In this document: one piece after another, positions 1-64,000 of the stretch
Numbering within the stretch: the first letter of the stretch is position 1
How the letters are laid out: every line of letters begins with the position of its first letter
Source of the DNA: Candidatus Fermentibacterota bacterium
GTDB taxonomy: Bacteria; JAFGKV01
Direction: 5' to 3'
DNA length: 64,000 nucleotides
NCBI GenBank assembly: GCA_016928395.1
Contig: JAFGKV010000114.1
Coordinates: 1-64,000 of the forward strand
The notes under the pieces: model-generated
What the model was told of the DNA's origin: nothing
Seen by the model: only the letters and a program-made list of their open reading frames with translations
Databases searched by the model: none
Program-made: the position numbers and the translations under genes

Positions 1-1
1 C

Positions 2-262
2 GCCAGCCTGATAGAACTCGACGATCTCCCTGAAGAGGTCCGGCAGGCGGTCCCGACACCGTCGGTTTCCGGCCCCGTCAAGGCCCTCGACGAGATCGAG
101 AAGGACTACATCATGGCGGTGCTCGAGGTCAACGGCGGAAACCAGACCCGCACAGCCAAGCAACTCGGCATCGGTTCTGCAACGCTGTACCGAAAGCTCA
201 AGAGCTACGGCGTCATTCGCAGAACGCGCACTGCGGGAGGCAAAGAGCCTGCCCTACATTGA
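2..262 (+). CDS. C-terminal end of a sigma-54-dependent transcriptional activator (NtrC family), 5' truncated by window edge
   Basis: The first 86 codons are open and end at TGA 260-262. The segment begins with LIELDDLPEEV, which resembles the stretch just after the AAA+ domain of NtrC-type activators. It then contains a Fis-type helix-turn-helix (GGNQTRTAKQLGIGSATLYR, roughly residues 46-65 of the visible part) followed by a short tail. In this family the Fis domain binds enhancer-like sites and the missing AAA+ domain remodels sigma-54 RNA polymerase. The receiver and AAA+ domains lie outside the window, so the sensed signal is unknown. A sigma-54-type promoter is seen at 28203, but no link to this protein can be shown. 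Confidence 0.88.
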   Translation, partial: ASLIELDDLPEEVRQAVPTPSVSGPVKALDEIEKDYIMAVLEVNGGNQTRTAKQLGIGSATLYRKLKSYGVIRRTRTAGGKEPALH

Positions 263-321
263 CTACTCGGGTTCATCCGTGTGGCGACGTACCGAGAGCG
301 ACGGGGCGACCGATCTCTCCT

Positions 322-735
322 CTATGCCGCGACAATCACTTCGAGGTCGATGTCGAGCTTCAGTACCCTCGATACGGGGCACCCGGCCTTGGCGGCGGCG
401 GCCGCCGCCTCGACCGCGGCCTTGTCTGCGCCGCGGGCCTTGACGGTCGCCGTGAGCACACTTCTGGTCAAGGTCAGGTTCTCGAAAGTGATCGTGCTCG
501 TCGTTTCGATAGCCTCGGGGATGATGCCGCGCTCACCCAGTTGCCCGCTGAGAGCCATGCTGAAGCAGCTCGCGTGGGCTGCCGCGATGAGCTCTTCAGG
601 GTTGGTGCCAGGTGCGTCCTCAAACCGGGCACGGAAGCCGTACGTCTGGTCACTGATGGCGCCACTGGCGACGCTGAAGCTGCCCTGGCCCTCCTTCAGA
701 CCGCCCTTCCATGTGGCGTGTGCGCTTCGTTTCAT
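322..735 (-). CDS. OsmC-family peroxiredoxin-like protein
   Basis: A 137-residue protein of the OsmC/Ohr fold. These proteins reduce organic hydroperoxides with two cysteines. Both are present in the expected contexts: HASCFSMALS (about residue 56) and AGCPVSRVL (about residue 116). The start chosen is ATG 735, which has GAGGAG six bases upstream; a longer reading to 771 lacks such a site. The OsmC branch rather than Ohr is favoured by the N-terminal MKRSAHATWKGGLKEGQG, typical of OsmC. It stands alone, with a long non-coding stretch before it, and probably acts in the cytoplasm in oxidative or osmotic stress. Confidence 0.9.
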   Translation of the reverse strand: MKRSAHATWKGGLKEGQGSFSVASGAISDQTYGFRARFEDAPGTNPEELIAAAHASCFSMALSGQLGERGIIPEAIETTSTITFENLTLTRSVLTATVKARGADKAAVEAAAAAAKAGCPVSRVLKLDIDLEVIVAA

Positions 736-1492
736 GGGATCTCCTCTCTTCGTGTGGATCTCGCTCAGCATTGCCCCCGGGCTAGGATGACCTCCTTCTT
801 CCGGTCACGAACTCCAGATCCGAGTGGGATTCCCGGGGAGGGCGTCGGGCCACAACGCTTCTGTACGTCGGCAGGATGGCTCGCGACTATGTCGAAAAGC
901 GACTCGGACGGAGCTATTCTCACATTGGAATAGTGAGGAGTCTCGCCCCCGGCGGCGCCGGATGCGCGGCCTGAGCCGCAGGATCCCGCGGCACGTGCCG
1001 CGAATCTTCGCGGCGGGCGGGATTGGAGGGTGTGCGATCCGATCTGCTCCATCACAGCCCCAGGTGAAGGTCTCTCTCCGATGGGGACACGCCGAAGGAA
1101 GACCCTTTGGGCCTGCCTGTCAAGGCGCCGAATCCTCGGCCGCTGGGGCCAGTCCGACTGCAGGTCTCTCAGCGTGCTTCGCCCTAGCCTCAGGCCTCAA
1201 GGGCGCCATCGCTCTCGCGAGATCTTAGACGACGGGCAGCACCCGGGCACGTCGTTGCTGCGTCGAGACCGACCACGAGGCTCTCTTCGGCGCTTTCGTG
1301 GGCACACATCCTCCCCGGTGATCGACTAGGCACGGCCGGCGCCATACCTCGCCACGGCCTCGGGGAAAACATGCTTGTCCCACGCCGCCCACGACCGTTG
1401 CTTGGATGCCTGTTGTTCCGGGATTCTGCCACCCCATTCCTGGCCGTTCTGTGGGTGCACGATACCCGGGCGCTTTTCACGGAGGATCCGCA
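736..1492. other. 757-base intergenic region, no gene recognised
   Basis: This stretch separates the minus-strand OsmC gene from the plus-strand elbB gene, so it must hold both divergent promoters. Several open frames of 70-130 codons cross it, but their translations are rich in Arg, Ser and Cys, look like random high-GC translation and lack ribosome-binding sites. I see no tRNA, strong hairpin or repeat. A weakly conserved small RNA cannot be excluded by eye. Confidence 0.5.
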
Positions 1493-2149
1493 ATGCCAAG
1501 ACTCGGAGTGATACTTGCAGGCTGTGGCGTGTACGACGGCTCGGAGATACACGAAGCCGTGGTCACGCTGCTGGCCATCGATCGACAGAAAGCAGAGGCA
1601 GTCATCACTGCTCCCGACATGCTGCTGGATGAGATAGATCATCGCACTGGCGCACTCACCGGCGCCACACGAAGCGTTCTAGCCGAGGCGGCGCGGATTG
1701 CCCGTGGAGTGATCACGCCACTGGAGGAGGTACGCGCAGCGGATCTTGATGCCGTCGTGTTCCCCGGCGGCTATGGCGCCGCCAAGAATCTCTCCAATCT
1801 TGCGCACAAGGGTTCCGAGGCCGACATCCTTCCCGAGATCCGTTCCCTCATTCTAGCGATGCACGCAGCCGGGAAACCCATAGGCGCCATGTGCATCGCG
1901 CCGGCGCTTATCGCGCTGGCCTTCAAGGACTCCGGCATCCACCCGACTATCACCATCGGCACCGATCCCACCACGGCAGCGACCTTGGAAACCTTGGGCG
2001 CGGTGCACGCGACTGCGTCTGCTCATGATATCGTGATCGACATCCCAAACCGTATCGTGACAACGCCCGCCTACATGGTCGCCACCAGTATCGCTGAGGC
2101 CGCGGCGGGAATCGAACGTCTGGTGAAGGAGATTATCCGGATGATCTGA
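1493..2149 (+). CDS. elbB: Glyoxalase ElbB (DJ-1/PfpI-like, isoprenoid biosynthesis-associated)
   Basis: A 218-residue protein, the usual length for ElbB. It starts MPRLGVILAGCGVYDGSE, the typical ElbB N-terminus, at ATG 1493, with GGAGG seven bases upstream. The class-I glutamine-amidotransferase-like fold is supported by FPGGYGAAKNLSN (about residues 85-97) and by the nucleophile-elbow cysteine in GAMCIAPAL. E. coli ElbB has weak glyoxalase activity and is loosely linked to isoprenoid synthesis; its physiological substrate is uncertain. The gene stands alone here. Confidence 0.93.
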   Translation: MPRLGVILAGCGVYDGSEIHEAVVTLLAIDRQKAEAVITAPDMLLDEIDHRTGALTGATRSVLAEAARIARGVITPLEEVRAADLDAVVFPGGYGAAKNLSNLAHKGSEADILPEIRSLILAMHAAGKPIGAMCIAPALIALAFKDSGIHPTITIGTDPTTAATLETLGAVHATASAHDIVIDIPNRIVTTPAYMVATSIAEAAAGIERLVKEIIRMI

Positions 2150-2434
2150 CCGGAATCAATGGAGAACCGCCGAGCACACGCGAAGCGGATAGACCGGGAG
2201 CCTCTGGCGCGGCCGAAGCAACGCTGGATTGTGCTCTCGGCTCGAGCCCTACCACAGTCCCGGCCACCCGTTGGCGCATCGCTTTGTCGGCGGCGATCTA
2301 CTGCTGCAAGCTCGCTGACCCGCACATGTGCTTGCTGTAACGTGTGTCCGGTCCTAACTTGATGCGTTTCCACTTGCTCGCCTATTCGGCCTGCCACGGG
2401 GGCCGGCATTCTCGCTCGTATCAGGAGACCAACG

Positions 2435-4576
2435 ATGCTCAAAGCGATGAGAGAAAACACCAAAGTTGTTCTGTGGATTGTTCTTGTCGGATTTCTTGGC
2501 GGCTTTGTGGTCATCGCACTGGGCACCGGAGTTCGGGGCTGTGGTGACCTAGTTCGGAGCTTCGGCATTAAGATCGATACCCGTGAACCGAATGTGGTGG
2601 GTGTTGTCAACGGCGTCTCGGTCTACTATGAGCAATTCCAGCGTGAGTATGCCGAACAGAAAGAACGGGAACAGTCCCGCGCGGGCGATTCCTTCGTCGA
2701 GGACGACCGTATGCGCGCCACGATGCGAGACCGAGCGTGGAACACCATCGTGCAGCGAATCGTTGTGGCGGGCGAGGCAAGGCGGCGAGGATTCCGTGCC
2801 ACATCCCGCGAGCTCGCCGAGGTGATCGTCAGCAATCCTCCCCAGTGGATACGAGAACACTCGAGCGTGCAGACTGATGGCCAGTTCGACATGCAGAAGT
2901 ACCTGCAGATCCTGCAATCACCTCAGGGCCCAGCACGCATGCTGGAGGCCACCTACGGCGAGCTGTTGCCCATGCAAAAACTGGAGCAGAGCGTACTCAT
3001 GGGTGGCAGAGTAACGTCACTGGAACGGCAGAGAGAGGTGGAAGCGGCAACGTCGCGAGTCGGAGCCTCCTTCCTCGCACTCCGGGATTTCCAATTCAGG
3101 AATCCTACCGATTCTGATCGTGCTGCAGTCAAGAAGATGGCCGAAGACCTGGCCAGCCAGAGCACCAGCGCCTCTGTCTTTGCACGACTCGCCCGCCAGC
3201 ATTCATACGGCCCCAAAGCGGAGGAGGGGGGCCGGATCGGCAAAGTCTATCGCGGCACCCGCGGCGCCGACCTGGACAGCCTCATCTTCTCTACCCCCGA
3301 AGGATCCGCGTCAGTGCCTCTGGAAGTCGGCGCCTCGTGGAACATCGTGTTCGTCCACGACCGTGGCCATGAAGAGGATCAGGAGTGGGCTGACATAAGC
3401 CAGATCGTCCTCAATGTCACCAGGCAGGTCGACGAGAAAGACCTCGAGGCCTTCTTCAAGGAACATCGTGATGACTACGCCAACCCGGCCAGGGCCAAGG
3501 TGGTGATCGCACGGCTACCGAAGACGGCATCGCCCGCCGACGAAGAGGAAGTACGAGCGGAGATCGAGGCGATTCGGCAGGAAATCGTCGAGGGCGCACG
3601 ATTCGAAGATCTTGCCCGTCTCGAATCTCAGGACACCGGCACAGCGCCTCGGGGAGGTGATCTGGGCGAGTTCGGGCGGGGCAGAATGGTCCCCGAGTTC
3701 GAAGAGGCCGTATTCGCCTTGGCGCCCGGCGAGATCAGCGAACCGGTGTTGACCCAGTTTGGATGGCATCTAATCCGTTTGGATTCCATAATCTCGGCAA
3801 AGGAATCAGTGATCAAGGCCCGGCACATTCTCCTCAAGCTGGAACCGGCCAGGGCCACTCTGGACAGCCTGCACGAAATCATGGAAGACCTCGCGGAGCG
3901 GGCTCGCTCCCAGGATCTCATTCGCGCGGCCCAGCGGGACAGTATCGACGCCTCGGAGTCACCCCTCTTTCCCAAGGGATCCTACATCCCCGGTGTCGGC
4001 CAATTGTCGGACGGCGCTGCATGGGTCTTCAGGAGTTCTCCCGGCGACGTCAGCCGGGTATTCGAAACGGAGAGCGACTTTGTGGTGCTCCAGACCATCG
4101 AACGGATCGATGAGCGCCACGCCGAGCTATCTGAAGTTCGAGGCCGCGTTCTCATGGCCTATTTGAAGGATCACAGTGCCACTTTGGCCGACCGTCGCAT
4201 GGAGGAAGTCGCTCGACGCATCGCGGAGGGCGCCTCCCTAGAGGTCGCCGCGCAGGAGGACACTCTGCTGGAAGTCCTGAATGATGTCCGATTCGGGCGG
4301 CGCGACTATGCGGCCGGCGTCGGCCGTGATGTAGAAGCCGTCGGGGCGCCCTTCGGACTGCAGGATAGCGCATACGCGGGACCGTTCCGTGGTTCCCAGG
4401 CAGTATTCATTGTCCGGCGTGACACGGCATGGGCCGAAGCGGGAGTCGACACGACAGGGCTCGGGCAGCGACTGGAAGATGAAGCGGCCCAGCGCACCTA
4501 TGGCGCCTGGCTTGACTGGATCATCGAGCAGGCGGTGATCATGGACTACCGTGAGGACTTCTTCGGGCTCTCCTGA
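2435..4576 (+). CDS. Membrane-anchored peptidyl-prolyl isomerase, PpiD/SurA type
   Basis: A 713-residue periplasmic folding factor. Residues 10-32 form one transmembrane anchor (KVVLWIVLVGFLGGFVVIAL), then a SurA_N-type chaperone region begins with VGVVNGVSVYYEQFQREY. Three parvulin-like segments follow: a degenerate one at about 245-310, the best conserved at about 352-452 (GGDLGEFGRGRMVPEFEEA, FGWHLIRLD), and a third at about 459-562 with KARHILLKL. The family helps outer-membrane and secreted proteins to fold after Sec export, which suits the many beta-barrel genes nearby. The start at ATG 2435 follows CAGGAGA. The last 31 bases overlap the convergent murD gene. Confidence 0.9.
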   Translation: MLKAMRENTKVVLWIVLVGFLGGFVVIALGTGVRGCGDLVRSFGIKIDTREPNVVGVVNGVSVYYEQFQREYAEQKEREQSRAGDSFVEDDRMRATMRDRAWNTIVQRIVVAGEARRRGFRATSRELAEVIVSNPPQWIREHSSVQTDGQFDMQKYLQILQSPQGPARMLEATYGELLPMQKLEQSVLMGGRVTSLERQREVEAATSRVGASFLALRDFQFRNPTDSDRAAVKKMAEDLASQSTSASVFARLARQHSYGPKAEEGGRIGKVYRGTRGADLDSLIFSTPEGSASVPLEVGASWNIVFVHDRGHEEDQEWADISQIVLNVTRQVDEKDLEAFFKEHRDDYANPARAKVVIARLPKTASPADEEEVRAEIEAIRQEIVEGARFEDLARLESQDTGTAPRGGDLGEFGRGRMVPEFEEAVFALAPGEISEPVLTQFGWHLIRLDSIISAKESVIKARHILLKLEPARATLDSLHEIMEDLAERARSQDLIRAAQRDSIDASESPLFPKGSYIPGVGQLSDGAAWVFRSSPGDVSRVFETESDFVVLQTIERIDERHAELSEVRGRVLMAYLKDHSATLADRRMEEVARRIAEGASLEVAAQEDTLLEVLNDVRFGRRDYAAGVGRDVEAVGAPFGLQDSAYAGPFRGSQAVFIVRRDTAWAEAGVDTTGLGQRLEDEAAQRTYGAWLDWIIEQAVIMDYREDFFGLS

Positions 4577-5967
4577 TGCCCTACCGGTGCGTAGCCGGGG
4601 AGGGCCATGACCAGTTCCCTGAAATGCTCGCCACGTTGTTCGAACGAGCCATAGGCATCAAAGCTGGAGCAGGCCGGGCTCAAGAGCACGACATCGCCTG
4701 GCCGGGCTGAGCGGGCGGCCGCGTGCACGGCGGCGACAAGGTCGACAACGCGTTCGGCCGGCACCGCGAGCGCCAGCGCCTCCGCCAGCCGAACTCCGGC
4801 CTCGCCGTATGCAAACGCCATCCTCGCCCGATTTCGCGCCGCTTCCGCCAGCGGTGCGAAAGAAAGCCCTTTGTCCTTTCCTCCAACCAGAAGCACGACG
4901 GGCCTTTCCATGCTTGCGAGCCCCGCGGCCGCCGAATGCACGTTGGTAGCCTTGGAGTCATTCACGAAGTCTACACCTGCGACGGTACCGACCGGTTCCA
5001 AGCGGTGTGGGAGCGCACGGAATGATGACAGGCCCACGGCCAGATGCTCGGGACGCAACTCAAGGGGAAGCACCATGGTCAATGCTGCCAGGGCGTTTTC
5101 CACATTATGATGGCCAGGCACGGGCAGGTCGCCGGCCCGCAGGATCCGTTGTCGCTCGCCTCGCCACACGTGGGTCAACCATCCTTCCATTAGACACGCA
5201 CCGGCCGGAATCGACCGACGAGTGCTGAACTCCAGTACCGTGGCTCCCGCGGCGGGCACCAGGGCGCCCAAGCCCGCCCGGTCGCCGTTAATCACGGCCC
5301 AATCGCCCGGCCCTTGACGACCAAAGATCCGTGCCTTGGCCCGGGCGTAGGCATCCAGCGATCCGTGGCGCTCCAGATGGTCGGGCTCAACGTTCAGTAG
5401 CCCCGCGACCCACGGCCGGAACGACTCCGTGGTCTCCAACTGGTAGCTACTCACCTCCACCACGGCCAGACCATTGCATGGAAGGGAAGACACCAGAGAG
5501 CTCAGAGGTGTACCGATATTGCCACCCAGGACAACCTCCCGGCCTGCCGTTGCAATGAGGTGCGCCATCATAGCACAGGTTGTGCTCTTACCGTCTGAGC
5601 CGGTCACCGCCAGCAGGGGTGCGCGGCATGATCTGGACGCCAACTCCAACTCGCCCCATACGGGAATGCCGCGTTCTCTCGCAGCGGTCAGAAGAGGATG
5701 GGCCGGCGGTACACCCGGGCTGGACACCACAAGTGATACCGCGGCAACGGCGTCGGCCTCCGCCACTGCGGCACCGGCAGCGATCAAAGCTTCCACTACG
5801 GGGTGACGAAGTTTTCCTCCATCGTCATCCGCAAGAAGAGGATACGCCCCTTCCCCCAAGAGCAGCGAAGCCGCCGCCTGCCCGCTTCGCCCCATGCCTA
5901 CCACGAGAACCCGGTCACCGGGCCGAATGCCTCTCGTGTGGCCGGCGCACATGCGATCGAACGCCAT
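4546..5967 (-). CDS. murD: UDP-N-acetylmuramoyl-L-alanine--D-glutamate ligase MurD
   Basis: A 473-residue Mur ligase that adds D-Glu to UDP-MurNAc-L-Ala in the cytoplasm. The N-terminal Rossmann region has VLVVGMGRSGQAA (about 20-32). The ATP P-loop is GSDGKST (123-129). Later motifs match MurD specifically: GLLNVEPDHLERHGS, DFVNDSKATN and the C-terminal LLSPACSSFDAYGSFEQRGE. It lies three bases downstream of murE, so the two are surely co-transcribed. The rest of the usual dcw cluster (murF, mraY, ftsW, murG, murC) is absent here, which is unusual. Its 3' end overlaps the convergent PpiD-like gene by 31 bases. Confidence 0.96.
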   Translation of the reverse strand: MAFDRMCAGHTRGIRPGDRVLVVGMGRSGQAAASLLLGEGAYPLLADDDGGKLRHPVVEALIAAGAAVAEADAVAAVSLVVSSPGVPPAHPLLTAARERGIPVWGELELASRSCRAPLLAVTGSDGKSTTCAMMAHLIATAGREVVLGGNIGTPLSSLVSSLPCNGLAVVEVSSYQLETTESFRPWVAGLLNVEPDHLERHGSLDAYARAKARIFGRQGPGDWAVINGDRAGLGALVPAAGATVLEFSTRRSIPAGACLMEGWLTHVWRGERQRILRAGDLPVPGHHNVENALAALTMVLPLELRPEHLAVGLSSFRALPHRLEPVGTVAGVDFVNDSKATNVHSAAAGLASMERPVVLLVGGKDKGLSFAPLAEAARNRARMAFAYGEAGVRLAEALALAVPAERVVDLVAAVHAAARSARPGDVVLLSPACSSFDAYGSFEQRGEHFRELVMALPGYAPVGHQESPKKSSR

Positions 5968-5970
5968 GAT

Positions 5971-7440
5971 TCACGCCACGTTCCGGCCACACCCGGGCCA
6001 GAGACTCGCCAGCACCTCGGCGTCGTTGAAGGGGAGAACAACGTCCCCTACTGTCTGCGTGGTCTCATGACCCTTACCCGCAACCAGCACAAGATCTCCC
6101 GGCCGGGCCCACGCCGCCGCGCGATTCAGGGCGGCCTTCCTGTCGGGCTGAATCACCACGGATGCCGGGCCGTCCATTCCTTCCGCGATCTGGCGTATGA
6201 TGGCCGATGGATCTTCGCTTCGAGGATTGTCGCTGGTGAGCAGTACCGTGTCTGCGAGCCTCGATGCTACCGAGCCCATGAGCGGGCGTTTCCCCCGGTC
6301 TCGATCACCCCCGCAGCCGAACACCACCAAAACCTTGCCCTCGGCTACGGCGCGGGCACTGCGTAACGCACGCTCCAGAGCTTGCGGCGTATGCGCGTAG
6401 TCAACTACGGCCCAGGCCATCCCTCGCCATACCACGGGTTCAAACCTGCCCGGAATCCGGCGTACCGACTGGAGGCCCTCCACGGCCTCGGGCATCGTGA
6501 GACCCAAGGCCAGACCCGTGGCTGCGGCAGCGGCAAGATTCTCCACCTGAAAACTGCCGAGAAGCCCCGAACGCACCACAGCGCTCTGCCCATCACTCCA
6601 AAGCTCGACCTCGGTGCCCGCCATGCTCATTCGTGAGGACCGGACCACAACATCGGCACTGCGGCCTTGGGCCGAGAACGTCACCATGGAACACCCCTGC
6701 GCTCGGACCGCCGTGGGAAGAATCGGATCATCGCCATTCACCACAGCCCGCCCGTGGGGCACGAGCTGGTCTAGGAGCATGAGCTTGGCCCGCAGGTACT
6801 CCTCCGGCGTATGGTGGTAGTCGAGATGATCCCTTCCGAATGTGGTGAATACCGCAGCCTCGAACGACAACCCGCGTAACCGTCCCTGATGAAGGCTGTG
6901 TGAAGAGGCTTCCATGGCCACCGACTCCGCGCCAAGGTCGGCCAGCCACCGGAGCGCGGCGTGAAGCTCGGGAGGAGGAGGCGTCGTGTGGTGAGTCGTG
7001 TGCAACTTCCCAGCGAATCGCCCACCGAGAGTACCGAGGTAGCCGCAGGGCCTGCCGCACGCCTCCAGCATGCCTGCGATCAGGCAGGCAACCGAGGTCT
7101 TGCCATCGGTGCCGGTGACTCCGATCAGCCTCAGGCCACGCTGGGGATACCCGTAGAAGGCAGCAGCGAACACCGAGAGAGCGTTGAGCGAATTGTCCAC
7201 CACGACCATCGTGATGTGACGGGGGACGTCCAGAACCCGCTCGGCCACCACGACCGAGGCCCCCCGGGTAATCGCATCACCGATGAAGACATCTCCATGC
7301 TGGTGAGTACCCCGGACGGCAACAAACACCCACCCCCGCCCCACCAGGCGCGAGTCTGCCGTCACGCCGGCGACTTCGACATGGGGCTCGCCAATGATCC
7401 GGGCTCTGATGTCGCACAGCAGCGACGAGAGCATTGCCAC
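5971..7440 (-). CDS. murE: UDP-N-acetylmuramoyl-tripeptide synthetase MurE, meso-DAP type
   Basis: Adds the third amino acid to the peptidoglycan stem peptide. The P-loop is GVTGTDGKTS (about residues 108-117 from the chosen start), followed by TTHHTTPPPPELH, AMEASSHSLHQGRL and GRDHLDYHHTPEEYLRAKL, the last holding the lysine that is carbamylated in Mur ligases. DNPRSED (about 404-410) carries the DNPR signature of meso-diaminopimelate-adding enzymes, so the wall is predicted to be DAP type. I prefer GTG 7440 as start because GGAGG lies seven bases upstream; ATG 7434 is possible and an in-frame extension to 7509 has no good ribosome-binding site. First gene of the murE-murD pair. Confidence 0.96.
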   Translation of the reverse strand: MAMLSSLLCDIRARIIGEPHVEVAGVTADSRLVGRGWVFVAVRGTHQHGDVFIGDAITRGASVVVAERVLDVPRHITMVVVDNSLNALSVFAAAFYGYPQRGLRLIGVTGTDGKTSVACLIAGMLEACGRPCGYLGTLGGRFAGKLHTTHHTTPPPPELHAALRWLADLGAESVAMEASSHSLHQGRLRGLSFEAAVFTTFGRDHLDYHHTPEEYLRAKLMLLDQLVPHGRAVVNGDDPILPTAVRAQGCSMVTFSAQGRSADVVVRSSRMSMAGTEVELWSDGQSAVVRSGLLGSFQVENLAAAAATGLALGLTMPEAVEGLQSVRRIPGRFEPVVWRGMAWAVVDYAHTPQALERALRSARAVAEGKVLVVFGCGGDRDRGKRPLMGSVASRLADTVLLTSDNPRSEDPSAIIRQIAEGMDGPASVVIQPDRKAALNRAAAWARPGDLVLVAGKGHETTQTVGDVVLPFNDAEVLASLWPGCGRNVA

Positions 7441-7542
7441 GATGCATCCTCCGACGAAAGGTGGATATGGACCGGTCTTGGCCCTACCTTCAGAGCCAGT
7501 TTGTGTCATCTCGTGAGCACACGCGCAATTAAGGAGGCCCTC

Positions 7543-7863
7543 GTGTCAGGTCCAGGCATTCCCGTCCAGTTAGGCGAGAAGGAGGCCCAGGGCGTCTACG
7601 CCAATCTCGTACTCATTTCCCACTCGTCGTCGGAATTCGTCCTCGATTTCGCCAAGATGCTCCCCGGTCTTCAGCGAGCCACCGTGCAATCTCGGGTGGT
7701 AATGAACCCCCAGCACACCAAGCTCTTCCTGCGCGCTTTGGAGGAGAACATCGCGAAGCACGAGGAGAAATACGGAGCCATCCGGATGCCTGACAAAGAT
7801 CAAGCCAAAGGCGAGATCGGGTTCAAATCCCCGGAGATAGTCGTCAACGGCCGGCAAGGATAG
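7543..7863 (+). CDS. DUF3467 family protein
   Basis: A 106-residue protein beginning at GTG 7543, with AAGGAGG just upstream. The sequence matches the DUF3467 pattern: an N-terminal YANLVLISHSSSEFVLDFA, then QRATVQSRVVMNPQHTKLFL and a C-terminal helix LRALEENIAKHEEKYG. The family is small, cytosolic and widespread, and its function is unknown. It is divergent from murE (102 bases between starts) and is followed by a convergent cytidylate-kinase-like gene. Most of a longer open frame that runs through it from 6961 is the antisense of murE and is not real coding. Confidence 0.88.
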   Translation: MSGPGIPVQLGEKEAQGVYANLVLISHSSSEFVLDFAKMLPGLQRATVQSRVVMNPQHTKLFLRALEENIAKHEEKYGAIRMPDKDQAKGEIGFKSPEIVVNGRQG

Positions 7864-7918
7864 GCGCCGGTGTCATGTCCTGGGGTCATCGGCGCATTCT
7901 GCGACTGGACGTCACAAC

Positions 7919-7939
7919 CACCGGTAATGCTCGCCGGTG
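7919..7939. terminator. Possible hairpin between convergent genes
   Basis: CACCGG (7919-7924) can pair with CCGGTG (7934-7939) around a nine-base loop. It sits in the 166-base gap between the ends of the DUF3467 gene and the convergent kinase-like gene, where a bidirectional terminator is expected. There is no T-run, and six base pairs is short, so this is only a weak call. Nothing else is seen in the gap. Confidence 0.25.
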
Positions 7940-8029
7940 AGTGCACACACGGATGCCTGCTCTCACCGGGCCGTGGTTGTCGATCGTCTCAATTCTGTGG
8001 GTGTCTGCAACGTGTTCCTGGACAACACG

Positions 8030-8749
8030 CTATAGGGTGGCACGTTTGTGCTCGAATGCGCGGCAGATCATATCGAGGATTGCCTCCTCATCCAGAAACT
8101 GGGCGTTGACTACCAGATCATAGGCCTCGGGATCCTCAATGTCGCGTTTGAAGTAGTCTTCAACGAATTGACTTCTGGCGCTATCTATCTCCGCCAGAGT
8201 GATCTCCGCTTCCGTGTATGAGATCTGCCGGGATTCCTGTAGCCTGGCAAGCCTTTGCTCGAACGGCTCTATGATCCGCACATTGAGTACCGATGGACCA
8301 CGCAAGATGAACGCGGCGCCCCGGCCCATGATCAGACAGGACCCGTTCTCGGCAATCTGGTGGACTATGCGTACGAGATCCCGACCGAAGTCTTCCGCCA
8401 CTACATACGGGCTTCCCAACAGACTGCTTACCAGGAAGCTGAAGTCAGTGCTGCTATCCTCATCCAGTGCCGAAAGAATGTCACGAGAAACCTTGGACTG
8501 CCGTGCGAGATTGTCCAGTATTTCCGAATCGTACCGCTCGAAACCCAATCTCGGCGCCAGCCGATGACCGACTGCTTCCCCCTTCGACCCCCACTGTACG
8601 GCCAGAGTGATGCACGGCTGGCCTTCATAGAGCCGGTGAGAAGGCACAGTGACCCGCTTGCGAGAGGCACGGTCCGACCCTTGGCTTTTTCGCTTGAACA
8701 CGGACGAGATTCTCACGTGTTTTCCCCGTGTCGAAAGATGTCTCATCAC
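8030..8749 (-). CDS. Cytidylate-kinase-like family protein
   Basis: A 239-residue P-loop protein of the cytidylate_kin2 (PF13189-like) type. After about 45 residues of basic N-terminal extension comes PCITLAVQWGSKGEAVGHRLAPRLG, a relaxed P-loop that takes the place of the usual GxxGSGK, then FERYDSEILDNLAR and later CLIMGRGAAFIL and LNVRIIEPFEQRLARL (the lid/arginine region). The true CMP kinase is normally a different, shorter protein, so the substrate here is unknown. Start is GTG 8749, immediately followed by ATG 8746. The gene is divergent from the macro-domain gene, 88 bases apart, and the two may share a control region. Confidence 0.8.
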   Translation of the reverse strand: MMRHLSTRGKHVRISSVFKRKSQGSDRASRKRVTVPSHRLYEGQPCITLAVQWGSKGEAVGHRLAPRLGFERYDSEILDNLARQSKVSRDILSALDEDSSTDFSFLVSSLLGSPYVVAEDFGRDLVRIVHQIAENGSCLIMGRGAAFILRGPSVLNVRIIEPFEQRLARLQESRQISYTEAEITLAEIDSARSQFVEDYFKRDIEDPEAYDLVVNAQFLDEEAILDMICRAFEHKRATL

Positions 8750-8837
8750 TATCCACCGGCACGATAGGTGCCTTTTCCCGCTCTGTCAAGACGAGACTGA
8801 CCGGGGCCACCCACCATCTTTCTCCAGGAGAATACCA

Positions 8838-9365
8838 ATGATACGGCTCGGCAACGCTACAGTCCACCTGATGAATGCCCCCCTCACCGCCCAGGATGTT
8901 GATCTTCTCGTAAGCCCCGCCAATACCTATCTCTGGATGAAACATGGCGTGGCCGGAGATGTGAAGCATCAGGGAGGCGACGTCATCGAAAGGGAGGCAC
9001 TGGCCAAAGGCCCCATATCGTTGGGCGATGTCGCGATCACGGGGCCTGGCTCGTTACCCTGCCGCCGCATCGCCCACGCGGCGGTCATGGCGCAGGACCT
9101 CAGAGTATCCCAGGAATCGATCCGAACCGCCGTGGCCAGACTCATGGAGGTTGCCGAGGAAAACAAAACGCGTTCCCTTGCTATCCCGCCCATGGCCTCC
9201 GGTACCGGTTCCCCTACGGCCGAGGTGGTAGCCGCGGCAATGTTCGAACCCATGATCGAGTTTCTCCCGGACGCACAGCATATCCGCGAGGTACGCATCT
9301 GCCTTCCCGATGAAGAATACCTCAGGTTGTACAAGGACGTCTTGGGGCGTTTCTTCGCAGTATAG
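8838..9365 (+). CDS. Macro-domain protein (ADP-ribose or derivative binding)
   Basis: A 175-residue, single-domain macro protein. The signature runs LLVSPANTYLWMKHGVAGDV (canonical VNAAN...GGGV) at about residues 22-41, then ISLGDVAITGPGSLPCRRIAHAAVM, and later LAIPPMASGTGSP. Macro domains bind ADP-ribose and some remove it from proteins, RNA or O-acetyl-ADP-ribose. The usual asparagine-asparagine-glycine stretch is altered (PANTYLWMKHG), so binding or hydrolysis needs testing. CAGGAG lies seven bases before ATG 8838. It is divergent from the kinase-like gene. No ADP-ribosyltransferase is seen nearby. Confidence 0.87.
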   Translation: MIRLGNATVHLMNAPLTAQDVDLLVSPANTYLWMKHGVAGDVKHQGGDVIEREALAKGPISLGDVAITGPGSLPCRRIAHAAVMAQDLRVSQESIRTAVARLMEVAEENKTRSLAIPPMASGTGSPTAEVVAAAMFEPMIEFLPDAQHIREVRICLPDEEYLRLYKDVLGRFFAV

Positions 9366-9546
9366 CTGACAGGTCACGAGGCCGCCGATCCGTCACCGAG
9401 GTCCTGGGCACCGATGCCACGCACGGAACTCTGACGCCTCGGCGGCTGGCCTGGACAAGCTCAGGCTCGGGACGTAACCTGATAGGAATAACTCCAACAG
9501 GGCACAGGCTCGACGGGCGAAGCTGCTCCGGTGTATGGAGGTACCC

Positions 9547-9963
9547 ATGGTTCTGGGCTCCGGGAAGGAAATCGAGGTTGTAGGAGATCGTGTCCTCATT
9601 CTGCCCGACGAGGGCGAGGAACGAACGGAGGTTGGTCTCTACCTTCCCCGCCCCACAGCGGAGAAGGCAACGGTGCAGGCCGGCACCATCATGGAGGTGG
9701 GGCCGGGGCTGCTGGTCGTGGAGCCGACAGGAAACGATGAGGAACCCTGGAGGTTGGACGAGCCCGAACCCCGACACGTCAAGATGCAGGCAACTATCGG
9801 CGACTACGCGGTGTTCTTGAGGAAGCCAGCCGTGGAGATACGGCTGGAAGGGCAAAACTACCTTGTGGTTCCGCACTCGGCAATTCTGGTGCTCATGCGC
9901 AATCACCGCGAGGAGCCGGAACAGCCACCCGATGAATTCAAGACACCTGAAAGCTGGGAGTAG
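9547..9963 (+). CDS. GroES/Cpn10-like protein without adjacent groEL
   Basis: A 138-residue Cpn10-type protein, against about 97 residues for GroES. The N-terminal EIEVVGDRVLILPDEGEERT and the mobile-loop region VGLYLPRPTAEKATVQAGTI followed by MEVGPG are clearly GroES-like. The C-terminal half MQATIGDYAVFLRK...VEIRLEGQNYLVVPHSAIL also fits. A 30-residue acidic insertion lies between them (about 58-85), and there is a C-terminal tail. The ATG at 9547 has TGGAGG five bases upstream. groEL is not in the window, so this may be a solitary paralogue rather than the main co-chaperonin. The next gene starts six bases later. Confidence 0.82.
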   Translation: MVLGSGKEIEVVGDRVLILPDEGEERTEVGLYLPRPTAEKATVQAGTIMEVGPGLLVVEPTGNDEEPWRLDEPEPRHVKMQATIGDYAVFLRKPAVEIRLEGQNYLVVPHSAILVLMRNHREEPEQPPDEFKTPESWE

Positions 9964-9968
9964 CGCAT

Positions 9969-11081
9969 ATGGCAAGTACTACATCAACAGTCGCAGTCCT
10001 CAAGACGACTCCAGACCGTGTGCTGGCTGATTATGCGCGGCTCATGGAACTCGCGGGCATTCGATCCGCCCTGAACCCTGAGGCAACCACCATCCTGAAA
10101 GACAACATTTCGTGGCATTACCCCTTCCCCAGCGCCAACACCACGCCGTGGCAGTTGGAAGGCGCCATTCTCGCCCTCCGAGAGGCAGGGTTCAGCGACC
10201 TCGTCTGCGTGCAGAACAAAACGGTAGTCATCAATGCGTTCAAGGGCGAAGACCTCAACCTGTACGTGCCCATCTTCAAGGCCTATGGCATCCCGGTCCT
10301 CTACAACTTCAAGCGTTCGGACATGCAGTGGGTGGACTTCAAGCCTTCGGCACCGCTGGCAGTGCTCGATCGCATCTTTCCGGAAGGGATCAAGGTGCCG
10401 GATTTCTTCCTGGGCAAGAACATTGTCCACCTTCCGACCGTGAAGTGCCACATCTACACCACCACCACCGGCGCCATGAAGAACGCGTTCGGCGGACTGC
10501 TGAACACGTACCGCCACTACACTCATACCTGGATACACGAGACTCTGGTTGACCTCCTCACGATCCAGAAAGAACTCCACCCTGGCATCTTCGCAGTAAT
10601 GGACGGCACTACCGCCGGGAATGGCCCCGGTCCGCGCACCATGCGCCCCGTGGTCAAGAACGTCATCCTGGCCAGCGCCGACCAGGTCGCCATCGATGCC
10701 GTCGCCGCCCGTCTTATGGGATTTGACCCTCTGAGCATCGGGTACATACGACTGGCCCACGAGCGTGGTCTCGGATGCGGAGATCCCGCAGACATCAGGG
10801 TGGTCGGTGACGACATCACGGGAGAGAGCTGGGGGTTCGCCGTGGGGCATTCCGTGCACCGGCTCCTCGGGTGGCTCTCCTGGTATGGACCGACACGCTG
10901 CCTTCAAAAGCTCATCTTCCGCACACCCCTGGTCGCCATTCCCATTCTGGTGTCAGAGGCAAACCACGACTACCTCCATTGGCCCCTCAAGGAGAAGCGG
11001 ATCTACCAAGAGTGGGAACGATCGACTCCGTGGGGCGCTCTCTTTCAGCGCTACCGCAGTGAAGGCCACCTCGGCCGGTAG
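9969..11081 (+). CDS. DUF362 domain-containing protein
   Basis: A 370-residue protein with DUF362 features: DNISWHYPFPSANTTPWQLE early, FFLGKNIVHLPTVKCHIYTT and GAMKNAFGGLLNTYRHYTH in the middle, MDGTTAGNGPGPRTMRPVVK and ILASADQVAIDAVAARLMGF later. Members are often found with iron-sulfur domains; here only scattered cysteines and no CxxCxxC ferredoxin motif are present. Biochemical function is unknown. GGGAG precedes the ATG and also holds the stop codon of the GroES-like gene, so translation of the two may be coupled. The next gene, a glycosyltransferase, starts 13 bases downstream, which places this protein at the head of the polysaccharide cluster. Confidence 0.86.
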   Translation: MASTTSTVAVLKTTPDRVLADYARLMELAGIRSALNPEATTILKDNISWHYPFPSANTTPWQLEGAILALREAGFSDLVCVQNKTVVINAFKGEDLNLYVPIFKAYGIPVLYNFKRSDMQWVDFKPSAPLAVLDRIFPEGIKVPDFFLGKNIVHLPTVKCHIYTTTTGAMKNAFGGLLNTYRHYTHTWIHETLVDLLTIQKELHPGIFAVMDGTTAGNGPGPRTMRPVVKNVILASADQVAIDAVAARLMGFDPLSIGYIRLAHERGLGCGDPADIRVVGDDITGESWGFAVGHSVHRLLGWLSWYGPTRCLQKLIFRTPLVAIPILVSEANHDYLHWPLKEKRIYQEWERSTPWGALFQRYRSEGHLGR

Positions 11082-11093
11082 CCAACCGACGCC

Positions 11094-12260
11094 GTGGAAC
11101 AACCCAGCGGCAGTCATTGCGCTGTGGAGGCGCCTCGATTCAGGCTTCTGGTGATCCTGAATCGAGGCGCGATAAACGGCGCCGTTCGCCAGATGACCCA
11201 TTGGCTTCCCCGGCTATCAAGAGGGCGATTCGAGATCACGGTGGCGTTTCTCCGGGATTCAGGTCCATGGGGGGCTCGGCTGCTGCCGGCGGATGGTGCC
11301 GTGTGGGCGAGCATGCTGCGATGCCGCCTGGATCCGGTAGGCGCCGCGAGGCTGGGCCTGAAGGCTCGGAGTTGGCGCCCCGACGTGGTCTTTTCGATAG
11401 ACGAACGCAATAGCATGGTGCTCTCCCGCTGGGTGGGTCTCCTGACGGGAGCGACGGTCGTGACTGCCATTCACTCTACGCCCCGAGTCGGCCGTTCTCC
11501 GTGGTGGGACCGGTTGACCCGCGGCCAAGTCTCCCGCTTCCTCGCTCTCTCGCCAGCCCATGCGCGGCATCTGGAAACAGCCGGGGTGTTGACCCATCGA
11601 ATTATCGTCGTACCCAACGGAGTCGTGGATCAGGATCCGGTCGAGCGACCGCGGCCCCCGGGGCACCCCGTGGTGTGCGTGTTTGCCGGCGTTCTGCGGG
11701 GAGACAAACGTGTCGATGTGCTCCTGAAGGCCATGGCCCTGTGCGCCCAGCACGCACCCCTGCTCAGACTCCACGTCGCAGGAGACGGCCCCGAAGCCCC
11801 ACGACTGCGGTCGACCGCCAGGGCTCTGGGCATCGACGCACGGGTGAGCTGGCTTGGCTGCGTCGACGACGTCAACTCCGTGCTTCGAGAGGCCGACATT
11901 CTGGTGTTGCCCTCCGACGCAGGGGTGGAAACCTTGTCCATGGCCGCCTTGGAAGCGATGGCCGTTGGCCTTCCTGTAATCGCGACCGATGTGGGGTCCA
12001 TGGAGGACGCCATCACCCCGGATGTCGGCATTCTTGTCAAGCCGGGGAATCCGGATTCCCTTGCCAACGCATTGATGCGACTTTATGAGGACGGAAGCCT
12101 CCGCGCTGCCTTGGGACGCGCCGCCTGGCGGAGGCAGCGGCGATTGTTCTCCTCCTCGTCTCTATGCAGCCGGATGGAAGCAGTACTTACGGACGCAGCA
12201 CGGCAACGGATCTCATCCCAGGTACAACCCATAGAGAACCCCGGGCGGAACGTGCCCTGA
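11094..12260 (+). CDS. GT4-family glycosyltransferase
   Basis: A 388-residue GT-B glycosyltransferase. The N-terminal acceptor domain starts at about residue 15 (RFRLLVILNRGAINGAV). The C-terminal donor domain has VVPNGVVD, VCVFAGVLRGDKRVDVLL and the EX7E motif in VETLSMAALEAMAVGLPVIA, which contacts the nucleotide sugar. It probably transfers a sugar to a lipid-linked oligosaccharide on the cytoplasmic face of the inner membrane. The start is GTG 11094 with no clear ribosome-binding site. Its stop overlaps the start of the next glycosyltransferase (TGATG). A short inverted repeat is formed by two copies of a GCCTCGATTCAGG-type sequence at 11131-11166, inside the 5' coding end. Confidence 0.9.
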   Translation: MEQPSGSHCAVEAPRFRLLVILNRGAINGAVRQMTHWLPRLSRGRFEITVAFLRDSGPWGARLLPADGAVWASMLRCRLDPVGAARLGLKARSWRPDVVFSIDERNSMVLSRWVGLLTGATVVTAIHSTPRVGRSPWWDRLTRGQVSRFLALSPAHARHLETAGVLTHRIIVVPNGVVDQDPVERPRPPGHPVVCVFAGVLRGDKRVDVLLKAMALCAQHAPLLRLHVAGDGPEAPRLRSTARALGIDARVSWLGCVDDVNSVLREADILVLPSDAGVETLSMAALEAMAVGLPVIATDVGSMEDAITPDVGILVKPGNPDSLANALMRLYEDGSLRAALGRAAWRRQRRLFSSSSLCSRMEAVLTDAARQRISSQVQPIENPGRNVP

Positions 12261-13378
12261 TGCGCGTACTGCTGCTCTCCACCTCGTTTCGCCTGGAAGG
12301 CCCTGCCAACACCTTCATCCATATCGCCCGGTACAGCCGTTCGGCCGGTATTGACCTGATGGCCGGCGCCCTGGCGGGGCGAGGCCCGGCCGAAGCGATC
12401 TACCGAAAGCTTGGAGTGCCTACGGTGTACTTCGGCCGTCCCGGTGTGGCCGGCATGGGCATCGCGTCCCGGCTCCGGCGGTTCCTCTCCTCGGAAGGGG
12501 TGGATGTGGTGTGCTGCCAACTCTTGCGCGGTGAGGTGGTGGGTGCATTGGCAACCCGAGATCTTTCCACCTGCCGCGTGGTGTGCGTCGTACAGAACGA
12601 AGACCCCTACCGCATTCTCACGAAGAACCCACCCAAGGCCCTGCTGTCTCGTTGGGCTCTGGGACGTGCCGCCAGGGTCGTGGCAGTATCTCGGTCACTG
12701 GCTGATTTCATCACGCAGCACCAGCGCGTGCCTCCCGAATCGGTGACGGTTGTTCCCAATGCCGTGGACCCGGCCAAGTTCCCCACGCGGGCTGCGGCCT
12801 CGCGACCTCAAGACTTACCCGCCGGAGGACCGTTGCTGGGCTGTGTGGGCAGGTTGGCACCCCAGAAGGGCCAGCGGATCTTGATATCTGCCTTTCACCG
12901 CCTGGTCCGTTCCCTCCCCGATGCATCGCTTCTCTTGGTGGGCGACGGCCCGAATCGCCAGGCACTGGCACGCCTGGCCGATCGCGGCGCGGGCGCATCT
13001 CGAATCCATCTCACGGGATGGAAACGCTCGGTTGGCCCGTATCTGCCGTTTCTTGACGTCTATGTGCAGCCTTCGATGTGGGAGGGCATGCCATTTGCCA
13101 CGCTGGAGGCCATGGCGTCGGGCGTCGCGGTGGTGGCATCCTCCGTCGGAGGCCTATCGGAGATCCTGGGAAATGAGTGCGGCGTGCTGGTACCCCCAGG
13201 GAACGATGTCGCCCTTGCTGATGCAATCCTGAAGCTACTGTGCGACGATGAGGCACGGACCGCCATGGCCCGGTCCGGAAGGCGGCGAGTGCACAGCCAC
13301 TATCGCGCCGATCAGATGGCCACGGCGTATTTCCGCCTTTTCGGGCAGGTCGCCTCAGAAGCACCAAGATCGTCATGA
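12260..13378 (+). CDS. GT4-family glycosyltransferase
   Basis: A 372-residue GT-B enzyme starting MRVLLLSTSFRLEGPANTF at ATG 12260, which overlaps the TGA of the previous gene. Donor-domain motifs are VVPNAVDPAKFP, LLGCVGRLAPQKGQ (about residues 193-206) and the EX7E stretch in PSMWEGMPFATLEAMASGVAVVA. Such enzymes use UDP-, GDP- or ADP-activated sugars, and the sequence does not tell which. The overlap indicates translational coupling with the other cluster glycosyltransferases. Confidence 0.91.
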   Translation: MRVLLLSTSFRLEGPANTFIHIARYSRSAGIDLMAGALAGRGPAEAIYRKLGVPTVYFGRPGVAGMGIASRLRRFLSSEGVDVVCCQLLRGEVVGALATRDLSTCRVVCVVQNEDPYRILTKNPPKALLSRWALGRAARVVAVSRSLADFITQHQRVPPESVTVVPNAVDPAKFPTRAAASRPQDLPAGGPLLGCVGRLAPQKGQRILISAFHRLVRSLPDASLLLVGDGPNRQALARLADRGAGASRIHLTGWKRSVGPYLPFLDVYVQPSMWEGMPFATLEAMASGVAVVASSVGGLSEILGNECGVLVPPGNDVALADAILKLLCDDEARTAMARSGRRRVHSHYRADQMATAYFRLFGQVASEAPRSS

Positions 13379-13409
13379 TCCATGAACCACGAGTGACGGA
13401 GAGCCAGCC

Positions 13410-14603
13410 GTGCGCGTGCTGATGATGAACCACAATGTCCGTGGACGCAGTACCTACTTCCGGGCTCTGGGTCTCGCCCGCCATCTGGTGCACACCGGCC
13501 ATCAGGTCTGGCTCATGACCATTTCACCGACGGCGCGGTTCGCCTTCAGCGAGGACGAGGTTGACGGTGTTCGTCTTGTGGAGACACCGGATTTGCTCTG
13601 GGGCAACCTTCGAACAGGATGGGATCCGTGGGACTGCTTCCGCAGGTGGAGCCATGGCAGGCGAATGGGGCGCTTCGATGTGGTGCACGCGTTCGACAAT
13701 CGCCCCGCGGTTATCCTCCCCTCGCTGGCGTTGGCCAGGGGATGGGGTGTCCCACTGTGCTCGGACTGGGCGGACTGGTGGGGCGGAAAGGGAGGCGTGA
13801 TCAACGCCACGAGACCGTGGTTTGTCCGCATACCTTTCGGTTGGCTTGAGACCTTCTTCGAGGAGCACTTCCGATCCTACGCCGCGCTGCTGACGGTCAC
13901 CTCACGCGCCCTGCAAACACGCGCCATTGCCATGGGCATCCCGACCTCCCGCGTACACTACCTTCCTTCGGGCGCAGATGTGGAGCGCATAGTCCCCCAG
14001 AATGCGGCTGAGGCCAGGCGACGACTCGGGCTCCCCATGGAACCAGCAATAGTGGAGTACATGGGCTTTGTCCAGTATGATGTCGGCCTGGCCCTGGAAG
14101 CCTTTGCCCTGCTGCGCCGCCGCGGACGAGACGCGATGTTTCTCCTGGTTGGACCAGGCTCCCGCAGAATCATGGATCTGGCGCGACACGCGGGCCTGCG
14201 AGTGGGACAAGACCTTGTCGTGACGGGGCCGCAGCCATCCGATTCCATGACCTGGTGGCTGGGCGCAGCCGATGTGCTGCTGTTGCCCTTTCAGAACACG
14301 CAATACAACCTGGGGCGCGGGCCCATCAAGCTCGGCGACTATCTCGCGTCGGGTCGCCCGTTGGTGACGAATCCGGTGGGCGATGTGGGAGAACTGCTGT
14401 TGTCCTGGCCTTTCGGTCTCGCCGCGGATGAGACCCCAGAAGACTTCGCCGACAAAATCGAGATGTTGCTGGACGATCGCGCCCTGCGGCAACAGATGGG
14501 TCGCACGGCTCGGACGGTTGCGGAGGGTCCTTTGAGTTGGGCTTCCTCAGGGGAGCAACTGAGAAACTTGTACGAGAGAGTGGTCGGCCATCACGCCGTT
14601 TGA
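13410..14603 (+). CDS. GT4-like glycosyltransferase with atypical EX7E region
   Basis: A 397-residue glycosyltransferase starting MRVLMMNHNVRGRSTYFRAL at GTG 13410, preceded by ACGGAGAG. The acceptor domain has DVVHAFDNRPAVILPSLA and CSDWADWWGGKGGV (about 117-130). The donor domain has VHYLPSGADVERIVP, AIVEYMGFVQYDVGLALEAF and LLLPFQNTQYNLGRGPIKL. In place of the usual EX7E, the last motif reads N-L-G-R-G-P-I-K-L-G-D, as in GT4 subgroups with an asparagine-proline-lysine signature. Third glycosyltransferase of the cluster, 31 bases after the second. Confidence 0.88.
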   Translation: MRVLMMNHNVRGRSTYFRALGLARHLVHTGHQVWLMTISPTARFAFSEDEVDGVRLVETPDLLWGNLRTGWDPWDCFRRWSHGRRMGRFDVVHAFDNRPAVILPSLALARGWGVPLCSDWADWWGGKGGVINATRPWFVRIPFGWLETFFEEHFRSYAALLTVTSRALQTRAIAMGIPTSRVHYLPSGADVERIVPQNAAEARRRLGLPMEPAIVEYMGFVQYDVGLALEAFALLRRRGRDAMFLLVGPGSRRIMDLARHAGLRVGQDLVVTGPQPSDSMTWWLGAADVLLLPFQNTQYNLGRGPIKLGDYLASGRPLVTNPVGDVGELLLSWPFGLAADETPEDFADKIEMLLDDRALRQQMGRTARTVAEGPLSWASSGEQLRNLYERVVGHHAV

Positions 14604-14677
14604 CGCCGGCACTGCAGCGCGTATACTACCTGTCTGGATCCGTGCTGCTCTCCCTGGAGCCTCCTACCATGAGGTGA

Positions 14678-15145
14678 ATGGTGTGTCTCGGAAAGAACAT
14701 GATCCCGGTCGTGTGGGTTATGGTGGTGCTGGCCTGCGGGCGGCAGCAACGACCGCCTGCGCATGAGGGCCGGAGGATCCTCGAAATTCCTGCCTCCTCG
14801 TTCGGTCTTGATGTGGGCTCCTTCCTGGGCACCGAATGGGCTCTGTGGCGTGTGGGAGCGTTGGTGGATACCCTCGTCTTGCACGAGCCCGTGATGTCCC
14901 TGGCCGTGGAGGCACGAGGCACTCCGTGCGGACGGTCATGGCCCGTGGTCGAATGCTCATGGAATGGCATCCGTCTGGGCAGGTTCGAGGTTGCGTCGTC
15001 GGGATGGGCATGGTACCGCCTGGATCACCGGATGGAACCGGGAAATGGTGTGCTAAGGATCGCCTTGCTGAACGACCGGTTTTCGCCCCAGGGTGATCTC
15101 AATCTCTTCGTCAAATCTGTCGTCCTATCGGGAGAACAAAGGTGA
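14678..15145 (+). CDS. Small lipoprotein with CBM60/CBM36-like domain
   Basis: A 155-residue protein. MVCLGKNMIPVVWVMVVLACG forms a short lipoprotein signal with lipobox LAC, cysteine about residue 20. The rest is beta-rich and ends LLNDRFSPQGDLNLFVKSVV. This resembles the calcium-site end of xylan-binding modules (N-D-x-Y...D-R-N-L-x-V-D). The same pattern closes the next protein (FPNDYVNQATGEDRNLVIDKV). EARGTPCGRSWP here also matches VARGTPAAGQWP there. So the two neighbours share a domain, once as a free lipoprotein and once fused. Substrate unknown. The stop overlaps the next start (GTGA). Confidence 0.72.
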   Translation: MVCLGKNMIPVVWVMVVLACGRQQRPPAHEGRRILEIPASSFGLDVGSFLGTEWALWRVGALVDTLVLHEPVMSLAVEARGTPCGRSWPVVECSWNGIRLGRFEVASSGWAWYRLDHRMEPGNGVLRIALLNDRFSPQGDLNLFVKSVVLSGEQR

Positions 15146-17976
15146 AAAGAGCGCAGATGGTCACATCCCCGCGGATTGTGGGGATACTTGCCGCTTTGCT
15201 GGTGCTGCTGGCGGCCGTGTGGTTCCGTGCCGGGATATACCGGGCAGCGGTATGGGAGAGCGAGATGGCCGTGGTGGCAGAAGCGGGGCGGGTGCCCGCC
15301 GACGGGCCGCACCTCCCGCATCTGGAGTATCAGAGCCCGGCTCACAGAGCATTGCTTAGGATAACCGACGCCGAGGGAGCGGCCATCATGCGCGCGAGAA
15401 ACGTCTCGTGGGTCCTGGCGGTGGCGGCGGTTGGCGCGATGGTGGCGGCTGGATGGTCGTTGTTCTCTCCCCTGGAGGGGCTTGCCGCCGGGTGTGTCGC
15501 GCTGGGATCACTCCGCGTGCTCCAGGCTGCCCAGTCCGCCACGCCCGACGCATCGCTCATACTCTGGTACGCCGTCACTGCAGCCATATTCGGCGCGGCG
15601 TTGCGCACCTCGTCGTGGCCGGTTTGGATCTCCTTGGGGGTATCTGGACTCGTTGCCGCACTTCTGGGATTCCAGTCAATCCCCCTCCTGATCGCGATAG
15701 CAGCGATAGGGGGGGCGCTCATCTCTCAGCGCACGCATAGAGACGGCACTGAGCTCGAGCCCCCGGTATGGCAGTACGTGGCGGCCGTGCCGGTGCCTGT
15801 TGCAGCAGGTGCATTGTGGTCCATCACCTGGGTCCTGGCGAGCCGTGACGCCAATCCTATCATCGCCAAGGCCCCTCGGATGAGTCTGCAGTATCTCGAG
15901 TTCCTTCACCGCTACCTATTCGGACATGCGGGGTGGGGAGTGTGGATACTGGGGATTGTCTCCCTGTTGGGGATCATCGGGAGCCTCAGAAAACGGGTTA
16001 CCAAGGTCGACGATCTGCGCCGCGTCTACGTCGACAAACGCTCACGGCGGCCCATGGTGTTCCTGCTTCTATGGCTGGCCGTGGGAATCCCCGCCATCAA
16101 CCTGCTCCTTTTCAACGCACGCCGCCCCCAGGATCCTGCGACACTCAACAGCCTCTTCGTGCCGTTGGCCCTGGTAGCTGCCCGGGGTCTCGCGCTCCTC
16201 GCTGAGATTGTGGTCAATGGCACTCGCCGTCTTGCCGGTGTCAGGATTCACATGCTGCCGGCTGTTGTGGTGATCGCCGTCGCTGTGGGATGGTTCGGCC
16301 AAGCTACCGCCCGACGCTCATACGCAGGCTACCGGATGACGCCCTCCCACGAGAACGCCTGGAGCCAGGCCATTGACTTCTTGGCTCCCCGCAGTCTCCT
16401 GGGACGCGCGGCCACGTTGGCCCCTCCATGGGCCGCCGGGCTGATCAGAGCTCATCTCGGCCAGGCGCTTTCTGGCGTGGATGTGGTGGTCCCAGCCCTG
16501 GGAAGCGAGGTGGATAGCCTGGTCAGAAGCACACCCGCCTGCTGGGCCGTGCTTTACCAAAGCGACTTATATGCGACCGTCCCGGAACGCATTCGCTCCA
16601 GCATCGACCGGAATTTCGAGGAGTTGCAACGCTTCCCCACGCCATGGGGCGGCGTCGTCATGATAATGGCCACGCCGTGGCTCCGCGCCTCCGAGTCACA
16701 GTGGAGCTTCGAGCAGGAGCGGCTGGCGTTGGGCGACGATCAGGGCAATGAGGCCTTGGTCGCCATGGCTCGGCTCTACCTTGATGCGGGACGACCGGAT
16801 TCGGCCAAAACTGCGCTGGCAGAGGCGCTGATCAGGTCGCCTGCCAATGTGCACGCGCTGATGCAAATGGCCCAAATCGCGGAGCGTGAAGGTGATGACG
16901 AAGGCGCTGCCGCATGGTATGGTAAGGCAGCCAGGGCTGATTCCTCTGACCCGAGGCCCTACTTCGAGCACGGCCGCCTCATGGCCCAGGCGGGCAGGCT
17001 GCAGACTGCCGCGGCAAGTCTTGAGCGGGCGCTGGCGCTGGAGAATAGGCATGTGCCGGCCGCTCAGCTTCTCTCCCGCGTCTATGATGATCTCGGTCGA
17101 ACGGAAGATGCCTCAGGCATGGAGCAGCGGCTCCAAGGTATGAGCGGCAGCGCCATTCTTGACTTCGAGTTTGGCCGAGTCTTGGCGGTGAGATCGGCGG
17201 AACTACCCACCATGACCTGGGCGCCCGGCGAAGAGGTTTCAATCCTCTTGTCATGGGAGACCCTTCGATCCTCGAGCACGGGTATCATGCCGACCCTGGT
17301 GGTCGAATCGGAGACGTCGAGCCCCATGCTCCGGCCTCCGCCGGGGGGGTGGACCTTGAGCCTGCCTGACTCGGGATTCGAGGCCGGCCTCAGCGGAACG
17401 GATTCGCTGTCAGTGCATTTCCTCTACCGTGATCTTCCCCAGCTATACCCCGATATCGTGCAGATATCACTCAAACTCCTTGATACCGCGGGAATTCCTC
17501 TGTCGATCTCGACGACCCGAGGCGACCAGTTGACCACAGCTTCCCTCGCCAGACTGGTAGCATGGCGTGCCTCAAGCCAACGGCGCGTCACGGTTGAGGC
17601 CGAGGAGATGGATCAACACCCTGGCTTCCCGGTACCCGGTGGCATCAATGTCGGAGATGCGGGCCTTACCCATGGATTTCGGTTTCCCGGAGGTCCTGTC
17701 GCGTTCGAAGTCGTGGCACGGGGTACACCGGCCGCAGGACAATGGCCAAAGATGATCATCGAGATCGCAGGGCAGGTAGTGCGGGAACTGGATGTTCCGG
17801 ATCGCGAATGGCGGACCTACACGGTCTCGGCCACCGTCCCCCCGGGGCTCCGGATCGTCCGCATGAAATTCCCCAATGATTACGTCAATCAGGCCACTGG
17901 TGAAGACCGCAACCTGGTCATCGACAAAGTCACCTTGGTAGAAGAGGAGATTCGATTCCGATTGGAAGCACCTTGA
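15142..17976 (+). CDS. Multispanning GT-C-like membrane protein with TPR and C-terminal carbohydrate-binding-like domain
   Basis: A 944-residue fusion. Residues about 10-390 hold around nine hydrophobic segments with an acidic motif after the first (AAVWESEMAVVAEA), the layout of GT-C/ArnT/PMT-type lipid-linked sugar transferases. Residues about 540-665 are TPR-like (ARLYLDAGRPDSAKTALAEA and two or three more repeats). About 670-795 is a beta-sandwich region. About 816-942 is a CBM60-like domain with FPNDYVNQATGEDRNLVIDK, also found in the lipoprotein just upstream. Start is GTG 15142 after GGGAGA. A protein that combines a polyprenyl-sugar transferase core with periplasmic TPR and sugar-binding parts could finish or tether the polysaccharide. 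That role is inference. Confidence 0.7.
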   Translation: MKRAQMVTSPRIVGILAALLVLLAAVWFRAGIYRAAVWESEMAVVAEAGRVPADGPHLPHLEYQSPAHRALLRITDAEGAAIMRARNVSWVLAVAAVGAMVAAGWSLFSPLEGLAAGCVALGSLRVLQAAQSATPDASLILWYAVTAAIFGAALRTSSWPVWISLGVSGLVAALLGFQSIPLLIAIAAIGGALISQRTHRDGTELEPPVWQYVAAVPVPVAAGALWSITWVLASRDANPIIAKAPRMSLQYLEFLHRYLFGHAGWGVWILGIVSLLGIIGSLRKRVTKVDDLRRVYVDKRSRRPMVFLLLWLAVGIPAINLLLFNARRPQDPATLNSLFVPLALVAARGLALLAEIVVNGTRRLAGVRIHMLPAVVVIAVAVGWFGQATARRSYAGYRMTPSHENAWSQAIDFLAPRSLLGRAATLAPPWAAGLIRAHLGQALSGVDVVVPALGSEVDSLVRSTPACWAVLYQSDLYATVPERIRSSIDRNFEELQRFPTPWGGVVMIMATPWLRASESQWSFEQERLALGDDQGNEALVAMARLYLDAGRPDSAKTALAEALIRSPANVHALMQMAQIAEREGDDEGAAAWYGKAARADSSDPRPYFEHGRLMAQAGRLQTAAASLERALALENRHVPAAQLLSRVYDDLGRTEDASGMEQRLQGMSGSAILDFEFGRVLAVRSAELPTMTWAPGEEVSILLSWETLRSSSTGIMPTLVVESETSSPMLRPPPGGWTLSLPDSGFEAGLSGTDSLSVHFLYRDLPQLYPDIVQISLKLLDTAGIPLSISTTRGDQLTTASLARLVAWRASSQRRVTVEAEEMDQHPGFPVPGGINVGDAGLTHGFRFPGGPVAFEVVARGTPAAGQWPKMIIEIAGQVVRELDVPDREWRTYTVSATVPPGLRIVRMKFPNDYVNQATGEDRNLVIDKVTLVEEEIRFRLEAP

Positions 17977-19187
17977 AACACGCCGCGGCACGGGTGCTGC
18001 CGCCTGCACTCTGCCTCGCCGTCGCACTGCTGATTTGGTATCCGTTGCGGATTCCCTTGCATATCCCCTGGGCTGGTACTCTGTGGGAACGATTGCACGA
18101 TGTGACGGTGGCACTCTTACTGATAGCCTCGGTACCCTCCGCCGCACGGTTCCTTCGTACCCGGGGCCCGTGGATGAGGGATGTACCTGTGCTGTACTTG
18201 GCGTTGTGCATGGTATCCGTGATTCCGCTGCTGGGAGTCCCGACACTGGGTTTCGCGTACGCGCGAATGCAGTGGATCACCTTGGCCGTCTACGGAGCCA
18301 CGTTTCTGTGCGCCTACGGAGTGGCACGACAGTCACCGAGGGTGGTGATCGGTTTGGCCGCGGCCTGGTGTTCGTGGGCGGTGGTGAGTGCAGGCGGAGC
18401 AGTGATCTCAGCTCTGATCCATGGCCGTTTGATCCACGATGCGGTGGATGCCATGGGTCACACCAACAGCCGCGCGGGCTTCGAACTCGTGGTCATGCTC
18501 TTCATACTCGGTGCTGTCTGGCGCGACGCCCCACGCCTGCGGGCGGCGTTCCTGCCTTTGCTCCTGCTGCTCGCGACCTCGGTCACACTCAGCCTGTCTC
18601 GAGGCGCATGGATGGGCTTCCTCGCTGGCCTGGTGGTGTGCGTTGGGTGGCACTGGGGATGGCGAAGGGGAGCCGTGGTCTTGGCTGCGGGCGTGGTGCT
18701 TGCCGTGGCGCTTCCGGGCCCCGTCGGTGACAGGGCAAGATCCGTGGCTGACGCAGGTCTTGCCAGCAATCTTTTTCGTGTTCAGGTGTGGCGCGCCGCC
18801 CTTTCCGTGATACGCGAAAACCCCTGGGGAGGCAGCGGCTACGATACTCTGTGGTTTTCGTTGCTCTCGCACCTTGGCGCCGACACTCCCACGATGGCGG
18901 GCAAACATGTCCACAACCTGCTGCTGCAGACATGGGCTGAGACCGGGCTTCTGGGGGCCGCAGCGCTTGGTGGCGTCTTTGCTGGCATGCTGCGCAGTGC
19001 GTGGGCCATGGGAAACGGGCCGGCCGGAGTGAACCGCCTCGTCGGGCGTGGTGTTGTTATTGCACTGGCCGGTTCGGTCGCGCACTCTTTGGTCGACTGC
19101 ACGTGGCGTGACTACGGTCAACAGATACTGTTCTGGAGTCTGGCGGGATGGATTGCGGGGTCGCGGGAACATGAGGATGCGACATGA
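17973..19187 (+). CDS. O-antigen ligase / Wzy-C-type membrane protein
   Basis: A 404-residue polytopic membrane protein with about eleven hydrophobic segments. The Wzy_C/O-antigen-ligase signature is present: SVTLSLSRGAWMGFLAGL (about residues 204-221), then the periplasmic loop with R-x-x-x-W-R-A-A, NPWGGSGYDT and H-V-H-N-L-L-L-Q-T-W-A-E-T-G-L-L-G. The family either ligates O-polysaccharide to lipid A-core (WaaL) or polymerises repeat units (Wzy); sequence alone does not separate them. The start is TTG 17973, with GGAAG four bases before it, overlapping the stop of the previous gene. GTG 17994 is an alternative. Last gene of the polysaccharide cluster. Confidence 0.85.
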   Translation: MKHAAARVLPPALCLAVALLIWYPLRIPLHIPWAGTLWERLHDVTVALLLIASVPSAARFLRTRGPWMRDVPVLYLALCMVSVIPLLGVPTLGFAYARMQWITLAVYGATFLCAYGVARQSPRVVIGLAAAWCSWAVVSAGGAVISALIHGRLIHDAVDAMGHTNSRAGFELVVMLFILGAVWRDAPRLRAAFLPLLLLLATSVTLSLSRGAWMGFLAGLVVCVGWHWGWRRGAVVLAAGVVLAVALPGPVGDRARSVADAGLASNLFRVQVWRAALSVIRENPWGGSGYDTLWFSLLSHLGADTPTMAGKHVHNLLLQTWAETGLLGAAALGGVFAGMLRSAWAMGNGPAGVNRLVGRGVVIALAGSVAHSLVDCTWRDYGQQILFWSLAGWIAGSREHEDAT

Positions 19188-19413
19188 GATCGATGCTGGT
19201 GTCAGGGTTCGAGTCGCACGATCGACATCATCCCATGGCGTCCTACGGTAGCGGTTCAATCCTAGGTTGGAGTCCGCTCCGATTCGGACCCTTCTGGTGC
19301 ACGAGTCGAAGCGAGGGGACTTTCCCCTCACGCTTCGTCCTATGGTGTTCGAGACGTCGCACTCGGCGGGTTCCCATGAACCCTGAACCCTTCTCCACGC
19401 GTGGTTACCCGCT
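19188..19413. other. 226-base gap with two hairpins at the end of the polysaccharide cluster
   Basis: No gene is seen here. GTCCG (19272-19276) pairs with CGGAC (19285-19289). A stronger hairpin follows at 19307-19337. This gap ends the co-directional polysaccharide block and precedes miaB, so it probably holds a terminator for the one and the promoter for the other. Confidence 0.45.
19307..19337 (+). terminator. Two-part hairpin, terminator-like
   Basis: CGAAGCG (19307-19313) pairs with CGCTTCG (19331-19337), and inside it AGGGGA (19314-19319) pairs with TCCCCT (19323-19328) around loop CTT, with a two-base CA bulge. That is thirteen base pairs. There is no T-run after it, so it is not a classical intrinsic terminator, although many high-GC phyla lack T-tracts. 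Confidence 0.5.
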
Positions 19414-20718
19414 ATGAAGTTCTCCATCGATACCATGGGATGTCAGATGAACAAGGCCGACAGCGAACGAGTGGCTGGTGCCCTCCTGGCAACCGGGTGG
19501 AGTGAGGCCGACAGTATGGACCAGGCCGACATGGTGCTGGTGAACGGCTGCGTCGTTCGCGCCAAGGCGGAGCAGAAGGCATTGCTCCGGGTTCGCGAAC
19601 TGCTTCAGAGGCAAAGGCCTCCGAAGGTGGGCCTCATCGGATGCGCGGCCCAGTGGCGTGGGGCCGGGCTATTTCGCGAGCTACCCGCCCTCCACCTCAT
19701 GGTGTCCCCATCCCGGCTGGATGAACTGCCGTCCATCGCCTCAGAAGGAGGATGTCTCCTGGGCGAGAGCGAATTGCGGTCTCCTGGAACCGTAATTCGA
19801 CGCCGTTCGGGAATCAAGGCCTGGATTCCTGTCATGCACGGGTGCGACCACGGGTGTACCTTCTGTGTGGTGCCGCAGACAAGAGGCCATGAGACATCGC
19901 TTCCCCCTCCCCATGTAATGCGGATCGCGTCCGAGGCAGTTCGCGCGGGGCACGTAGAACTCGATCTTCTCGGTCAACGCGTCTCGGCATACCGGTATCG
20001 CGGAGTGACATTCGCCGCCTTGGTGCAACAGCTGGCCCTCATGGCCGGTGTGAAGCGGATTAGATTCACCGCACCGTATCCTGCTGATGTGGGGGATGAC
20101 TTGTTGCAGATCATGGCCGACAGCAGAGTGGTGGAACACAGACTCCATCTGCCGCTGCAGTCTGGTTCTGACCGGGTTCTTGCCCGTATGGGAAGAGGGT
20201 ACACAGTCTCAGAGTACATGGGCATTGTGGAACGCGGAAGGTCGCTGATGCCTGACTTTGGCTTGTCCACCGACATTATCGTTGGGTTCCCGGGAGAGAC
20301 GGAAGCGGACTATGCGACCACCGAGCGGCTGGTCCGCGACGCTGAGTTCGACACGGCATTCACTTTTATGTTTTCACCCCGCGCAGGAACACCCGCCGCG
20401 GCCATGGACGGCCAGATACCTCATTATGTCAAGAAAGAACGGCTTGCTCGGCTTATCTCGGTCCTGCACGACACGTTGGAAAGACGGCTTGCCAATTTTG
20501 TCGGCACCACCATGGAGGTACTGGTGGAGAGACTTGACGAATCCACTGGAGATCACTCCGTGGGAAAGGCATCCAATGGCAGAGTTGTCGCCATCGCGGG
20601 GCGCCATGCGGCCGGTGAGCTGGTGACGGTGAAGGTGACAGGCCTGCAGGGTCACACACTGAACGCGGTACCCGTAGACGAAGGAGGCCAGAGATGTGGT
20701 TTGTCCGTTGGCTCGTGA
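19414..20718 (+). CDS. miaB: tRNA-2-methylthio-N6-isopentenyladenosine synthase MiaB
   Basis: A 434-residue methylthiotransferase. Cysteines C10 (TMGCQMNKADSE), C46 (NGCVVR) and C77 (IGCAAQ) bind the auxiliary cluster, and C144, C148, C151 (MHGCDHGCTFCVVP) bind the radical-SAM 4Fe-4S cluster. The spacing fits MiaB. The RGxE-like segment RGHETSLPP, LHLPLQSGSDRVLARMGRGY and TDIIVGFPGETEADY also match. A C-terminal TRAM domain (about 370-430) binds tRNA. One motif differs: DLLGQRVSAYR replaces the usual LLGQNVNSY, and NGC replaces NTC. It methylthiolates i6A37 of UNN-reading tRNAs. No clear ribosome-binding site precedes ATG 19414. It overlaps lapA by 25 bases. Confidence 0.92.
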   Translation: MKFSIDTMGCQMNKADSERVAGALLATGWSEADSMDQADMVLVNGCVVRAKAEQKALLRVRELLQRQRPPKVGLIGCAAQWRGAGLFRELPALHLMVSPSRLDELPSIASEGGCLLGESELRSPGTVIRRRSGIKAWIPVMHGCDHGCTFCVVPQTRGHETSLPPPHVMRIASEAVRAGHVELDLLGQRVSAYRYRGVTFAALVQQLALMAGVKRIRFTAPYPADVGDDLLQIMADSRVVEHRLHLPLQSGSDRVLARMGRGYTVSEYMGIVERGRSLMPDFGLSTDIIVGFPGETEADYATTERLVRDAEFDTAFTFMFSPRAGTPAAAMDGQIPHYVKKERLARLISVLHDTLERRLANFVGTTMEVLVERLDESTGDHSVGKASNGRVVAIAGRHAAGELVTVKVTGLQGHTLNAVPVDEGGQRCGLSVGS

Positions 20719-21038
20719 TTGCGATTGTCTTCGTTGCCCTGCTATTCTTCGGGTTTCAGAACTCAGGTCAGATCGTGCAGCAGCTATGGATCGTACGTAC
20801 GATCTACAACGTTCCGCTGCTGCTGGTGCTCCTGGCTTCATTTCTCCTGGGCATGGTCGTCATGTTCTTCATCGCCAGCGTCGAGTACTTTCGGATGCAG
20901 GCCAAGGTACGAGGCGTCCGCAAGGAACGGGATCGTTTGACTGAGCAGGCACAAGGTTTCCAGCGAATACCCCTCCAGGACATTGATGATGCCCTGACGG
21001 ACAACGCGGACGACGCGGGCGGAGGAGGAATGGGATGA
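20694..21038 (+). CDS. lapA: LapA-family (DUF1049) inner-membrane protein
   Basis: A 114-residue protein with two transmembrane helices (about 5-22, FVRWLVIAIVFVALLFFGF, and 40-62) joined by a short loop with FQNSGQIVQQLW. A cytoplasmic coiled tail RMQAKVRGVRKERDRLTEQA follows. This is the LapA/YciS pattern. Start ATG 20694 has AAGGAGG six bases upstream, inside the end of miaB. It is followed with ATGA overlap by lapB, as in E. coli, where the pair helps to assemble lipopolysaccharide and LapB guides LpxC degradation. Confidence 0.9.
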   Translation: MWFVRWLVIAIVFVALLFFGFQNSGQIVQQLWIVRTIYNVPLLLVLLASFLLGMVVMFFIASVEYFRMQAKVRGVRKERDRLTEQAQGFQRIPLQDIDDALTDNADDAGGGGMG

Positions 21039-22195
21039 CCTCCACGGCGAACACGTCCATCCTGCTCGGCCTGCTGGCAATTGTCCTTCTAATCCTGATG
21101 CTTCTGCGCGTCGATCAAAGGCGAAAGCGCAGACAGCGGCAGCGAGCGTATCCAGAGTATGTGGAGGGGCTCCACCTGCTCCTTCGAGGGCGAAAGGACG
21201 CCGCAGCTCGGGCGTTCCGGGCCGCCATTGAGTCGGGTCCCTACGCCCTGGAGGCTCGGCTCCGCTTGGGGGATCTGCTCAGAGCGCGAGGCGCCGTCGA
21301 ACAGGCTGCGCGGCTGCACGAATCCCTCTTGTCCTTCCCTAGCATACCGGTAGCCCTCCGTCGCGACGCGGCGCTCGCCTTGGCTGATGACCATAAGGCG
21401 GCCGGGAAGTCCGAGGCCTCGATCGATGCCATCCAGCGGGCCGTGACCGCCATCGGCAATGACGAGATGCTCCTCCAGCGCCTCCTGCAGGCGCTGGAGG
21501 AGAACGGGCGCTGGGATCGGGCCATGGATGCCGCACGCACCCTGGAGAAAATGAGTGCGCGATCAGTCAAACCCCGCGCGGCATTGTACCGAGTCGAGCG
21601 GGCTCGAGAAGCACTGGCCTCTGGCAATCTCCGCCGAGCCCGCGCGGATCTGCGAAAAGCGCTGGTCGAGGATCCCAAATGCGGACCCGCCCGCCTTCTC
21701 ACGGGTGATGCCTTCTTTCAGGAAGGGGATCTCGACAAGGCCGTTGCTGAATGGCTGCGCCTGGCCGAGGACGTACCAGAGCTGGCATCGCTGGCCTACT
21801 CCCGCATCGAGCCGGCGCTCTATGACTCCGGCGACTACGGGAGGATCCTCGCCATCTACAACTCAATACTCCAGAAGCGCCCCGGCGATGTGGAGACGCT
21901 GTGCCGTCTGGCACGCCACGATGAGCGTATCGGTTCTCTGGAGAAGGCAGTGGAACGCGCCCACCAGGCTTCAGAATCCGCCCCGGGCACGATCTATCCC
22001 CGTTCGATCATGGCAGCCTACCTCTGCGACCTGAACAGGCCAAAGCCTGCGGGGATTCTCTGCCGGGAGATTGCTCAGCAGGCGCAGTCCGAGGTCTATC
22101 GTTGCCCGCATTGCGGTATCACGGGGCCTGATTTCGCCTGGCGATGCCCTTCATGCCTGCGCATCGGGTCATTTGTGCGGTCGAAATCCGGCTGA
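21035..22195 (+). CDS. lapB: LapB (YciM): TPR protein with C-terminal rubredoxin-like zinc ribbon
   Basis: A 386-residue protein anchored by one N-terminal helix (about 7-24, ILLGLLAIVLLILMLLRVD), then a positive stop, about nine TPR repeats (35-340) and a C-terminal C-x2-C-x10-C-x2-C metal site (CPHCG...RCPSC, about 355-372). In E. coli LapB links lipopolysaccharide transport to LpxC turnover by FtsH through this rubredoxin-like domain. Its presence beside an O-antigen-ligase-like gene supports an LPS-making cell. Start ATG 21035 overlaps the lapA stop and has GGAGGAGG upstream. Confidence 0.92.
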   Translation: MTSTANTSILLGLLAIVLLILMLLRVDQRRKRRQRQRAYPEYVEGLHLLLRGRKDAAARAFRAAIESGPYALEARLRLGDLLRARGAVEQAARLHESLLSFPSIPVALRRDAALALADDHKAAGKSEASIDAIQRAVTAIGNDEMLLQRLLQALEENGRWDRAMDAARTLEKMSARSVKPRAALYRVERAREALASGNLRRARADLRKALVEDPKCGPARLLTGDAFFQEGDLDKAVAEWLRLAEDVPELASLAYSRIEPALYDSGDYGRILAIYNSILQKRPGDVETLCRLARHDERIGSLEKAVERAHQASESAPGTIYPRSIMAAYLCDLNRPKPAGILCREIAQQAQSEVYRCPHCGITGPDFAWRCPSCLRIGSFVRSKSG

Positions 22196-22197
22196 GC

Positions 22198-23106
22198 ATG
22201 TCTCGACTCCTCGCCATACTGATCGCGATGGGGCTGTTCATGGGACGAAACGTCTCCATCGCGAGGGGGACGGAGTTCGACGCCGATTCCTGCTTCAAAG
22301 ACCTTCGCCGCGCAGTCGGTGAGACCACTTCCGTAGCCGGCGTCGAGTATCTATCCGGCCTCTATGCCGTAGGTCGGATTGACGAGGCGCTGGATGCGTG
22401 GCGCGCCTTAGTGGATGCTACGCCATCCGTTCTGTCCAGAATAGATCACCTTTACTGGTTCTGCCTCACGCTCTTGGAGACCGAACGGTCGGGAGAGGCC
22501 GTGGCACTTCTGGAGGATGCCCGGGCTTCCGGCCTTCTGGACAGTCATCGCTCCTACCTTCACTCCATGACCAAGGAACTGCTTTGCGCGGCCTACCTTG
22601 AGTTGGAGGAGTTCGAACAGGCCGTCGCATTGGCGGCGGAAATCGCCCGTCACGGCGTCGTACCGGAGGCCAGAATCCTGGCCCTGTACGACGTGGCTCG
22701 GGCTAGGGAGGGATTGGGTGATACAGACGGCGCCCGGGAGGCCTGGGAGCTTTTGACATCCACGGCGGAAGATACTCCTGAAGCGGTCCGTGCCCGAGAA
22801 CGCCTGGGCAGGATACAGGCCACGCCGCGGGTGCCCATCCCCCCAGGTTCAGACATGCCGGGAAATGCCGTCTGCCTTCACTTGGGTTCGTCTCGTAACC
22901 ATACGGCTGCAACGTCGTGGGCCGCCATGGCCCGTGCACTGGGTATTGCCACCTTCATCCGCGACGACACAACCCCAGCCGGCAGAGTCTTCACGGTTCA
23001 CACGCCCCGCCTCACCTCATTCCAAGATGGATTGAGAGCCCGAGCCCTCCTTACGGCTTCAGGTCACAATGATGTGGTAATCGTGCCGTGCGAAGGCCTT
23101 GAGTGA
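22198..23106 (+). CDS. Exported TPR protein with C-terminal SPOR-like domain
   Basis: A 302-residue protein. Residues 1-24 (MSRLLAILIAMGLFMGRNVS and onward) form a signal peptide. A helical TPR-like region follows (about 30-215, for example VEYLSGLYAVGRIDEALDAW). The last 75 residues, from VCLHLGSSRNHTAATSWAAM to VVIVPCEGL, have the beta-alpha-beta pattern of SPOR domains (V-Q-x-G-A/S-F...A...L). SPOR domains bind denuded glycan strands of septal peptidoglycan, so a role in division or wall remodelling is likely. It starts two bases after lapB ends and has no clear ribosome-binding site, so translation is probably coupled. Confidence 0.72.
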   Translation: MSRLLAILIAMGLFMGRNVSIARGTEFDADSCFKDLRRAVGETTSVAGVEYLSGLYAVGRIDEALDAWRALVDATPSVLSRIDHLYWFCLTLLETERSGEAVALLEDARASGLLDSHRSYLHSMTKELLCAAYLELEEFEQAVALAAEIARHGVVPEARILALYDVARAREGLGDTDGAREAWELLTSTAEDTPEAVRARERLGRIQATPRVPIPPGSDMPGNAVCLHLGSSRNHTAATSWAAMARALGIATFIRDDTTPAGRVFTVHTPRLTSFQDGLRARALLTASGHNDVVIVPCEGLE

Positions 23107-23132
23107 CGGGGCAGTAGTGCCGTCGATGACCT

Positions 23133-25760
23133 ATGAATCGCCCCGCTGAGAACACCAGCGCCACAGGCAGGCGTACCGCAGGGGCCAAGACCGCGACCCC
23201 CATGATGCGCCAGTACTGGAGCGTGAAACGGCGCTATCCCGGCGCGTTGGTGCTGTTCAGACTGGGTGACTTCTACGAGACCTTCGGAGAAGACGCAGCC
23301 CTAGCTTCCAAAGTGCTGGGCATTGCCCTCACCTCCCGCGGCGGGGACATCCCTCTCGCCGGCATCCCATTTCACAGCGCGGACCCGTACATCGACCGTC
23401 TCGTGGCCGCCGGACACAAAGTGGCGATCTGCGAGCAGCTCGAGGACCCCGCAAAGGCCAAGGGCATCGTACGGCGGGACGTGGTACGCGTGGTCACTCC
23501 GGGCACGGTACTCAGTGAAGGGCTTCTCAACGCCGGGGCACCCACCTACCTGGCCGCCGTGAATCCGGGTCCCTCCCGCTGGGGGCTCGCCATCGTGGAC
23601 ATCGCTTCGGGTGAGTTCAAGGCCACCGAACTCGCACTCAACGAAGTCGGCGAGGAAATCCAGCGCGTGTCGCCTGCGGAGCTGCTGGTACCCCGATGGC
23701 TACGGGACCAAGATGCGCTCCATCAGGTTCTGGCGGTCGTACCGCACGCAGCGGTGGAAGCCCGGGAGGATTGGGTATTTGACGGAGAGGCAGGCGCCGA
23801 CCTGCTGAATCGTCACTTCGGAACAGCCACGCTGGAGGGTTTCGGTCTTCACTCCGGCTGCGCCGCCGTCGGCGCAGCCGGTGCGGTGATTCACTATCTC
23901 CTGGAGACCCAGAAATCGGGACTTGGCCATATCAGGTCCCTCCGGGTGTATCATCTCTCCGAATTCATGCGCCTGGACCGGCATACGCGTCGGAACCTCG
24001 AACTCGTCGACTCCTTGGATCCCGACGACAGGGACGTGACGCTGCTCGCGGCCCTGAATCGCACGTGTTCGCGCATGGGCGAGCGACTGCTGCGTCGTTG
24101 GATCCTGGAGCCGTTGCTTGACATCGACGCCATTGAGGAACGGCTGGATGCCGTACAGGCTCTCGTGGATGACGACCTTGGGCGGTCAGAAGTGCGGGGT
24201 CTTCTTTCCTCCATGGCAGACATCGAACGCCTGACGGGTAGGATCGGATGTCGCGCCGCCTCGGCCCGCGATCTGGTCTCCTTGGCATCGTCTCTGGAGC
24301 ATCTTCCCCGGCTTGCGGAGCAGCTGTCGAAGAGCACGAGCTCGTTCTTGGGGCAGACCGCCATGAAGCTTCGGGGTGAGCAGGAGATTGTCGAGGAGAT
24401 CCACCGGGTCCTGGTTGACCGCCCGCCCCCTCACCTGCGGGCTGGCGGGTATGTACGCACCGGTTGCGATACGGCCCTGGATGAACTGCGAGCGGCCGCC
24501 CGCGACGGCAAGACCTGGCTGTCGGAACTGCAGCAGCGCGAGCGTGACGATACGGGGATCCCCAGCCTCCGGGTCGGTTTCAACCGGGTATTCGGGTTTT
24601 ACATCGAGGTGACCAAGCCTCATCTACCCCGGGTGCCGGAGCGCTACCTCCGCAAGCAGACCCTGGCCAATGCGGAGCGCTTCTACACCGCGGAGCTGAA
24701 AGAGAAGGAATCGCTGATTCTGGGAGCCGAGGAGAGGGCGCTGGAGCGGGAACGCGAGCTGTTCGACGCGCTGCTCATTTGGCTGGAAATCAGGCTAACC
24801 GCTCTCCTGACCATGGCGTCAGCCGTGGCAACTGGGGACGTCATTCAGTCCCTGGCGCAGCTCGCCAGGGAGCGATCCTACCGGAGACCAGACATTGACA
24901 GCTCCGCTAGAATCTCCCTCTCATCAAGCAGGCATCCCGTGGTGGAGCAACTCGGCACTGAGCCGTTCATGCCAAATGACGTTCTGCTTGACAACCAGGA
25001 CCATCAGCTCGTCCTGCTCACGGGCCCCAATATGGCCGGTAAGTCGACCTATCTTCGCCAGGTCGGACTCATCGTCTTGATGGCCCAGATCGGCTCGTTT
25101 GTGCCGGCCGAGGCCGCGGAGATCGGCGTCGTGGATCAGATCTTCACCCGCGTCGGCGCCACTGATCGGTTGGCCCGGGGTCAGAGCACGTTCATGGTGG
25201 AGATGATCGAGACTGCGTCCATCCTGCATCATGCCACGGACAGGAGCCTCGTGCTCTTGGACGAGATCGGCCGGGGCACTAGTACGTACGACGGGCTCGC
25301 CATAGCCTGGTCTGTTGCCGAGCGCCTTCACCAGGGGCCAATGACACCACGGACCATATTCGCCACTCACTACCATGAGTTGACCGCGCTGGAGGCCGAT
25401 TTCCCCCGCATCGTCAACTACAACGTAGCGGTCCGCCGGGAGGGGGACCGGGTTCTGTTTCTCCACCGTATCCAACGGGGCGCAGCCAGCAGCTCCTACG
25501 GCATCGAAGTGGCCCGGCTTGCAGGGCTGCCAGCCGATGTCCTGCTGCGGGCAGCCGAGATTTTGGCTCAGCTGGAAGACCACCCCCCAGCCGCACGCAC
25601 GCCCACGATCCGCAGAGCGGTATCCGACCAACTGGAGCTTTTCGGCGCCCCAGAGGATCCCCTCAAGTCTAGACTCCAGGGGCTTGTGGTCGACCAGATC
25701 ACCCCGTTGCAGGCGCTGCACTTGCTCCACGAGCTCAAACGGCTGGCCCGGGACAAGTAG
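23133..25760 (+). CDS. mutS: DNA mismatch repair protein MutS
   Basis: An 875-residue MutS1 protein. The mismatch-binding Phe-x-Glu is present in FRLGDFYETFGEDA (about residues 43-56). The ATPase has Walker A TGPNMAGKSTYLRQ (about 630-643), STFMVEM, Walker B LVLLDEIGRGTSTYDG and ATHYHEL. The C-terminal HTH region ends with PLQALHLLHELKRLAR, the usual MutS tail. It scans DNA for mispairs and recruits MutL. mutL begins one base after its stop codon. The start at ATG 23133 has only a weak ribosome-binding site. Confidence 0.97.
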   Translation: MNRPAENTSATGRRTAGAKTATPMMRQYWSVKRRYPGALVLFRLGDFYETFGEDAALASKVLGIALTSRGGDIPLAGIPFHSADPYIDRLVAAGHKVAICEQLEDPAKAKGIVRRDVVRVVTPGTVLSEGLLNAGAPTYLAAVNPGPSRWGLAIVDIASGEFKATELALNEVGEEIQRVSPAELLVPRWLRDQDALHQVLAVVPHAAVEAREDWVFDGEAGADLLNRHFGTATLEGFGLHSGCAAVGAAGAVIHYLLETQKSGLGHIRSLRVYHLSEFMRLDRHTRRNLELVDSLDPDDRDVTLLAALNRTCSRMGERLLRRWILEPLLDIDAIEERLDAVQALVDDDLGRSEVRGLLSSMADIERLTGRIGCRAASARDLVSLASSLEHLPRLAEQLSKSTSSFLGQTAMKLRGEQEIVEEIHRVLVDRPPPHLRAGGYVRTGCDTALDELRAAARDGKTWLSELQQRERDDTGIPSLRVGFNRVFGFYIEVTKPHLPRVPERYLRKQTLANAERFYTAELKEKESLILGAEERALERERELFDALLIWLEIRLTALLTMASAVATGDVIQSLAQLARERSYRRPDIDSSARISLSSSRHPVVEQLGTEPFMPNDVLLDNQDHQLVLLTGPNMAGKSTYLRQVGLIVLMAQIGSFVPAEAAEIGVVDQIFTRVGATDRLARGQSTFMVEMIETASILHHATDRSLVLLDEIGRGTSTYDGLAIAWSVAERLHQGPMTPRTIFATHYHELTALEADFPRIVNYNVAVRREGDRVLFLHRIQRGAASSSYGIEVARLAGLPADVLLRAAEILAQLEDHPPAARTPTIRRAVSDQLELFGAPEDPLKSRLQGLVVDQITPLQALHLLHELKRLARDK

Positions 25761-25761
25761 C

Positions 25762-27480
25762 ATGGCTCCCATCAGACTACTAAGCGAGCGTGTCATCAAT
25801 CAGATCGCGGCAGGTGAAGTGATTGAGCGACCGGCTTCTGTGGTGAAGGAATTGGTCGAGAACTCCCTGGACGCTGGCGCGGAGTCGGTGACCGTCGAGG
25901 TGGACCGAGGCGGCACGCGACTGATCCGTGTCAGCGACAATGGAGCCGGCATGTCCCGCGATAGTGCGCTGTTGTGCTTCGAGCGTCACGCCACCAGCAA
26001 GATCGTCACTGAGCATGACCTGTTCTCCGTGTCCAGTCTGGGATTCCGGGGAGAAGCCCTGGCCGCCATTGCGGCCGTGGCGAGGGTGGAGATTGAGACA
26101 GCGGAACACGACGCTCCAATCGGAACGAGAGTCGCCCTGTCGGCTGGCGCCGTGGATGCCGTGGAGGATAGTGCGCGGCCGCCGGGCACCACCATCGCGG
26201 TGCGCCACCTCTTCTTCAATGTCCCGGTTCGCCGTGGGTTCCTTCGCAGCGTTGAGAGCGAGACGCGGGCAGTCATGGATGTCGTGTTCCGTATCGCCAT
26301 AGCCAGGCCCGCGGTGCAGTTTCGCCTCGTGGTTGAGGGCCGGGAAGTATGGAATATGCCGCCAGTGGGCGATATGAAGGGACGGCTGCACCAGCTTATC
26401 GGGGCACAGCGAACTGATGAGCTCATCCCCGTGCGGGCCTTGGCCCCCGGTGTCGCGGTGGAGGGGTTCGTGGGCGTACAGGCGGCCGCACGTTACAGCA
26501 GGCGCCAGCAGGTGGTGGCCATCAACGGCAGGCCGGCGGATGCCCCTATCATACGCGCGGCGCTGGTGGAGCTGTTGCAGGGAGGAGGAGGAGGCCGGGC
26601 GGAGGCATACCTCTCACTGAGAATCGATCCCTCGGCAGTCGATGTGAACGTGCATCCGGCCAAGCGCGAGGTGCGGTTCCGCGAGCCGGGCCGTATCCGC
26701 GCGGCCCTGGCCGCCGCCATCAAGGATGCTGCCGTGCGCGCAGGTACCCTAGCCCAGGAGTATCCAGTATCCACCGACGGTATGACACTGCAGAGGTCAC
26801 CACAGCCCCGCTCCGCGGAGTTTCTGAGTCTTGTGGCGGAGGAGAGCGTCGCCTGGGAACACCTCGCCCGGTCCGAGGCTCCCACCGCGGGTAGCACCCG
26901 TGACACCCCGCCACGGGGCATCCCGCTCATCCAAATCGCCCGGACCTTCGTGGTCGCCAGGGTAGGCGATACGCTGACGGTATTTGACCAGCACGCCTGC
27001 CATGAGCGGATCATGTATGAAGAGACTCTGAAACGATTGGCCGGCACCAGAGGCATGGCGCAACAGCTCCTCTTCCCCATCACGGTGGACCTGACCCCGC
27101 AGGAGCTCTCTCTGGCGCAGGAGTATGAAGAGGAGCTTCGATTAGTCGGATTCGAGATCCGTCAGTTCGGCAGGGCCACAGTTATCGTGGAGGCGGTCCC
27201 GGCGGACTTCCAGGGAGAGGTGAACGAAGAGCTGGTCCGCCAAGTGCTGGCAGGAATCGGGGAAGAGAAGGGAGCCATGGGCGGCCGGCATCACAGGGTT
27301 GCCAGCAGCATCGCATGTCATGCCTCCGTGCGTGCGGGCGACGCGCTACGCGACGAGCAGATGCGTGATCTGATCGATCGTCTCCTGGCTACCGAGGCGC
27401 CCCACACCTGTCCCCATGGTCGCCCGACCTTCATCCAGATTACCGCCCAAGAGCTGGAACGACGTTTCCAACGGGTCTGA
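25762..27480 (+). CDS. mutL: DNA mismatch repair protein MutL with endonuclease motif
   Basis: A 572-residue protein. N-terminal GHKL ATPase motifs are INQIAAGEVIERP, ELVENSLDAGA, RVSDNGAGM, and LGFRGEALAAIAAVA. The C-terminal domain carries the metal-dependent endonuclease signature D-Q-H-A-C-H-E-R-I-M-Y-E (about residues 410-421), plus ACHASVRAG and CPHGRP near the end. MutL proteins with these motifs nick the error-containing strand themselves, so no MutH is needed, and none is seen. Start is ATG 25762, one base after the mutS stop. A frame extending upstream into mutS (from 25519) is not used. Confidence 0.97.
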   Translation: MAPIRLLSERVINQIAAGEVIERPASVVKELVENSLDAGAESVTVEVDRGGTRLIRVSDNGAGMSRDSALLCFERHATSKIVTEHDLFSVSSLGFRGEALAAIAAVARVEIETAEHDAPIGTRVALSAGAVDAVEDSARPPGTTIAVRHLFFNVPVRRGFLRSVESETRAVMDVVFRIAIARPAVQFRLVVEGREVWNMPPVGDMKGRLHQLIGAQRTDELIPVRALAPGVAVEGFVGVQAAARYSRRQQVVAINGRPADAPIIRAALVELLQGGGGGRAEAYLSLRIDPSAVDVNVHPAKREVRFREPGRIRAALAAAIKDAAVRAGTLAQEYPVSTDGMTLQRSPQPRSAEFLSLVAEESVAWEHLARSEAPTAGSTRDTPPRGIPLIQIARTFVVARVGDTLTVFDQHACHERIMYEETLKRLAGTRGMAQQLLFPITVDLTPQELSLAQEYEEELRLVGFEIRQFGRATVIVEAVPADFQGEVNEELVRQVLAGIGEEKGAMGGRHHRVASSIACHASVRAGDALRDEQMRDLIDRLLATEAPHTCPHGRPTFIQITAQELERRFQRV

Positions 27481-28202
27481 GTGCAGGACGGTCTGTAGTT
27501 GGCTATCGGCTGTCGGCTATCAGGCCCGCCCAGCGCTACCAGAAACCGTTGCCCTCGTAGGGGCAACCGTCTCTGGTCGCCCGTGGGGCCGGGATGGGGT
27601 TTGCTATCGCAATCGCTATCGGTATCGAGAGACGCGGTCCCGTGAACGAGTACGTGAACGAGTACGAGTACGAGTGCTAGTACGCAGTCGGGATGTACTC
27701 TCACACGAGTTCTCAGTTGTCAGTAAGGCCTCTGGATGCGAGAGCACCCAGGTTTTCGATGTGGAGAGTACGGCCGGCTGTTGGCTATCGGCTCTCAGCT
27801 ATCGGTTCTCAGCTATCGGCTGTCAGCTATCGGCTGTCAGCTATCGGCTGTCAGCTATCGGCTGTCAGCTATCGGCTGTTAGCTATCGGCTGTTAGCTAT
27901 CGGCTGTTAGCTCACTCCTATCTCCTCACTCAGGGTCGGTATCGGTATCGTAATTGACGAGCTGGGGCAGTCGAGCACGAGTATGTGTACGAGCATTGCA
28001 TCGACTCTCGCACAGGTTCCGGCCCCGGGCCTTGCCCTGCTCATACATAGGGAGACTTCTAGGGTTGCCGCGTGAAGTCACAGGTTAGGTGTACTAAACT
28101 CTGAACCTGGACCCTCTCTCGTAGTCCGCTCCCGCCACGCGTCGCTCCTCTCTCACAGTCGAAACCCCTCCGCTCCCCTGTTCCTGCCCGCGCGGCGCCG
28201 AG
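27481..28202. other. Repeat-rich, non-coding 720-base region after mutL
   Basis: This stretch is built from short, near-repeated words. They include several forms of GCTATCGGCTGTC, GGTATCGGTATCG (27939 area), and AACGAGTACG/GAGTACGAGTACG (27650-27680). Between 27483 and 27530 a degenerate copy of the 14-bp unit stands alone. Open frames across it (for example 27416-27910) simply translate the repeats. No tRNA or recognisable gene is seen. The word set recurs at 52302-52640. Confidence 0.6.
27783..27908. repeat. Nine tandem copies of a 14-bp unit
   Basis: The unit is AGCTATCGGCTGTC. Nine copies run head to tail: two variants at the left edge (ending CTCTC and TTCTC), four exact copies from 27811 to 27866, and three ending TGTT from 27867 to 27908. 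The graded variation at both edges is typical of slippage or unequal crossing over. There are no spacers, so it is not CRISPR. Fourteen bases is not a multiple of three and the unit lies in no gene. Confidence 0.93.
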
Positions 28203-28217
28203 TGGCACTCTATTTGC
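28203..28217 (+). promoter_or_regulatory. Sigma-54 (-24/-12) promoter candidate
   Basis: TGGCAC-N5-TTGC: TGGCAC at 28203-28208 and TTGC at 28214-28217. The invariant GG and GC are separated by exactly ten bases, as sigma-54 requires. A transcript would begin near 28229, about 114 bases before the start codon of the diguanylate cyclase gene. It points to activation by an NtrC-type enhancer-binding protein. No enhancer site could be identified in the repeats upstream. Confidence 0.62.
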
Positions 28218-28228
28218 GTAACTCACCT

Positions 28229-28342
28229 CCGACAGGGCGATATCGGTGTGCGGGCGACTGGGTCGTCGCAGAATGCAACGGCAGTCCCGCAACTTTCCGG
28301 GCGAGGGGCAGTAATCCTGATCCCCAGAAGACCTCACGGACC
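28229..28342 (+). promoter_or_regulatory. Structured 5' leader of the diguanylate cyclase gene, possible riboswitch
   Basis: The leader can form two hairpins. GGCGAC (28254-28259) pairs with GTCGTC (28263-28268). GGGG-CAG pairs with CTG-AT-CCCC between about 28309 and 28329. The stretches CAGTCCCGCAACT (about 28286-28298) and CCCAGAAGACCTC (about 28326-28338) recall the conserved core and B12-box of cobalamin riboswitches, but the rest of that fold is not evident. It does not match the c-di-GMP-I pattern either. Treat it as a leader of unknown function. Confidence 0.3.
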
Positions 28343-29524
28343 ATGAGGATGGCGATGCGCATACACAAGCCGCTCGAACTCTGCCGGGTTGACCGTGCGT
28401 TGATTTTGGCCGCCCTGCCCATGCTGTTCTATGCGGTGGGCACGGCAGTAGTGGCCCGTGACCTCCAATCCCACCTGCCGTCCGGTCCTTCCCGGCTGGT
28501 CTTCTCGTCGGCCGTCGACTGGGCATTGGGCGTGGTAGCCGGATATGCTGTTCTCATCGCACTCGGTGTTGTGCTGCGTCACCGATCGCCATCGAGCGGT
28601 GTCTTCGTGTACATGACCCTGGTCTACTTCGCCATCAATAACGCGATTCTGGCCACGTTCATCGGGCCACTCTCCAGCCCGCCCTGGCTCTCCATCCTGG
28701 GGCTGGCAGTACTAGGCCTTCTCCTCCTGGGTTCCCGGGAAGTCTTCACCAGTATCAGCATCTACCTGGTGGCATTGGGCCTCATCCATGCGCTGGGGAC
28801 GACCGGCAGGCTTCCTTACCGGTACATCTTCGAGGAAGGCGCGGCGCCTTCGTGGTGGATGTGGCGGATGGCAGTGGTCACCATTGCCAATACCGTGATC
28901 ATCGTTCTGGTTACCGCCTATGTCGTTGCGGCATGGCAGCGGCGGGAATCCAGTTTCCGCGATCTTTCCAACCAGGATGATCTCACCGGCGTGGGGAATC
29001 GCCGCTTTCTCAGCCATGCTCTGCGCACTGAATTCTCCCGCGCCCGCCGCTATGGCCGGGAGATGACCTACGCCATTGTCGATCTTGACCACTTCAAGCG
29101 TGTGAATGACCGGCACGGCCATCCCATTGGAGACTTCGTTCTCAGGGCAACGGCAAAGGCTTTGACCGCCTCCACGCGGGAAAGCGACACGGTCGCCCGC
29201 TGGGGAGGCGATGAGTTTGTGCTGCTCTTGCCCGAAACAGGCGTGTCAGGTGCACAGGAACTGGCCGAACGGTGCAGAGCCGCCATTCGCGCGACCGTGG
29301 CCGCCGAGACGGGGATAGGGATCACCAGCAGCGTCGGCATCGCCTCAATGCGCCACGAGGGTCTTCACTCCCCGGATGATCTGGCTCGGATCGCGGACAC
29401 AGCCCTGTACGCGGCCAAGCAGGCCGGTCGGAATCGCGTGGTGATCGCCGCCGAGCCGGCGAAAGACGGCGTCGTCACCTTTCCTCGAATCGTCTCTCAG
29501 AATCCGCGCCCCAACGCTATGTGA
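28343..29524 (+). CDS. Membrane diguanylate cyclase (GGDEF domain)
   Basis: A 393-residue protein from ATG 28343 (ATG 28355, with GAGG before it, is an alternative). Six hydrophobic helices fill residues about 20-190 in a MASE-like sensor. The GGDEF domain (about 225-380) starts NQDDLTGVGNRRFL and has D-L-D-H-F-K-R-V-N-D-x-H-G-H. The active site WGGDEFVLL is intact, so it should make cyclic di-GMP from two GTP. The inhibitory I-site RxxD is also intact (RESD, five residues before GGDEF), so product inhibition is expected. It is preceded by a sigma-54-type promoter. Its last 28 bases overlap the convergent Omp85 gene. Confidence 0.92.
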   Translation: MRMAMRIHKPLELCRVDRALILAALPMLFYAVGTAVVARDLQSHLPSGPSRLVFSSAVDWALGVVAGYAVLIALGVVLRHRSPSSGVFVYMTLVYFAINNAILATFIGPLSSPPWLSILGLAVLGLLLLGSREVFTSISIYLVALGLIHALGTTGRLPYRYIFEEGAAPSWWMWRMAVVTIANTVIIVLVTAYVVAAWQRRESSFRDLSNQDDLTGVGNRRFLSHALRTEFSRARRYGREMTYAIVDLDHFKRVNDRHGHPIGDFVLRATAKALTASTRESDTVARWGGDEFVLLLPETGVSGAQELAERCRAAIRATVAAETGIGITSSVGIASMRHEGLHSPDDLARIADTALYAAKQAGRNRVVIAAEPAKDGVVTFPRIVSQNPRPNAM

Positions 29525-31113
29525 ACGCGACCCTGGAGCGGATCACTCCCGCGGGGCACGCCGTAGGCTAGTTCGATCATGCCCACTGTGGTGCGAGCCA
29601 TGATACCCATCCCGACCCCCAGCAGTCCTTCATGGCGCTCACCCACTTGATACACGCCACAGTCGACAAACGCGAAAAGTGATGATGCACCGCGCGATAC
29701 GCGATGCAACTCCATCACGATCCACCCGGCGCTCTCTGTACGGAATTGGGCTTCACGGTAGCCGCGCACGGTCCGTGCGCCACCCACCGAGAAGCGCTCG
29801 GGAAGCGGAAGCTCCTGACCTCCGTGTACGGCATGCCGCGCAGCACCACGAAGGACTGCCAGGATCCCCGACCCGAGCCCCAGCGATCGCCGGACGTCGA
29901 CCTCGACACGTACGACAGGCGTCACGATCTCTGAGGCAATCTCACGCAGTTCCTGGTACCCGACCCTCAGACTCACCCAGGATCCCGTGGGAGGGACATC
30001 GTCGCCATGCTCCCTGTTCCAGATTCCCTTTCCCCACGCCTCATCCGCCCTGGTTGAGGCAAGAGGGGCCCCTTCGCCCGGAATCACCCGCCGGCCACGA
30101 TACCCGATGTAGCCCCTGAAGCTGCCTCCGAGGTCCCAACCAAGGGCGACCGTTCCATCCCGCTCCACCCAGAGGGTGTCTTCCACCACCTGATTGATGC
30201 CGATCTCCAGCGACGGCGGCAACCCAAGAATCCACGGCTCACGGTACGTCAGCGCCAAGTCGGTTCGCCCAGCGCCACGGGCTTCCCATCGGAACGATGC
30301 TTCCCGGGCCGTGCCCGCGATGTTGCGAAATGCGGCCTGCACACTGCCCACCACCGCGCCGTCCCTTGCAAGACCCACCGCGCCCCGGGCTGTATGGGTA
30401 ACCCGCTCCACCAGGGGAAACCGCACCACAACTCCACCAGGGTCGATGCCGCGCAGAAGTACGGGTTCACCAACCGAGGAGTAGTACCCGGTTTCTCGCA
30501 GTCGAGCCACCGCACGATCCATGCCGCTCTGACGGTACGGCATGCCTGGCCTGATTCCCGCCAGTTTCGACACTACGGAAGCTCTCGTTCTCACAGAATC
30601 CGATACCTCGATGCGCTCGATGACACTCCGCGGGCCTGCAGTCGCGCCGACGCGCAACGTCACCATCCCGGCACTGCTGTCCACATCCACATGTCGAACG
30701 CCGAGAGAAACAAATGGAAACCCCGCCTCCTCATGCGCTCCGAGGAGTGTGCTCAGCCTCGCAGTGACGACGCCTGCCTCCCACGGACTCCCTGCCAGAT
30801 CCTGCAACCGCAGCACTGCATCAGCGGCATCCGACGAGGCGCCATCCACCACGATACGAGCCACAGTGTATCGCCGCCCGGGAACAAGGCGAAGCGTACG
30901 CACGCCTTCCGCCGCGGTGGTCTCGAATCGTGCCTCGAAAAAACCGTTCCTGCCCAATTCGACCAGTATATCCTCCTTGACGCAGGATTCCCGCCCACTC
31001 TCGGTGGTGTCGGCACATGGGGCAGCGAATCGGGAGGCGGCCGACTCCGGTAGGATGTCACTCATCTCCCACACGGTGGCCATGAGCCCCATCGCTACGA
31101 CTGCGCAGATCAT
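29497..31113 (-). CDS. Omp85-superfamily outer-membrane protein (BamA/TamA-like)
   Basis: A 538-residue protein with start ATG 31113, which overlaps the TGA of the preceding gene. MICAVVAMGLMATVW is the signal-peptide core. Residues about 45-250 contain two or three POTRA-like modules (LRLVPGRRYTVARIVVDG; GPRSVIERIEVSDS...LAGIRPGMPY). The barrel carries the family hallmark RFSVGGARTVRGYREAQF (loop 6 VRGY motif, about 465-480) and ends with aromatic HIALGRGF. It is shorter than BamA (five POTRA, about 800 residues) and closer in size to TamA. It probably inserts or secretes a partner, perhaps the giant barrel encoded just upstream. Last gene of the eleven-gene operon. Confidence 0.87.
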   Translation of the reverse strand: MICAVVAMGLMATVWEMSDILPESAASRFAAPCADTTESGRESCVKEDILVELGRNGFFEARFETTAAEGVRTLRLVPGRRYTVARIVVDGASSDAADAVLRLQDLAGSPWEAGVVTARLSTLLGAHEEAGFPFVSLGVRHVDVDSSAGMVTLRVGATAGPRSVIERIEVSDSVRTRASVVSKLAGIRPGMPYRQSGMDRAVARLRETGYYSSVGEPVLLRGIDPGGVVVRFPLVERVTHTARGAVGLARDGAVVGSVQAAFRNIAGTAREASFRWEARGAGRTDLALTYREPWILGLPPSLEIGINQVVEDTLWVERDGTVALGWDLGGSFRGYIGYRGRRVIPGEGAPLASTRADEAWGKGIWNREHGDDVPPTGSWVSLRVGYQELREIASEIVTPVVRVEVDVRRSLGLGSGILAVLRGAARHAVHGGQELPLPERFSVGGARTVRGYREAQFRTESAGWIVMELHRVSRGASSLFAFVDCGVYQVGERHEGLLGVGMGIMARTTVGMIELAYGVPRGSDPLQGRVHIALGRGF

Positions 31114-34100
31114 CAGAAGTACGCTACCAATTCCATCGAACCTTCTCGCACTTTGCCCCTGCCCGCCTCTGATCCGACGCTCAGGCTCATGGTCAAGGTC
31201 AACTTCTCCTGTATCTTGTGTTCGCCCCCAACCTTGATGAGACGGGAGAAACCCTCTTGATCCACGCGGCGCAGCAATGGAGCCAACGCAGACCACGGCC
31301 CATCGGCCCGGCGCCATGCAAGCTCACCATCGATGCGGAACCGTCCTCTCCCGGGCAACGCCAGCCGAAGCCCGGGTGTGACCACGGCCGCATGGAGCAC
31401 GGCCTCGGTCGCTTCTCTGCTCTCGCCCGCCACTTCTCGGACAACGTCTTCCCGGGAGAGCTCGCCGCTTCCCACCACATCCAACCGGCCTGTTAGGGGC
31501 AGAGAAACAGCCGGCGAGAATCCCCAGGTCTTCGACCTCGCCACCACCGTGCTTCCTCCTGAGAGCGCGGGACTCTCCCGTTCCTCGGATGAGGCGCGAT
31601 ACACGGCCATGTCGGTGGAAATCATCTTCCATCTCGCTCCCCTCGCCCGCACGGCGCATCGCGTCTGATGACGCCTGGTGCGCTGGTCTACCCGCCGGTT
31701 ATCCGCATCGGCAGCGTAGGCGAACTGGGTTGCGATGGCGAACTCGCCGCCCGCGGGCCGAACCTGCATGCTGCCGTCTATTCGACTCACGCGCCGTAGT
31801 GTCGTGGAATCGCACTTCACTACTGCAGGGCGCAACAGGTAGAGATCCGTTCTCCTGTCTGACCGGCTGGTGACCTGGATACGACCGGTCACGTCAGCAT
31901 TGATGCGCCGTCGCCACTCCGGGCCACGGCCCCCTGGTGCCAGGCGGAGCCCAACGATCCCCTCCACCAAATCTGTCCTCTCGGCGCCCCCGGAGGGCAC
32001 CAAGACCTTTTTGTGAGTACCCAGTTCTGTGCCCACCCACGTTCCCAACGAATCATACTCGCCCACATTGGTCTCCCACGATTCCTCCGGGACCAGTTCT
32101 TCGACGAGCTGTTCCGATTGTCGGCCCGAGATCTTGTAGTCCAGCTCCAGCCTGGGCCCCCAGGACACCGGCAGTGCGGATACCCGTGCGGTGCCCAGAG
32201 AGGACACAATGTCCTCGGGCAGAACCTTGCCTTGATCCGCCAAGAGCATCCGGTAGGCAGTGGCATAGCGGAGCCGGGTGTGGTTGAAGTCAACCCTGGC
32301 CGTCGCCTTGACACCCGCGTTCCCCGCCACGCCTATCTCCCACCACCGTCCTGACGAGCTGCGCATCCATGCGTCGGGATCCGTGATATGCTCTTTGGTG
32401 ATTCGGCTGCCGGTTACCACCCTTGCCGTTGTAGCGGAGCGGCCGATTCGTGCGCCCGCGCCGATATCCATGTACCCCCGGCCCGAGAGCCCGCTGTTCG
32501 CCTCTCCCTTCCACATCACGAGAGGACTCCAGAAACCGAAAGGACGATCCAGCGCGCCGTCGGTCCACCACCGCGTGTCGTCTTTGGCCACTGATCGATT
32601 GAAGCGCCCAGTCATTGAATAACCGCCCGGACCCAGAATCGTCCCGGTCACTTGAGCCCGGCGGGATACTGTCGTCCCCCGGCGCATTCCACCGAGCACG
32701 AGGCCGAGGCGACCGTCCCGGGGCAGCCCGAAGGATAGATCCAGCGTGGCTTCGTCCTCGGAGCCAGTGTCGTCGATACCGCTCCAATCCCGTGTCCATT
32801 CCACCGGCCTGGCGCGGCCGGGCGTCGCGAATCCCGCTCCCTGAGACCGCCACGTTGCGCCCCCCTGCCACCACGGAAAGACTCCTCCCCCACCATGCGC
32901 CGACAGATGGGCGTACACTGCGCCCTGGGTATTGTCCCGGTCATCCCGTGAGGATAAGGTATTAGCATCCCGTACCCCCGCCGCTGCCTCTACATCCAGA
33001 CGCATGCTGTCCTCTCCCACGCGAATACCGACAACCGCGCTTTCGTGCGACCGGGGTGCCTGTACGGTTCGCCAGGCCACGTAGTCCCCGTGCCCGGGCC
33101 CGACATATGCCCAAAAGGCGGCGTCAACGCGCACATAGTCGCCTCCTGCATCACGGTAGAACGTCGCCTCAAAGGCCCCGGCGCCCCCCCCGAGCGAGCT
33201 GATCCGCCCCATGTCCACGGGAGTGTGCGGCGCCCGCGGGATCTCCCCCCCCCGCACTAAGATCACATCCTCACGGCGGTCGTATGCGCCTGCGCCCGTG
33301 CTTTCGGCTCGGGCTGCGAAAGGCCCGCCGCCCGGACCGTAGTACTCGAAACGCGAGCCGACCCGGCGATAGGAGCCCGAGGCCCCGACCGAATCGAACA
33401 CTGCGTCCCATCCTCCCCCATCGTGGGGCACGAGAAAGCCAACGTGCAGGGTGTCATACGTGCCCGCGTTCAATCCGACAAACCGGTAGGTGGGCGCCCT
33501 GGCCCGTTCGGGATCGTCGCCCGCGGCCCCCAGCACCGCCCGCTCCTCCTCACCCAGAATCCAGTCCATGGGCTGGGATGCATCGTCTGCTTCACGAAAC
33601 GCTGCGAATCGTATGGTTATTGCGTCGGAGATGCTGCGGACTGCCGTTGCCAGGTACACGGTGCGACGGTAGCTCTCCGCGGTGTACTGGAAGTCGACGC
33701 TGATGCGCGACAGTCCGGTAATTGGGCGGCGCTCGGTAAACGTCACCTCGCCAGTCGAATAGTCGATGGTGTAGTCCTTGTCACTGCCTCGGGCCACGGG
33801 CGATCCGTCGACCCAGACCCGTTCCGTTCCCGCCAGGATGACGACGGTACTGGCCCCGCCAGAGAGATGGCGCGCCAGGTAGTAGGGACCTTGGGCGCCG
33901 TCGATGCCGGTGAATTCGACACTCACGAAGGTCCCCCCGGTGGAAGCCGCAGCCACGTCTCCGGACCACTGCCCGTGGGCCAGCGTACCGGCAACGCCCT
34001 GCATCTTTCTCTCAAGGCTCAAGAACCTGAACCCTTCTGTGGCGATGGCGCAATCGCCCACGCTAAGACTGCTCTCCTTCCGCTTCAGCTCGATGACCAC

Positions 34101-34718
34101 ACGGTCAATGTCACGCAGCTCCTGGGTCGTGCCCTGAGGCTGGATGGGCGTACTCTGGTCACTCAGTGAGGCGGTGACCTCCACGTCGCCCGCCAGCCTC
34201 CCCTGAAGCTGTACCTGTAATGCCTGGTCAAGGCTGGGATCTTTGCCTGAGCCGAACCGTACGCCGATGGTCTTGGTGCCGGCGACCTGGAGGGAATGCT
34301 CGGACGAGAGATCGGCGGGGTATTCCGTGGCGGGAGCGGCCGCCGTCACTGCCACAATCTCTTCACCCGGCGAAGGCAAAGCGCGGCGCTGGAGGTGAAC
34401 CGGTATGCCCAACGGCAGAAAACGATACTGGATGCGTACCGTGCTTTCGGCCATGCTGGGGAGGAAGTGAATGCGATTGCGGAAGTCAAGACGAAACCCA
34501 GCGCCGGCGGAGAGAAGAGAGTCGGCCGCCCACACCACGACGGATTCGCCCACGACAAAGGAATCCGGCAGCGCCACCTCCCGAGGCACCGGTGGTCCTA
34601 ATGCGATAACCCTCTGGATCCCTGGCGCCGCCTGGGCATTGAGCCCGAGGAAAAGCAGAAGGATGCAACAACGGATAGCCCAGCCCCTGCCTGACGGCGC
34701 CCGTTCTTCCCTGTCCAC
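31113..34718 (-). CDS. Very large outer-membrane beta-barrel candidate, function unknown
   Basis: About 1201 residues from GTG 34718. A signal peptide spans about residues 13-31 (GWAIRCCILLLFLGLNAQA). Most of the chain alternates polar and hydrophobic residues, as in long beta structure. Two segments stand out: VEVTASLSDQSTPIQPQGTT with ELRDIDRVVIELKRKESSLS, and YTIDYSTGEVTFTERRPIT with ISVDFQY. Such blocks also occur in giant barrels of the SprA kind, but I cannot prove homology. The C-terminus ends in LVAYF, an outer-membrane beta-signal. There is no TonB box, plug domain or CarboxypepD-like region, so it is not a standard TonB-dependent receptor. Stop overlaps the Omp85 gene (TGATG). Confidence 0.65.
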   Translation of the reverse strand: MDREERAPSGRGWAIRCCILLLFLGLNAQAAPGIQRVIALGPPVPREVALPDSFVVGESVVVWAADSLLSAGAGFRLDFRNRIHFLPSMAESTVRIQYRFLPLGIPVHLQRRALPSPGEEIVAVTAAAPATEYPADLSSEHSLQVAGTKTIGVRFGSGKDPSLDQALQVQLQGRLAGDVEVTASLSDQSTPIQPQGTTQELRDIDRVVIELKRKESSLSVGDCAIATEGFRFLSLERKMQGVAGTLAHGQWSGDVAAASTGGTFVSVEFTGIDGAQGPYYLARHLSGGASTVVILAGTERVWVDGSPVARGSDKDYTIDYSTGEVTFTERRPITGLSRISVDFQYTAESYRRTVYLATAVRSISDAITIRFAAFREADDASQPMDWILGEEERAVLGAAGDDPERARAPTYRFVGLNAGTYDTLHVGFLVPHDGGGWDAVFDSVGASGSYRRVGSRFEYYGPGGGPFAARAESTGAGAYDRREDVILVRGGEIPRAPHTPVDMGRISSLGGGAGAFEATFYRDAGGDYVRVDAAFWAYVGPGHGDYVAWRTVQAPRSHESAVVGIRVGEDSMRLDVEAAAGVRDANTLSSRDDRDNTQGAVYAHLSAHGGGGVFPWWQGGATWRSQGAGFATPGRARPVEWTRDWSGIDDTGSEDEATLDLSFGLPRDGRLGLVLGGMRRGTTVSRRAQVTGTILGPGGYSMTGRFNRSVAKDDTRWWTDGALDRPFGFWSPLVMWKGEANSGLSGRGYMDIGAGARIGRSATTARVVTGSRITKEHITDPDAWMRSSSGRWWEIGVAGNAGVKATARVDFNHTRLRYATAYRMLLADQGKVLPEDIVSSLGTARVSALPVSWGPRLELDYKISGRQSEQLVEELVPEESWETNVGEYDSLGTWVGTELGTHKKVLVPSGGAERTDLVEGIVGLRLAPGGRGPEWRRRINADVTGRIQVTSRSDRRTDLYLLRPAVVKCDSTTLRRVSRIDGSMQVRPAGGEFAIATQFAYAADADNRRVDQRTRRHQTRCAVRARGARWKMISTDMAVYRASSEERESPALSGGSTVVARSKTWGFSPAVSLPLTGRLDVVGSGELSREDVVREVAGESREATEAVLHAAVVTPGLRLALPGRGRFRIDGELAWRRADGPWSALAPLLRRVDQEGFSRLIKVGGEHKIQEKLTLTMSLSVGSEAGRGKVREGSMELVAYF

Positions 34719-34764
34719 CGCGCCTAAACCGTTCCGTCCACGGAACCGCGGGCGCGCCGTCGCG

Positions 34765-35619
34765 CTACGGCACCTCGGCCAGGGCAAGCCCCACGATCGT
34801 GTCGCTCTCACGTTCCGCGACAAGAAGCATGCCATCCGTGGCGAAACACACGGCGGACGGGCTGGCGAGTTGCGGCATGCCGGCAGGCGGGCATGACAGA
34901 TCGTAGACGACACCGTTCTTGAACACCCTGACGACATGTGCCTCCTCGTCAACCATCGCGCCGAGCCCGTCTTTGCGAATGTCCACGCTCCCCGGCGATC
35001 CCCCCACCGCGATGGCTCCCCGATGGTTGCCGTGTGTGTCAAAGAAGTGCACAAGGCCTCCAGCCTGATCAGACACCGCCACACGTCCAGCCGCACATGC
35101 GAGGCCGGCCGGTATGAGCGGGATTCGCGGTTCGTCTCCTGCCCCGCTGAGTCGGCGCAAGCCATCGAAGGGGTCTGTTACCATGATCGTTCCTGAGCCC
35201 TCGTCGGCGACAAACACCCGCCCGTCGGGCAGCGAGGCCACTGCCAGGGGTTTCCAAGGCCACACTCCGCCACCGGGGCCACGGATCTCCGTCACGGGCA
35301 CACCGGCTCTGTCGACCTTCAGCATGCGTGAACCGTCGGTATCAGCCAGATAGACGAACTGCCCCCCCGGATCCGTGACTGCCACGCGGTCTGAGAACTC
35401 CATCCATCCCTGCCCATTCCCACCGAAGGAGCGGACATGCCTGCCGTCCATAGAAAAGAAGTGAAAACGGGCCACTCCACGGTCTCCCACCCAGAAACCA
35501 CCATGGGGACTCCGCGCCAACGCCTCCGGGCCATGCAGGATGCCCGGCCCAACCACCACGGATGACGACATCACCGACACGGTCTCCATAGCGGCGGCCG
35601 TCAGCAGCGCAAGTATCAT
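34765..35619 (-). CDS. Secreted NHL-type beta-propeller protein
   Basis: A 284-residue protein starting MILALLTAAAMETVSVMSSS at ATG 35619, which overlaps the tonB stop (ATGA). The rest shows six-bladed propeller repeats: VGDRGVARFHFFSMDGRHVRSFGG, DRVAVTDPGGQFVYLADTDGSRMLKVD, PLAVASLPDGRVFVADEGSGTIMVTD, GRVAVSDQAGGLVHFFDTHG and SAVCFATDGMLLVAERESDT. Propellers of this class bind proteins, sugars or peptidoglycan, and few are enzymes. Its place between TonB and the giant barrel suggests a periplasmic or surface part of the same complex, which is inference. Confidence 0.78.
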   Translation of the reverse strand: MILALLTAAAMETVSVMSSSVVVGPGILHGPEALARSPHGGFWVGDRGVARFHFFSMDGRHVRSFGGNGQGWMEFSDRVAVTDPGGQFVYLADTDGSRMLKVDRAGVPVTEIRGPGGGVWPWKPLAVASLPDGRVFVADEGSGTIMVTDPFDGLRRLSGAGDEPRIPLIPAGLACAAGRVAVSDQAGGLVHFFDTHGNHRGAIAVGGSPGSVDIRKDGLGAMVDEEAHVVRVFKNGVVYDLSCPPAGMPQLASPSAVCFATDGMLLVAERESDTIVGLALAEVP

Positions 35620-36308
35620 CGGAGAACAAACTCCACGGTCACGTCGCCGGTGGCGTCGGCGGATCCCGTCACCGATTCGAAACGCCATTGTCGAAGAGCC
35701 TCTATGGCGGCGTCATCCAGGGCGGGGTGAGCTTTGAGTACCAGAGTCGCGACCCTGACGTTCCCGTCCGGCGTGACCACCAGACGAACCTTGACAATCC
35801 CCCCGCTGGGCGCGCCCGGGGGAAAGACCGGGTCGACCATGTAGATCGGCGTTCGGGTCGAGAGCGTCCCTTCCACTCTGACTTTGACTCCCGATCCCAC
35901 CGCCGGCGAGGACGTGGTCACCGGCATCGGAGCCAGTCGTGCGCCCGGAGAGGGGCCGGGAGGGGCAGGATCGGACGGGGAGAGCAAAGGGCTGGGGGGA
36001 CGGTCCGAAAGAGCAGAGGAGGCCGGCAAGTCGGGAAGAAGTGCTTCGTTCCGCTCGGAAGCCGGCAGCGGCGCGATGTCACCGGTGCGTGCCCGCGGCC
36101 CTGTGGACTCCCGGGGCGGTGCCTGCGGCGCCGGCTGTTCCTCTGCCGAGGAGATCTCTCCAGCCAGCAACTCCACCTCCAGAGGCGGCGCCGCCATGGG
36201 CCGCACAGAGACATGAACAAGGAGGAAAAGCACGGCAAGGAGACCGTGCAACGCCACGGCGGCTCCCACTCCCACATGAGAGGGGGAACACCACGGATCG
36301 CGTCTCAC
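35616..36308 (-). CDS. TonB-like energy transducer
   Basis: A 230-residue protein. An N-terminal membrane anchor spans about residues 12-34 (VGVGAAVALHGLLAVLFLLVHV), keeping the conserved histidine of the TonB helix (ALHGLL). A long Pro/Ser-rich periplasmic linker (about 45-145) follows, then a TonB C-terminal domain (about 150-230) with PIYMVDPVFPPGAPSGGIV, VKVRLVVTPDGNV and ALDDAAIEALRQWRFES. TonB carries energy from ExbB-ExbD to outer-membrane proteins. Start is GTG 36308 overlapping the exbD stop (GTGA). Confidence 0.9.
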   Translation of the reverse strand: MRRDPWCSPSHVGVGAAVALHGLLAVLFLLVHVSVRPMAAPPLEVELLAGEISSAEEQPAPQAPPRESTGPRARTGDIAPLPASERNEALLPDLPASSALSDRPPSPLLSPSDPAPPGPSPGARLAPMPVTTSSPAVGSGVKVRVEGTLSTRTPIYMVDPVFPPGAPSGGIVKVRLVVTPDGNVRVATLVLKAHPALDDAAIEALRQWRFESVTGSADATGDVTVEFVLR

Positions 36309-36727
36309 CGGGCATCCTCCGGCTTCGACGCGATAAGCAACCGCTGGTACCCGGCGCGACGACCTGCATCCAGTACGCTCACCACCCAGTGGAACTGGCT
36401 CACCCGATCTGCCCTGATGATGAGCGAGGGTACTTCCTGCACGGGATCCAACGCGTGACGCAACTCCTCTTCCAGGCGTTCCGCCCCGATCCTCCGGGCG
36501 CCGAGAAAAATCTCACCGCGCTCGGTCACCGTCACCACGACTCGGTTGTGGGGCTCCGGCTCTGCGGTCTGAGTTCGTGGGAGGTCTATCTTGATACCCG
36601 GCTGCACCACGAAACTCGATGAGAGAAGGAAGAAGATCAGGAGCAAAAACACGATATCGGTAAGCGAGACTGCCGGGATGGAGGAGATCCGACGCCGTGA
36701 CGTCTCAAACAACGACCGGGCCATCAT
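36305..36727 (-). CDS. exbD: ExbD/TolR-family protein
   Basis: A 140-residue protein. The single transmembrane helix holds the essential proton-carrying aspartate in SLTDIVFLLLIFFLL (about residues 21-35). A periplasmic TolR-like domain follows (VVTVTERGEIFLGARRIG, LIIRADRVSQFHWVVSVLDA). With ExbB it forms the proton-driven stator that energises TonB. ATG 36727 or 36724 are preceded by AGGGTGAAG, inside the end of exbB, giving an overlap of about 23 bases. GTG 36733 is a further option. Confidence 0.92.
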   Translation of the reverse strand: MMARSLFETSRRRISSIPAVSLTDIVFLLLIFFLLSSSFVVQPGIKIDLPRTQTAEPEPHNRVVVTVTERGEIFLGARRIGAERLEEELRHALDPVQEVPSLIIRADRVSQFHWVVSVLDAGRRAGYQRLLIASKPEDAR

Positions 36728-37340
36728 CTTCACCCTGAGTCGGCACCAGGCGCAGCAACTCCACCGCTGCGCGACGCATCTGGTGAGCAAGGCCTTCGAT
36801 CTCGCCCACCAGCCAGTTGTTGCCGATGAGCGCGGGTATGCCCACCACCAATCCTCCGGCCGTGGTGACCAAGGCCTCCCAGATTCCTCCAGCGAGGATA
36901 CTGGCATCAACCTGCCCGGCATGGGTCTGCACCTGCATGAAGGCCCGGATCATGCCCGTCACCGTGCCTAAGAACCCGACCATGGGCGCGGCGGCCGCCA
37001 CGATGGCGAGCCAGCCTATGCGCCGCTCAAGAGTGTCGATCTCCAACTGCCCCGCCATGGCCATGCCGTCCCGCGCGACATCGCGATTGCCGCCGGCCTC
37101 CAGCCCCGCCAGTAACACCTTCGCTACGGGTGCGGTGCTTCGCCTGCACCGGGCCTGTGCTACTTCTTCCTGGCGCTCCTTGACCAGCGCCAGGATTTCC
37201 CAAGAGATCCGGTCAGTCCCCTTCCGGGCGCGCCGCAACACGATGTAGCGCTCGATGAACACCGCCAGGGCCACCAGTGACCCCAGCGCGATGGGCACCA
37301 TGAAGTAGCCGCCCTTGATCACCAGCGTGAGAAGATTCAC
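36705..37340 (-). CDS. exbB: ExbB/TolQ/MotA-family proton channel
   Basis: A 211-residue inner-membrane protein. The first helix is about 7-30 (GGYFMVPIALGSLVALAVFIERY); the second and third are about 106-130 and 150-175, with AAAAPMVGFLGTVTGMIRAF and GGIWEALVTTAGGLVVGIPAL, the most conserved ExbB stretch. It starts at GTG 37340, whose G is the last base of the TAG of the upstream gene, with AGGAGG nearby. ExbB rather than TolQ is favoured by exbD and tonB directly following and by the lack of tolB and pal. Confidence 0.93.
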   Translation of the reverse strand: MNLLTLVIKGGYFMVPIALGSLVALAVFIERYIVLRRARKGTDRISWEILALVKERQEEVAQARCRRSTAPVAKVLLAGLEAGGNRDVARDGMAMAGQLEIDTLERRIGWLAIVAAAAPMVGFLGTVTGMIRAFMQVQTHAGQVDASILAGGIWEALVTTAGGLVVGIPALIGNNWLVGEIEGLAHQMRRAAVELLRLVPTQGEDDGPVVV

Positions 37341-38767
37341 TAGGCTCCCTCCTGCCCGTAGGGCCGTTTGAGGCTCCATCCTAATCCGATCGCCACCATC
37401 GTGCGAGGACGCGCGGTGAGGCTGAACCCCCACCCACTGGATCCTCGAGCTATCGCTTCCCAACCCCCTCCCAGAGGCATCGCCACATCCAGCGTGACAC
37501 CGCCTGATGCCGGGAGTGAAGCGTCCCACCCATGCAGTCCTGTTTCTCCTTCCACCGTTGCCCGGAGCCGGGGACGCTGCCCGCGGGCAGCAGACACCCA
37601 CCACTCCATTTCCGGAATGAGGGGCCACTGCGCCGAGTACGGCAGAGAGCCAGCCCGGGTGGTGACCTCCAGTCCATCCAACGCCACGCCGCCACTGATC
37701 CGCCCTCGCGAGTCATGCCACGACACGGCCAGGCTTACCTTGAAGCCTTCTCCGGCCAGCGATTCCGTTACCCAGAGGTCGTCAACTTCCCGCCAGGCAG
37801 GCGCATGGCCAATGTGTCGATCCTGGAGAGTCCCAACGACGGTCATCCGGGGCGACGCCCGAACAGCCACGGTCGCGTCCACACTCCAATCCGTCACACA
37901 CGCATGGCCAGAGGTCGTGGGATGGGCTGCGGGGAAGGCCTCACGCAGCGAGGTCTCATCGAGAAACGAGAGTGTCCGCTCTGCCGAAATCGCCCACGCG
38001 GTGCGTCCCAACGAGAGGGGACCGAGGCGAGTGGATGCCTCCATGATCAGGCGAGTCGTGTCACCATCGTCAACCATCATGGGACCGGCGCTGACCATGA
38101 TCCGGGGACTCTCGTGGCACCAACGCACCATGCCGCCCGCGACATGATCCCCCCCCGTCACCTCGAAGGGAAGATGCACTCCCGGCACATGGCCGGATAC
38201 CCAGGCCTGACCATGGAAGGTGCTCTTCTCCCCCTCCCAGCCGCTCCCCGAGACCATGGCCCGGGTATGGTACAGGCCCAACGGGACCTCAGCCCAGAGA
38301 CGTCCATGGACCCAGCCCGGTGCGACCTCGATCTCGTCCAGCCGATCAGCCCAGTGCTGCACCCTTAGTCCCACGGACCCCCACGCGCCCGCCGTCAGAG
38401 CGCCGGCGCGCATGCCCCGGCGCTCCAGACGCCCCGCATCGAAACTCCAGAGCCGGGCCGCCACCCCGCCGCCGGCTTCTCCGAGACCGGCCGTAATCAC
38501 TCCCGCGTACACGGGACCGGCGGCCGCGGACAGGCTGAATCCTACCGGGGGAGGCCGGTGAAGCGGCCGGACCGGGGCCTCCCGGTGCGAATCGCCCATC
38601 TCCGGCCTCGGCAACTGAATCGGGGGGATTGCCCGAGGAAGCAGCGGGGCAGACCAGAACTCCCTCTGGGGAAGATCAAGCTGTGGGGAGCCCTTCACCA
38701 CCAGATGGGGCAGGTCTAGCTCGCCGGCCGCCATGACGAAGATCAGGCCGGCGACAAGGCTGCTCAC
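37340..38767 (-). CDS. Outer-membrane beta-barrel candidate, function unknown
   Basis: A 475-residue protein with a signal peptide (SSLVAGLIFVMAAG, cleavage near AAG-ELDLP). After a Pro-rich segment (about 20-75) the sequence is beta-rich with many Gly, Trp and alternating hydrophobics (LRVQHWADRLDEIEVAPGW; FSLTARPRTMVAIGLGWSL). It looks like a mid-size barrel or beta-sandwich. I find no known domain. Start GTG 38767 overlaps the stop of the TPR gene (GTGA), and its stop overlaps exbB. Direct coupling to exbB suggests it works with the TonB system. Confidence 0.62.
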   Translation of the reverse strand: MSSLVAGLIFVMAAGELDLPHLVVKGSPQLDLPQREFWSAPLLPRAIPPIQLPRPEMGDSHREAPVRPLHRPPPVGFSLSAAAGPVYAGVITAGLGEAGGGVAARLWSFDAGRLERRGMRAGALTAGAWGSVGLRVQHWADRLDEIEVAPGWVHGRLWAEVPLGLYHTRAMVSGSGWEGEKSTFHGQAWVSGHVPGVHLPFEVTGGDHVAGGMVRWCHESPRIMVSAGPMMVDDGDTTRLIMEASTRLGPLSLGRTAWAISAERTLSFLDETSLREAFPAAHPTTSGHACVTDWSVDATVAVRASPRMTVVGTLQDRHIGHAPAWREVDDLWVTESLAGEGFKVSLAVSWHDSRGRISGGVALDGLEVTTRAGSLPYSAQWPLIPEMEWWVSAARGQRPRLRATVEGETGLHGWDASLPASGGVTLDVAMPLGGGWEAIARGSSGWGFSLTARPRTMVAIGLGWSLKRPYGQEGA

Positions 38768-41610
38768 GGGCCGGCTCCAACGCCTTCGCCCGCCAATCGC
38801 CGCGCAGCCTCATTGGCTGGAGCCGCCAACGAATCCTGAGGGGAGAGGTAGGCCAGCCGGAGATAGAGCCTGCGTGCTTCACTGATGCTGCCCAAGGCTT
38901 CCTGAACCCGCGCGGCAATCCAGTAGACCCGTGGGGAGGGCCCGGTCGAGCGTTCAAGAAGCGGCGAAAGCCATGCCCAAGCGCTGTCGGCGCGGTCGGC
39001 GGCCAAATGCGTCTCCGCCCCGGCCAGGACTGCCTTGTCGCGCCACTCCACGCCGCCGGTGCTGGCCAGTGTCGCCCAGACGGCAATGGCCGAATCGGAG
39101 GAATCTTCAAGGGCGAAGCCCAGTTCATACCGTGCGGCGTCTCCCAGCTCGCTGCCTGGATAGAGGGCCAACATCTCTCGCAATAGCCTCGCCGCGGTAG
39201 CGGAATCCCGGGGGCGGGAGAGCCGCGCAGCCTCGTAGAGCCCCTCTGCGGCTTCGCGGGCATCGGGCCAAAGGCGAGCCAAGGACTCAAATGCCTCCTG
39301 CGCCTCGTCCACCCGCCCGGAACGGGCAAGACTCCACGCGGCACGCAGATCTGCCCAAGGCGTGCCAAGACTTCGATACAAGGGCAATGCATCCTCGTAT
39401 CGATTGAGCCCGAAAAGAAGGTCTGCCTTTGCCTGGATCAGCCCGCTCCTCCTGCTCTCGTCCTGCGCCCGATTCAGCAGGGTATCACAGAGGATGATGG
39501 CCTGCCCGGCATCCGACGACTGCAATTCCGCCCACAACGCTCCCTGGACGGCATGGGCCCACAGGTCAGAGTCAGGATAGCCTTGAACCAAGGAGAGATA
39601 CGTGGTACGGGCAGTAGCATACTCACCACGGTTATACTGACAATCTCCGATCCGATAGAGGGCATTGTCCCGCACTGTACGATCCCGTTGAAGGGCGACT
39701 ACCCGTCGGTATTCGACCTCCGCCTCGTCGAATCTGCCGGCGCGGAAGAGGGCCTCAGCCTTCTCGAACAGCGCATTGTCGGCAATGTCTTCGGTGGGCG
39801 ATGCATGGAATAGCCTGTCCAGCGTGGCAATAGCCTCATCAGTCTCACCGGCCAGCGACAGGGCCCGCCCCAGCCCCAACAAGGCTTCATCACCAATCTC
39901 GCGGCGGGCAACAATCTGGGTCGCCGCCCGGTACGATGCTGCGGCCTCGCGGTAGAGTTCCTGGGCCATGAGCACGTCCCCCGCGCGAAGAGTTGCCCTG
40001 GCAGCAGTCTCTGATCGCGGGTCGGCCGCCGCGGCTTCCCTGAAGCCCGCCAAAGCGTCGTCGTTCTTCCCCATGGAAAGAGAGGCCCATGCCCTGCCGA
40101 AGGCTGCGTCAGCCCGCTCCCGAGCCGTCGGCATGCCCGGAAGCGCCTCCCGATAGGCGGCCTCCGCCTCGGACCACCTCCCCTGACGGGCAATGGCCTC
40201 AGCTTTCCAGAATGCAATCCTGGCCGCAAGGCTGTCGTTCACCGACCCGCTGAAGGCACCGGCCAGACGCTCCACCCGATCCCATGACTCGGCACGATAA
40301 GCGGCAACCAGGGCCCGATATCCTAGATCGTGCGCCAGGTCTCCTTGCGCACGATCACGGGCATCGAGGAAGTACTCAGATGCATCGCTCCACCGGCCCT
40401 CGGCCGCCGAGATCTCAGCATAGAGAGCAAACGCCTCCACGCTGTCTCCGCGGCTGTGCAGGCGGGCCAAACCCCGGTCAAGGGTCTGCCTCGCCTCCCC
40501 CAGCCGGTTAAGATCGCGCTGGAGGCTCGCCCGAAGGAGAATGGCCCTGGCCAGCAGCGTCCGGTCGCTGATCCCGGCAGTTTCCACCGCCAGGAGCGAA
40601 TCACCCGCCCCGGGCCGATCTGTCCTCTGAAGTGCGCTGGCCAGCAGGACTGCTGCCTCGCCCCGCTCGCTGCCCTCAAGCGTGCGCATGGCGCCTGAAA
40701 GCAACGCCGACGCCTCTTTGGGCCGGTCTTCCTCCATGTACATCCACCCCAGCAGCCTCACCGATTCAAGCCCGCGCTCGGCGAGAACCGCGATGGCCTC
40801 ATCGTGCCGGCCCTGATCCCAGATGCTGCGCGCCTTGAGTTCCCGCACCACTCGCGAATCCGCTCGTTCTGGCCAGCGCCGCGCCAGTGTCTGGAGGGTT
40901 ACCTCGGTATCCGCGGGACGCTCCGTCTCCACCAATAGCCTCGCCAGGGACACTATGTCATCAGGCCGTGCATCGGGGCTGGCTACCAGCCTCGTCAAGA
41001 CGTCTCTGGCCTGCTCGTCGCGCCCCATGCGCTGCAGGGCCTCGGCCTGGCGTCGCAGTGCCCATCCGTGGAGATCACCGGCGGGAAGCTTCTGGGTTGC
41101 CTGGCTCAGGAGTTCCGCGGCGCGGGGAAACGCATCTCGCCTGAATGCCGCCTCGCCGGCCCAGTAGATAGCCTCACCTGCTCCATGAGAGGCCTCGGCG
41201 GCAGCCCGAAGATACAGGCTCTCGGCTTGAACGAACGAGCCCAGCTCGAACAGCGTCGCAGCGAGACGGAGGAGGGCTTCACCTGTCCATGGTGAGACCG
41301 GATGCGTGGCAATAAAGGATTCCAGACGTGTGCGAGCGCGTACCCATTCACCCAGTTGCACCCAGCAGTCTGCCGCCAGAAAGGCGGCTTCCTCGGCATC
41401 GGGATGTGATCGACGCTGAGCGACGAAGCGTTCGAGTTCATCAGCAGCCAGACGGTACTCGCCCTGGGAGTAAAGGTGCCGGGCGAAGTCAAGATCGAGC
41501 CGGGCACCGGCATCGGGTTGCGCGCGTAGTGGTGACACCGATGGCATGAGGACCACGAGGAGCCCGACAGCCCCGATGACCGCACCGCGGGGATGAAAAC
41601 GCCGCATCAT
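38764..41610 (-). CDS. Large exported TPR protein
   Basis: About 948 residues. Signal peptide about residues 8-32 (GAVIGAVGLLVVLMPSVSPL, cleavage near RA-QPDA). Nearly all of the rest is TPR, around twenty repeats; the first resemble the outer-membrane BamD/YbgF type (LDFARHLYSQGEYRLAADEL, HPDAEEAAFLAADCWVQLGE). Such periplasmic TPR scaffolds assemble envelope complexes. Starts at ATG 41610 or 41607 overlapping the stop of the lipoprotein gene. Its stop overlaps the barrel-like gene. A scaffold for the TonB-linked complex is a reasonable inference. Confidence 0.8.
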   Translation of the reverse strand: MMRRFHPRGAVIGAVGLLVVLMPSVSPLRAQPDAGARLDLDFARHLYSQGEYRLAADELERFVAQRRSHPDAEEAAFLAADCWVQLGEWVRARTRLESFIATHPVSPWTGEALLRLAATLFELGSFVQAESLYLRAAAEASHGAGEAIYWAGEAAFRRDAFPRAAELLSQATQKLPAGDLHGWALRRQAEALQRMGRDEQARDVLTRLVASPDARPDDIVSLARLLVETERPADTEVTLQTLARRWPERADSRVVRELKARSIWDQGRHDEAIAVLAERGLESVRLLGWMYMEEDRPKEASALLSGAMRTLEGSERGEAAVLLASALQRTDRPGAGDSLLAVETAGISDRTLLARAILLRASLQRDLNRLGEARQTLDRGLARLHSRGDSVEAFALYAEISAAEGRWSDASEYFLDARDRAQGDLAHDLGYRALVAAYRAESWDRVERLAGAFSGSVNDSLAARIAFWKAEAIARQGRWSEAEAAYREALPGMPTARERADAAFGRAWASLSMGKNDDALAGFREAAAADPRSETAARATLRAGDVLMAQELYREAAASYRAATQIVARREIGDEALLGLGRALSLAGETDEAIATLDRLFHASPTEDIADNALFEKAEALFRAGRFDEAEVEYRRVVALQRDRTVRDNALYRIGDCQYNRGEYATARTTYLSLVQGYPDSDLWAHAVQGALWAELQSSDAGQAIILCDTLLNRAQDESRRSGLIQAKADLLFGLNRYEDALPLYRSLGTPWADLRAAWSLARSGRVDEAQEAFESLARLWPDAREAAEGLYEAARLSRPRDSATAARLLREMLALYPGSELGDAARYELGFALEDSSDSAIAVWATLASTGGVEWRDKAVLAGAETHLAADRADSAWAWLSPLLERSTGPSPRVYWIAARVQEALGSISEARRLYLRLAYLSPQDSLAAPANEAARRLAGEGVGAGP

Positions 41611-42212
41611 TCGCTCGTGACAAAGAAGAGGGCCAGCAACGTGCCTACCACGCCGGCGACCACCATGGGCGCCACCACACCTGGCGACGTAGGCACTGCT
41701 GCCGAAGGTGTGAAAACAGGATCGGACAACCCTGCCAATTCGACGGCCGGTGTCCACTCCTGCCGGCGGTCCACGGCCCTGGTGCTGGCAATCACGTCGC
41801 CGCCCGGCCCGAGCAGCCGCGCCACCAGACTACACGACCCATCGCGCAGAACCCAGGGTTTCATCATGATCCCCCGTCGGTCAACTTTCCGATGGCGAAC
41901 CCCCAACTCCACGATGCGCACGTGGAGTGTGTGGGTCGTGGAGTCACGTCCACTCTCCCGCAGCGCAAATCCGCGACCCAGCAGCTCGCCCTCCAGCAAT
42001 GAACGCACAAGCCATGCGCCTTCGCCCCCGCCCGTCATCTCAAGACTGAGGCCTTCTTGTGGGTACGCCTTACATAGTGCGGTCACGCTGTCCACCGCGA
42101 CGGCAGCCGCCCTGCTCACCATCTCGAGATCGGTAGGCTGCGGACGAAGCTGGGCAGAACCGGATGCGCAGGCCAGGAACCCCAACCCGACCAAGGCGAG
42201 GTAGCGCCTCAC
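41607..42212 (-). CDS. Lipoprotein with a C-terminal transmembrane segment, function unknown
   Basis: A 201-residue protein. RRYLALVGLGFLACASG is a lipoprotein signal with lipobox LAC (cysteine about residue 15). The core (about 30-165) has EGAWLVRSLLEGELLGRGFAL, and HTLHVRIVELGVRHRKVDRR, which recall periplasmic lipoproteins with a GNA1162/CsgG-like alpha-beta fold, but I cannot assign it. The last 20 residues (PMVVAGVVGTLLALFFVTSE) form a hydrophobic helix, unusual for a lipoprotein. GTG start overlaps the upstream stop, and its stop overlaps the TPR gene. Confidence 0.65.
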   Translation of the reverse strand: MRRYLALVGLGFLACASGSAQLRPQPTDLEMVSRAAAVAVDSVTALCKAYPQEGLSLEMTGGGEGAWLVRSLLEGELLGRGFALRESGRDSTTHTLHVRIVELGVRHRKVDRRGIMMKPWVLRDGSCSLVARLLGPGGDVIASTRAVDRRQEWTPAVELAGLSDPVFTPSAAVPTSPGVVAPMVVAGVVGTLLALFFVTSE

Positions 42213-42727
42213 GGCTCCTGCTCCAGATCATACAAGTCGGTAATACGGAAGCGATCGTCGGCGCACCTCGTAATCACAAACTCCGCCCAGAAGTAGCCGA
42301 CGCCTTTCTCGAAAAGCTGGTCGGCGGTCTCCCAGACGAGTAGATCGCACTCTCGGTACAAACGCCACGTCTCCGGATCGTCGCTGATTCTGGTCGCATA
42401 GTCTCCCACCATGGTCAGCTCGATGTGATCCATGGTGCTGAACATCTTGCGGTGCATCCGCTCCTCCTCCACCTTGCCCCAGGAAGGCGCCGGCCAGATG
42501 TCGTTCACGTCGCGGGGGACCAGATGGAACTCAAAGGTGTCCACGAGGCATTCCAAGTAGCGGTCGATATCTTTGCGTTGATAGGCGTTGGCCAGTTGCA
42601 CGACGACGCCTGCAGGGGTTGCCAGCAAATCCTGGGGGTCACCATCATCCTTGTCCGGGTCAAAGATGCAACCGGCAAGGCATAGGGCCGCCACCGGCAG
42701 GATCACGCCCACTTTCCATCTGGTCAT
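42209..42727 (-). CDS. Lipoprotein, NTF2-like fold possible
   Basis: A 172-residue protein with a classical lipobox LAGC (MTRWKVGVILPVAALCLAGC; cysteine 20), then an acidic linker DPDKDDGDPQD and a domain opening TPAGVVVQLANAYQRKDIDR. That opening, with YLECLVDTFEFHLV, resembles NTF2/SnoaL-type domains. Aspartate residues right after the cysteine (CIFDPD) are not at +2, so outer-membrane sorting is expected. ATG 42727 overlaps the TGA of the AAA+ gene (ATGA). No function can be given. Confidence 0.72.
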   Translation of the reverse strand: MTRWKVGVILPVAALCLAGCIFDPDKDDGDPQDLLATPAGVVVQLANAYQRKDIDRYLECLVDTFEFHLVPRDVNDIWPAPSWGKVEEERMHRKMFSTMDHIELTMVGDYATRISDDPETWRLYRECDLLVWETADQLFEKGVGYFWAEFVITRCADDRFRITDLYDLEQEP

Positions 42728-44322
42728 GGCTCCTCCTTATCCTCTGAGTTACCCGCGGACTTCGACCGGTTTGAACCCGTAGGCAGCGGGGGTTCACGGT
42801 GGGCATACGTGGTCTTGATCATCGCATCAAGGTAGGCACGGGGATCTTTGCATGCCGCGAGGCCAAGTCGCAGGCTCCTCTTACCCGCCAACTGCAGGCC
42901 GTACTCCAAGTCCGCGAACCGCTCCTGGCAGAATGCCTTGACATCCTGACCATCCTGCGTTGCGCGGTCAATGATCCAGCGACGAGCCGGGGGAGTAATA
43001 TCGATTCGGATCCCGGTGCGTTCCCGAAACTGGCTCGCAAAGACCTCAAGCAGCCCTTTCACCAGCACCTGCCGAAGATCTCCCTCGGGATCAAGAACTG
43101 TGTCCTTCGTCACCACGACCCGGGGAATTCCGGAACCGGGGATTCCATGCTCGAAGGGCAGTAGGCATCGCTCCAGAATCGACTTCAGGCCCCGAGCGCC
43201 AGTCCCCTCGGCGGACGCACGATGGGCGATCTCCCGGTATGCATCATCGGCAAACTCCAGGGTTACCCCATAGGATGCGAAGTCCCGTATCTTGCCTTGC
43301 GTGAGTGGGCTCAGCGGAGTCCTGAGGATCTCCAGGAGCTTATCTTCATCCAACGGGTGGAACACCACGACGATGGGAAGCCTGCCGATGAACTCCGGTT
43401 CAAACCCGTACGCGATAAGGTCTTCAGAGCGAACCTGGGAGAGAATCCAAAACGGATTCTCAAACTTCGCCTCTTCAGTAGACTCGAAGCCGATGACCCG
43501 TTTGCGCAGGCGACGGCGTATGATATCGTCCAGCCCGACAAACGCACCGCTCATGATGAAGAGTATGTTGCGGGTGTTAATCTTCTTCCGGTGTACGCGG
43601 CCCGTGCGCTGGGCCTCCATCATCGCCTCCATCTGACTGGCCAGATCGAATGGCGCCCGCAGATCGACTTCCGTCTCCTCCATGAGCTTCAGCAGGTTCC
43701 GCTGCACACCCGTACGGGACACATCCGGTCCCTGTGTGACACCACTGGCCGCGATTTTGTCGATTTCGTCAAGATAGATGATCCCATGCTCCGCCAGAGA
43801 AACCATACCGTTGGCCTGGTGGGCCAGATCCCGGACCAACTGCTCGACATCGCCACCCACGTACCCGGTCTCGCTGAACTTGGTGGCGTCACCCTTGACG
43901 AACGGCACCCCCAGTTCTTCGGCAATCAGCCTGACGATGTAGGTCTTGCCCACACCCGTCGGGCCGATCATGAGCATATTCGCCTTCACCTCCCCCACGA
44001 GACGCCGCTCAGCAGAGGCCGATTCCCAGGCTACCCTGTGAAAATGCGTACAGACCTTCGTTGCCATGGCCCTGGTAGCCTCGCCCTGCCCGATGACGAA
44101 CTGCCGGAGACTGCCTTCCAGGCCGGCAGGCAACACGTCGAACCGAATCCTCTGGGGTTCATCCTCCGGCTCCTCCGCCTTCGGTGGCGCCGGACGCGCC
44201 GCAGGCATCATGACCTTCACACCGTACTGGTCACCGATAAAGCCCTGCAGCTTCTCCTGGAGTTTCTCCAGGACACGCTCGAAGCCCTCGGCACCCTCTT
44301 CCCTTGTCGTCTCGTCACTCAT
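42724..44322 (-). CDS. ClpX-like AAA+ ATPase lacking the zinc-binding domain
   Basis: A 532-residue protein starting at ATG 44322 with AGGAAGG six bases upstream. The N-terminal zinc domain of ClpX is replaced by a coiled segment (about 12-28, GFERVLEKLQEKLQGF) and a Pro-rich linker. AAA+ motifs are intact: Walker A GPTGVGKT (120-127), pore loop GYVG (153-156), Walker B LDEID (184-188), PEFIGRLP (309-316) and sensor-2 GARGLK (375-380). IGF (277-279) sits where ClpX binds ClpP. After the small domain an extra C-terminal region of about 110 residues follows. First gene of the operon, so it may control levels of envelope precursors. Normal ClpX is presumably elsewhere. Confidence 0.85.
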   Translation of the reverse strand: MSDETTREEGAEGFERVLEKLQEKLQGFIGDQYGVKVMMPAARPAPPKAEEPEDEPQRIRFDVLPAGLEGSLRQFVIGQGEATRAMATKVCTHFHRVAWESASAERRLVGEVKANMLMIGPTGVGKTYIVRLIAEELGVPFVKGDATKFSETGYVGGDVEQLVRDLAHQANGMVSLAEHGIIYLDEIDKIAASGVTQGPDVSRTGVQRNLLKLMEETEVDLRAPFDLASQMEAMMEAQRTGRVHRKKINTRNILFIMSGAFVGLDDIIRRRLRKRVIGFESTEEAKFENPFWILSQVRSEDLIAYGFEPEFIGRLPIVVVFHPLDEDKLLEILRTPLSPLTQGKIRDFASYGVTLEFADDAYREIAHRASAEGTGARGLKSILERCLLPFEHGIPGSGIPRVVVTKDTVLDPEGDLRQVLVKGLLEVFASQFRERTGIRIDITPPARRWIIDRATQDGQDVKAFCQERFADLEYGLQLAGKRSLRLGLAACKDPRAYLDAMIKTTYAHREPPLPTGSNRSKSAGNSEDKEEP

Positions 44323-44831
44323 CTGCATCCTTCCTATGGCGAGCCCGTGGCATGGGCACAATCGTAGCGGCCGCACTCAGAAGGCATGCGTTCTCCACCC
44401 GAGACGCTGCGATGCGTGCCACGCCCGCCTGTTCCTGCCCAGGCCCACGTTCTCAATCTGCCTACCCATTGTCAGGCCAAGCGGTTCCGTGGCATGCGCC
44501 CTGGGAGGGAAGGGCCTTCGGATGGCAGGTTGCCCGCTTCACTGGCAGTCAGGGTCCGGGGACGCCGTCTCTCCTAGTTTCACTCACGGAATGCGGTATC
44601 ACCGGGCCCGGCTCCTCTCCCGCGCCAGCGGCCGCGGCGTGAGGGCCACATCTAACACCAGCAGGTCATTCTCGTCAGCATTACCGGCAGTTGGATTCGC
44701 TTCCGGGTGGCTTGACGGAGAGGCACCCGTTGCCCTGCTTGCGTGTCACGTACGAACTACCCTTGATGGAGGGTCATGGCACCCTCGTCTGCGGGCATTC
44801 ACGCCGGGCCTCAATGGAGTGGAGCGTTTCC
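44323..44831. other. 509-base divergent intergenic region
   Basis: It separates the minus-strand eleven-gene operon from the plus-strand secreted protein at 44832, so the promoter of the large operon must lie here. Open frames across it look like random high-GC translation. I see no clear sigma-54 element, tRNA or long hairpin, and I cannot place a convincing -35/-10 pair by eye. Confidence 0.45.
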
Positions 44832-45902
44832 ATGAGATGCGCATTCGCAGCGATGAGTACTCTCCTTCTTGCCTTCGAAGCCTCGCCGGCCGATACACCG
44901 CTGGTGTACCGCAAGATGTGGGAGCCGAAGCAGCGGGCCTTTTCCTTTCTCGCACCTGACGGTTGGAAGGTCGAAGGAGGCATGTTCTACATCGACCCCA
45001 TGCAGACGAATGGCCCGGGCAATACGATGGAACCAAAATGCGATATGCTGATCAAGAAGGACGATGTGGGAACCGTGATGCTTCACTGGGTCCCCAGCTA
45101 CAACTACGCCGACCTCCGGGCGCCGCAATTCGCCATGGGAGCAGGGTACTTTCCATGGGGCTCATACTACCAGGGCATGCTGGTCAAGCCGCTGCCCACG
45201 GTGGACGAATTCCTTGAAGAGGTCTTCGCCTACTACCATCCGCAGGTCAGGGACGCGAAGACAGTGGATCGCAAGAGCCTCCCCGAGTTGATCGCCTACG
45301 AGCGGAAGGTCTACGAGCCCTCTGAGATACTCGCTCGTCAGATGGGATACCCCGGCGTCGGCATAGACGCGGGCATGCTCGTCAAGGAGTACTCTGAAAG
45401 CGGCGTCGGCTACACCGAGGCACTGGCCTGCGCCATCATCGACCTGCGCTGGACCGGGGCCATGTGGACAAATCAGTACACCCTTCGGCTCCGTTCGCCC
45501 GCAACCGAAGCGGACCGGTGGCGCCCGGTGCTTGACCATATCAGACAATCCACCACGGTGAACCCCCAGTGGCTCGCCCAGGTGCAGCGAGCCGTAGCGC
45601 AGCGCGGGGAGAGCTGGAGGGAGACCCAACGCCATCTCAACAGGATCGACCAGGAGATATGGGAGCACCGAGCGCAGACCCATGCCGAGATCCGGCATGA
45701 GGACTACCTGTTCCTCAGCGGCCAGGAGGAGTATGTCAATCCGTTCACCAAAGAGGTTGAGCAGGACACGAATGCGTACACATGCCGCTGGACCAATGGA
45801 TCGGGCGACATGATCTACTCCGATGATGACCGGTATGACCCCAACAAGGTCCGCGAGTTGAACCATGTGGAATGGAAGCTGACCCCCGTGAGGCCTCGAT
45901 AG
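44832..45902 (+). CDS. Secreted protein of unknown function
   Basis: A 356-residue protein from ATG 44832 with TGGAG seven bases before. Signal peptide MRCAFAAMSTLLLAFEASPA. The mature part starts TPLVYRKMWEPKQRAFSFLA and continues PDGWKVEGGMFYID. The C-terminal third contains QRHLNRIDQEIWEHRAQTHA and a region rich in Asp and Tyr (SGDMIYSDDDRYDPNK). The overall pattern (an AFSFLAPDGWKVEGG opening and an EEYVNPFTKEVEQDT tail) recalls uncharacterised bacterial secreted proteins; I know no function. The next gene starts ten bases later. Confidence 0.7.
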   Translation: MRCAFAAMSTLLLAFEASPADTPLVYRKMWEPKQRAFSFLAPDGWKVEGGMFYIDPMQTNGPGNTMEPKCDMLIKKDDVGTVMLHWVPSYNYADLRAPQFAMGAGYFPWGSYYQGMLVKPLPTVDEFLEEVFAYYHPQVRDAKTVDRKSLPELIAYERKVYEPSEILARQMGYPGVGIDAGMLVKEYSESGVGYTEALACAIIDLRWTGAMWTNQYTLRLRSPATEADRWRPVLDHIRQSTTVNPQWLAQVQRAVAQRGESWRETQRHLNRIDQEIWEHRAQTHAEIRHEDYLFLSGQEEYVNPFTKEVEQDTNAYTCRWTNGSGDMIYSDDDRYDPNKVRELNHVEWKLTPVRPR

Positions 45903-45911
45903 GAGGATGGC

Positions 45912-46337
45912 ATGAGACCCGAGTTCTTCGCTTTGCTGACCGCCATCGCCTGGGGAGTCGGCGGCTACTTCGAGAAGAAGGGACTGCACGCGGGGAACCT
46001 GTCGCCACAGGTCGGCATCACCCTGCGCACTGCCGTAGCTTTGGTGGTTCTGGGCTTCATCAGTGCGTCCCAGTGGAAGTCTCTTGCCCACGCCGGCACC
46101 AAAGCTCTAGTCCTGATGATCGTCGGAGGCGGGATCGTGGCGGGCAGCGTCGGCATGCTGTGCTTCTATGCCGCCATCAAGGGCGCACCCTTGAGCCGGG
46201 TCATGCCCATCGCCTTCACCTCTCCCCTCTTCGGGGCGCTGATGGGGTTCGCGCTGGGCGGCGAAGCATTCACCCTTCGGGCCGTCATGGGCATTGCCAT
46301 GACCGTGGGAGGCATCGCGCTGCTGACGGCCCGATAG
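45912..46337 (+). CDS. Half-size EamA/EmrE-type transporter
   Basis: A 141-residue protein with four transmembrane helices and the EamA fold: EFFALLTAIAWGVGGYFEKK at the N-terminus, then VGITLRTAVALVVLGFIS, FYAAIKGAPLSRVMPIAFTSPLFGALMG, and GIAMTVGGIALLTAR at the end. Full-length EamA proteins have ten helices in two halves, whereas one half must dimerise, as in EmrE. The substrate is not predictable. AGGAGG lies six bases before ATG 45912. It is probably co-transcribed with the secreted protein before it. Confidence 0.85.
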   Translation: MRPEFFALLTAIAWGVGGYFEKKGLHAGNLSPQVGITLRTAVALVVLGFISASQWKSLAHAGTKALVLMIVGGGIVAGSVGMLCFYAAIKGAPLSRVMPIAFTSPLFGALMGFALGGEAFTLRAVMGIAMTVGGIALLTAR

Positions 46338-46377
46338 CGCACAGAAGCGCGTGCCAGGGCTGATGTCCATGCATCCG

Positions 46378-46403
46378 GGACTATTCTACTAGTAGAATAG
46401 TCC
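46378..46403. repeat. Perfect 26-bp palindrome
   Basis: GGACTATTCTACT at 46378-46390 is followed by its exact reverse complement to 46403, with CTAG at the centre. It is AT-rich in a GC-rich genome. It lies between the ends of the convergent transporter and beta-helix genes. As RNA it gives an 11-bp stem with loop CUAG, a possible bidirectional terminator without T-run. As DNA it could bind a dimeric protein or be an element end. Confidence 0.8.
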
Positions 46404-46490
46404 TCCATCACGAGATTCCGGCTCACAACCGCAAGCAAAGCGCTGTAGGAGGGCCTTCAGGCCCGACGCATCTCGCTGTTCAGGCCCGGC

Positions 46491-46507
46491 ATCCAGCAAT
46501 GCTGGAT
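46491..46507. terminator. Short inverted repeat, possible terminator
   Basis: ATCCAGCAATGCTGGAT is self-complementary except for its central base. It lies in the same convergent gap as the 26-bp palindrome, 80 bases from the end of the minus-strand beta-helix gene. Short stem and no T-run, so a low call. The rest of 46338-46587 shows nothing. Confidence 0.3.
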
Positions 46508-46587
46508 CAGGCGCCATACAATGCGACGCAACCGTGGGGAGCACGACCTGGCCGGAATCACCCCTTTCGATCGAACTCCGGCGAGTC

Positions 46588-48237
46588 TCAGGGTGGTAAG
46601 GGTATGCCGAACTCACGCTCGCCGGCGCGGTGTGACCTGGCCATTTCCCATCCCTGCCCCTGCATCGCCATGACCAGATACGACCATTCATCCCCCGGGT
46701 CGGCCACGCCCTGGACCGTGGACCACGTCGTGGTGCCGCCCGGCACCACTGCCACGCGAAAGAGGAAGTCCGACGCTGCACCGGGAAGGAAGTACGCATC
46801 GTTGGCGGCCCCGAAGATCCAGTAGTGGTCTGAACCGGGGAGGTCGTTCCATGACAACTCCACGGTCGCGCCCATGAAGCGGGCCGAGAGGAAGAGCCGC
46901 GCTCCCGCAGGGAAGGCCCCCATGTCGGCGGCCGTCCCGTCGGGGTCGGCCGGGGAGGAGGGATCCCCCGCATTGATGCAGGGGGAGGGGAAATCCAGGT
47001 GAAAGTCACCGCTCGCGGGATCCATGAACACCGGGTCGAGGAGGAGATTGCCGTACACATCACATGAGTCACCGTTGGCATTGACGAACGCCACAACGCC
47101 AAACCCAGGAGGAGGAGTGCCCGCGATCATCGCTCCTTCGTTGCCCCACACATCAGAGTAGCCGATGCCGGCCTGGCAGTACCCCTCCAGAGAAAAAACA
47201 CTCCCAGCTTCGTTCCCCTCGATGATGCAGTCGGTAACAACGATCGAGCCATCCATCAGCACAATGGCCCCGCCCGAGCTTACATTCCGTACGATGGTGG
47301 CGCGCTCGAGCTGAAGGACGGTGTAGGCCGACGAGATCGCTCCTCCCCACACCGCCGCCTGGTTGCCCGTGAGAAGGACACAAGACATAGTGACCTCGTC
47401 GCTGCTGGTGAAACTGGCGCCGGCGCCGAAGGGGCTACTGTTGTCTCTGATTATCGTGAACTCGATCCTCGCCCGCGCGGCGCCGACATAGATGCCGCCG
47501 CCATCACCACTCGAATTGCCACAAATGGTACATCCCGCAATGAGCGGTGATGCCTCTCCCTCGACTGCGATTCCTCCCCCAGGACCCACCGCCACATTGT
47601 CGTGGATGAGGCATCCCTCAATCCGCGGCGTGCTGCCGCCATCGACATAGATCGCGCCCCCCGAACCAGCGGTATTGGCGAAGAACTCGCAGTCACGGAG
47701 GAGTGGGGCGCCGCCCTCGGCGTAGAACCCGGCGCCGTGGTTCCCCGCGTAGTTGGCGGTGAACACCATCTCTTCTAGCGTCGGTGAAGATCCAAGGCAG
47801 CGGACCCCGCCGCCGGAGCACCAGGGTCACGTGCCCGATGCGTGGCCGTTGCGGATCGTGAAACCCCGGATCACCGTGGTCGTGTCGACACCGCTGTACA
47901 CGCCGAGAACCTGCTCCTCCCCTCCCCCATCCAGAATCGTCAACTGGGGGCCGTGGGTGCTCATGAGCTTGATCCCCTGCTTCATGAGAGGCCAGACTAT
48001 GTTCTCAGGGTACACACCGGGAGCAACCAAAATGGTGTCGTACGACAGGGCGTACCACAGCGCAATGTCGATCTCATCGTGGTCACCGGGCACGTTGATG
48101 ACGCGACCGTGAACAACGCCGCATACGGCCATGACGCCCAGAGAACACACCGTGATACTCTGTCGTATCCCTGCACGGTAGCGGCTGCGCATCGTACGAA
48201 CGACTCGGCAGCAAAAGCTATTCGGCGGCTGCCGCAT
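46588..48237 (-). pseudogene. Secreted right-handed beta-helix protein interrupted by an in-frame TGA
   Basis: Two open pieces in the same frame are separated by one TGA at 47827-47829. The first (from 48237 with GGGGGAGG upstream, or 48192) has a signal peptide (SITVCSLGVMAVCGVVHG) and the opening of a Pbl/NosD-like helix: DTILVAPGVYPENIVWPL, TILDGGGEEQVLG and TTTVIRGFTIRNGHASGT. The second continues directly as PWCSGGGVRCLGSSPTLEEM and carries many helix rungs (SGGAIYVDGGSTPRIEGCLI, GDGGGIYVG), then a beta-sandwich tail to FGIPLPP. With the TGA read through, one normal protein of about 549 residues results. A nonsense mutation or a sequencing error is likeliest; recoding is possible but unproven. 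Confidence 0.75.
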
Positions 48238-48424
48238 GGCCGGCATCCTCCCCCTGAAGTCGGAGACGGAAGCGACCCCACTCTCCCAGCGATACGATCA
48301 CGTGGCCGTTGCGTCGCATTGCTTCGTCCCACACCCCCCGCTCCACCCACAGGGTAAGCGGGGGACTGGGCACAAACATGAACTTCTCAGGGTTGGGTGG
48401 CGCAACCGGCAGACCTACCGGCAT
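48218..48424 (-). CDS. Possible small protein, 68 residues
   Basis: An ATG at 48424 with GAGGGG eight bases upstream opens a 68-residue frame with an ordinary composition: PEKFMFVPSPPLTLWVERGV, then WDEAMRRNGHVIVSLGEWGR and FRLRLQGEDAGH. This looks more protein-like than chance frames in the area. It overlaps the start of the beta-helix gene by about 20 bases. No family recognised. Upstream 48425-48553 shows nothing else. Confidence 0.4.
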   Translation of the reverse strand: MPVGLPVAPPNPEKFMFVPSPPLTLWVERGVWDEAMRRNGHVIVSLGEWGRFRLRLQGEDAGHAAAAE

Positions 48425-48553
48425 CTCTATCGCCCCTCATCACCCCACGACGACGAAGCGCTTCTCGATGGTGAGTACACCACCGTGACTGCCAATCCAG
48501 CCCTTGAGCCATTCAGACTCGATGCACGCGGTGGGAGAGAGCATGAAGGATGA

Positions 48554-49087
48554 CTAGAGCGAGAGACGCACCACGGCCCCCAGCGTCACCGTGTCGGTGT
48601 CGATGTCTTCCTCCGTGTAGTGCATGTTCCACTTCTCGATACGGTAGTTGGCATTGATATCCAGACATATCTTCGGCAGAATCTCCAGATCAACGCCGAC
48701 CCGCAGTGGGAAGAAGGGATTCGGCGCCCATTCATCCCCCGCGCGGTAAATGCCTACGCCGATTCCTCCGTAGATCATGGGACCGACGAGGATCATGGCC
48801 TGGGGACCCCAGACGCGGTAGCCCGATTCGGCCGCGCCGTAGGTCTCGGGCATGATCAGAATATCCGCTTCGAAGGTGACGAGCGGATTGGAGGAGTACT
48901 GATACGAGAGGATCCACGAGACACCATTGTCTTTGATGGAGGCTCCTTCGAGGGTCTCGACGTCGATCTCGTCGATGGTCTTCCAGTAGTGCAGCCCAGC
49001 CCCAATCTTGTGATGGCCCTGGGCATGCGCGGGCGTGATCAACACGACAACAGCGAGCCACGCTGCAACACCGATCGTCCTGCTCAT
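48554..49087 (-). CDS. Small outer-membrane beta-barrel candidate
   Basis: A 177-residue protein. A signal peptide is clear (RTIGVAAWLAVVVLITPAHA, cut before QGHHKI). The mature part alternates hydrophobic and polar residues as in an eight-stranded barrel (GVSWILSYQYSSNPLVTFEA, GGIGVGIYRAGDEW, LDINANYRIEKWNMHY) and ends LGAVVRLSL. It resembles OmpW/opacity-like barrels in size and layout only. ATG 49087 follows AGGAGGA. Function unknown. Confidence 0.72.
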   Translation of the reverse strand: MSRTIGVAAWLAVVVLITPAHAQGHHKIGAGLHYWKTIDEIDVETLEGASIKDNGVSWILSYQYSSNPLVTFEADILIMPETYGAAESGYRVWGPQAMILVGPMIYGGIGVGIYRAGDEWAPNPFFPLRVGVDLEILPKICLDINANYRIEKWNMHYTEEDIDTDTVTLGAVVRLSL

Positions 49088-49452
49088 CCATTCCTCCTGG
49101 TGAGAGATTCAGAGAAGATCGCCAATCCGCCGCCGCCGTCAAGCCGGAGGCTTCTACGTGGTTGGCTCACGCCCCTCGTTCTTTCCCCACAGGGTACGTT
49201 CGAAGAGGACAACACAGCGGGAGAATGAAGGATGAGAGGAAAGGTTGACCCGCGGCATCACACGGCACCCACAGGGGAGAACCGGGAGAGGAGAAATCGC
49301 TGAGGCAGAGATGAAGGAACTCAAGACAGCGAGCTTCGAAGAGCAAAGTGGCGAACGTCAAGAACGGAATGTGAACGCTTCATCCCAGCCTAAAGCGCTA
49401 CGCCGTGTGACACGCATCCCCCAACCGCAGACTGTGTCACACGGTCAGACAC
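49088..49452. other. 365-base intergenic region without recognised gene
   Basis: This holds the promoter side of the small barrel gene and the downstream side of tRNA-Ser. Open frames here are not protein-like. I see no strong hairpin downstream of the tRNA and no repeat. Confidence 0.4.
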
Positions 49453-49541
49453 TGGCGGAGGGGGTGGGATTCGAACCCACGGACCCCAGAGGGGTCAACG
49501 GTTTTCGAGACCGCCCCGTTCAACCGCTCCGGCACCCCTCC
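49453..49541 (-). tRNA. tRNA-Ser(CGA)
   Basis: An 89-base tRNA on the minus strand, with the CCA end encoded (49453-49455). Acceptor GGAGGGG pairs with the 3' CCCCTCC. The anticodon loop is CTCGAAA on the stem GGCGGT/ACCGTT, so the anticodon is CGA (codon UCG). A long variable arm (CCCCTCTGGGG) is typical of tRNA-Ser, and the T arm is GTGGG-TTCGAAT-CCCAC. The first 47 bases overlap the 3' end of tadA on the same strand. Confidence 0.95.
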
Positions 49542-50010
49542 GCTTGGCTTCCTCACGCATCTGGGAGAAGAAGCGGCGCATCAACGCTTCAACCTCCTCC
49601 CCCATCGCGCCTGTTCGCACGGTCAGCCTACCGGCCACACGCGCGTACGCAATCACGTCTATCGTCGACCCGCAGGCGCCCATGGTCGGATCGACAGCAC
49701 CATACACGAGAGTACCGACTCTCGCCAGCAACGCGGCCCCTGCGCACATGGCGCACGGTTCCAGCGTCACGTACAGCGTCGCGCCGGGCATTCGCCAAGA
49801 ACCAAGGGCAGACCCCGCGGCTCCCAAGGCAATGATCTCGGCATGGGCAGTCGGATCACACAGTGACTCACACTGGTTGTGCCCCCGACCTACAATGAGG
49901 CCATCGTGCACGACAACGGCACCCACCGGAACCTCTCCTTCCCTGCGGGCGCACTCCGCCTCTCGGAACGCCTCACGCATCCATCTCGTATCAGAGGATG
50001 AGTCGTTCAC
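49495..50010 (-). CDS. tadA: tRNA-specific adenosine deaminase TadA
   Basis: A 171-residue zinc deaminase. Zinc and catalytic motifs are TAHAEIIAL (H and the proton-shuttling E, about residues 55-63) and LEPCAMCAGA (about 83-92). TadA converts A34 to inosine in tRNA-Arg(ACG). Typical C-terminal helix: GEEVEALMRRFFSQMREEAK. The stop codon TGA (49497-49495) lies within the tRNA-Ser gene, so the last 15 or so residues (from about RRGAGAVERGG) are encoded by tRNA sequence. tRNA-Arg(ACG), its substrate, lies 39 bases upstream on the same strand. Confidence 0.95.
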   Translation of the reverse strand: MNDSSSDTRWMREAFREAECARREGEVPVGAVVVHDGLIVGRGHNQCESLCDPTAHAEIIALGAAGSALGSWRMPGATLYVTLEPCAMCAGAALLARVGTLVYGAVDPTMGACGSTIDVIAYARVAGRLTVRTGAMGEEVEALMRRFFSQMREEAKRRGAGAVERGGLENR

Positions 50011-50048
50011 GGGCGGGATCCGAGAGACGAAGGGAAGGTCAGGCAGGC

Positions 50049-50125
50049 TGGTACGCCCAGGAGGAGTCGAACCCCCAGCCTTCTGGTCCGTAGCCAGACG
50101 CTCTGTCCAGTTGAGCTATGGGCGC
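50049..50125 (-). tRNA. tRNA-Arg(ACG)
   Basis: A 77-base tRNA with encoded CCA (50049-50051). Acceptor GCGCCCA pairs with TGGGCGT, with G-U at the first pair. The D arm is GCTC-AACTGGAC-AGAGC. The anticodon stem TCTGG/CCAGA encloses CTACGGA, so the anticodon is ACG. The T arm is GGGGG-TTCGACT-CCTCC. This is the one bacterial tRNA whose A34 is deaminated to inosine by TadA, which is encoded just downstream. Confidence 0.95.
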
Positions 50126-50210
50126 ACGAAGAATGCGAGAGCAATGTGCGGCAATGAAGCCTGTCTGTCAACACCTCAATCTCCATACCGGATGATGCTG
50201 TACAGAGTAC

Positions 50211-50912
50211 CTAGACAGGGTGAAGACTGCTCCGCCCACTGGGCCGCACGCAGCCGGGTATCGGATCCTCGCCTGCGCAGCGCAAACCATTCTGCCCGGA
50301 ACCCAGGCCGCGGGTGGTCACGAGCCTTCCGACAGTTTCCCTGATCTGGGCGGCGATTACCCGCCCCTCGGCCGCCGCATTCACTACCACGGCATTGGGA
50401 ATCCTGGCGACCCATTCAAGGTACATCCTGCGGACGATCACGAGGTAGTCGAGCCGCTCAAAAGGGTCCGCAGAGCGATGCTTCCGAATGCGGGCCAACG
50501 CCGCGTTGGGTTCGATATCGAAGAGAAACGTCACATCGGCCAGCGGTGAGAATCTGATGCAACGTCTCAGGATCTCCTCAGGGTCGAGGCCCAGTGCCCC
50601 CTGGTACGCCACCGAAGAAAGGTAGTGACGATCCAACAGCACCACGACTCCCTGGGCCAGAAGGGGCCGTATGACCGACCGTGCCTGTTCTCGCCTGTCC
50701 CGGAGGAAAAGGGCAAGCTCCGTCTCCGGTGATAGCCGGCGATGGGCATGGGTCGCCCTTCGAAGCATCCGTCCCGCCAGTGAGTCCGAGGGTTGTGCTA
50801 ACATGGCGCAGCGGGCACCCTGCTCGGCAAGCCAGCCGGCCAGCATCTCCCGCTGGGTGCTCTTGCCCGAGCCATCGATACCCTCGAAGACAACCAGGAT
50901 TCCTCTATCCAT
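50211..50912 (-). CDS. tmk: Thymidylate kinase
   Basis: A 233-residue kinase that makes dTDP from dTMP. P-loop FEGIDGSGKSTQ (about residues 9-20), then LLDRHYLSSVAYQG (the DR(Y/H) motif that binds dTMP) and the lid region PNAALARIRKHRSADPFERL. It starts at ATG 50912; an upstream ATG at 50933 is less likely because the enzyme usually begins a few residues before the P-loop. About 25 extra residues lie at the C-terminus. It heads the minus-strand group tmk, tRNA-Arg, tadA, tRNA-Ser. Confidence 0.94.
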   Translation of the reverse strand: MDRGILVVFEGIDGSGKSTQREMLAGWLAEQGARCAMLAQPSDSLAGRMLRRATHAHRRLSPETELALFLRDRREQARSVIRPLLAQGVVVLLDRHYLSSVAYQGALGLDPEEILRRCIRFSPLADVTFLFDIEPNAALARIRKHRSADPFERLDYLVIVRRMYLEWVARIPNAVVVNAAAEGRVIAAQIRETVGRLVTTRGLGSGQNGLRCAGEDPIPGCVRPSGRSSLHPV

Positions 50913-51095
50913 GATACGTTCCCATTTCGCCAATGCTTCTCATCATCACCGCGCATGAATCGAGCCGCCAATGTACCCGCCAGCCGCATGGTGACAAGGG
51001 TCACCGCAGAGGGGTTGACGACTGGCCATGGGCCGCCGACATTGGTGGTTTCGCATCGGCCAACGTTCACTCATCTGGAACGAGTGAGGTACTCC

Positions 51096-52301
51096 GTGCA
51101 TCTTGCTGAACGTGTGTCAAGAATACAGCCGTCCCTGACCCTCGAGCTCTCGGCAAAGGCGTCAGCCTTGGCCAAAGCCGGTGAACCAGTCATCAATCTC
51201 ACGGTGGGGGAACCCGACTTCCCCACTCCGCGCCACATCCGCCAGGCAGCCATCGCCGCCATGGAGAAGGGCCTGACCAAGTATACGGCCAGTGCAGGCA
51301 TCATCGACCTGCGCACGGCGGTGGCGTCTTTGCTGAACACCAAGTGGGGCAGCGTTTACGAACCTCGCAACATCGTGATTACCTCAGGTGCCAAGGAGGC
51401 CTTGGCCAATACGGTGCTCGCGACATGCCAGCAAGGAGATGAGATCCTCATTCCTGCTCCTTACTGGCTCAGCTATCCCGAAATGGCACGGCTCGCCCAT
51501 GCGACGCCCGTGACTATCCCGACGGGTCTGGCCGACGGCTTCAAACTGACGCCGGAGGCACTGGAGGCCGCCATCACACCACGATCGCGCCTGATCATGC
51601 TCAACTCCCCGTCCAATCCCACCGGTGTCGCCTACAATCGAGGCGAGTTGGAGGCGCTGATCCCGGTGATCCTCAATCATGAGCTCTGGGTCCTATCAGA
51701 CGAGATTTACAGTCGGCTGCTCTACGAGGGCCGGCCCCACTTCTCACTGGCATCTCATCCGGAAGTCCGCGACCGTCTCATTCTCGTCGACGGGTGGTCA
51801 AAGGCATACGCCATGACGGGATGGCGAATCGGCTTTCTTGCCGCTCCCCCGGAGGTGAGTTCCGCGGTTATCCGGATGCAGAGCCACACGACGTCGCACC
51901 CATCCAGCATCTCCCAATGGGCCGCGTTGGCAGCGCTCACGGGGCCTGAGGATGAACTCAATGCCATGGTGAAAGAGTTCGAACGCCGCCGCAACATGGC
52001 CTACGAGAAGCTCTGCACTATCCCTGAACTGCCCACGAGAAAACCCGAGGGCGCCTTCTACCTGTTTGCCGATGCCTCAGCCTACCTCGGTGGCGAGCAT
52101 AATGGAGTTCGCATTGACACCTCGCTGTTGCTGTGCGAATACCTGCTTGAGTCGCAGCGACTGGCCATCGTCCCGGGTTCGGTGTTCGGTGCGGAAGGAT
52201 TCATCAGGCTCAGCTACGCCGCTCGCTACGATCGTGTCGCCGAAGGGATCGAGCGACTCGCCAAAGGCCTTGCGGCGCTGAGACTAACCCCTCGGAGTTG
52301 A
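51096..52301 (+). CDS. Aspartate/aromatic aminotransferase, class I PLP enzyme
   Basis: A 401-residue enzyme. The N-terminus from GTG 51096 (HLAERVSRIQPSLTLELSAK) fits the class I aminotransferases of the AspC/AspB Ibeta group. GEPDFPTPRHI, TASAGIIDLR and NSPSNPTGVAYN bind substrate and cofactor. DEIYSRLLYEG and DGWSKAYAMTGWRIGF carry the PLP lysine (about 236). GTGAGG lies seven bases before this GTG. An in-frame extension upstream to 50955 would be too long. It transfers amino groups between aspartate or other amino acids and 2-oxoglutarate. Divergent from tmk. Confidence 0.9.
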   Translation: MHLAERVSRIQPSLTLELSAKASALAKAGEPVINLTVGEPDFPTPRHIRQAAIAAMEKGLTKYTASAGIIDLRTAVASLLNTKWGSVYEPRNIVITSGAKEALANTVLATCQQGDEILIPAPYWLSYPEMARLAHATPVTIPTGLADGFKLTPEALEAAITPRSRLIMLNSPSNPTGVAYNRGELEALIPVILNHELWVLSDEIYSRLLYEGRPHFSLASHPEVRDRLILVDGWSKAYAMTGWRIGFLAAPPEVSSAVIRMQSHTTSHPSSISQWAALAALTGPEDELNAMVKEFERRRNMAYEKLCTIPELPTRKPEGAFYLFADASAYLGGEHNGVRIDTSLLLCEYLLESQRLAIVPGSVFGAEGFIRLSYAARYDRVAEGIERLAKGLAALRLTPRS

Positions 52302-52663
52302 GAGGGCCCCGCGATAGGGTTCAGGGGTCAGTCGGGCCTTCGGGTTCCGCTGCGCTCCGCAGTTCTCAGTTGTCGGTTCTCAGTCAAGCCTGAACTGCCG
52401 ACCGCCGGCTGACAAGAGCTCGGTGTCGGTATCCCTTTCGCTATCGGAATCGACGAGCCCCGCCTATTCGATCACGAACCCGATTACGATAGCGCTTGGC
52501 GCGGAATCGCAGGCCGCCTACTCTCGGGCAAAGGTTTCGGGTTCAGAACTACCCCGGCTGCACCAAGGCTTACTGCTCGCTTCCCGTCGACACGCTTACC
52601 CTGGAGCGGGACGCCTGCGAACCGTAAACCGTCAACGGTGAACGGCCGGCGATGCCGCCGCCT
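52302..52663. repeat. Second repeat-rich non-coding region
   Basis: A 362-base gap between convergent genes. It shares word types with 27481-28200: TTCTCAGTTGTCGGTTCTCAG near 52361 against TTCTCAGTTGTCAGT near 27710; GGTATCCCTTTCGCTATCGG near 52426 against GCTATCGGTATCG near 27618; ATCGACGAG in both areas. Near its end are AACCGTAAACCGTCAACGGT words. No gene or tRNA is seen. It looks like an old or degraded member of the same repeat family. Confidence 0.6.
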
Positions 52664-52984
52664 CTACACACTTTCGATCATGACGGCGGTGCCGTAGGCC
52701 AGAATCTCGGCGGCGCCGCTCATCACCGAGGTCGTGCTGAAGCGTAGACCCACCACCGCATTCGCCCCAAGCTGGGCAGCATTCTCCACCATGCGATCGA
52801 TGGCCTGTTCCCGTGACTCCGCAATCATCTGCGTGTACTCCTCGATCTCACCGCCGGTGATGTTCTTGATGGATGCAATAATGTCCTTGCCAATGCTTTT
52901 GGCCCGTATCGTATTGCCCTTCACCAGACCCAGCGCTTTGATGATTCTGTATCCCGCCAGAGACTCAGTGGTCGCCACGATCAT
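52664..52984 (-). CDS. YbjQ/UPF0145 (DUF74) heavy-metal-binding-like protein
   Basis: A 106-residue protein from ATG 52984 with AAGGAG upstream. It matches YbjQ: MIVATTESLAGYRIIKALGL, VKGNTIRAKSIGKDIIASIK, LGANAVVGLRFSTTSVM and a C-terminal ILAYGTAVMIE. These proteins form pentamer-based rings; metal binding was proposed but the function is unclear. Its ATG overlaps the anti-sigma stop (ATGA), so it is the third gene of the sigma factor operon. Confidence 0.9.
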   Translation of the reverse strand: MIVATTESLAGYRIIKALGLVKGNTIRAKSIGKDIIASIKNITGGEIEEYTQMIAESREQAIDRMVENAAQLGANAVVGLRFSTTSVMSGAAEILAYGTAVMIESV

Positions 52985-53427
52985 CGCCGTATCTCCTTGT
53001 ACCGATCGTACCGGTAGGTGAGCATCTTCTCTCGGACGGTTGACACGGTGAGCACAATGAACCCCAGTGCGAGCAAGGTGCAGCCTCCCCGGAGTACGAG
53101 GGGAACATCTGCCCTGCTCAGCCAATCCCGGCACAACTCCCAGGCCCCGTAGCACAGGAGAAGGATGGCTCCCAATCCAGCGACAACATAGCCTGCGCTG
53201 CGTTCCAGCCGGTTGTAGAGCTGGTTCCAGTGTGCATCCCACGCCTCGTCGGACAGGCGGGGCAGAGACACCCTCTTCATAAGTCCCTCCAAATGCCGAA
53301 GCTCGGCCAACTCCCGCGAACACCGCGGGCAATGATCCAGGTGAGCGAGCAACTCCTCTCTCTGTTCTACCGTCAGTTGCCCATCGAGTAATCCGCTCAG
53401 AAGAACGCTGGCAGCGTCACAGGTCAT
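52981..53427 (-). CDS. Zinc-finger anti-sigma factor, membrane bound
   Basis: A 148-residue protein. N-terminal zf-HC2 domain with H-x3-C-x2-C in HLDHCPRCSREL (about residues 29-40) and an earlier partner residue in TCDAAS. Two transmembrane helices follow at about 82-103 (AGYVVAGLGAILLLCYGAWE) and 115-137. Such proteins hold an ECF sigma factor at the membrane until a signal releases it. ATG 53427 overlaps the TAA of the sigma gene, the usual coupling that keeps the two in balance. Confidence 0.87.
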   Translation of the reverse strand: MTCDAASVLLSGLLDGQLTVEQREELLAHLDHCPRCSRELAELRHLEGLMKRVSLPRLSDEAWDAHWNQLYNRLERSAGYVVAGLGAILLLCYGAWELCRDWLSRADVPLVLRGGCTLLALGFIVLTVSTVREKMLTYRYDRYKEIRR

Positions 53428-53999
53428 TACTCCTCCTTCCACGCGGCCATTGCCGTAGCCAGCGCCTTTCTGGCGTGATGCAGTCGCGACATGACCGTGC
53501 CTATGGGGCATCCAAGACTCTGCGCTATCTCATCATATGACAGATCCTGGAAATGCCTCAGGAGGATGATCTCCCGGTGATCCGGGGAGAGCGATGTCAT
53601 TGCCCTGGAGAGGTCGTGCCTGATCTCGACGATGCGCGGAGAATCATCAAGGGTTCCCCCGAGCCGTTCATCAAACTCCACAGTCTCACGATCCCTGCTC
53701 CGTCGAGCCAGCCGCGACATGCAGCGGTTGCGCACGATGGCATAGAGCCACGGGAAAAACGGCGAGCCCTGGCGAAAACGTGGTAGTGCCCGCCACGCAC
53801 GGATGAATGACTCCTGTGTCACCTCAAGAGCGTCGTCCTCGTTGAGTACAAGACCTGAGGCAATGGCGTATACCCGTGGAGCGTACATGCGATACAACTC
53901 TCCGAATGCATCCTTATCGCCCGCGACGGCCGCACCGACAAGCATGGATTCACGTTCGCCAAGCCTCATCGCGGCCGACGGGCCAGCCTGTTCTTCCAC
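53427..53999 (-). CDS. ECF (RpoE-type) RNA polymerase sigma factor
   Basis: A 190-residue group-4 sigma factor from GTG 53999 with GGAGGAGG close upstream. Region 2 (about 24-95) has KDAFGELYRMYAPRVYAIAS, EVTQESFIRAWRALPRFR and FPWLYAIVRNRC; region 4 (about 130-185) has LSPDHREIILLRHFQDLSY and DEIAQSLGCPIGTVMSRLHH. It directs transcription from its own promoter class, very often including its own operon. Followed by its presumed anti-sigma factor and a YbjQ protein. The signal is unknown. Confidence 0.92.
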   Translation of the reverse strand: MEEQAGPSAAMRLGERESMLVGAAVAGDKDAFGELYRMYAPRVYAIASGLVLNEDDALEVTQESFIRAWRALPRFRQGSPFFPWLYAIVRNRCMSRLARRSRDRETVEFDERLGGTLDDSPRIVEIRHDLSRAMTSLSPDHREIILLRHFQDLSYDEIAQSLGCPIGTVMSRLHHARKALATAMAAWKEE

Positions 54000-54369
54000 C
54001 AGCCCTCCTCCCTCTTCTCGATCACTAGAGAACTACCCCGCGCACGCCGTGCCTATTCTCACCAGAGAACCTCCGGCGCTCGTTGAGGGAAAGACGCCCT
54101 CTGGCAAGACATCTAATGGCAGGGGCTCTCTTTCGGCATCTCAGTGCCCCGCGAGTGCGCACACAGCAACCTGGAGTCAGATGTGTCGCCTCCTCACCCG
54201 GCGCCAACACCCAGCGATCTCTTCGCAGGACGCCAGATCCCGACTTCGTACTCAGCAACGAGACGCCGAAAGAGCGGGACGGAAGGCATTTACAACGCTG
54301 CGCACAAGGCCGTGCCGAGGCCCACGCCCGACGCCACCGAGAACGCGGAAACCGACCCTCCCTATGGGG
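54000..54369. other. 370-base region upstream of the ECF sigma operon
   Basis: It should hold the promoter of the sigma operon on the minus strand. ECF promoters often carry AAC around -35, and GGTTCTC and GTTCTC words occur near the sigma gene, but I cannot place a promoter with confidence. Open frames here are not protein-like. No hairpin stands out. Confidence 0.4.
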
Positions 54370-54837
54370 CTATCGTTTTGTGGAGTCACCCTGTGGCGGC
54401 GTGAGGTCTTCCTTGGGTACGCCCATGGTCTCCGTGGATGCCATGAAGACCAGCCTTGACAGATTCACCGCTCGGGCCTTCCACTCCGCACCATCCCTGG
54501 CGAAACCAAAAAACCAATCGTTCCCCCAAAGAATACCTTGCTTTGTCTTTCCGTCTTGAAGGGTGATGGTGATGGCCATCTTGCGCCCATCCCGATCGCT
54601 GCGGGCAAAGGCTATGGTCGAGATCTCTTCGTATGGAATCTTAGGACGGGCGTCGCCGTCGATGAAGCAGAGGATGCGGACAAAACCTCGGTCCAACGCC
54701 TCGTGGAAATCGAAGACCGTGTCAACCCTACCGTCAGCGTAGGTGACTTCGACATCAAATGTCGCCTCCGAGGCCACGATAGTCGTGGACCCGGTGGCTC
54801 CGAGAATGGCGATCGCAAGCAAGACAGAGCGGTGCAA
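54370..54837 (-). CDS. Small exported protein of unknown function
   Basis: A 155-residue protein from TTG 54837, which has AGGAGG six bases upstream, a strong reason to accept the rare start. Signal peptide HRSVLLAIAILGATGSTTIV and onward, cleaved about residue 23. The mature part, FDVEVTYADGRVDTVFDFHE and AITITLQDGKTKQGILWG, looks like two beta-rich SH3-like repeats. No family recognised. It stands alone between the sigma operon and the HD/HEAT pair. Confidence 0.72.
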   Translation of the reverse strand: MHRSVLLAIAILGATGSTTIVASEATFDVEVTYADGRVDTVFDFHEALDRGFVRILCFIDGDARPKIPYEEISTIAFARSDRDGRKMAITITLQDGKTKQGILWGNDWFFGFARDGAEWKARAVNLSRLVFMASTETMGVPKEDLTPPQGDSTKR

Positions 54838-54979
54838 GGACTTCCTCCTTCCGAAGACAAGTCAGTGTTCCTCCCGTCATTCGCGCCAGGAGGACACTCT
54901 TGTTGATGAGCTCGGCATGCAAGATAGTCGGCGAGGCCGCAGCGTTCCAGATCCGCCACCTCGGCGCGTCCACGCCAAT

Positions 54980-56371
54980 TCATGCGCCGTCGATGAGAGG
55001 ACGAATCAACGGACCCGGGAGAATGCCATGCTCTCGTGGGTCCAGCCCGGCCACAATCGTGATCGAAGGGCCTGAATCGGCGAGGTCAATGGTCAGCGGG
55101 CGGTCAACCGCCCGCCCGTCCTCGTGGGTGATTATCCGCACCCGCGGCCGGAGCACGTGAGCCGGATTTGTGGTCACTACCATTGCCAATCGACCGTCGC
55201 TCAGCCGCACGAAGGTACCAGGAGCAAACACCCCGACCATGCTGACAAAGGAAGAGAAAAGCCTGGCACTGAATGCCTTTCCCACCAGCCGCGACAGCTG
55301 CAGGATTGCCTCATCGCTACGGATGCCACGCTCACCGCTCCTGGGCGTAACCAAGTCAACAAACTCATCGGCCAGCCCAACCAGTTCCGCCATGGGATGG
55401 ATCTGCCGTTTTCCCGAAACTCGAGGGAATCCACTCAGATCATATCGCATGTGATGCTCGAATGCCACCACGACGCTGAGGCGATCCACCTGCCTCCCCA
55501 GCAAGAGCATCCGGGCACCCTCGGCAGGGTGCATCTGAAAGAGCCGCTCGTCCTCCGATGCCGATTCCCTCCGAAGACCCAATGCCAGCAGTCCCACATC
55601 ATAGAGAAACGAGGCTGTGCCAAGCGCAGCGGTCTGCTCGGGCGTGAGGCCCAGATGCCGCGCATACCCCACAGCGAGCGTGGTCACTCTGACCAGGTGC
55701 GTCAACCACTCGTCCTCATGCCGCTCCATCAGTGCCAGTGACAGGACAGGAGATCTGCCTTCTACCAGTGCCTGCGTGAGTTCATACACGTAGGCACGGG
55801 CGGGACCGATAGAAATCGGACGGTGCGACATGGCACTCTCGACGATTCCCTCAAACCCCGCTCGTGCATGTACAAAGAGGCCGGACACCACCCGATGTTC
55901 CGCGTCAAGTTGATCCGGAGGACGGGCGAGATCCTTGGCTTGCAGGGCAGTAGGGGTCAAGCGGTTGAGGGTGATAGTCCGAATGCCCCGGGCTTGAAGA
56001 ACCCGATGAGATCCGCCACGACTCTGGACAGCTTCAGGGGATTGCTGAAGGACGTCGATCAGTTCACTGAGGTCCTCTGCTGAGCATCCCTGGCTGAAGG
56101 TAACGCGGTCAACGCCGTGACTCTGCAGAATCCGCAAGAGATGGTCGGCGCCGGAGGTAGCCTGGAAGGTGTCGCCATCCTGAAAGACAATCTCCTCAGC
56201 CAGGATTCCCAGATCCACCGCCGCGCACCGTCGGAGCAGAGCAGCCAGCTCTTCCTCGGCTCGCTGCAGGCTTGATGCGATGGATTGGTGGCCCCGGGGA
56301 TAGAGCTGGGCCATACGAAGGGCGCTGTTGAGCGTTCGAAGGAGATCGTCGAGGCTACTGCGTGGTTGCAT
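54980..56371 (-). CDS. Degenerate HD-GYP-like protein with shared N-terminal domain
   Basis: A 463-residue protein. Residues about 14-138 form a domain also seen in the HEAT protein encoded just upstream (RMAQLYPRGHQSIASSLQRA; GVDRVTFSQGCSAEDLSELI). Residues about 215-345 resemble HD-GYP phosphodiesterases: H225, MHPAEGA (H281), EHH (306-307) and DLSGFP. The metal-binding HD pair is Y257-D258 (SFLYDVGLLAL, normally LLHDIGK), and GK is GL. So hydrolysis of c-di-GMP is doubtful and a sensory or binding role is likely. The last 100 residues are a beta domain. It overlaps the HEAT gene by 17 bases. Confidence 0.75.
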   Translation of the reverse strand: MQPRSSLDDLLRTLNSALRMAQLYPRGHQSIASSLQRAEEELAALLRRCAAVDLGILAEEIVFQDGDTFQATSGADHLLRILQSHGVDRVTFSQGCSAEDLSELIDVLQQSPEAVQSRGGSHRVLQARGIRTITLNRLTPTALQAKDLARPPDQLDAEHRVVSGLFVHARAGFEGIVESAMSHRPISIGPARAYVYELTQALVEGRSPVLSLALMERHEDEWLTHLVRVTTLAVGYARHLGLTPEQTAALGTASFLYDVGLLALGLRRESASEDERLFQMHPAEGARMLLLGRQVDRLSVVVAFEHHMRYDLSGFPRVSGKRQIHPMAELVGLADEFVDLVTPRSGERGIRSDEAILQLSRLVGKAFSARLFSSFVSMVGVFAPGTFVRLSDGRLAMVVTTNPAHVLRPRVRIITHEDGRAVDRPLTIDLADSGPSITIVAGLDPREHGILPGPLIRPLIDGA

Positions 56372-58592
56372 CGTGGTGTCCCTTGGCTTCCTCTAGCGCG
56401 CCGCGGCACGCCTTGCGGACCGCTCCAATTCCCCATCGGGCGCGCTGCAGGACGAATCCTCGGCCGGCCCGGTCTTCCAGTGAAAGAAGCGCCTTGGCGG
56501 CGGCGAGGGCCAGTTGGTCATCCCGGGCGCGCCTGGTCCAACCGCCGACACCACGCACGGCCTCTTCCAGCGTGTCGCGAAGCGCGACAAGCTTGGCACT
56601 CCCTGCCAGACGCACGGCCCCAACGCGCACCGGCACAAATTCCGGATTCTCATGGTGTCCTCGGATGAGGGTGGCCAGCGCCCCGGCAAACTGGGCTGGG
56701 CCGAGCTCGTCCGCGGCGTCCAGGGCGATTTGCACTACCTGTGCGCTGGTGTCCCGCAAGCACCGCTCAACAGCGCGTGACCTCTCCGATCCGCCAATTC
56801 TCATCATCGCTGAGAGTGCGGCCGATCTGACAGCCTGATCCCGGTGCGAGAGCAGCGCATCGATCTTTCCTGCCCCACGTCGTGATCCAAGAAGCCGGAT
56901 AATGATCAAAGCCTCCCGCACCACTCGGGGATCGGCGTCCGAAAACCATTCGACAACCTCCTCCTCAGCACTCTGTCCGTATTGGCACACAATCTCGTTA
57001 CGCAGTTCTTCGCAGATGTCCCACTCCGGTGCCCGCGAGAGCGCCTTCATGACCGCTCGCACCCCAGGGTCGCCGAACCTCGCGGCCGTATGCCTGGCGG
57101 ATACCCGCTGCCCGGGATCGGCGGAGAGCATTCCTCTGGCAAGATGATCCACCAGGGTGACGCCCAGCAGCTTGGCCATGGCCTCCTTGGGCCTGAAGCC
57201 CCGGGTGGCGAGTTCTCCCGCCAATTCCTCCGCGAGTCGCTGCAATTCGGCATACTCATCATCCTCAGCCAGGCGTACGAATTCGGTGTGATAGTGGGAC
57301 AGCACTGCCTCAACTTGCTCGGGCGTGTCGCTGAGGCAGATGAGCCCTCTCAGGTCATCCAAGTAGCTTGCGAGGACCATCTCCTCGTGCATACCGCTCC
57401 TTAGCCGCTCACCATCAACCACGCCGAGATCGCCGCGCGGTGGGGTGGCGGCCAAGAGCGACGAGAACAGAGGATCGACGTCGTCGAGGAACCCCACTCC
57501 ACGAACCACGCGCTCCTCCCACCAAGTCAGGATCTCGGAGCGTCTCGTTTCGGGCACCCCGCTCAAAGCCAGCTCTTGTGCCAGTAACGGTTCGAGTCTG
57601 ACCCGACGATCATGATCGGGCACGAGATCACGAATCACAAGCCCGAGCCCGTCGTCGAGGCCGCCCCGTTCGGTCACGGCATCCGCGATGGCTGAGGCCA
57701 GATCGGCATCGTCCATCTCATCGGCCAGCGTTGGCGCGCGGGCTTTGTGGTGAAGTGCGCTTCCGAGAAGCTCGGGCCGCCGCGCAAGTACCAGATTGGC
57801 ATCCAGAGAGAGCGTTGCCCCGACCAGGGTCTTTCGCAGCGATTCCCACCGTTCGGGGTACAAATTGCGGAGTCGCTCTGCCAGGAGCCCGAGGGTGCCC
57901 ACGGTCCCCTCGGCCAGGGGCGTCGTCGCCTTTGCCGGTGCGGGATGCGACCCCTTGAGACTCAGCTCTAGGAGACGGGCCAGGGCTGCCCGATCCTCGG
58001 ATAGCCGCCCCAAGACATCGATCTCCTCATCGCTCATTGCCTTCTGCATCGGGCGGGGATCCCACAGGGTCAGAAGTCGGGCAAAGTGCTCCGCATCTCT
58101 CTCCCCGACCTCAGCGGGAGCGCCCACACCGTCGGCAAAGAGCCTGCCATAGTCCAACGGGTAGAGCGTAATCCTCTCGAGGCCTTGCTCGGATGCCAGT
58201 TCCGAGAGGCGAGTCTGCGGAGCCATGCGGCGAGTATCGATGGCGAGAACTCTCATCAATACGCCGAGCTCGCGGCTCTCCACATCGGCGGGGAATTCCA
58301 CAGATGCCAATCCGAGTCTCAGAAATCGGTCCGAAAAGCCGGCCGGAACCTCCACGGGAACCTCGGGAGCGAGTTCGTCGAGAAAGCATTCCTGTTTGTA
58401 GACGGTAAGCTTGAGTGTGGCGCCTCCGGCCGCAAGAGACAGAATGGTCTCGCGCAGTGACTCCAGCGCTGCGGAGAACCGAGGGTGGGATGCCGGGTAC
58501 AGAGCAGCGCACCGACGGGCGGCTTCGATCCCTCCCAAGAGCTTCACAATTCTACCCGCTGTCGGGGCCTGCGTGTGCGACCGGTCAGTCAT
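56355..58592 (-). CDS. HEAT-repeat protein with the same N-terminal domain
   Basis: A 745-residue cytoplasmic protein. Residues about 20-147 correspond to the N-terminus of the following HD-like protein (RCAALYPASHPRFSAALESL; LASVEFPADVESRELGVLM; GLERITLYPLD). From about 470 to 740 it has HEAT repeats (ARHTAARFGDPGVRAVMKAL; VREALIIIRLLGSRRGAGKI; AVRSAALSAMMRIGGSERSR). The middle is helical and unassigned. HEAT arrays make protein-protein contacts, so this probably serves as a scaffold or adaptor with its neighbour. ATG 58592. Both genes form a two-gene operon. Confidence 0.75.
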   Translation of the reverse strand: MTDRSHTQAPTAGRIVKLLGGIEAARRCAALYPASHPRFSAALESLRETILSLAAGGATLKLTVYKQECFLDELAPEVPVEVPAGFSDRFLRLGLASVEFPADVESRELGVLMRVLAIDTRRMAPQTRLSELASEQGLERITLYPLDYGRLFADGVGAPAEVGERDAEHFARLLTLWDPRPMQKAMSDEEIDVLGRLSEDRAALARLLELSLKGSHPAPAKATTPLAEGTVGTLGLLAERLRNLYPERWESLRKTLVGATLSLDANLVLARRPELLGSALHHKARAPTLADEMDDADLASAIADAVTERGGLDDGLGLVIRDLVPDHDRRVRLEPLLAQELALSGVPETRRSEILTWWEERVVRGVGFLDDVDPLFSSLLAATPPRGDLGVVDGERLRSGMHEEMVLASYLDDLRGLICLSDTPEQVEAVLSHYHTEFVRLAEDDEYAELQRLAEELAGELATRGFRPKEAMAKLLGVTLVDHLARGMLSADPGQRVSARHTAARFGDPGVRAVMKALSRAPEWDICEELRNEIVCQYGQSAEEEVVEWFSDADPRVVREALIIIRLLGSRRGAGKIDALLSHRDQAVRSAALSAMMRIGGSERSRAVERCLRDTSAQVVQIALDAADELGPAQFAGALATLIRGHHENPEFVPVRVGAVRLAGSAKLVALRDTLEEAVRGVGGWTRRARDDQLALAAAKALLSLEDRAGRGFVLQRARWGIGAVRKACRGALEEAKGHHDATTQ

Positions 58593-58806
58593 GGAATAGG
58601 GCTCCTGGATCCTGCCATAGATACGAAGAGTCGCCCGCTATGGTGTGGCTGCCGAGAGCGCCTGTCAATCCTGAGAGCACGTCGAGCTTCATGCATCACA
58701 GCTATCCACCTTACCATTGCTCTTGACAGAAGGCTCTCGGAAGCGGTTTCTCACTGATCATCAGTCGTGTCAGGCCCACTCATGCCCTGCGCGGACGGGA
58801 AACAAC
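58593..58806. other. Divergent intergenic region, HEAT gene and ptsI
   Basis: 214 bases that must hold the promoters of the HEAT/HD pair and of the enzyme I gene. TTGACAGAAGG at 58722 fits a -35-like TTGACA, but no matching -10 is clear within 17 bases. No gene is seen. Confidence 0.35.
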
Positions 58807-60555
58807 GTGGAGAACCATCAGTCAGTAATCGTGCAAGGACTTCCGGTAGCCGAGGGTGTGGCCCTCGGTCGCGCGTTCGTCTATTCAACCGATGTATCAT
58901 GCGTTCTAAGGCGAGAGGTTCCGGACCAAGAGGTCGACCACGAGATATCTCGCTTCGTTGAAGCGAGGGAGGATGTTGAGAGATACTACGAGGCCGCCGT
59001 TGAGGAGGCGGTGAGGGACCTCGGCCAGGAAGAGGCAGACATACTGCGAAGTCACTTCCACATCGTCCGGGATCCTTACTTCATGGAGGAAGTTCCTGAG
59101 CTCATCCGCAGCCAGAACGTCAACCCGGAGTGGCTGGTCTCGGAGGGAGTTCACCGCATCGCCAAGACCTTGGGAGACAGCCCGGATTCCTATCTCCGGG
59201 AACGGGCGACCGACGTTGAAGACGTCGGTCGACAACTGCTGCACAGGCTCCTGCAGATGGAGGGAATCGGCCACATACCAGGCCATGAGCCGGTAGTGGT
59301 GGTAGCACGAGAGCTGACGCCGTCCGATATCCTCCGCCTCAAGAAGTCCCGGGTACTGGCTCTGGTGACGGAACTGGGCACGGCAACGTCGCATGCAGCG
59401 GTGATCGCCAAGCCCCTGAACATCCCGGTAGTGATGGGAATCACGGGGCTGATGAATTCCGTGCGAACGGATGACACTATCTTCGTCGACGGTTCCAAGG
59501 GCGAGATTCACCTCAATCCTGATCCTGCTGCCGCACGGTTGTTCCAGCGCAGGATTCGGGAGGCCCAAGACCATCGGGTACGCATCGTCGAAGATACGAC
59601 ACTTCCCGCTCTCACCACGGACGGTGTAAAAGTGTCGCTCTTGGCCAATCTCGCCCATCCGGAGGAGACCCACGCGGCCCTAGCTGCGGGAGCCGAGGGA
59701 GTTGGCCTGTTCCGTACCGAGTTCGCGTTTTTGGCGGAGGGTCGGTTGCTCGATGAAGATGAGCAGTACGCCATCTATGAAGCCGTTGTCAGGGGGATGG
59801 CGGGGCGACCCGTGGTGATACGCACGCTTGATCTGGGCGGTGACAAACTGGTGCCGCATCATGAACGCCAGCTGGAGGCGAATCCCTTCCTGGGATGGCG
59901 CTCAATCCGGATATCGCTTCAGATGAAGGAAAGCTTTAAGATCCAGCTCAGATCGATACTGCGTGCCAGCGCGTCGGGACCGACGAGCATCATGTACCCC
60001 ATGATCTCGACTGTCGATGAGGTAATCGATGTCAAGGCCGTGGTGGATGAAGTGATGCGGGATTTGATGCGTGAGGGTCTCGACTACAACCCGCAGATTC
60101 CGCAGGGGATGATGATTGAGGTGCCATCAGCCGCGGTGAACATACGCGCGTTTCTCCCCCATACCGACTTCGTCAGTATCGGCACGAATGATTTGGTACA
60201 GTATGCTCTGGCTGTTGACCGCAACAATCCACGCGTCGCATCCTACTATCGACCGTGTGATCCGGCCGTACTCCGGCTCATACGCCACACCGCCTGGACG
60301 ACGCGGCGGGCCCGCAAACACACCTCGGTATGCGGTGAGATGGCCGGCCGGCCCCGATACGCCCCGTTACTCATAGGTTTGGGAGTTGATGAGCTCAGCA
60401 TGGCACCGAATCTGATCCCCGCGGTGAAGCACATAATCCGGAATACGAGCCTCGCCGACGCCGCGGTCTTGGCCCGGGATACCCTGGCCTGTTCGACGGC
60501 TACAGAGGTGGAGAAACTGGTAGACACTTTCGTGGCCAACATACCAGGCTCGTAG
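58807..60555 (+). CDS. ptsI: Phosphoenolpyruvate-protein phosphotransferase (PTS enzyme I)
   Basis: A 582-residue enzyme (E. coli PtsI has 575). From GTG 58807 it starts ENHQSVIVQGLPVAEGVALG, the usual opening. The phosphorylated histidine is in LGTATSHAAVIAKPLNIPVV (about residue 196). PEP-binding motifs are GVGLFRTEFAF, TLDLGGDKL, SIGTNDLVQYALAVDR and SVCGEMAGRP with the active cysteine (about 508). It passes phosphate from PEP to HPr. No ptsH (HPr), HPr kinase or EII gene is in view, so its partner is elsewhere and may serve regulation. The ribosome-binding site is weak. Confidence 0.93.
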   Translation: MENHQSVIVQGLPVAEGVALGRAFVYSTDVSCVLRREVPDQEVDHEISRFVEAREDVERYYEAAVEEAVRDLGQEEADILRSHFHIVRDPYFMEEVPELIRSQNVNPEWLVSEGVHRIAKTLGDSPDSYLRERATDVEDVGRQLLHRLLQMEGIGHIPGHEPVVVVARELTPSDILRLKKSRVLALVTELGTATSHAAVIAKPLNIPVVMGITGLMNSVRTDDTIFVDGSKGEIHLNPDPAAARLFQRRIREAQDHRVRIVEDTTLPALTTDGVKVSLLANLAHPEETHAALAAGAEGVGLFRTEFAFLAEGRLLDEDEQYAIYEAVVRGMAGRPVVIRTLDLGGDKLVPHHERQLEANPFLGWRSIRISLQMKESFKIQLRSILRASASGPTSIMYPMISTVDEVIDVKAVVDEVMRDLMREGLDYNPQIPQGMMIEVPSAAVNIRAFLPHTDFVSIGTNDLVQYALAVDRNNPRVASYYRPCDPAVLRLIRHTAWTTRRARKHTSVCGEMAGRPRYAPLLIGLGVDELSMAPNLIPAVKHIIRNTSLADAAVLARDTLACSTATEVEKLVDTFVANIPGS

Positions 60556-60730
60556 TAGTCGCCGACCCCGGTGGTATAGCCCGGTTGCTGCGTTGTGAGG
60601 AGGTTCAAGGTTCGGAGTTCACTCCAGTGGTGCGGGGTGGAGGGAGAAAGCCATGGATGAGGCTGACCTCTCCCCGAGCGAAAACCCGTGGCCTGTACAG
60701 CACACGCAGTCTCCCACAGCAGAACTCCTT

Positions 60731-61165
60731 TCAGATAGCGCTCGCCCACACCTCCCACGACACGAAACAAGGCTTCAGTCCACTATCCTTGTATGCCTTG
60801 AATCTCTTACGGCTGGCTTCCCGTAGCCGCTCGTCCCCGGGGACAGTCTCGGCAATCAACTCGGCCGTACACAGCGCGCCCGTGGGGCTTACGGAAGCCT
60901 GGATCACGACGGGACGTTCCGCTGCCGGTACTCCAATACTGATCACCACGGGGTCAAGACGGTCATCAGCGTCGTCCCCTGCGATGCCATGGGGTACAAA
61001 GATAGACGGCGGCAAGGCCCAGAGTGCACGGCTCAGGTGCCGGGCCTCTTCATCGCTGCTGACAATCACGCTGAGCTTTCCATGCGACAGGAGTGATGCG
61101 ACAAGCTGAGCCACTGCGGGCCAGTGGGCTGAAGGAGGCATTTGGTAGAACACGACGCGGGGCAT
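60731..61165 (-). CDS. holC: DNA polymerase III chi subunit-like protein (HolC)
   Basis: A 144-residue protein (E. coli chi has 147). MPRVVFYQMPPSAHWPAVAQ starts at ATG 61165, with GGGAGT just upstream. Matches to HolC: LLSHGKLSVIVSSDEEARHL, ALWALPPSIFVPHGIAG, DPVVISIG and the C-terminal RLREASRKRFKAYKDSG. Chi joins the clamp loader to single-stranded DNA-binding protein. It is known mainly in proteobacteria, so finding it in a lineage that looks non-proteobacterial is of note. The 175-base gap 60556-60730 before it shows nothing. Confidence 0.82.
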   Translation of the reverse strand: MPRVVFYQMPPSAHWPAVAQLVASLLSHGKLSVIVSSDEEARHLSRALWALPPSIFVPHGIAGDDADDRLDPVVISIGVPAAERPVVIQASVSPTGALCTAELIAETVPGDERLREASRKRFKAYKDSGLKPCFVSWEVWASAI

Positions 61166-61227
61166 TGCCACTCCCGGGACAGCGGTGGTCACTTGCTTCA
61201 TGAGGGCATTCACGATACACTCCCGCC

Positions 61228-62307
61228 ATGCAACGTGCAAACCAAACCCTACTGGCAGCAGTACTACTCTTCGCGCAGTGCGGGCGCCATACCCCCCCCG
61301 CCTCACCATGGGCTCAGGCGCAACGGGGAGTCGTTCATGTCCAGGCGGATTTCCTCTCATCGTTGGACACGGCACTCATCGACCCGGGCAATGCAGGGCC
61401 TGTGCAGCACTCCAAGGTGATGATCAATGGCCAGACAAGGGATGGCATCTACATGCAGGCGCCTGCCCAGGCGCGCTTTCCCGTGTTCGTGCATCCCGGA
61501 AGTCGGGTGTCTGCATGGTGTGCCATGCTCCCGAAATCGTGGGACGGCAGCACCGACGGCGCCGAGTTCCGCATCTCCGTCATCGCTTCTGATACCCAGG
61601 ACAGCGTGCTGTTGGGGGTGACTTCGCTGAATCCGATGCGCCGCGAGGAGGACCGCGCTTGGTTCCTGCGGGAGCACGATCTCTCGCCATGGGTGGGGTC
61701 CACGGTCCTCATCGAGTTGGCGGTCGCACCCGGCCCTGCGGGCGACAGTTACCGTGACTGGTGCATCTGGGGTGAACCTGTGGTATTCTCTCCACCCTTG
61801 GCGCTCCCACGGGATACTATGGAGAGAGTCAGCCGCCAACTGGAGTCGGCGGCAATGAGCGTGGACTGGTGCTTCGTCTCGACCAGAGCACTCCATGCCA
61901 CGCCAGACTCGTCGCAACTCACTTCCTCGCTCACATTGGGAGGATTGACGAGAGAAGGTCTCTATGCTCACCCTCCCTGGTCGCGTTCGGCTATCGTGAC
62001 TCCGGGCCCTCGGGCGAGGCTGGTGACCTCGCTGGGGATGGTGGAATCATGCTGGAGTCGGAGCGATGGCGTCATGTTCCGTGTCCTCGCCGAGACTTCT
62101 GAACAGGCCCCGATTACTCTGTTCGAGTACATGCTTCATCCCAGGGCGAACAGATGCGACAGGGCCTGGGTGGACATCTCGGTGGATCTGTCTCGATTCT
62201 CGGGCAGCCCCGTCCGCCTGACTCTTGCCACCACGGCCGGCTGGGGAAACCATCTGCTGTGCGATTCTGTCGTGTATGGGCTGCCGCGGGTAGTCTCCGA
62301 CATCTGA
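61228..62307 (+). CDS. Exported protein with two tandem beta domains
   Basis: A 359-residue protein. The N-terminus (NQTLLAAVLLFAQCGRHTPP) is a signal peptide with a lipobox-like LFAQC, but Gln before Cys is not typical. Two similar halves follow, about 38-190 and 205-355. Corresponding pieces are GQTRDGIYMQAPAQARFPVF / GLTREGLYAHPPWSRSAIV; STDGAEFRISVIASD / RSDGVMFRVLAETSE; and LSPWVGSTVLIELAVAPG / LSRFSGSPVRLTLATTAG. The pattern fits a sugar-binding NPCBM-like sandwich. It lies four bases before a glycosyltransferase gene, which supports a glycan link. Confidence 0.7.
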   Translation: MQRANQTLLAAVLLFAQCGRHTPPASPWAQAQRGVVHVQADFLSSLDTALIDPGNAGPVQHSKVMINGQTRDGIYMQAPAQARFPVFVHPGSRVSAWCAMLPKSWDGSTDGAEFRISVIASDTQDSVLLGVTSLNPMRREEDRAWFLREHDLSPWVGSTVLIELAVAPGPAGDSYRDWCIWGEPVVFSPPLALPRDTMERVSRQLESAAMSVDWCFVSTRALHATPDSSQLTSSLTLGGLTREGLYAHPPWSRSAIVTPGPRARLVTSLGMVESCWSRSDGVMFRVLAETSEQAPITLFEYMLHPRANRCDRAWVDISVDLSRFSGSPVRLTLATTAGWGNHLLCDSVVYGLPRVVSDI

Positions 62308-62311
62308 TTCC

Positions 62312-63385
62312 GTGCGGATTCTCTTCGTCAGCAACCATTTTCCTCCACTGCACGTAGGAGGCTATGAGATCTACTGCGCCGCCACGGCTGCCGCCCTTCG
62401 GGAGCGCGGCCACGAGGTTCTCGTGGTGACTACCGGCGATGCCTCGCTCTCTGATACCACGGTCTGCAGGGGGCTCACCTTCGATATGACGCTGGCCGAT
62501 GCTGAGGCCGCACGAAAGAATAGCGAATGCCTTGCGGATCAACTGCACCGTTTCCGAGCGGATAGAGCCCTGGTCTGGAATACCTATGGCCTGCATCATG
62601 ACGCGGTCTTCAAAGCGCTGAAGATGACGCCCACGACGTGTTACCTGATGCTGCACGATTTGGCGTTCTTTGGCCCGCCCGGCCTCCGCAGCATTCCCCT
62701 GATCGCCGCCAGTCAGGTGATCCGGTTCCACTTCCTTCGCTGCGGATTTGCCGCGGAGTCGCTTCGGTTAGTCTACCCTGGCGTTCACCTTCCCCAGGCC
62801 TTCCGACACCACACGGAGAATGATCTCGTTCGCATTCTTTTCTGCGGCAGGATCATCTCCTACAAAGGGCTCCACGTCGCTCTGCTGGCACTGGAACGCC
62901 TTCCGGGGCGTTTTGCCCTGACAGTCATCGGGGAGGCGGATGCCACCCTCGACTACGGGCCGCAGATTCGTCACTGGGTTACGGCGAACCACCTTGATTC
63001 CCGCGTCACCTTCCTCGGCGGTCTCACCCATGATCAGGTAGTGGCGGAATATGCCCGGCACGACATCGTGGTGTTCCCCTCTCTGTGGGAGGAGCCCCTG
63101 GGCCTCGTGGTGCTGGAAGCCATGGCTGCCGGTCTGCCGGTAGTCGCATCACGGCGTGGTGCACCCGTAGAGCTGATCACGGGGGGGCGCACCGGCCTCT
63201 TCCACGAGCCGGGCAATGCGGTCGACCTTGCCCGCGCCGTGCAGGAGCTGTCGTGTGCTTCACGACGTCAGGAGATCGGCCAGGCGGCCCGGGAGAGCAT
63301 CCGGCAGAGGTTCGACTTCGATCGGTACATAGAGGATATCGAAGGCATCGTGACCTCGTTGGCCCGGGAGCGTCGCGGAGGTTGA
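62312..63385 (+). CDS. GT4-family glycosyltransferase
   Basis: A 357-residue GT-B enzyme from GTG 62312. The N-terminus MRILFVSNHFPPLHVGGYEI has the GG(V/Y)E acceptor-site motif of GT4 enzymes. The donor domain has RILFCGRIISYKGLHVALLA and the EX7E stretch in PSLWEEPLGLVVLEAMAAGL, followed by PVVASRRGAPVELI. Probably acts with the polysaccharide genes at 11-19 kb or on a separate glycan with the two-domain exported protein upstream. Its stop codon lies within a strong hairpin. Confidence 0.92.
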   Translation: MRILFVSNHFPPLHVGGYEIYCAATAAALRERGHEVLVVTTGDASLSDTTVCRGLTFDMTLADAEAARKNSECLADQLHRFRADRALVWNTYGLHHDAVFKALKMTPTTCYLMLHDLAFFGPPGLRSIPLIAASQVIRFHFLRCGFAAESLRLVYPGVHLPQAFRHHTENDLVRILFCGRIISYKGLHVALLALERLPGRFALTVIGEADATLDYGPQIRHWVTANHLDSRVTFLGGLTHDQVVAEYARHDIVVFPSLWEEPLGLVVLEAMAAGLPVVASRRGAPVELITGGRTGLFHEPGNAVDLARAVQELSCASRRQEIGQAARESIRQRFDFDRYIEDIEGIVTSLARERRGG

Positions 63386-63417
63386 AGCGCCCCGCGTTGA
63401 CGCGGAGCGCTTCAACC
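63380..63417 (+). terminator. Strong hairpin overlapping the stop codon of the glycosyltransferase gene
   Basis: GGTTGAAGCGC (63380-63390) pairs with GCGCTTCAACC (63407-63417), eleven base pairs. After a C-A mismatch, CCGCG pairs with CGCGG around loop TTGA. The TGA stop (63383-63385) is inside the left arm. No T-run follows. It probably ends transcription before the carboxypeptidase gene. Confidence 0.7.
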
Positions 63418-63463
63418 CACACCTTGTGCGACTCCTGCCGCACCACACCCTTGGAGGTCTCCC

Positions 63464-64000
63464 ATGCGTTCTGCGTGCCTCACCCAGTCCATGACAAGAA
63501 TCATTCATCGCCTTGGTCGCCAGGCGGTTCACCCGCTCATTGCCTTGTCATGCCTTATTCTCGCGCTGAATGCATTCCCCGCGTGGACCGAATCCGTGAT
63601 TCGCGTGGACCTCGGCGATTTACCTCAGCGCACCATGCATCGCCTTCTGGAAGGGGATTTTGATATCCTCGCCCACGGCCGTGACTGGGTCGATGTCTTG
63701 GTTGACGATGCGGAGAAGCTCACCCTCGCCGACATGGGGGTTCGTTCCACCACCAGAATCCCCGATGCCCGTGCCTTTGAACACGACTTGCGGGGAAGAG
63801 ACTACTTCGACCACTTCCATGACTACGACGAGATCCTCGAAGAGCTTATGCGGGTCGTCCAAGATCATGGGTCTGTCGTCAAGCTTCTGGACATCGGGGA
63901 TTCGTGGGAGAAGATCCAGGGTAGCGCGGATCGCGACATCTGGGCAGTGAAGATCTCCGACAACGTCGAACTCGACGAGCCGGATGAAGCTGAAGTGCTC
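63464..64000 (+). CDS. Secreted M14-family zinc carboxypeptidase, N-terminal part
   Basis: The 179 codons in view are open to the window end. ATG 63464 has GGAGG six bases upstream. A signal peptide ends near residue 43 (LIALSCLILALNAFPAWT). The propeptide-like and early catalytic parts follow: FDILAHGRDWVDVLVDDAEK, YFDHFHDYDEILEELMRVVQ and LLDIGDSWEKIQGSADRDIW, then AVKISDNVELDEPDEAEV. This is the usual opening of carboxypeptidase T-like enzymes (YHxYdEi...S.EGR/QGR-DIwavKIS). The HxxE zinc motif should come just after the window edge. Confidence 0.85.
   Translation, partial: MRSACLTQSMTRIIHRLGRQAVHPLIALSCLILALNAFPAWTESVIRVDLGDLPQRTMHRLLEGDFDILAHGRDWVDVLVDDAEKLTLADMGVRSTTRIPDARAFEHDLRGRDYFDHFHDYDEILEELMRVVQDHGSVVKLLDIGDSWEKIQGSADRDIWAVKISDNVELDEPDEAEVL

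Follow-up and report, generated by a model that had tools for sequence, protein, structure and literature searches.

The window, a stretch of 64,000 nucleotides on contig C148 of a 4.79 Mb genome, carries at positions 29497-44322 a block of eleven genes, all on the minus strand, which opens with the start codon of a ClpX-like ATPase at 44322 and closes with the end of an Omp85 gene at 29497 (Table 1). Recomputation of the open reading frames bore out the layout described in a previous sequence-only reading. Block neighbours overlap by 1-4 bases, namely ATGA at the ClpX/Lp172 junction, GTGA at Lp172/Lp201, TGATG at Lp201/TPR, GTGA at TPR/B475, TAGTG at B475/ExbB, GTGA at ExbD/TonB, ATGA at TonB/NHL and TGATG at GB/Omp85. 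The exceptions are a 23-base overlap of ExbB and ExbD at 36705-36727 and a 46-base separation of the NHL propeller and GB, the sole gap in the gene chain. The families exceeding curated Pfam cut-offs in the block are Omp85, POTRA, NHL, TonB_C, ExbD, MotA_ExbB and TPR, and no Pfam family was recovered for B475, Lp172 or Lp201. Pfam also agrees with the earlier statement that a TonB-dependent receptor is missing, as no such domain was detected in the operon.

Table 1. Genes of the block in window coordinates, from the ClpX-like gene to the Omp85 gene.
Feature	Position	Strand	Basis
ClpX-like AAA+ ATPase	42724..44322	-	NCBIfam ClpX models; 68-76% identity to two relatives
Lp172, putative lipoprotein, LAGC lipobox	42209..42727	-	sequence; 54-72% identity to relatives
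Lp201, small exported protein, marginal lipobox	41607..42212	-	sequence; 42-62% identity to relatives
TPR997, exported TPR scaffold, 947 aa	38764..41607	-	TPR families; 45-63% identity to relatives
B475, beta-rich outer-membrane barrel candidate, 475 aa, mature N-terminus LPHLVVKG	37340..38767	-	sequence
ExbB/TolQ-type proton channel	36705..37340	-	PF01618, 96.1 bits
ExbD/TolR-type stator	36305..36727	-	PF02472, 87.8 bits
TonB-like protein, TonB C-terminal domain	35616..36308	-	PF03544, 33.7 bits (cut-off 24.6)
NHL-repeat beta-propeller, core gene	34765..35619	-	PF01436, 37.1 bits
GB, predicted compact SprA-like giant outer-membrane barrel, 1201 aa (mature 1171), core gene	31113..34718	-	AlphaFold, Foldseek
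Short Omp85 insertase or transporter with POTRA, 538 aa, core gene	29497..31113	-	PF01103, PF07244

Elsewhere in the window, the protein encoded at 15142-17976 unusually pairs TPR repeats with a carbohydrate-binding module, CBM60, at its C-terminus. A short distance upstream of the operon and on its strand, positions 46588-47769 encode a right-handed beta-helix protein whose repeats are Chlamydia PMP-like.

The operon is real and conserved. The window's phylum (Candidatus Eisenbacteria in our analysis) is represented by three genomes in the collection, and the gene order is kept in all of them as far as the contigs reach, with 33-76% identity between the block proteins and those of the two other members. 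In the genome of the same genus, one contig carries ClpX-Lp172-Lp201-TPR-B475-ExbB in this order, another TonB-propeller-GB and a third GB-Omp85, and in that of the same family two contigs carry ClpX to B475 and ExbB to Omp85, respectively. Owing to contig breaks, no single relative holds all eleven genes on one piece.

Several of the products score below the cut-offs of the well-established families that they resemble. The ClpX-like ATPase stays below the equivalog cut-offs (300 bits against 359 for NF003745, and 271 against 371 for TIGR00382); it is devoid of the zinc-binding N-domain and possesses an IGF-type loop, 'RVIGFES'. It may serve in cytosolic quality control of cargo, or have no part in the system. 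TPR997 reaches 72 bits with the SprE/PorW model NF052312 (cut-off 250), a weak and generic response; the model finds matches in 12 of 14 control genomes. Assignment as SprE/PorW was ruled out, as the matches are generic TPR and the genomes concerned encode further proteins of equal or better fit. The Omp85 protein shares with BamA and TamA the Omp85 barrel and POTRA, but is short, is linked to giant barrels and scores 62.3 bits with the BamA model TIGR03303, for which the cut-off is 297.

We next turn to GB, for which the predicted fold is that of a giant single-chain outer-membrane barrel. The AlphaFold model (101 sequences, mean pLDDT 81.5, pTM 0.78) displays a small beta domain followed by approximately 38-41 strand segments as assigned by DSSP, with two inserted regions, and 89 of the 101 homologues terminate in phenylalanine, as is typical for outer-membrane barrels. 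No solved homologue is identified by sequence up to E=1. In a Foldseek search of the PDB, SprA entries occupy ranks 1, 2, 3 and 5 (E 9e-10 to 8e-8), however with low TM-scores of 0.24, and the match may hence reflect giant-barrel architecture combined with one shared hairpin domain. The hairpin domain, with the motif DYxIDYxxGxITF, is homologous in the two proteins; hhalign aligns GB and SprA with P=97% over 84 columns, and the GB HMM retrieves SprA reading frames in many genomes (best E 6e-19). VIA-align superposes GB and SprA with a Z of 16.4 over 700 residues, and while porins and the alginate exporter AlgE attain similar Z, they do so over only about 220-310 residues, SprA alone covering some 700 among the VIA matches listed.

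SprA is an FCB-specific 36-stranded barrel of the type 9 secretion system (T9SS), and BAM is unusual in this superphylum (PMC12611786). SprA/Sov is the best structural match of GB and likewise a giant single-chain outer-membrane barrel, but GB is about half as long, has Omp85 and propeller partners of its own and coexists with a SprA gene. With the SprA model TIGR04189 (cut-off 200) GB scores 10.9 bits and other GB proteins 21-23 bits, none reaching the cut-off, and SprA_N (PF14349) finds no match on GB, as compared to 72 bits on the SprA of the window's genome. That GB is the SprA gene of the organism was ruled out by this separate 1892-residue SprA, located on contig C299. Being far below the SprA cut-off and accompanied by a full-length SprA in the same genome, GB is thus assigned to a SprA-like family rather than to SprA itself. 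The possibility that GB is a periplasmic protein of TamB type, encoded beside a TamA-like Omp85, was likewise discarded, given the modelled barrel and the phenylalanine at the C-terminus. The literature on T9SS outside Bacteroidota, on SprA-like proteins and on T9SS in Eisenbacteria, with most subscription papers and preprints outside its scope, yielded no description of GB.

The SprA-like GB family is widespread and the most interesting part of the block, with hundreds of loci across FCB phyla. Relatives were recovered in 66 of 290 genomes, in 57 of these with E up to about 1e-8 in reading frames of their own. A scan of the genome collection, with a six-sequence alignment as profile, gave at least 589 pattern matches, of which 568 were confirmed as relatives; the 80 that were kept stem from Ignavibacteriota, Calditrichota, KSB1, Zixibacteria, LCP-89, Latescibacterota, Gemmatimonadota, Chlorobi, Balneolia, Bacteroidota bins and Eisenbacteria. 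An NHL propeller-GB-Omp85 core recurs in phyla such as KSB1, Calditrichota, Zixibacteria and Gemmatimonadota, with GB directly preceded by the propeller in 54 of 110 loci and directly followed by Omp85 in 46 of 92. Where the flanks suffice on both sides (n=86), 37 loci hold the complete triad, seven the propeller only and seven Omp85 only, and the 35 with neither neighbour (~40%) are mainly from Ignavibacteria and Balneolia.

The remainder of the block behaves differently from this core. Across 123 GB loci, ClpX, the two small proteins, TPR and B475 accompany GB only in the window's phylum, and ExbB/ExbD are next to GB in three loci, limited to this phylum and one Balneolia contig, which rules out ExbBD as a general partner of GB. 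In the Balneolia case (L148:9923-15833), GB precedes an ExbB gene and two successive ExbD genes, apparently an independent link between GB and ExbBD. The block is composite, a widespread NHL-GB-Omp85 core joined to a lineage-specific remainder, and the eleven-gene set is a lineage-specific elaboration. The sequence-only reading had proposed one energised envelope complex, with gene order to be compared across phyla, and had named TonB and the barrels as separate common families with unrelated neighbours as an outcome against it. The proposal survives as one conserved operon but not as a widespread eleven-gene unit: the order is shared by the three genomes of the phylum as far as their contigs extend, the core is what is widespread beyond them, and GB indeed belongs to a common family that elsewhere has no TonB among its neighbours.

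Reviews place the T9SS in Bacteroidetes or FCB (PMC7463736; PMC11205867), and the window's genome holds SprA (463 bits summed), PorU-type C25 peptidases (23 C25 matches) and C-terminal sorting tails (72 matches). Among the 290 genomes, SprA exceeds the cut-off in 53 of the 57 with GB versus 15 of the 233 others. The corresponding Fisher p of about 3e-39 is uncorrected for kinship and overstates the evidence because the genomes are related; FCB-wide co-inheritance alone could yield such co-occurrence. The shuttle protein PorV is encoded upstream of GB in 12 loci, about 10% of GB loci, 11 of them also with a C25 protein like the sortase PorU, in the typical order PorU-PorV-M6i-DUF5683-propeller-GB-Omp85, and PorU at such a locus scores 518 bits, exceeding the equivalog cut-off. 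In a Latescibacterota genome where GB has no Omp85 neighbour, an Omp85 of the GB-neighbour family (L219:2484-4235, 416 bits) lies approximately 4 kb from SprA on the opposite strand. Secretion, one of the functions proposed earlier, is the best reading of the core, since GB combines a giant barrel of SprA type with linkage to T9SS genes.

In mechanistic terms, we see about an even chance that the NHL-GB-Omp85 core represents a second, compact SprA-type outer-membrane pore beside an FCB-type T9SS, energised by ExbBD-TonB in the Eisenbacteria lineage. GB would be exported via Sec and inserted into the outer membrane with the help of the neighbouring Omp85, and as a very wide barrel it could serve for the passage or display of large substrates, possibly in folded form, for instance CTD-tagged T9SS cargo. 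The propeller may be a docking or gating partner of GB, with TPR997 and the small proteins as a putative periplasmic scaffold, and in Eisenbacteria the ExbBD motor and TonB would most likely deliver proton-motive force to B475, with its TonB-box-like N-terminus, and/or to GB. If GB indeed has such a role, descriptions of the T9SS have missed some of its outer-membrane machinery, in the form of a second giant-barrel family that occurs together with SprA in hundreds of FCB genomes, at some loci beside the sortase and shuttle genes.

GB may alternatively be a housekeeping or structural giant barrel of T9SS-harboring bacteria, for glycan or lipid export or as a surface scaffold, and no protein translocon, with the Omp85 being BamA/TamA-like and ExbBD-TonB powering B475; we consider this somewhat unlikely. 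The triad following rplM-rpsI-rpsB-tsf-pyrH-frr in KSB1-type loci and related phyla is congruent with such a function, as are Omp85 and propeller genes that suit barrel assembly, the Z of AlgE and porins on a par with SprA, and the N-terminus of B475. On the other hand, the tight co-occurrence with SprA, the PorU-PorV linkage in about 12 loci and the alignment length achieved by SprA alone among the VIA matches listed are better accommodated by a SprA-type pore.

How such a pore might be driven is a separate question. ExbB-ExbD is an ion-driven stator pair, a property shared with the GldLM-GldKN motor and ring of the Bacteroidota T9SS, and with all three block proteins exceeding their Pfam cut-offs ExbB-ExbD-TonB in the GB operon is a concrete candidate motor. 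The T9SS of Bacteroidota is driven by GldLM (PMC8986121), and the energy is thought to detach the complex of substrate and carrier from the translocon, SprA (PMC10994853). However, models for GldM/GldN (TIGR03517, PF19841), which strongly divergent forms may escape, match in one of 50 genomes and not in the window's genome, and GldM_1st (PF12081) in one of 44. The positive genome is in both cases G205, which has a canonical SprA score (2705 bits) and a Bacteroidota-type set, and nearly all of the other 49 possess SprA and sorting tails, many also C25 peptidases. In G205, an Omp85 related to the GB neighbour (L218:1230-3095, 216 bits) is situated a few kilobases upstream of gldM-gldN. Given that a single genome of the 50 has recognisable GldM and GldN, a pore driven by ExbBD is worth testing, and the operon provides a testable candidate for the T9SS power source outside Bacteroidota, GldM/GldN being unrecognised in nearly all T9SS-bearing genomes examined. 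The broader notion that FCB phyla outside Bacteroidota perform T9SS-type secretion without GldLM, through a second compact SprA-like pore driven via ExbB-ExbD-TonB, is speculative and in our judgement improbable. Energisation by TonB is rather a lineage-specific proposal, as ExbB-ExbD-TonB joins GB in the window's phylum, in addition to the single ExbB-ExbD case in Balneolia.

TonB could engage B475, GB or both. Unlike a classical ExbB-ExbD-TonB system, the block has no plug-domain receptor, no plug domain being found in the operon by Pfam, and the proteins are instead linked to B475 and the SprA-like barrel. B475 harbors a TonB-box-like LVVxG just after the signal peptide, invariant in three of three homologues, and no obvious TonB box is seen in GB. 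LVVxG is weak as a TonB box on its own, since 20 of 1255 genes here have the motif within their first 45 residues, and the AlphaFold model of B475 from three sequences (pLDDT 37) is too poor to prove a barrel. Judged from its sequence, B475 nevertheless appears at least as good a candidate TonB client as GB, the possible client named in the sequence-only reading.

It is also possible, though again somewhat unlikely, that a TonB system with a small barrel and the GB triad are merely adjacent, as separate transcription units without shared function that join at the 46-base gap. Such an arrangement rivals the energisation step, not the SprA likeness of GB. The sole gap in the chain does lie before GB, congruent with ExbBD being next to GB in only three of 123 loci. 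Nonetheless, the propeller, the partner of GB elsewhere, overlaps TonB by four bases, the two parts have stayed joined while the proteins diverged to 40-60% identity, and the GB-ExbB-ExbD-ExbD order has apparently arisen independently in Balneolia, all of which argues against mere adjacency. That the block instead constitutes an Eisenbacteria family-specific energised envelope machine for motility or surface-polymer deposition, to which NHL-GB-Omp85 was added by operon fusion, is quite improbable: the phylum does keep the TPR-B475-ExbB-ExbD-TonB order within the limits of its contigs, and the composition presumably resembles AglRQS-Glt/Nfs of Myxococcus (ExbBD-type motor, TonB-like rod, TPR scaffold, lipoproteins and barrels), but no such family was matched in Pfam or NCBIfam. 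Further ExbD loci are present in the window's genome on contigs C56, C172, C215 and C259; that on C215 is arranged as ExbB-ExbD-ExbD, and that on C172 adjoins a run of giant TPR proteins.
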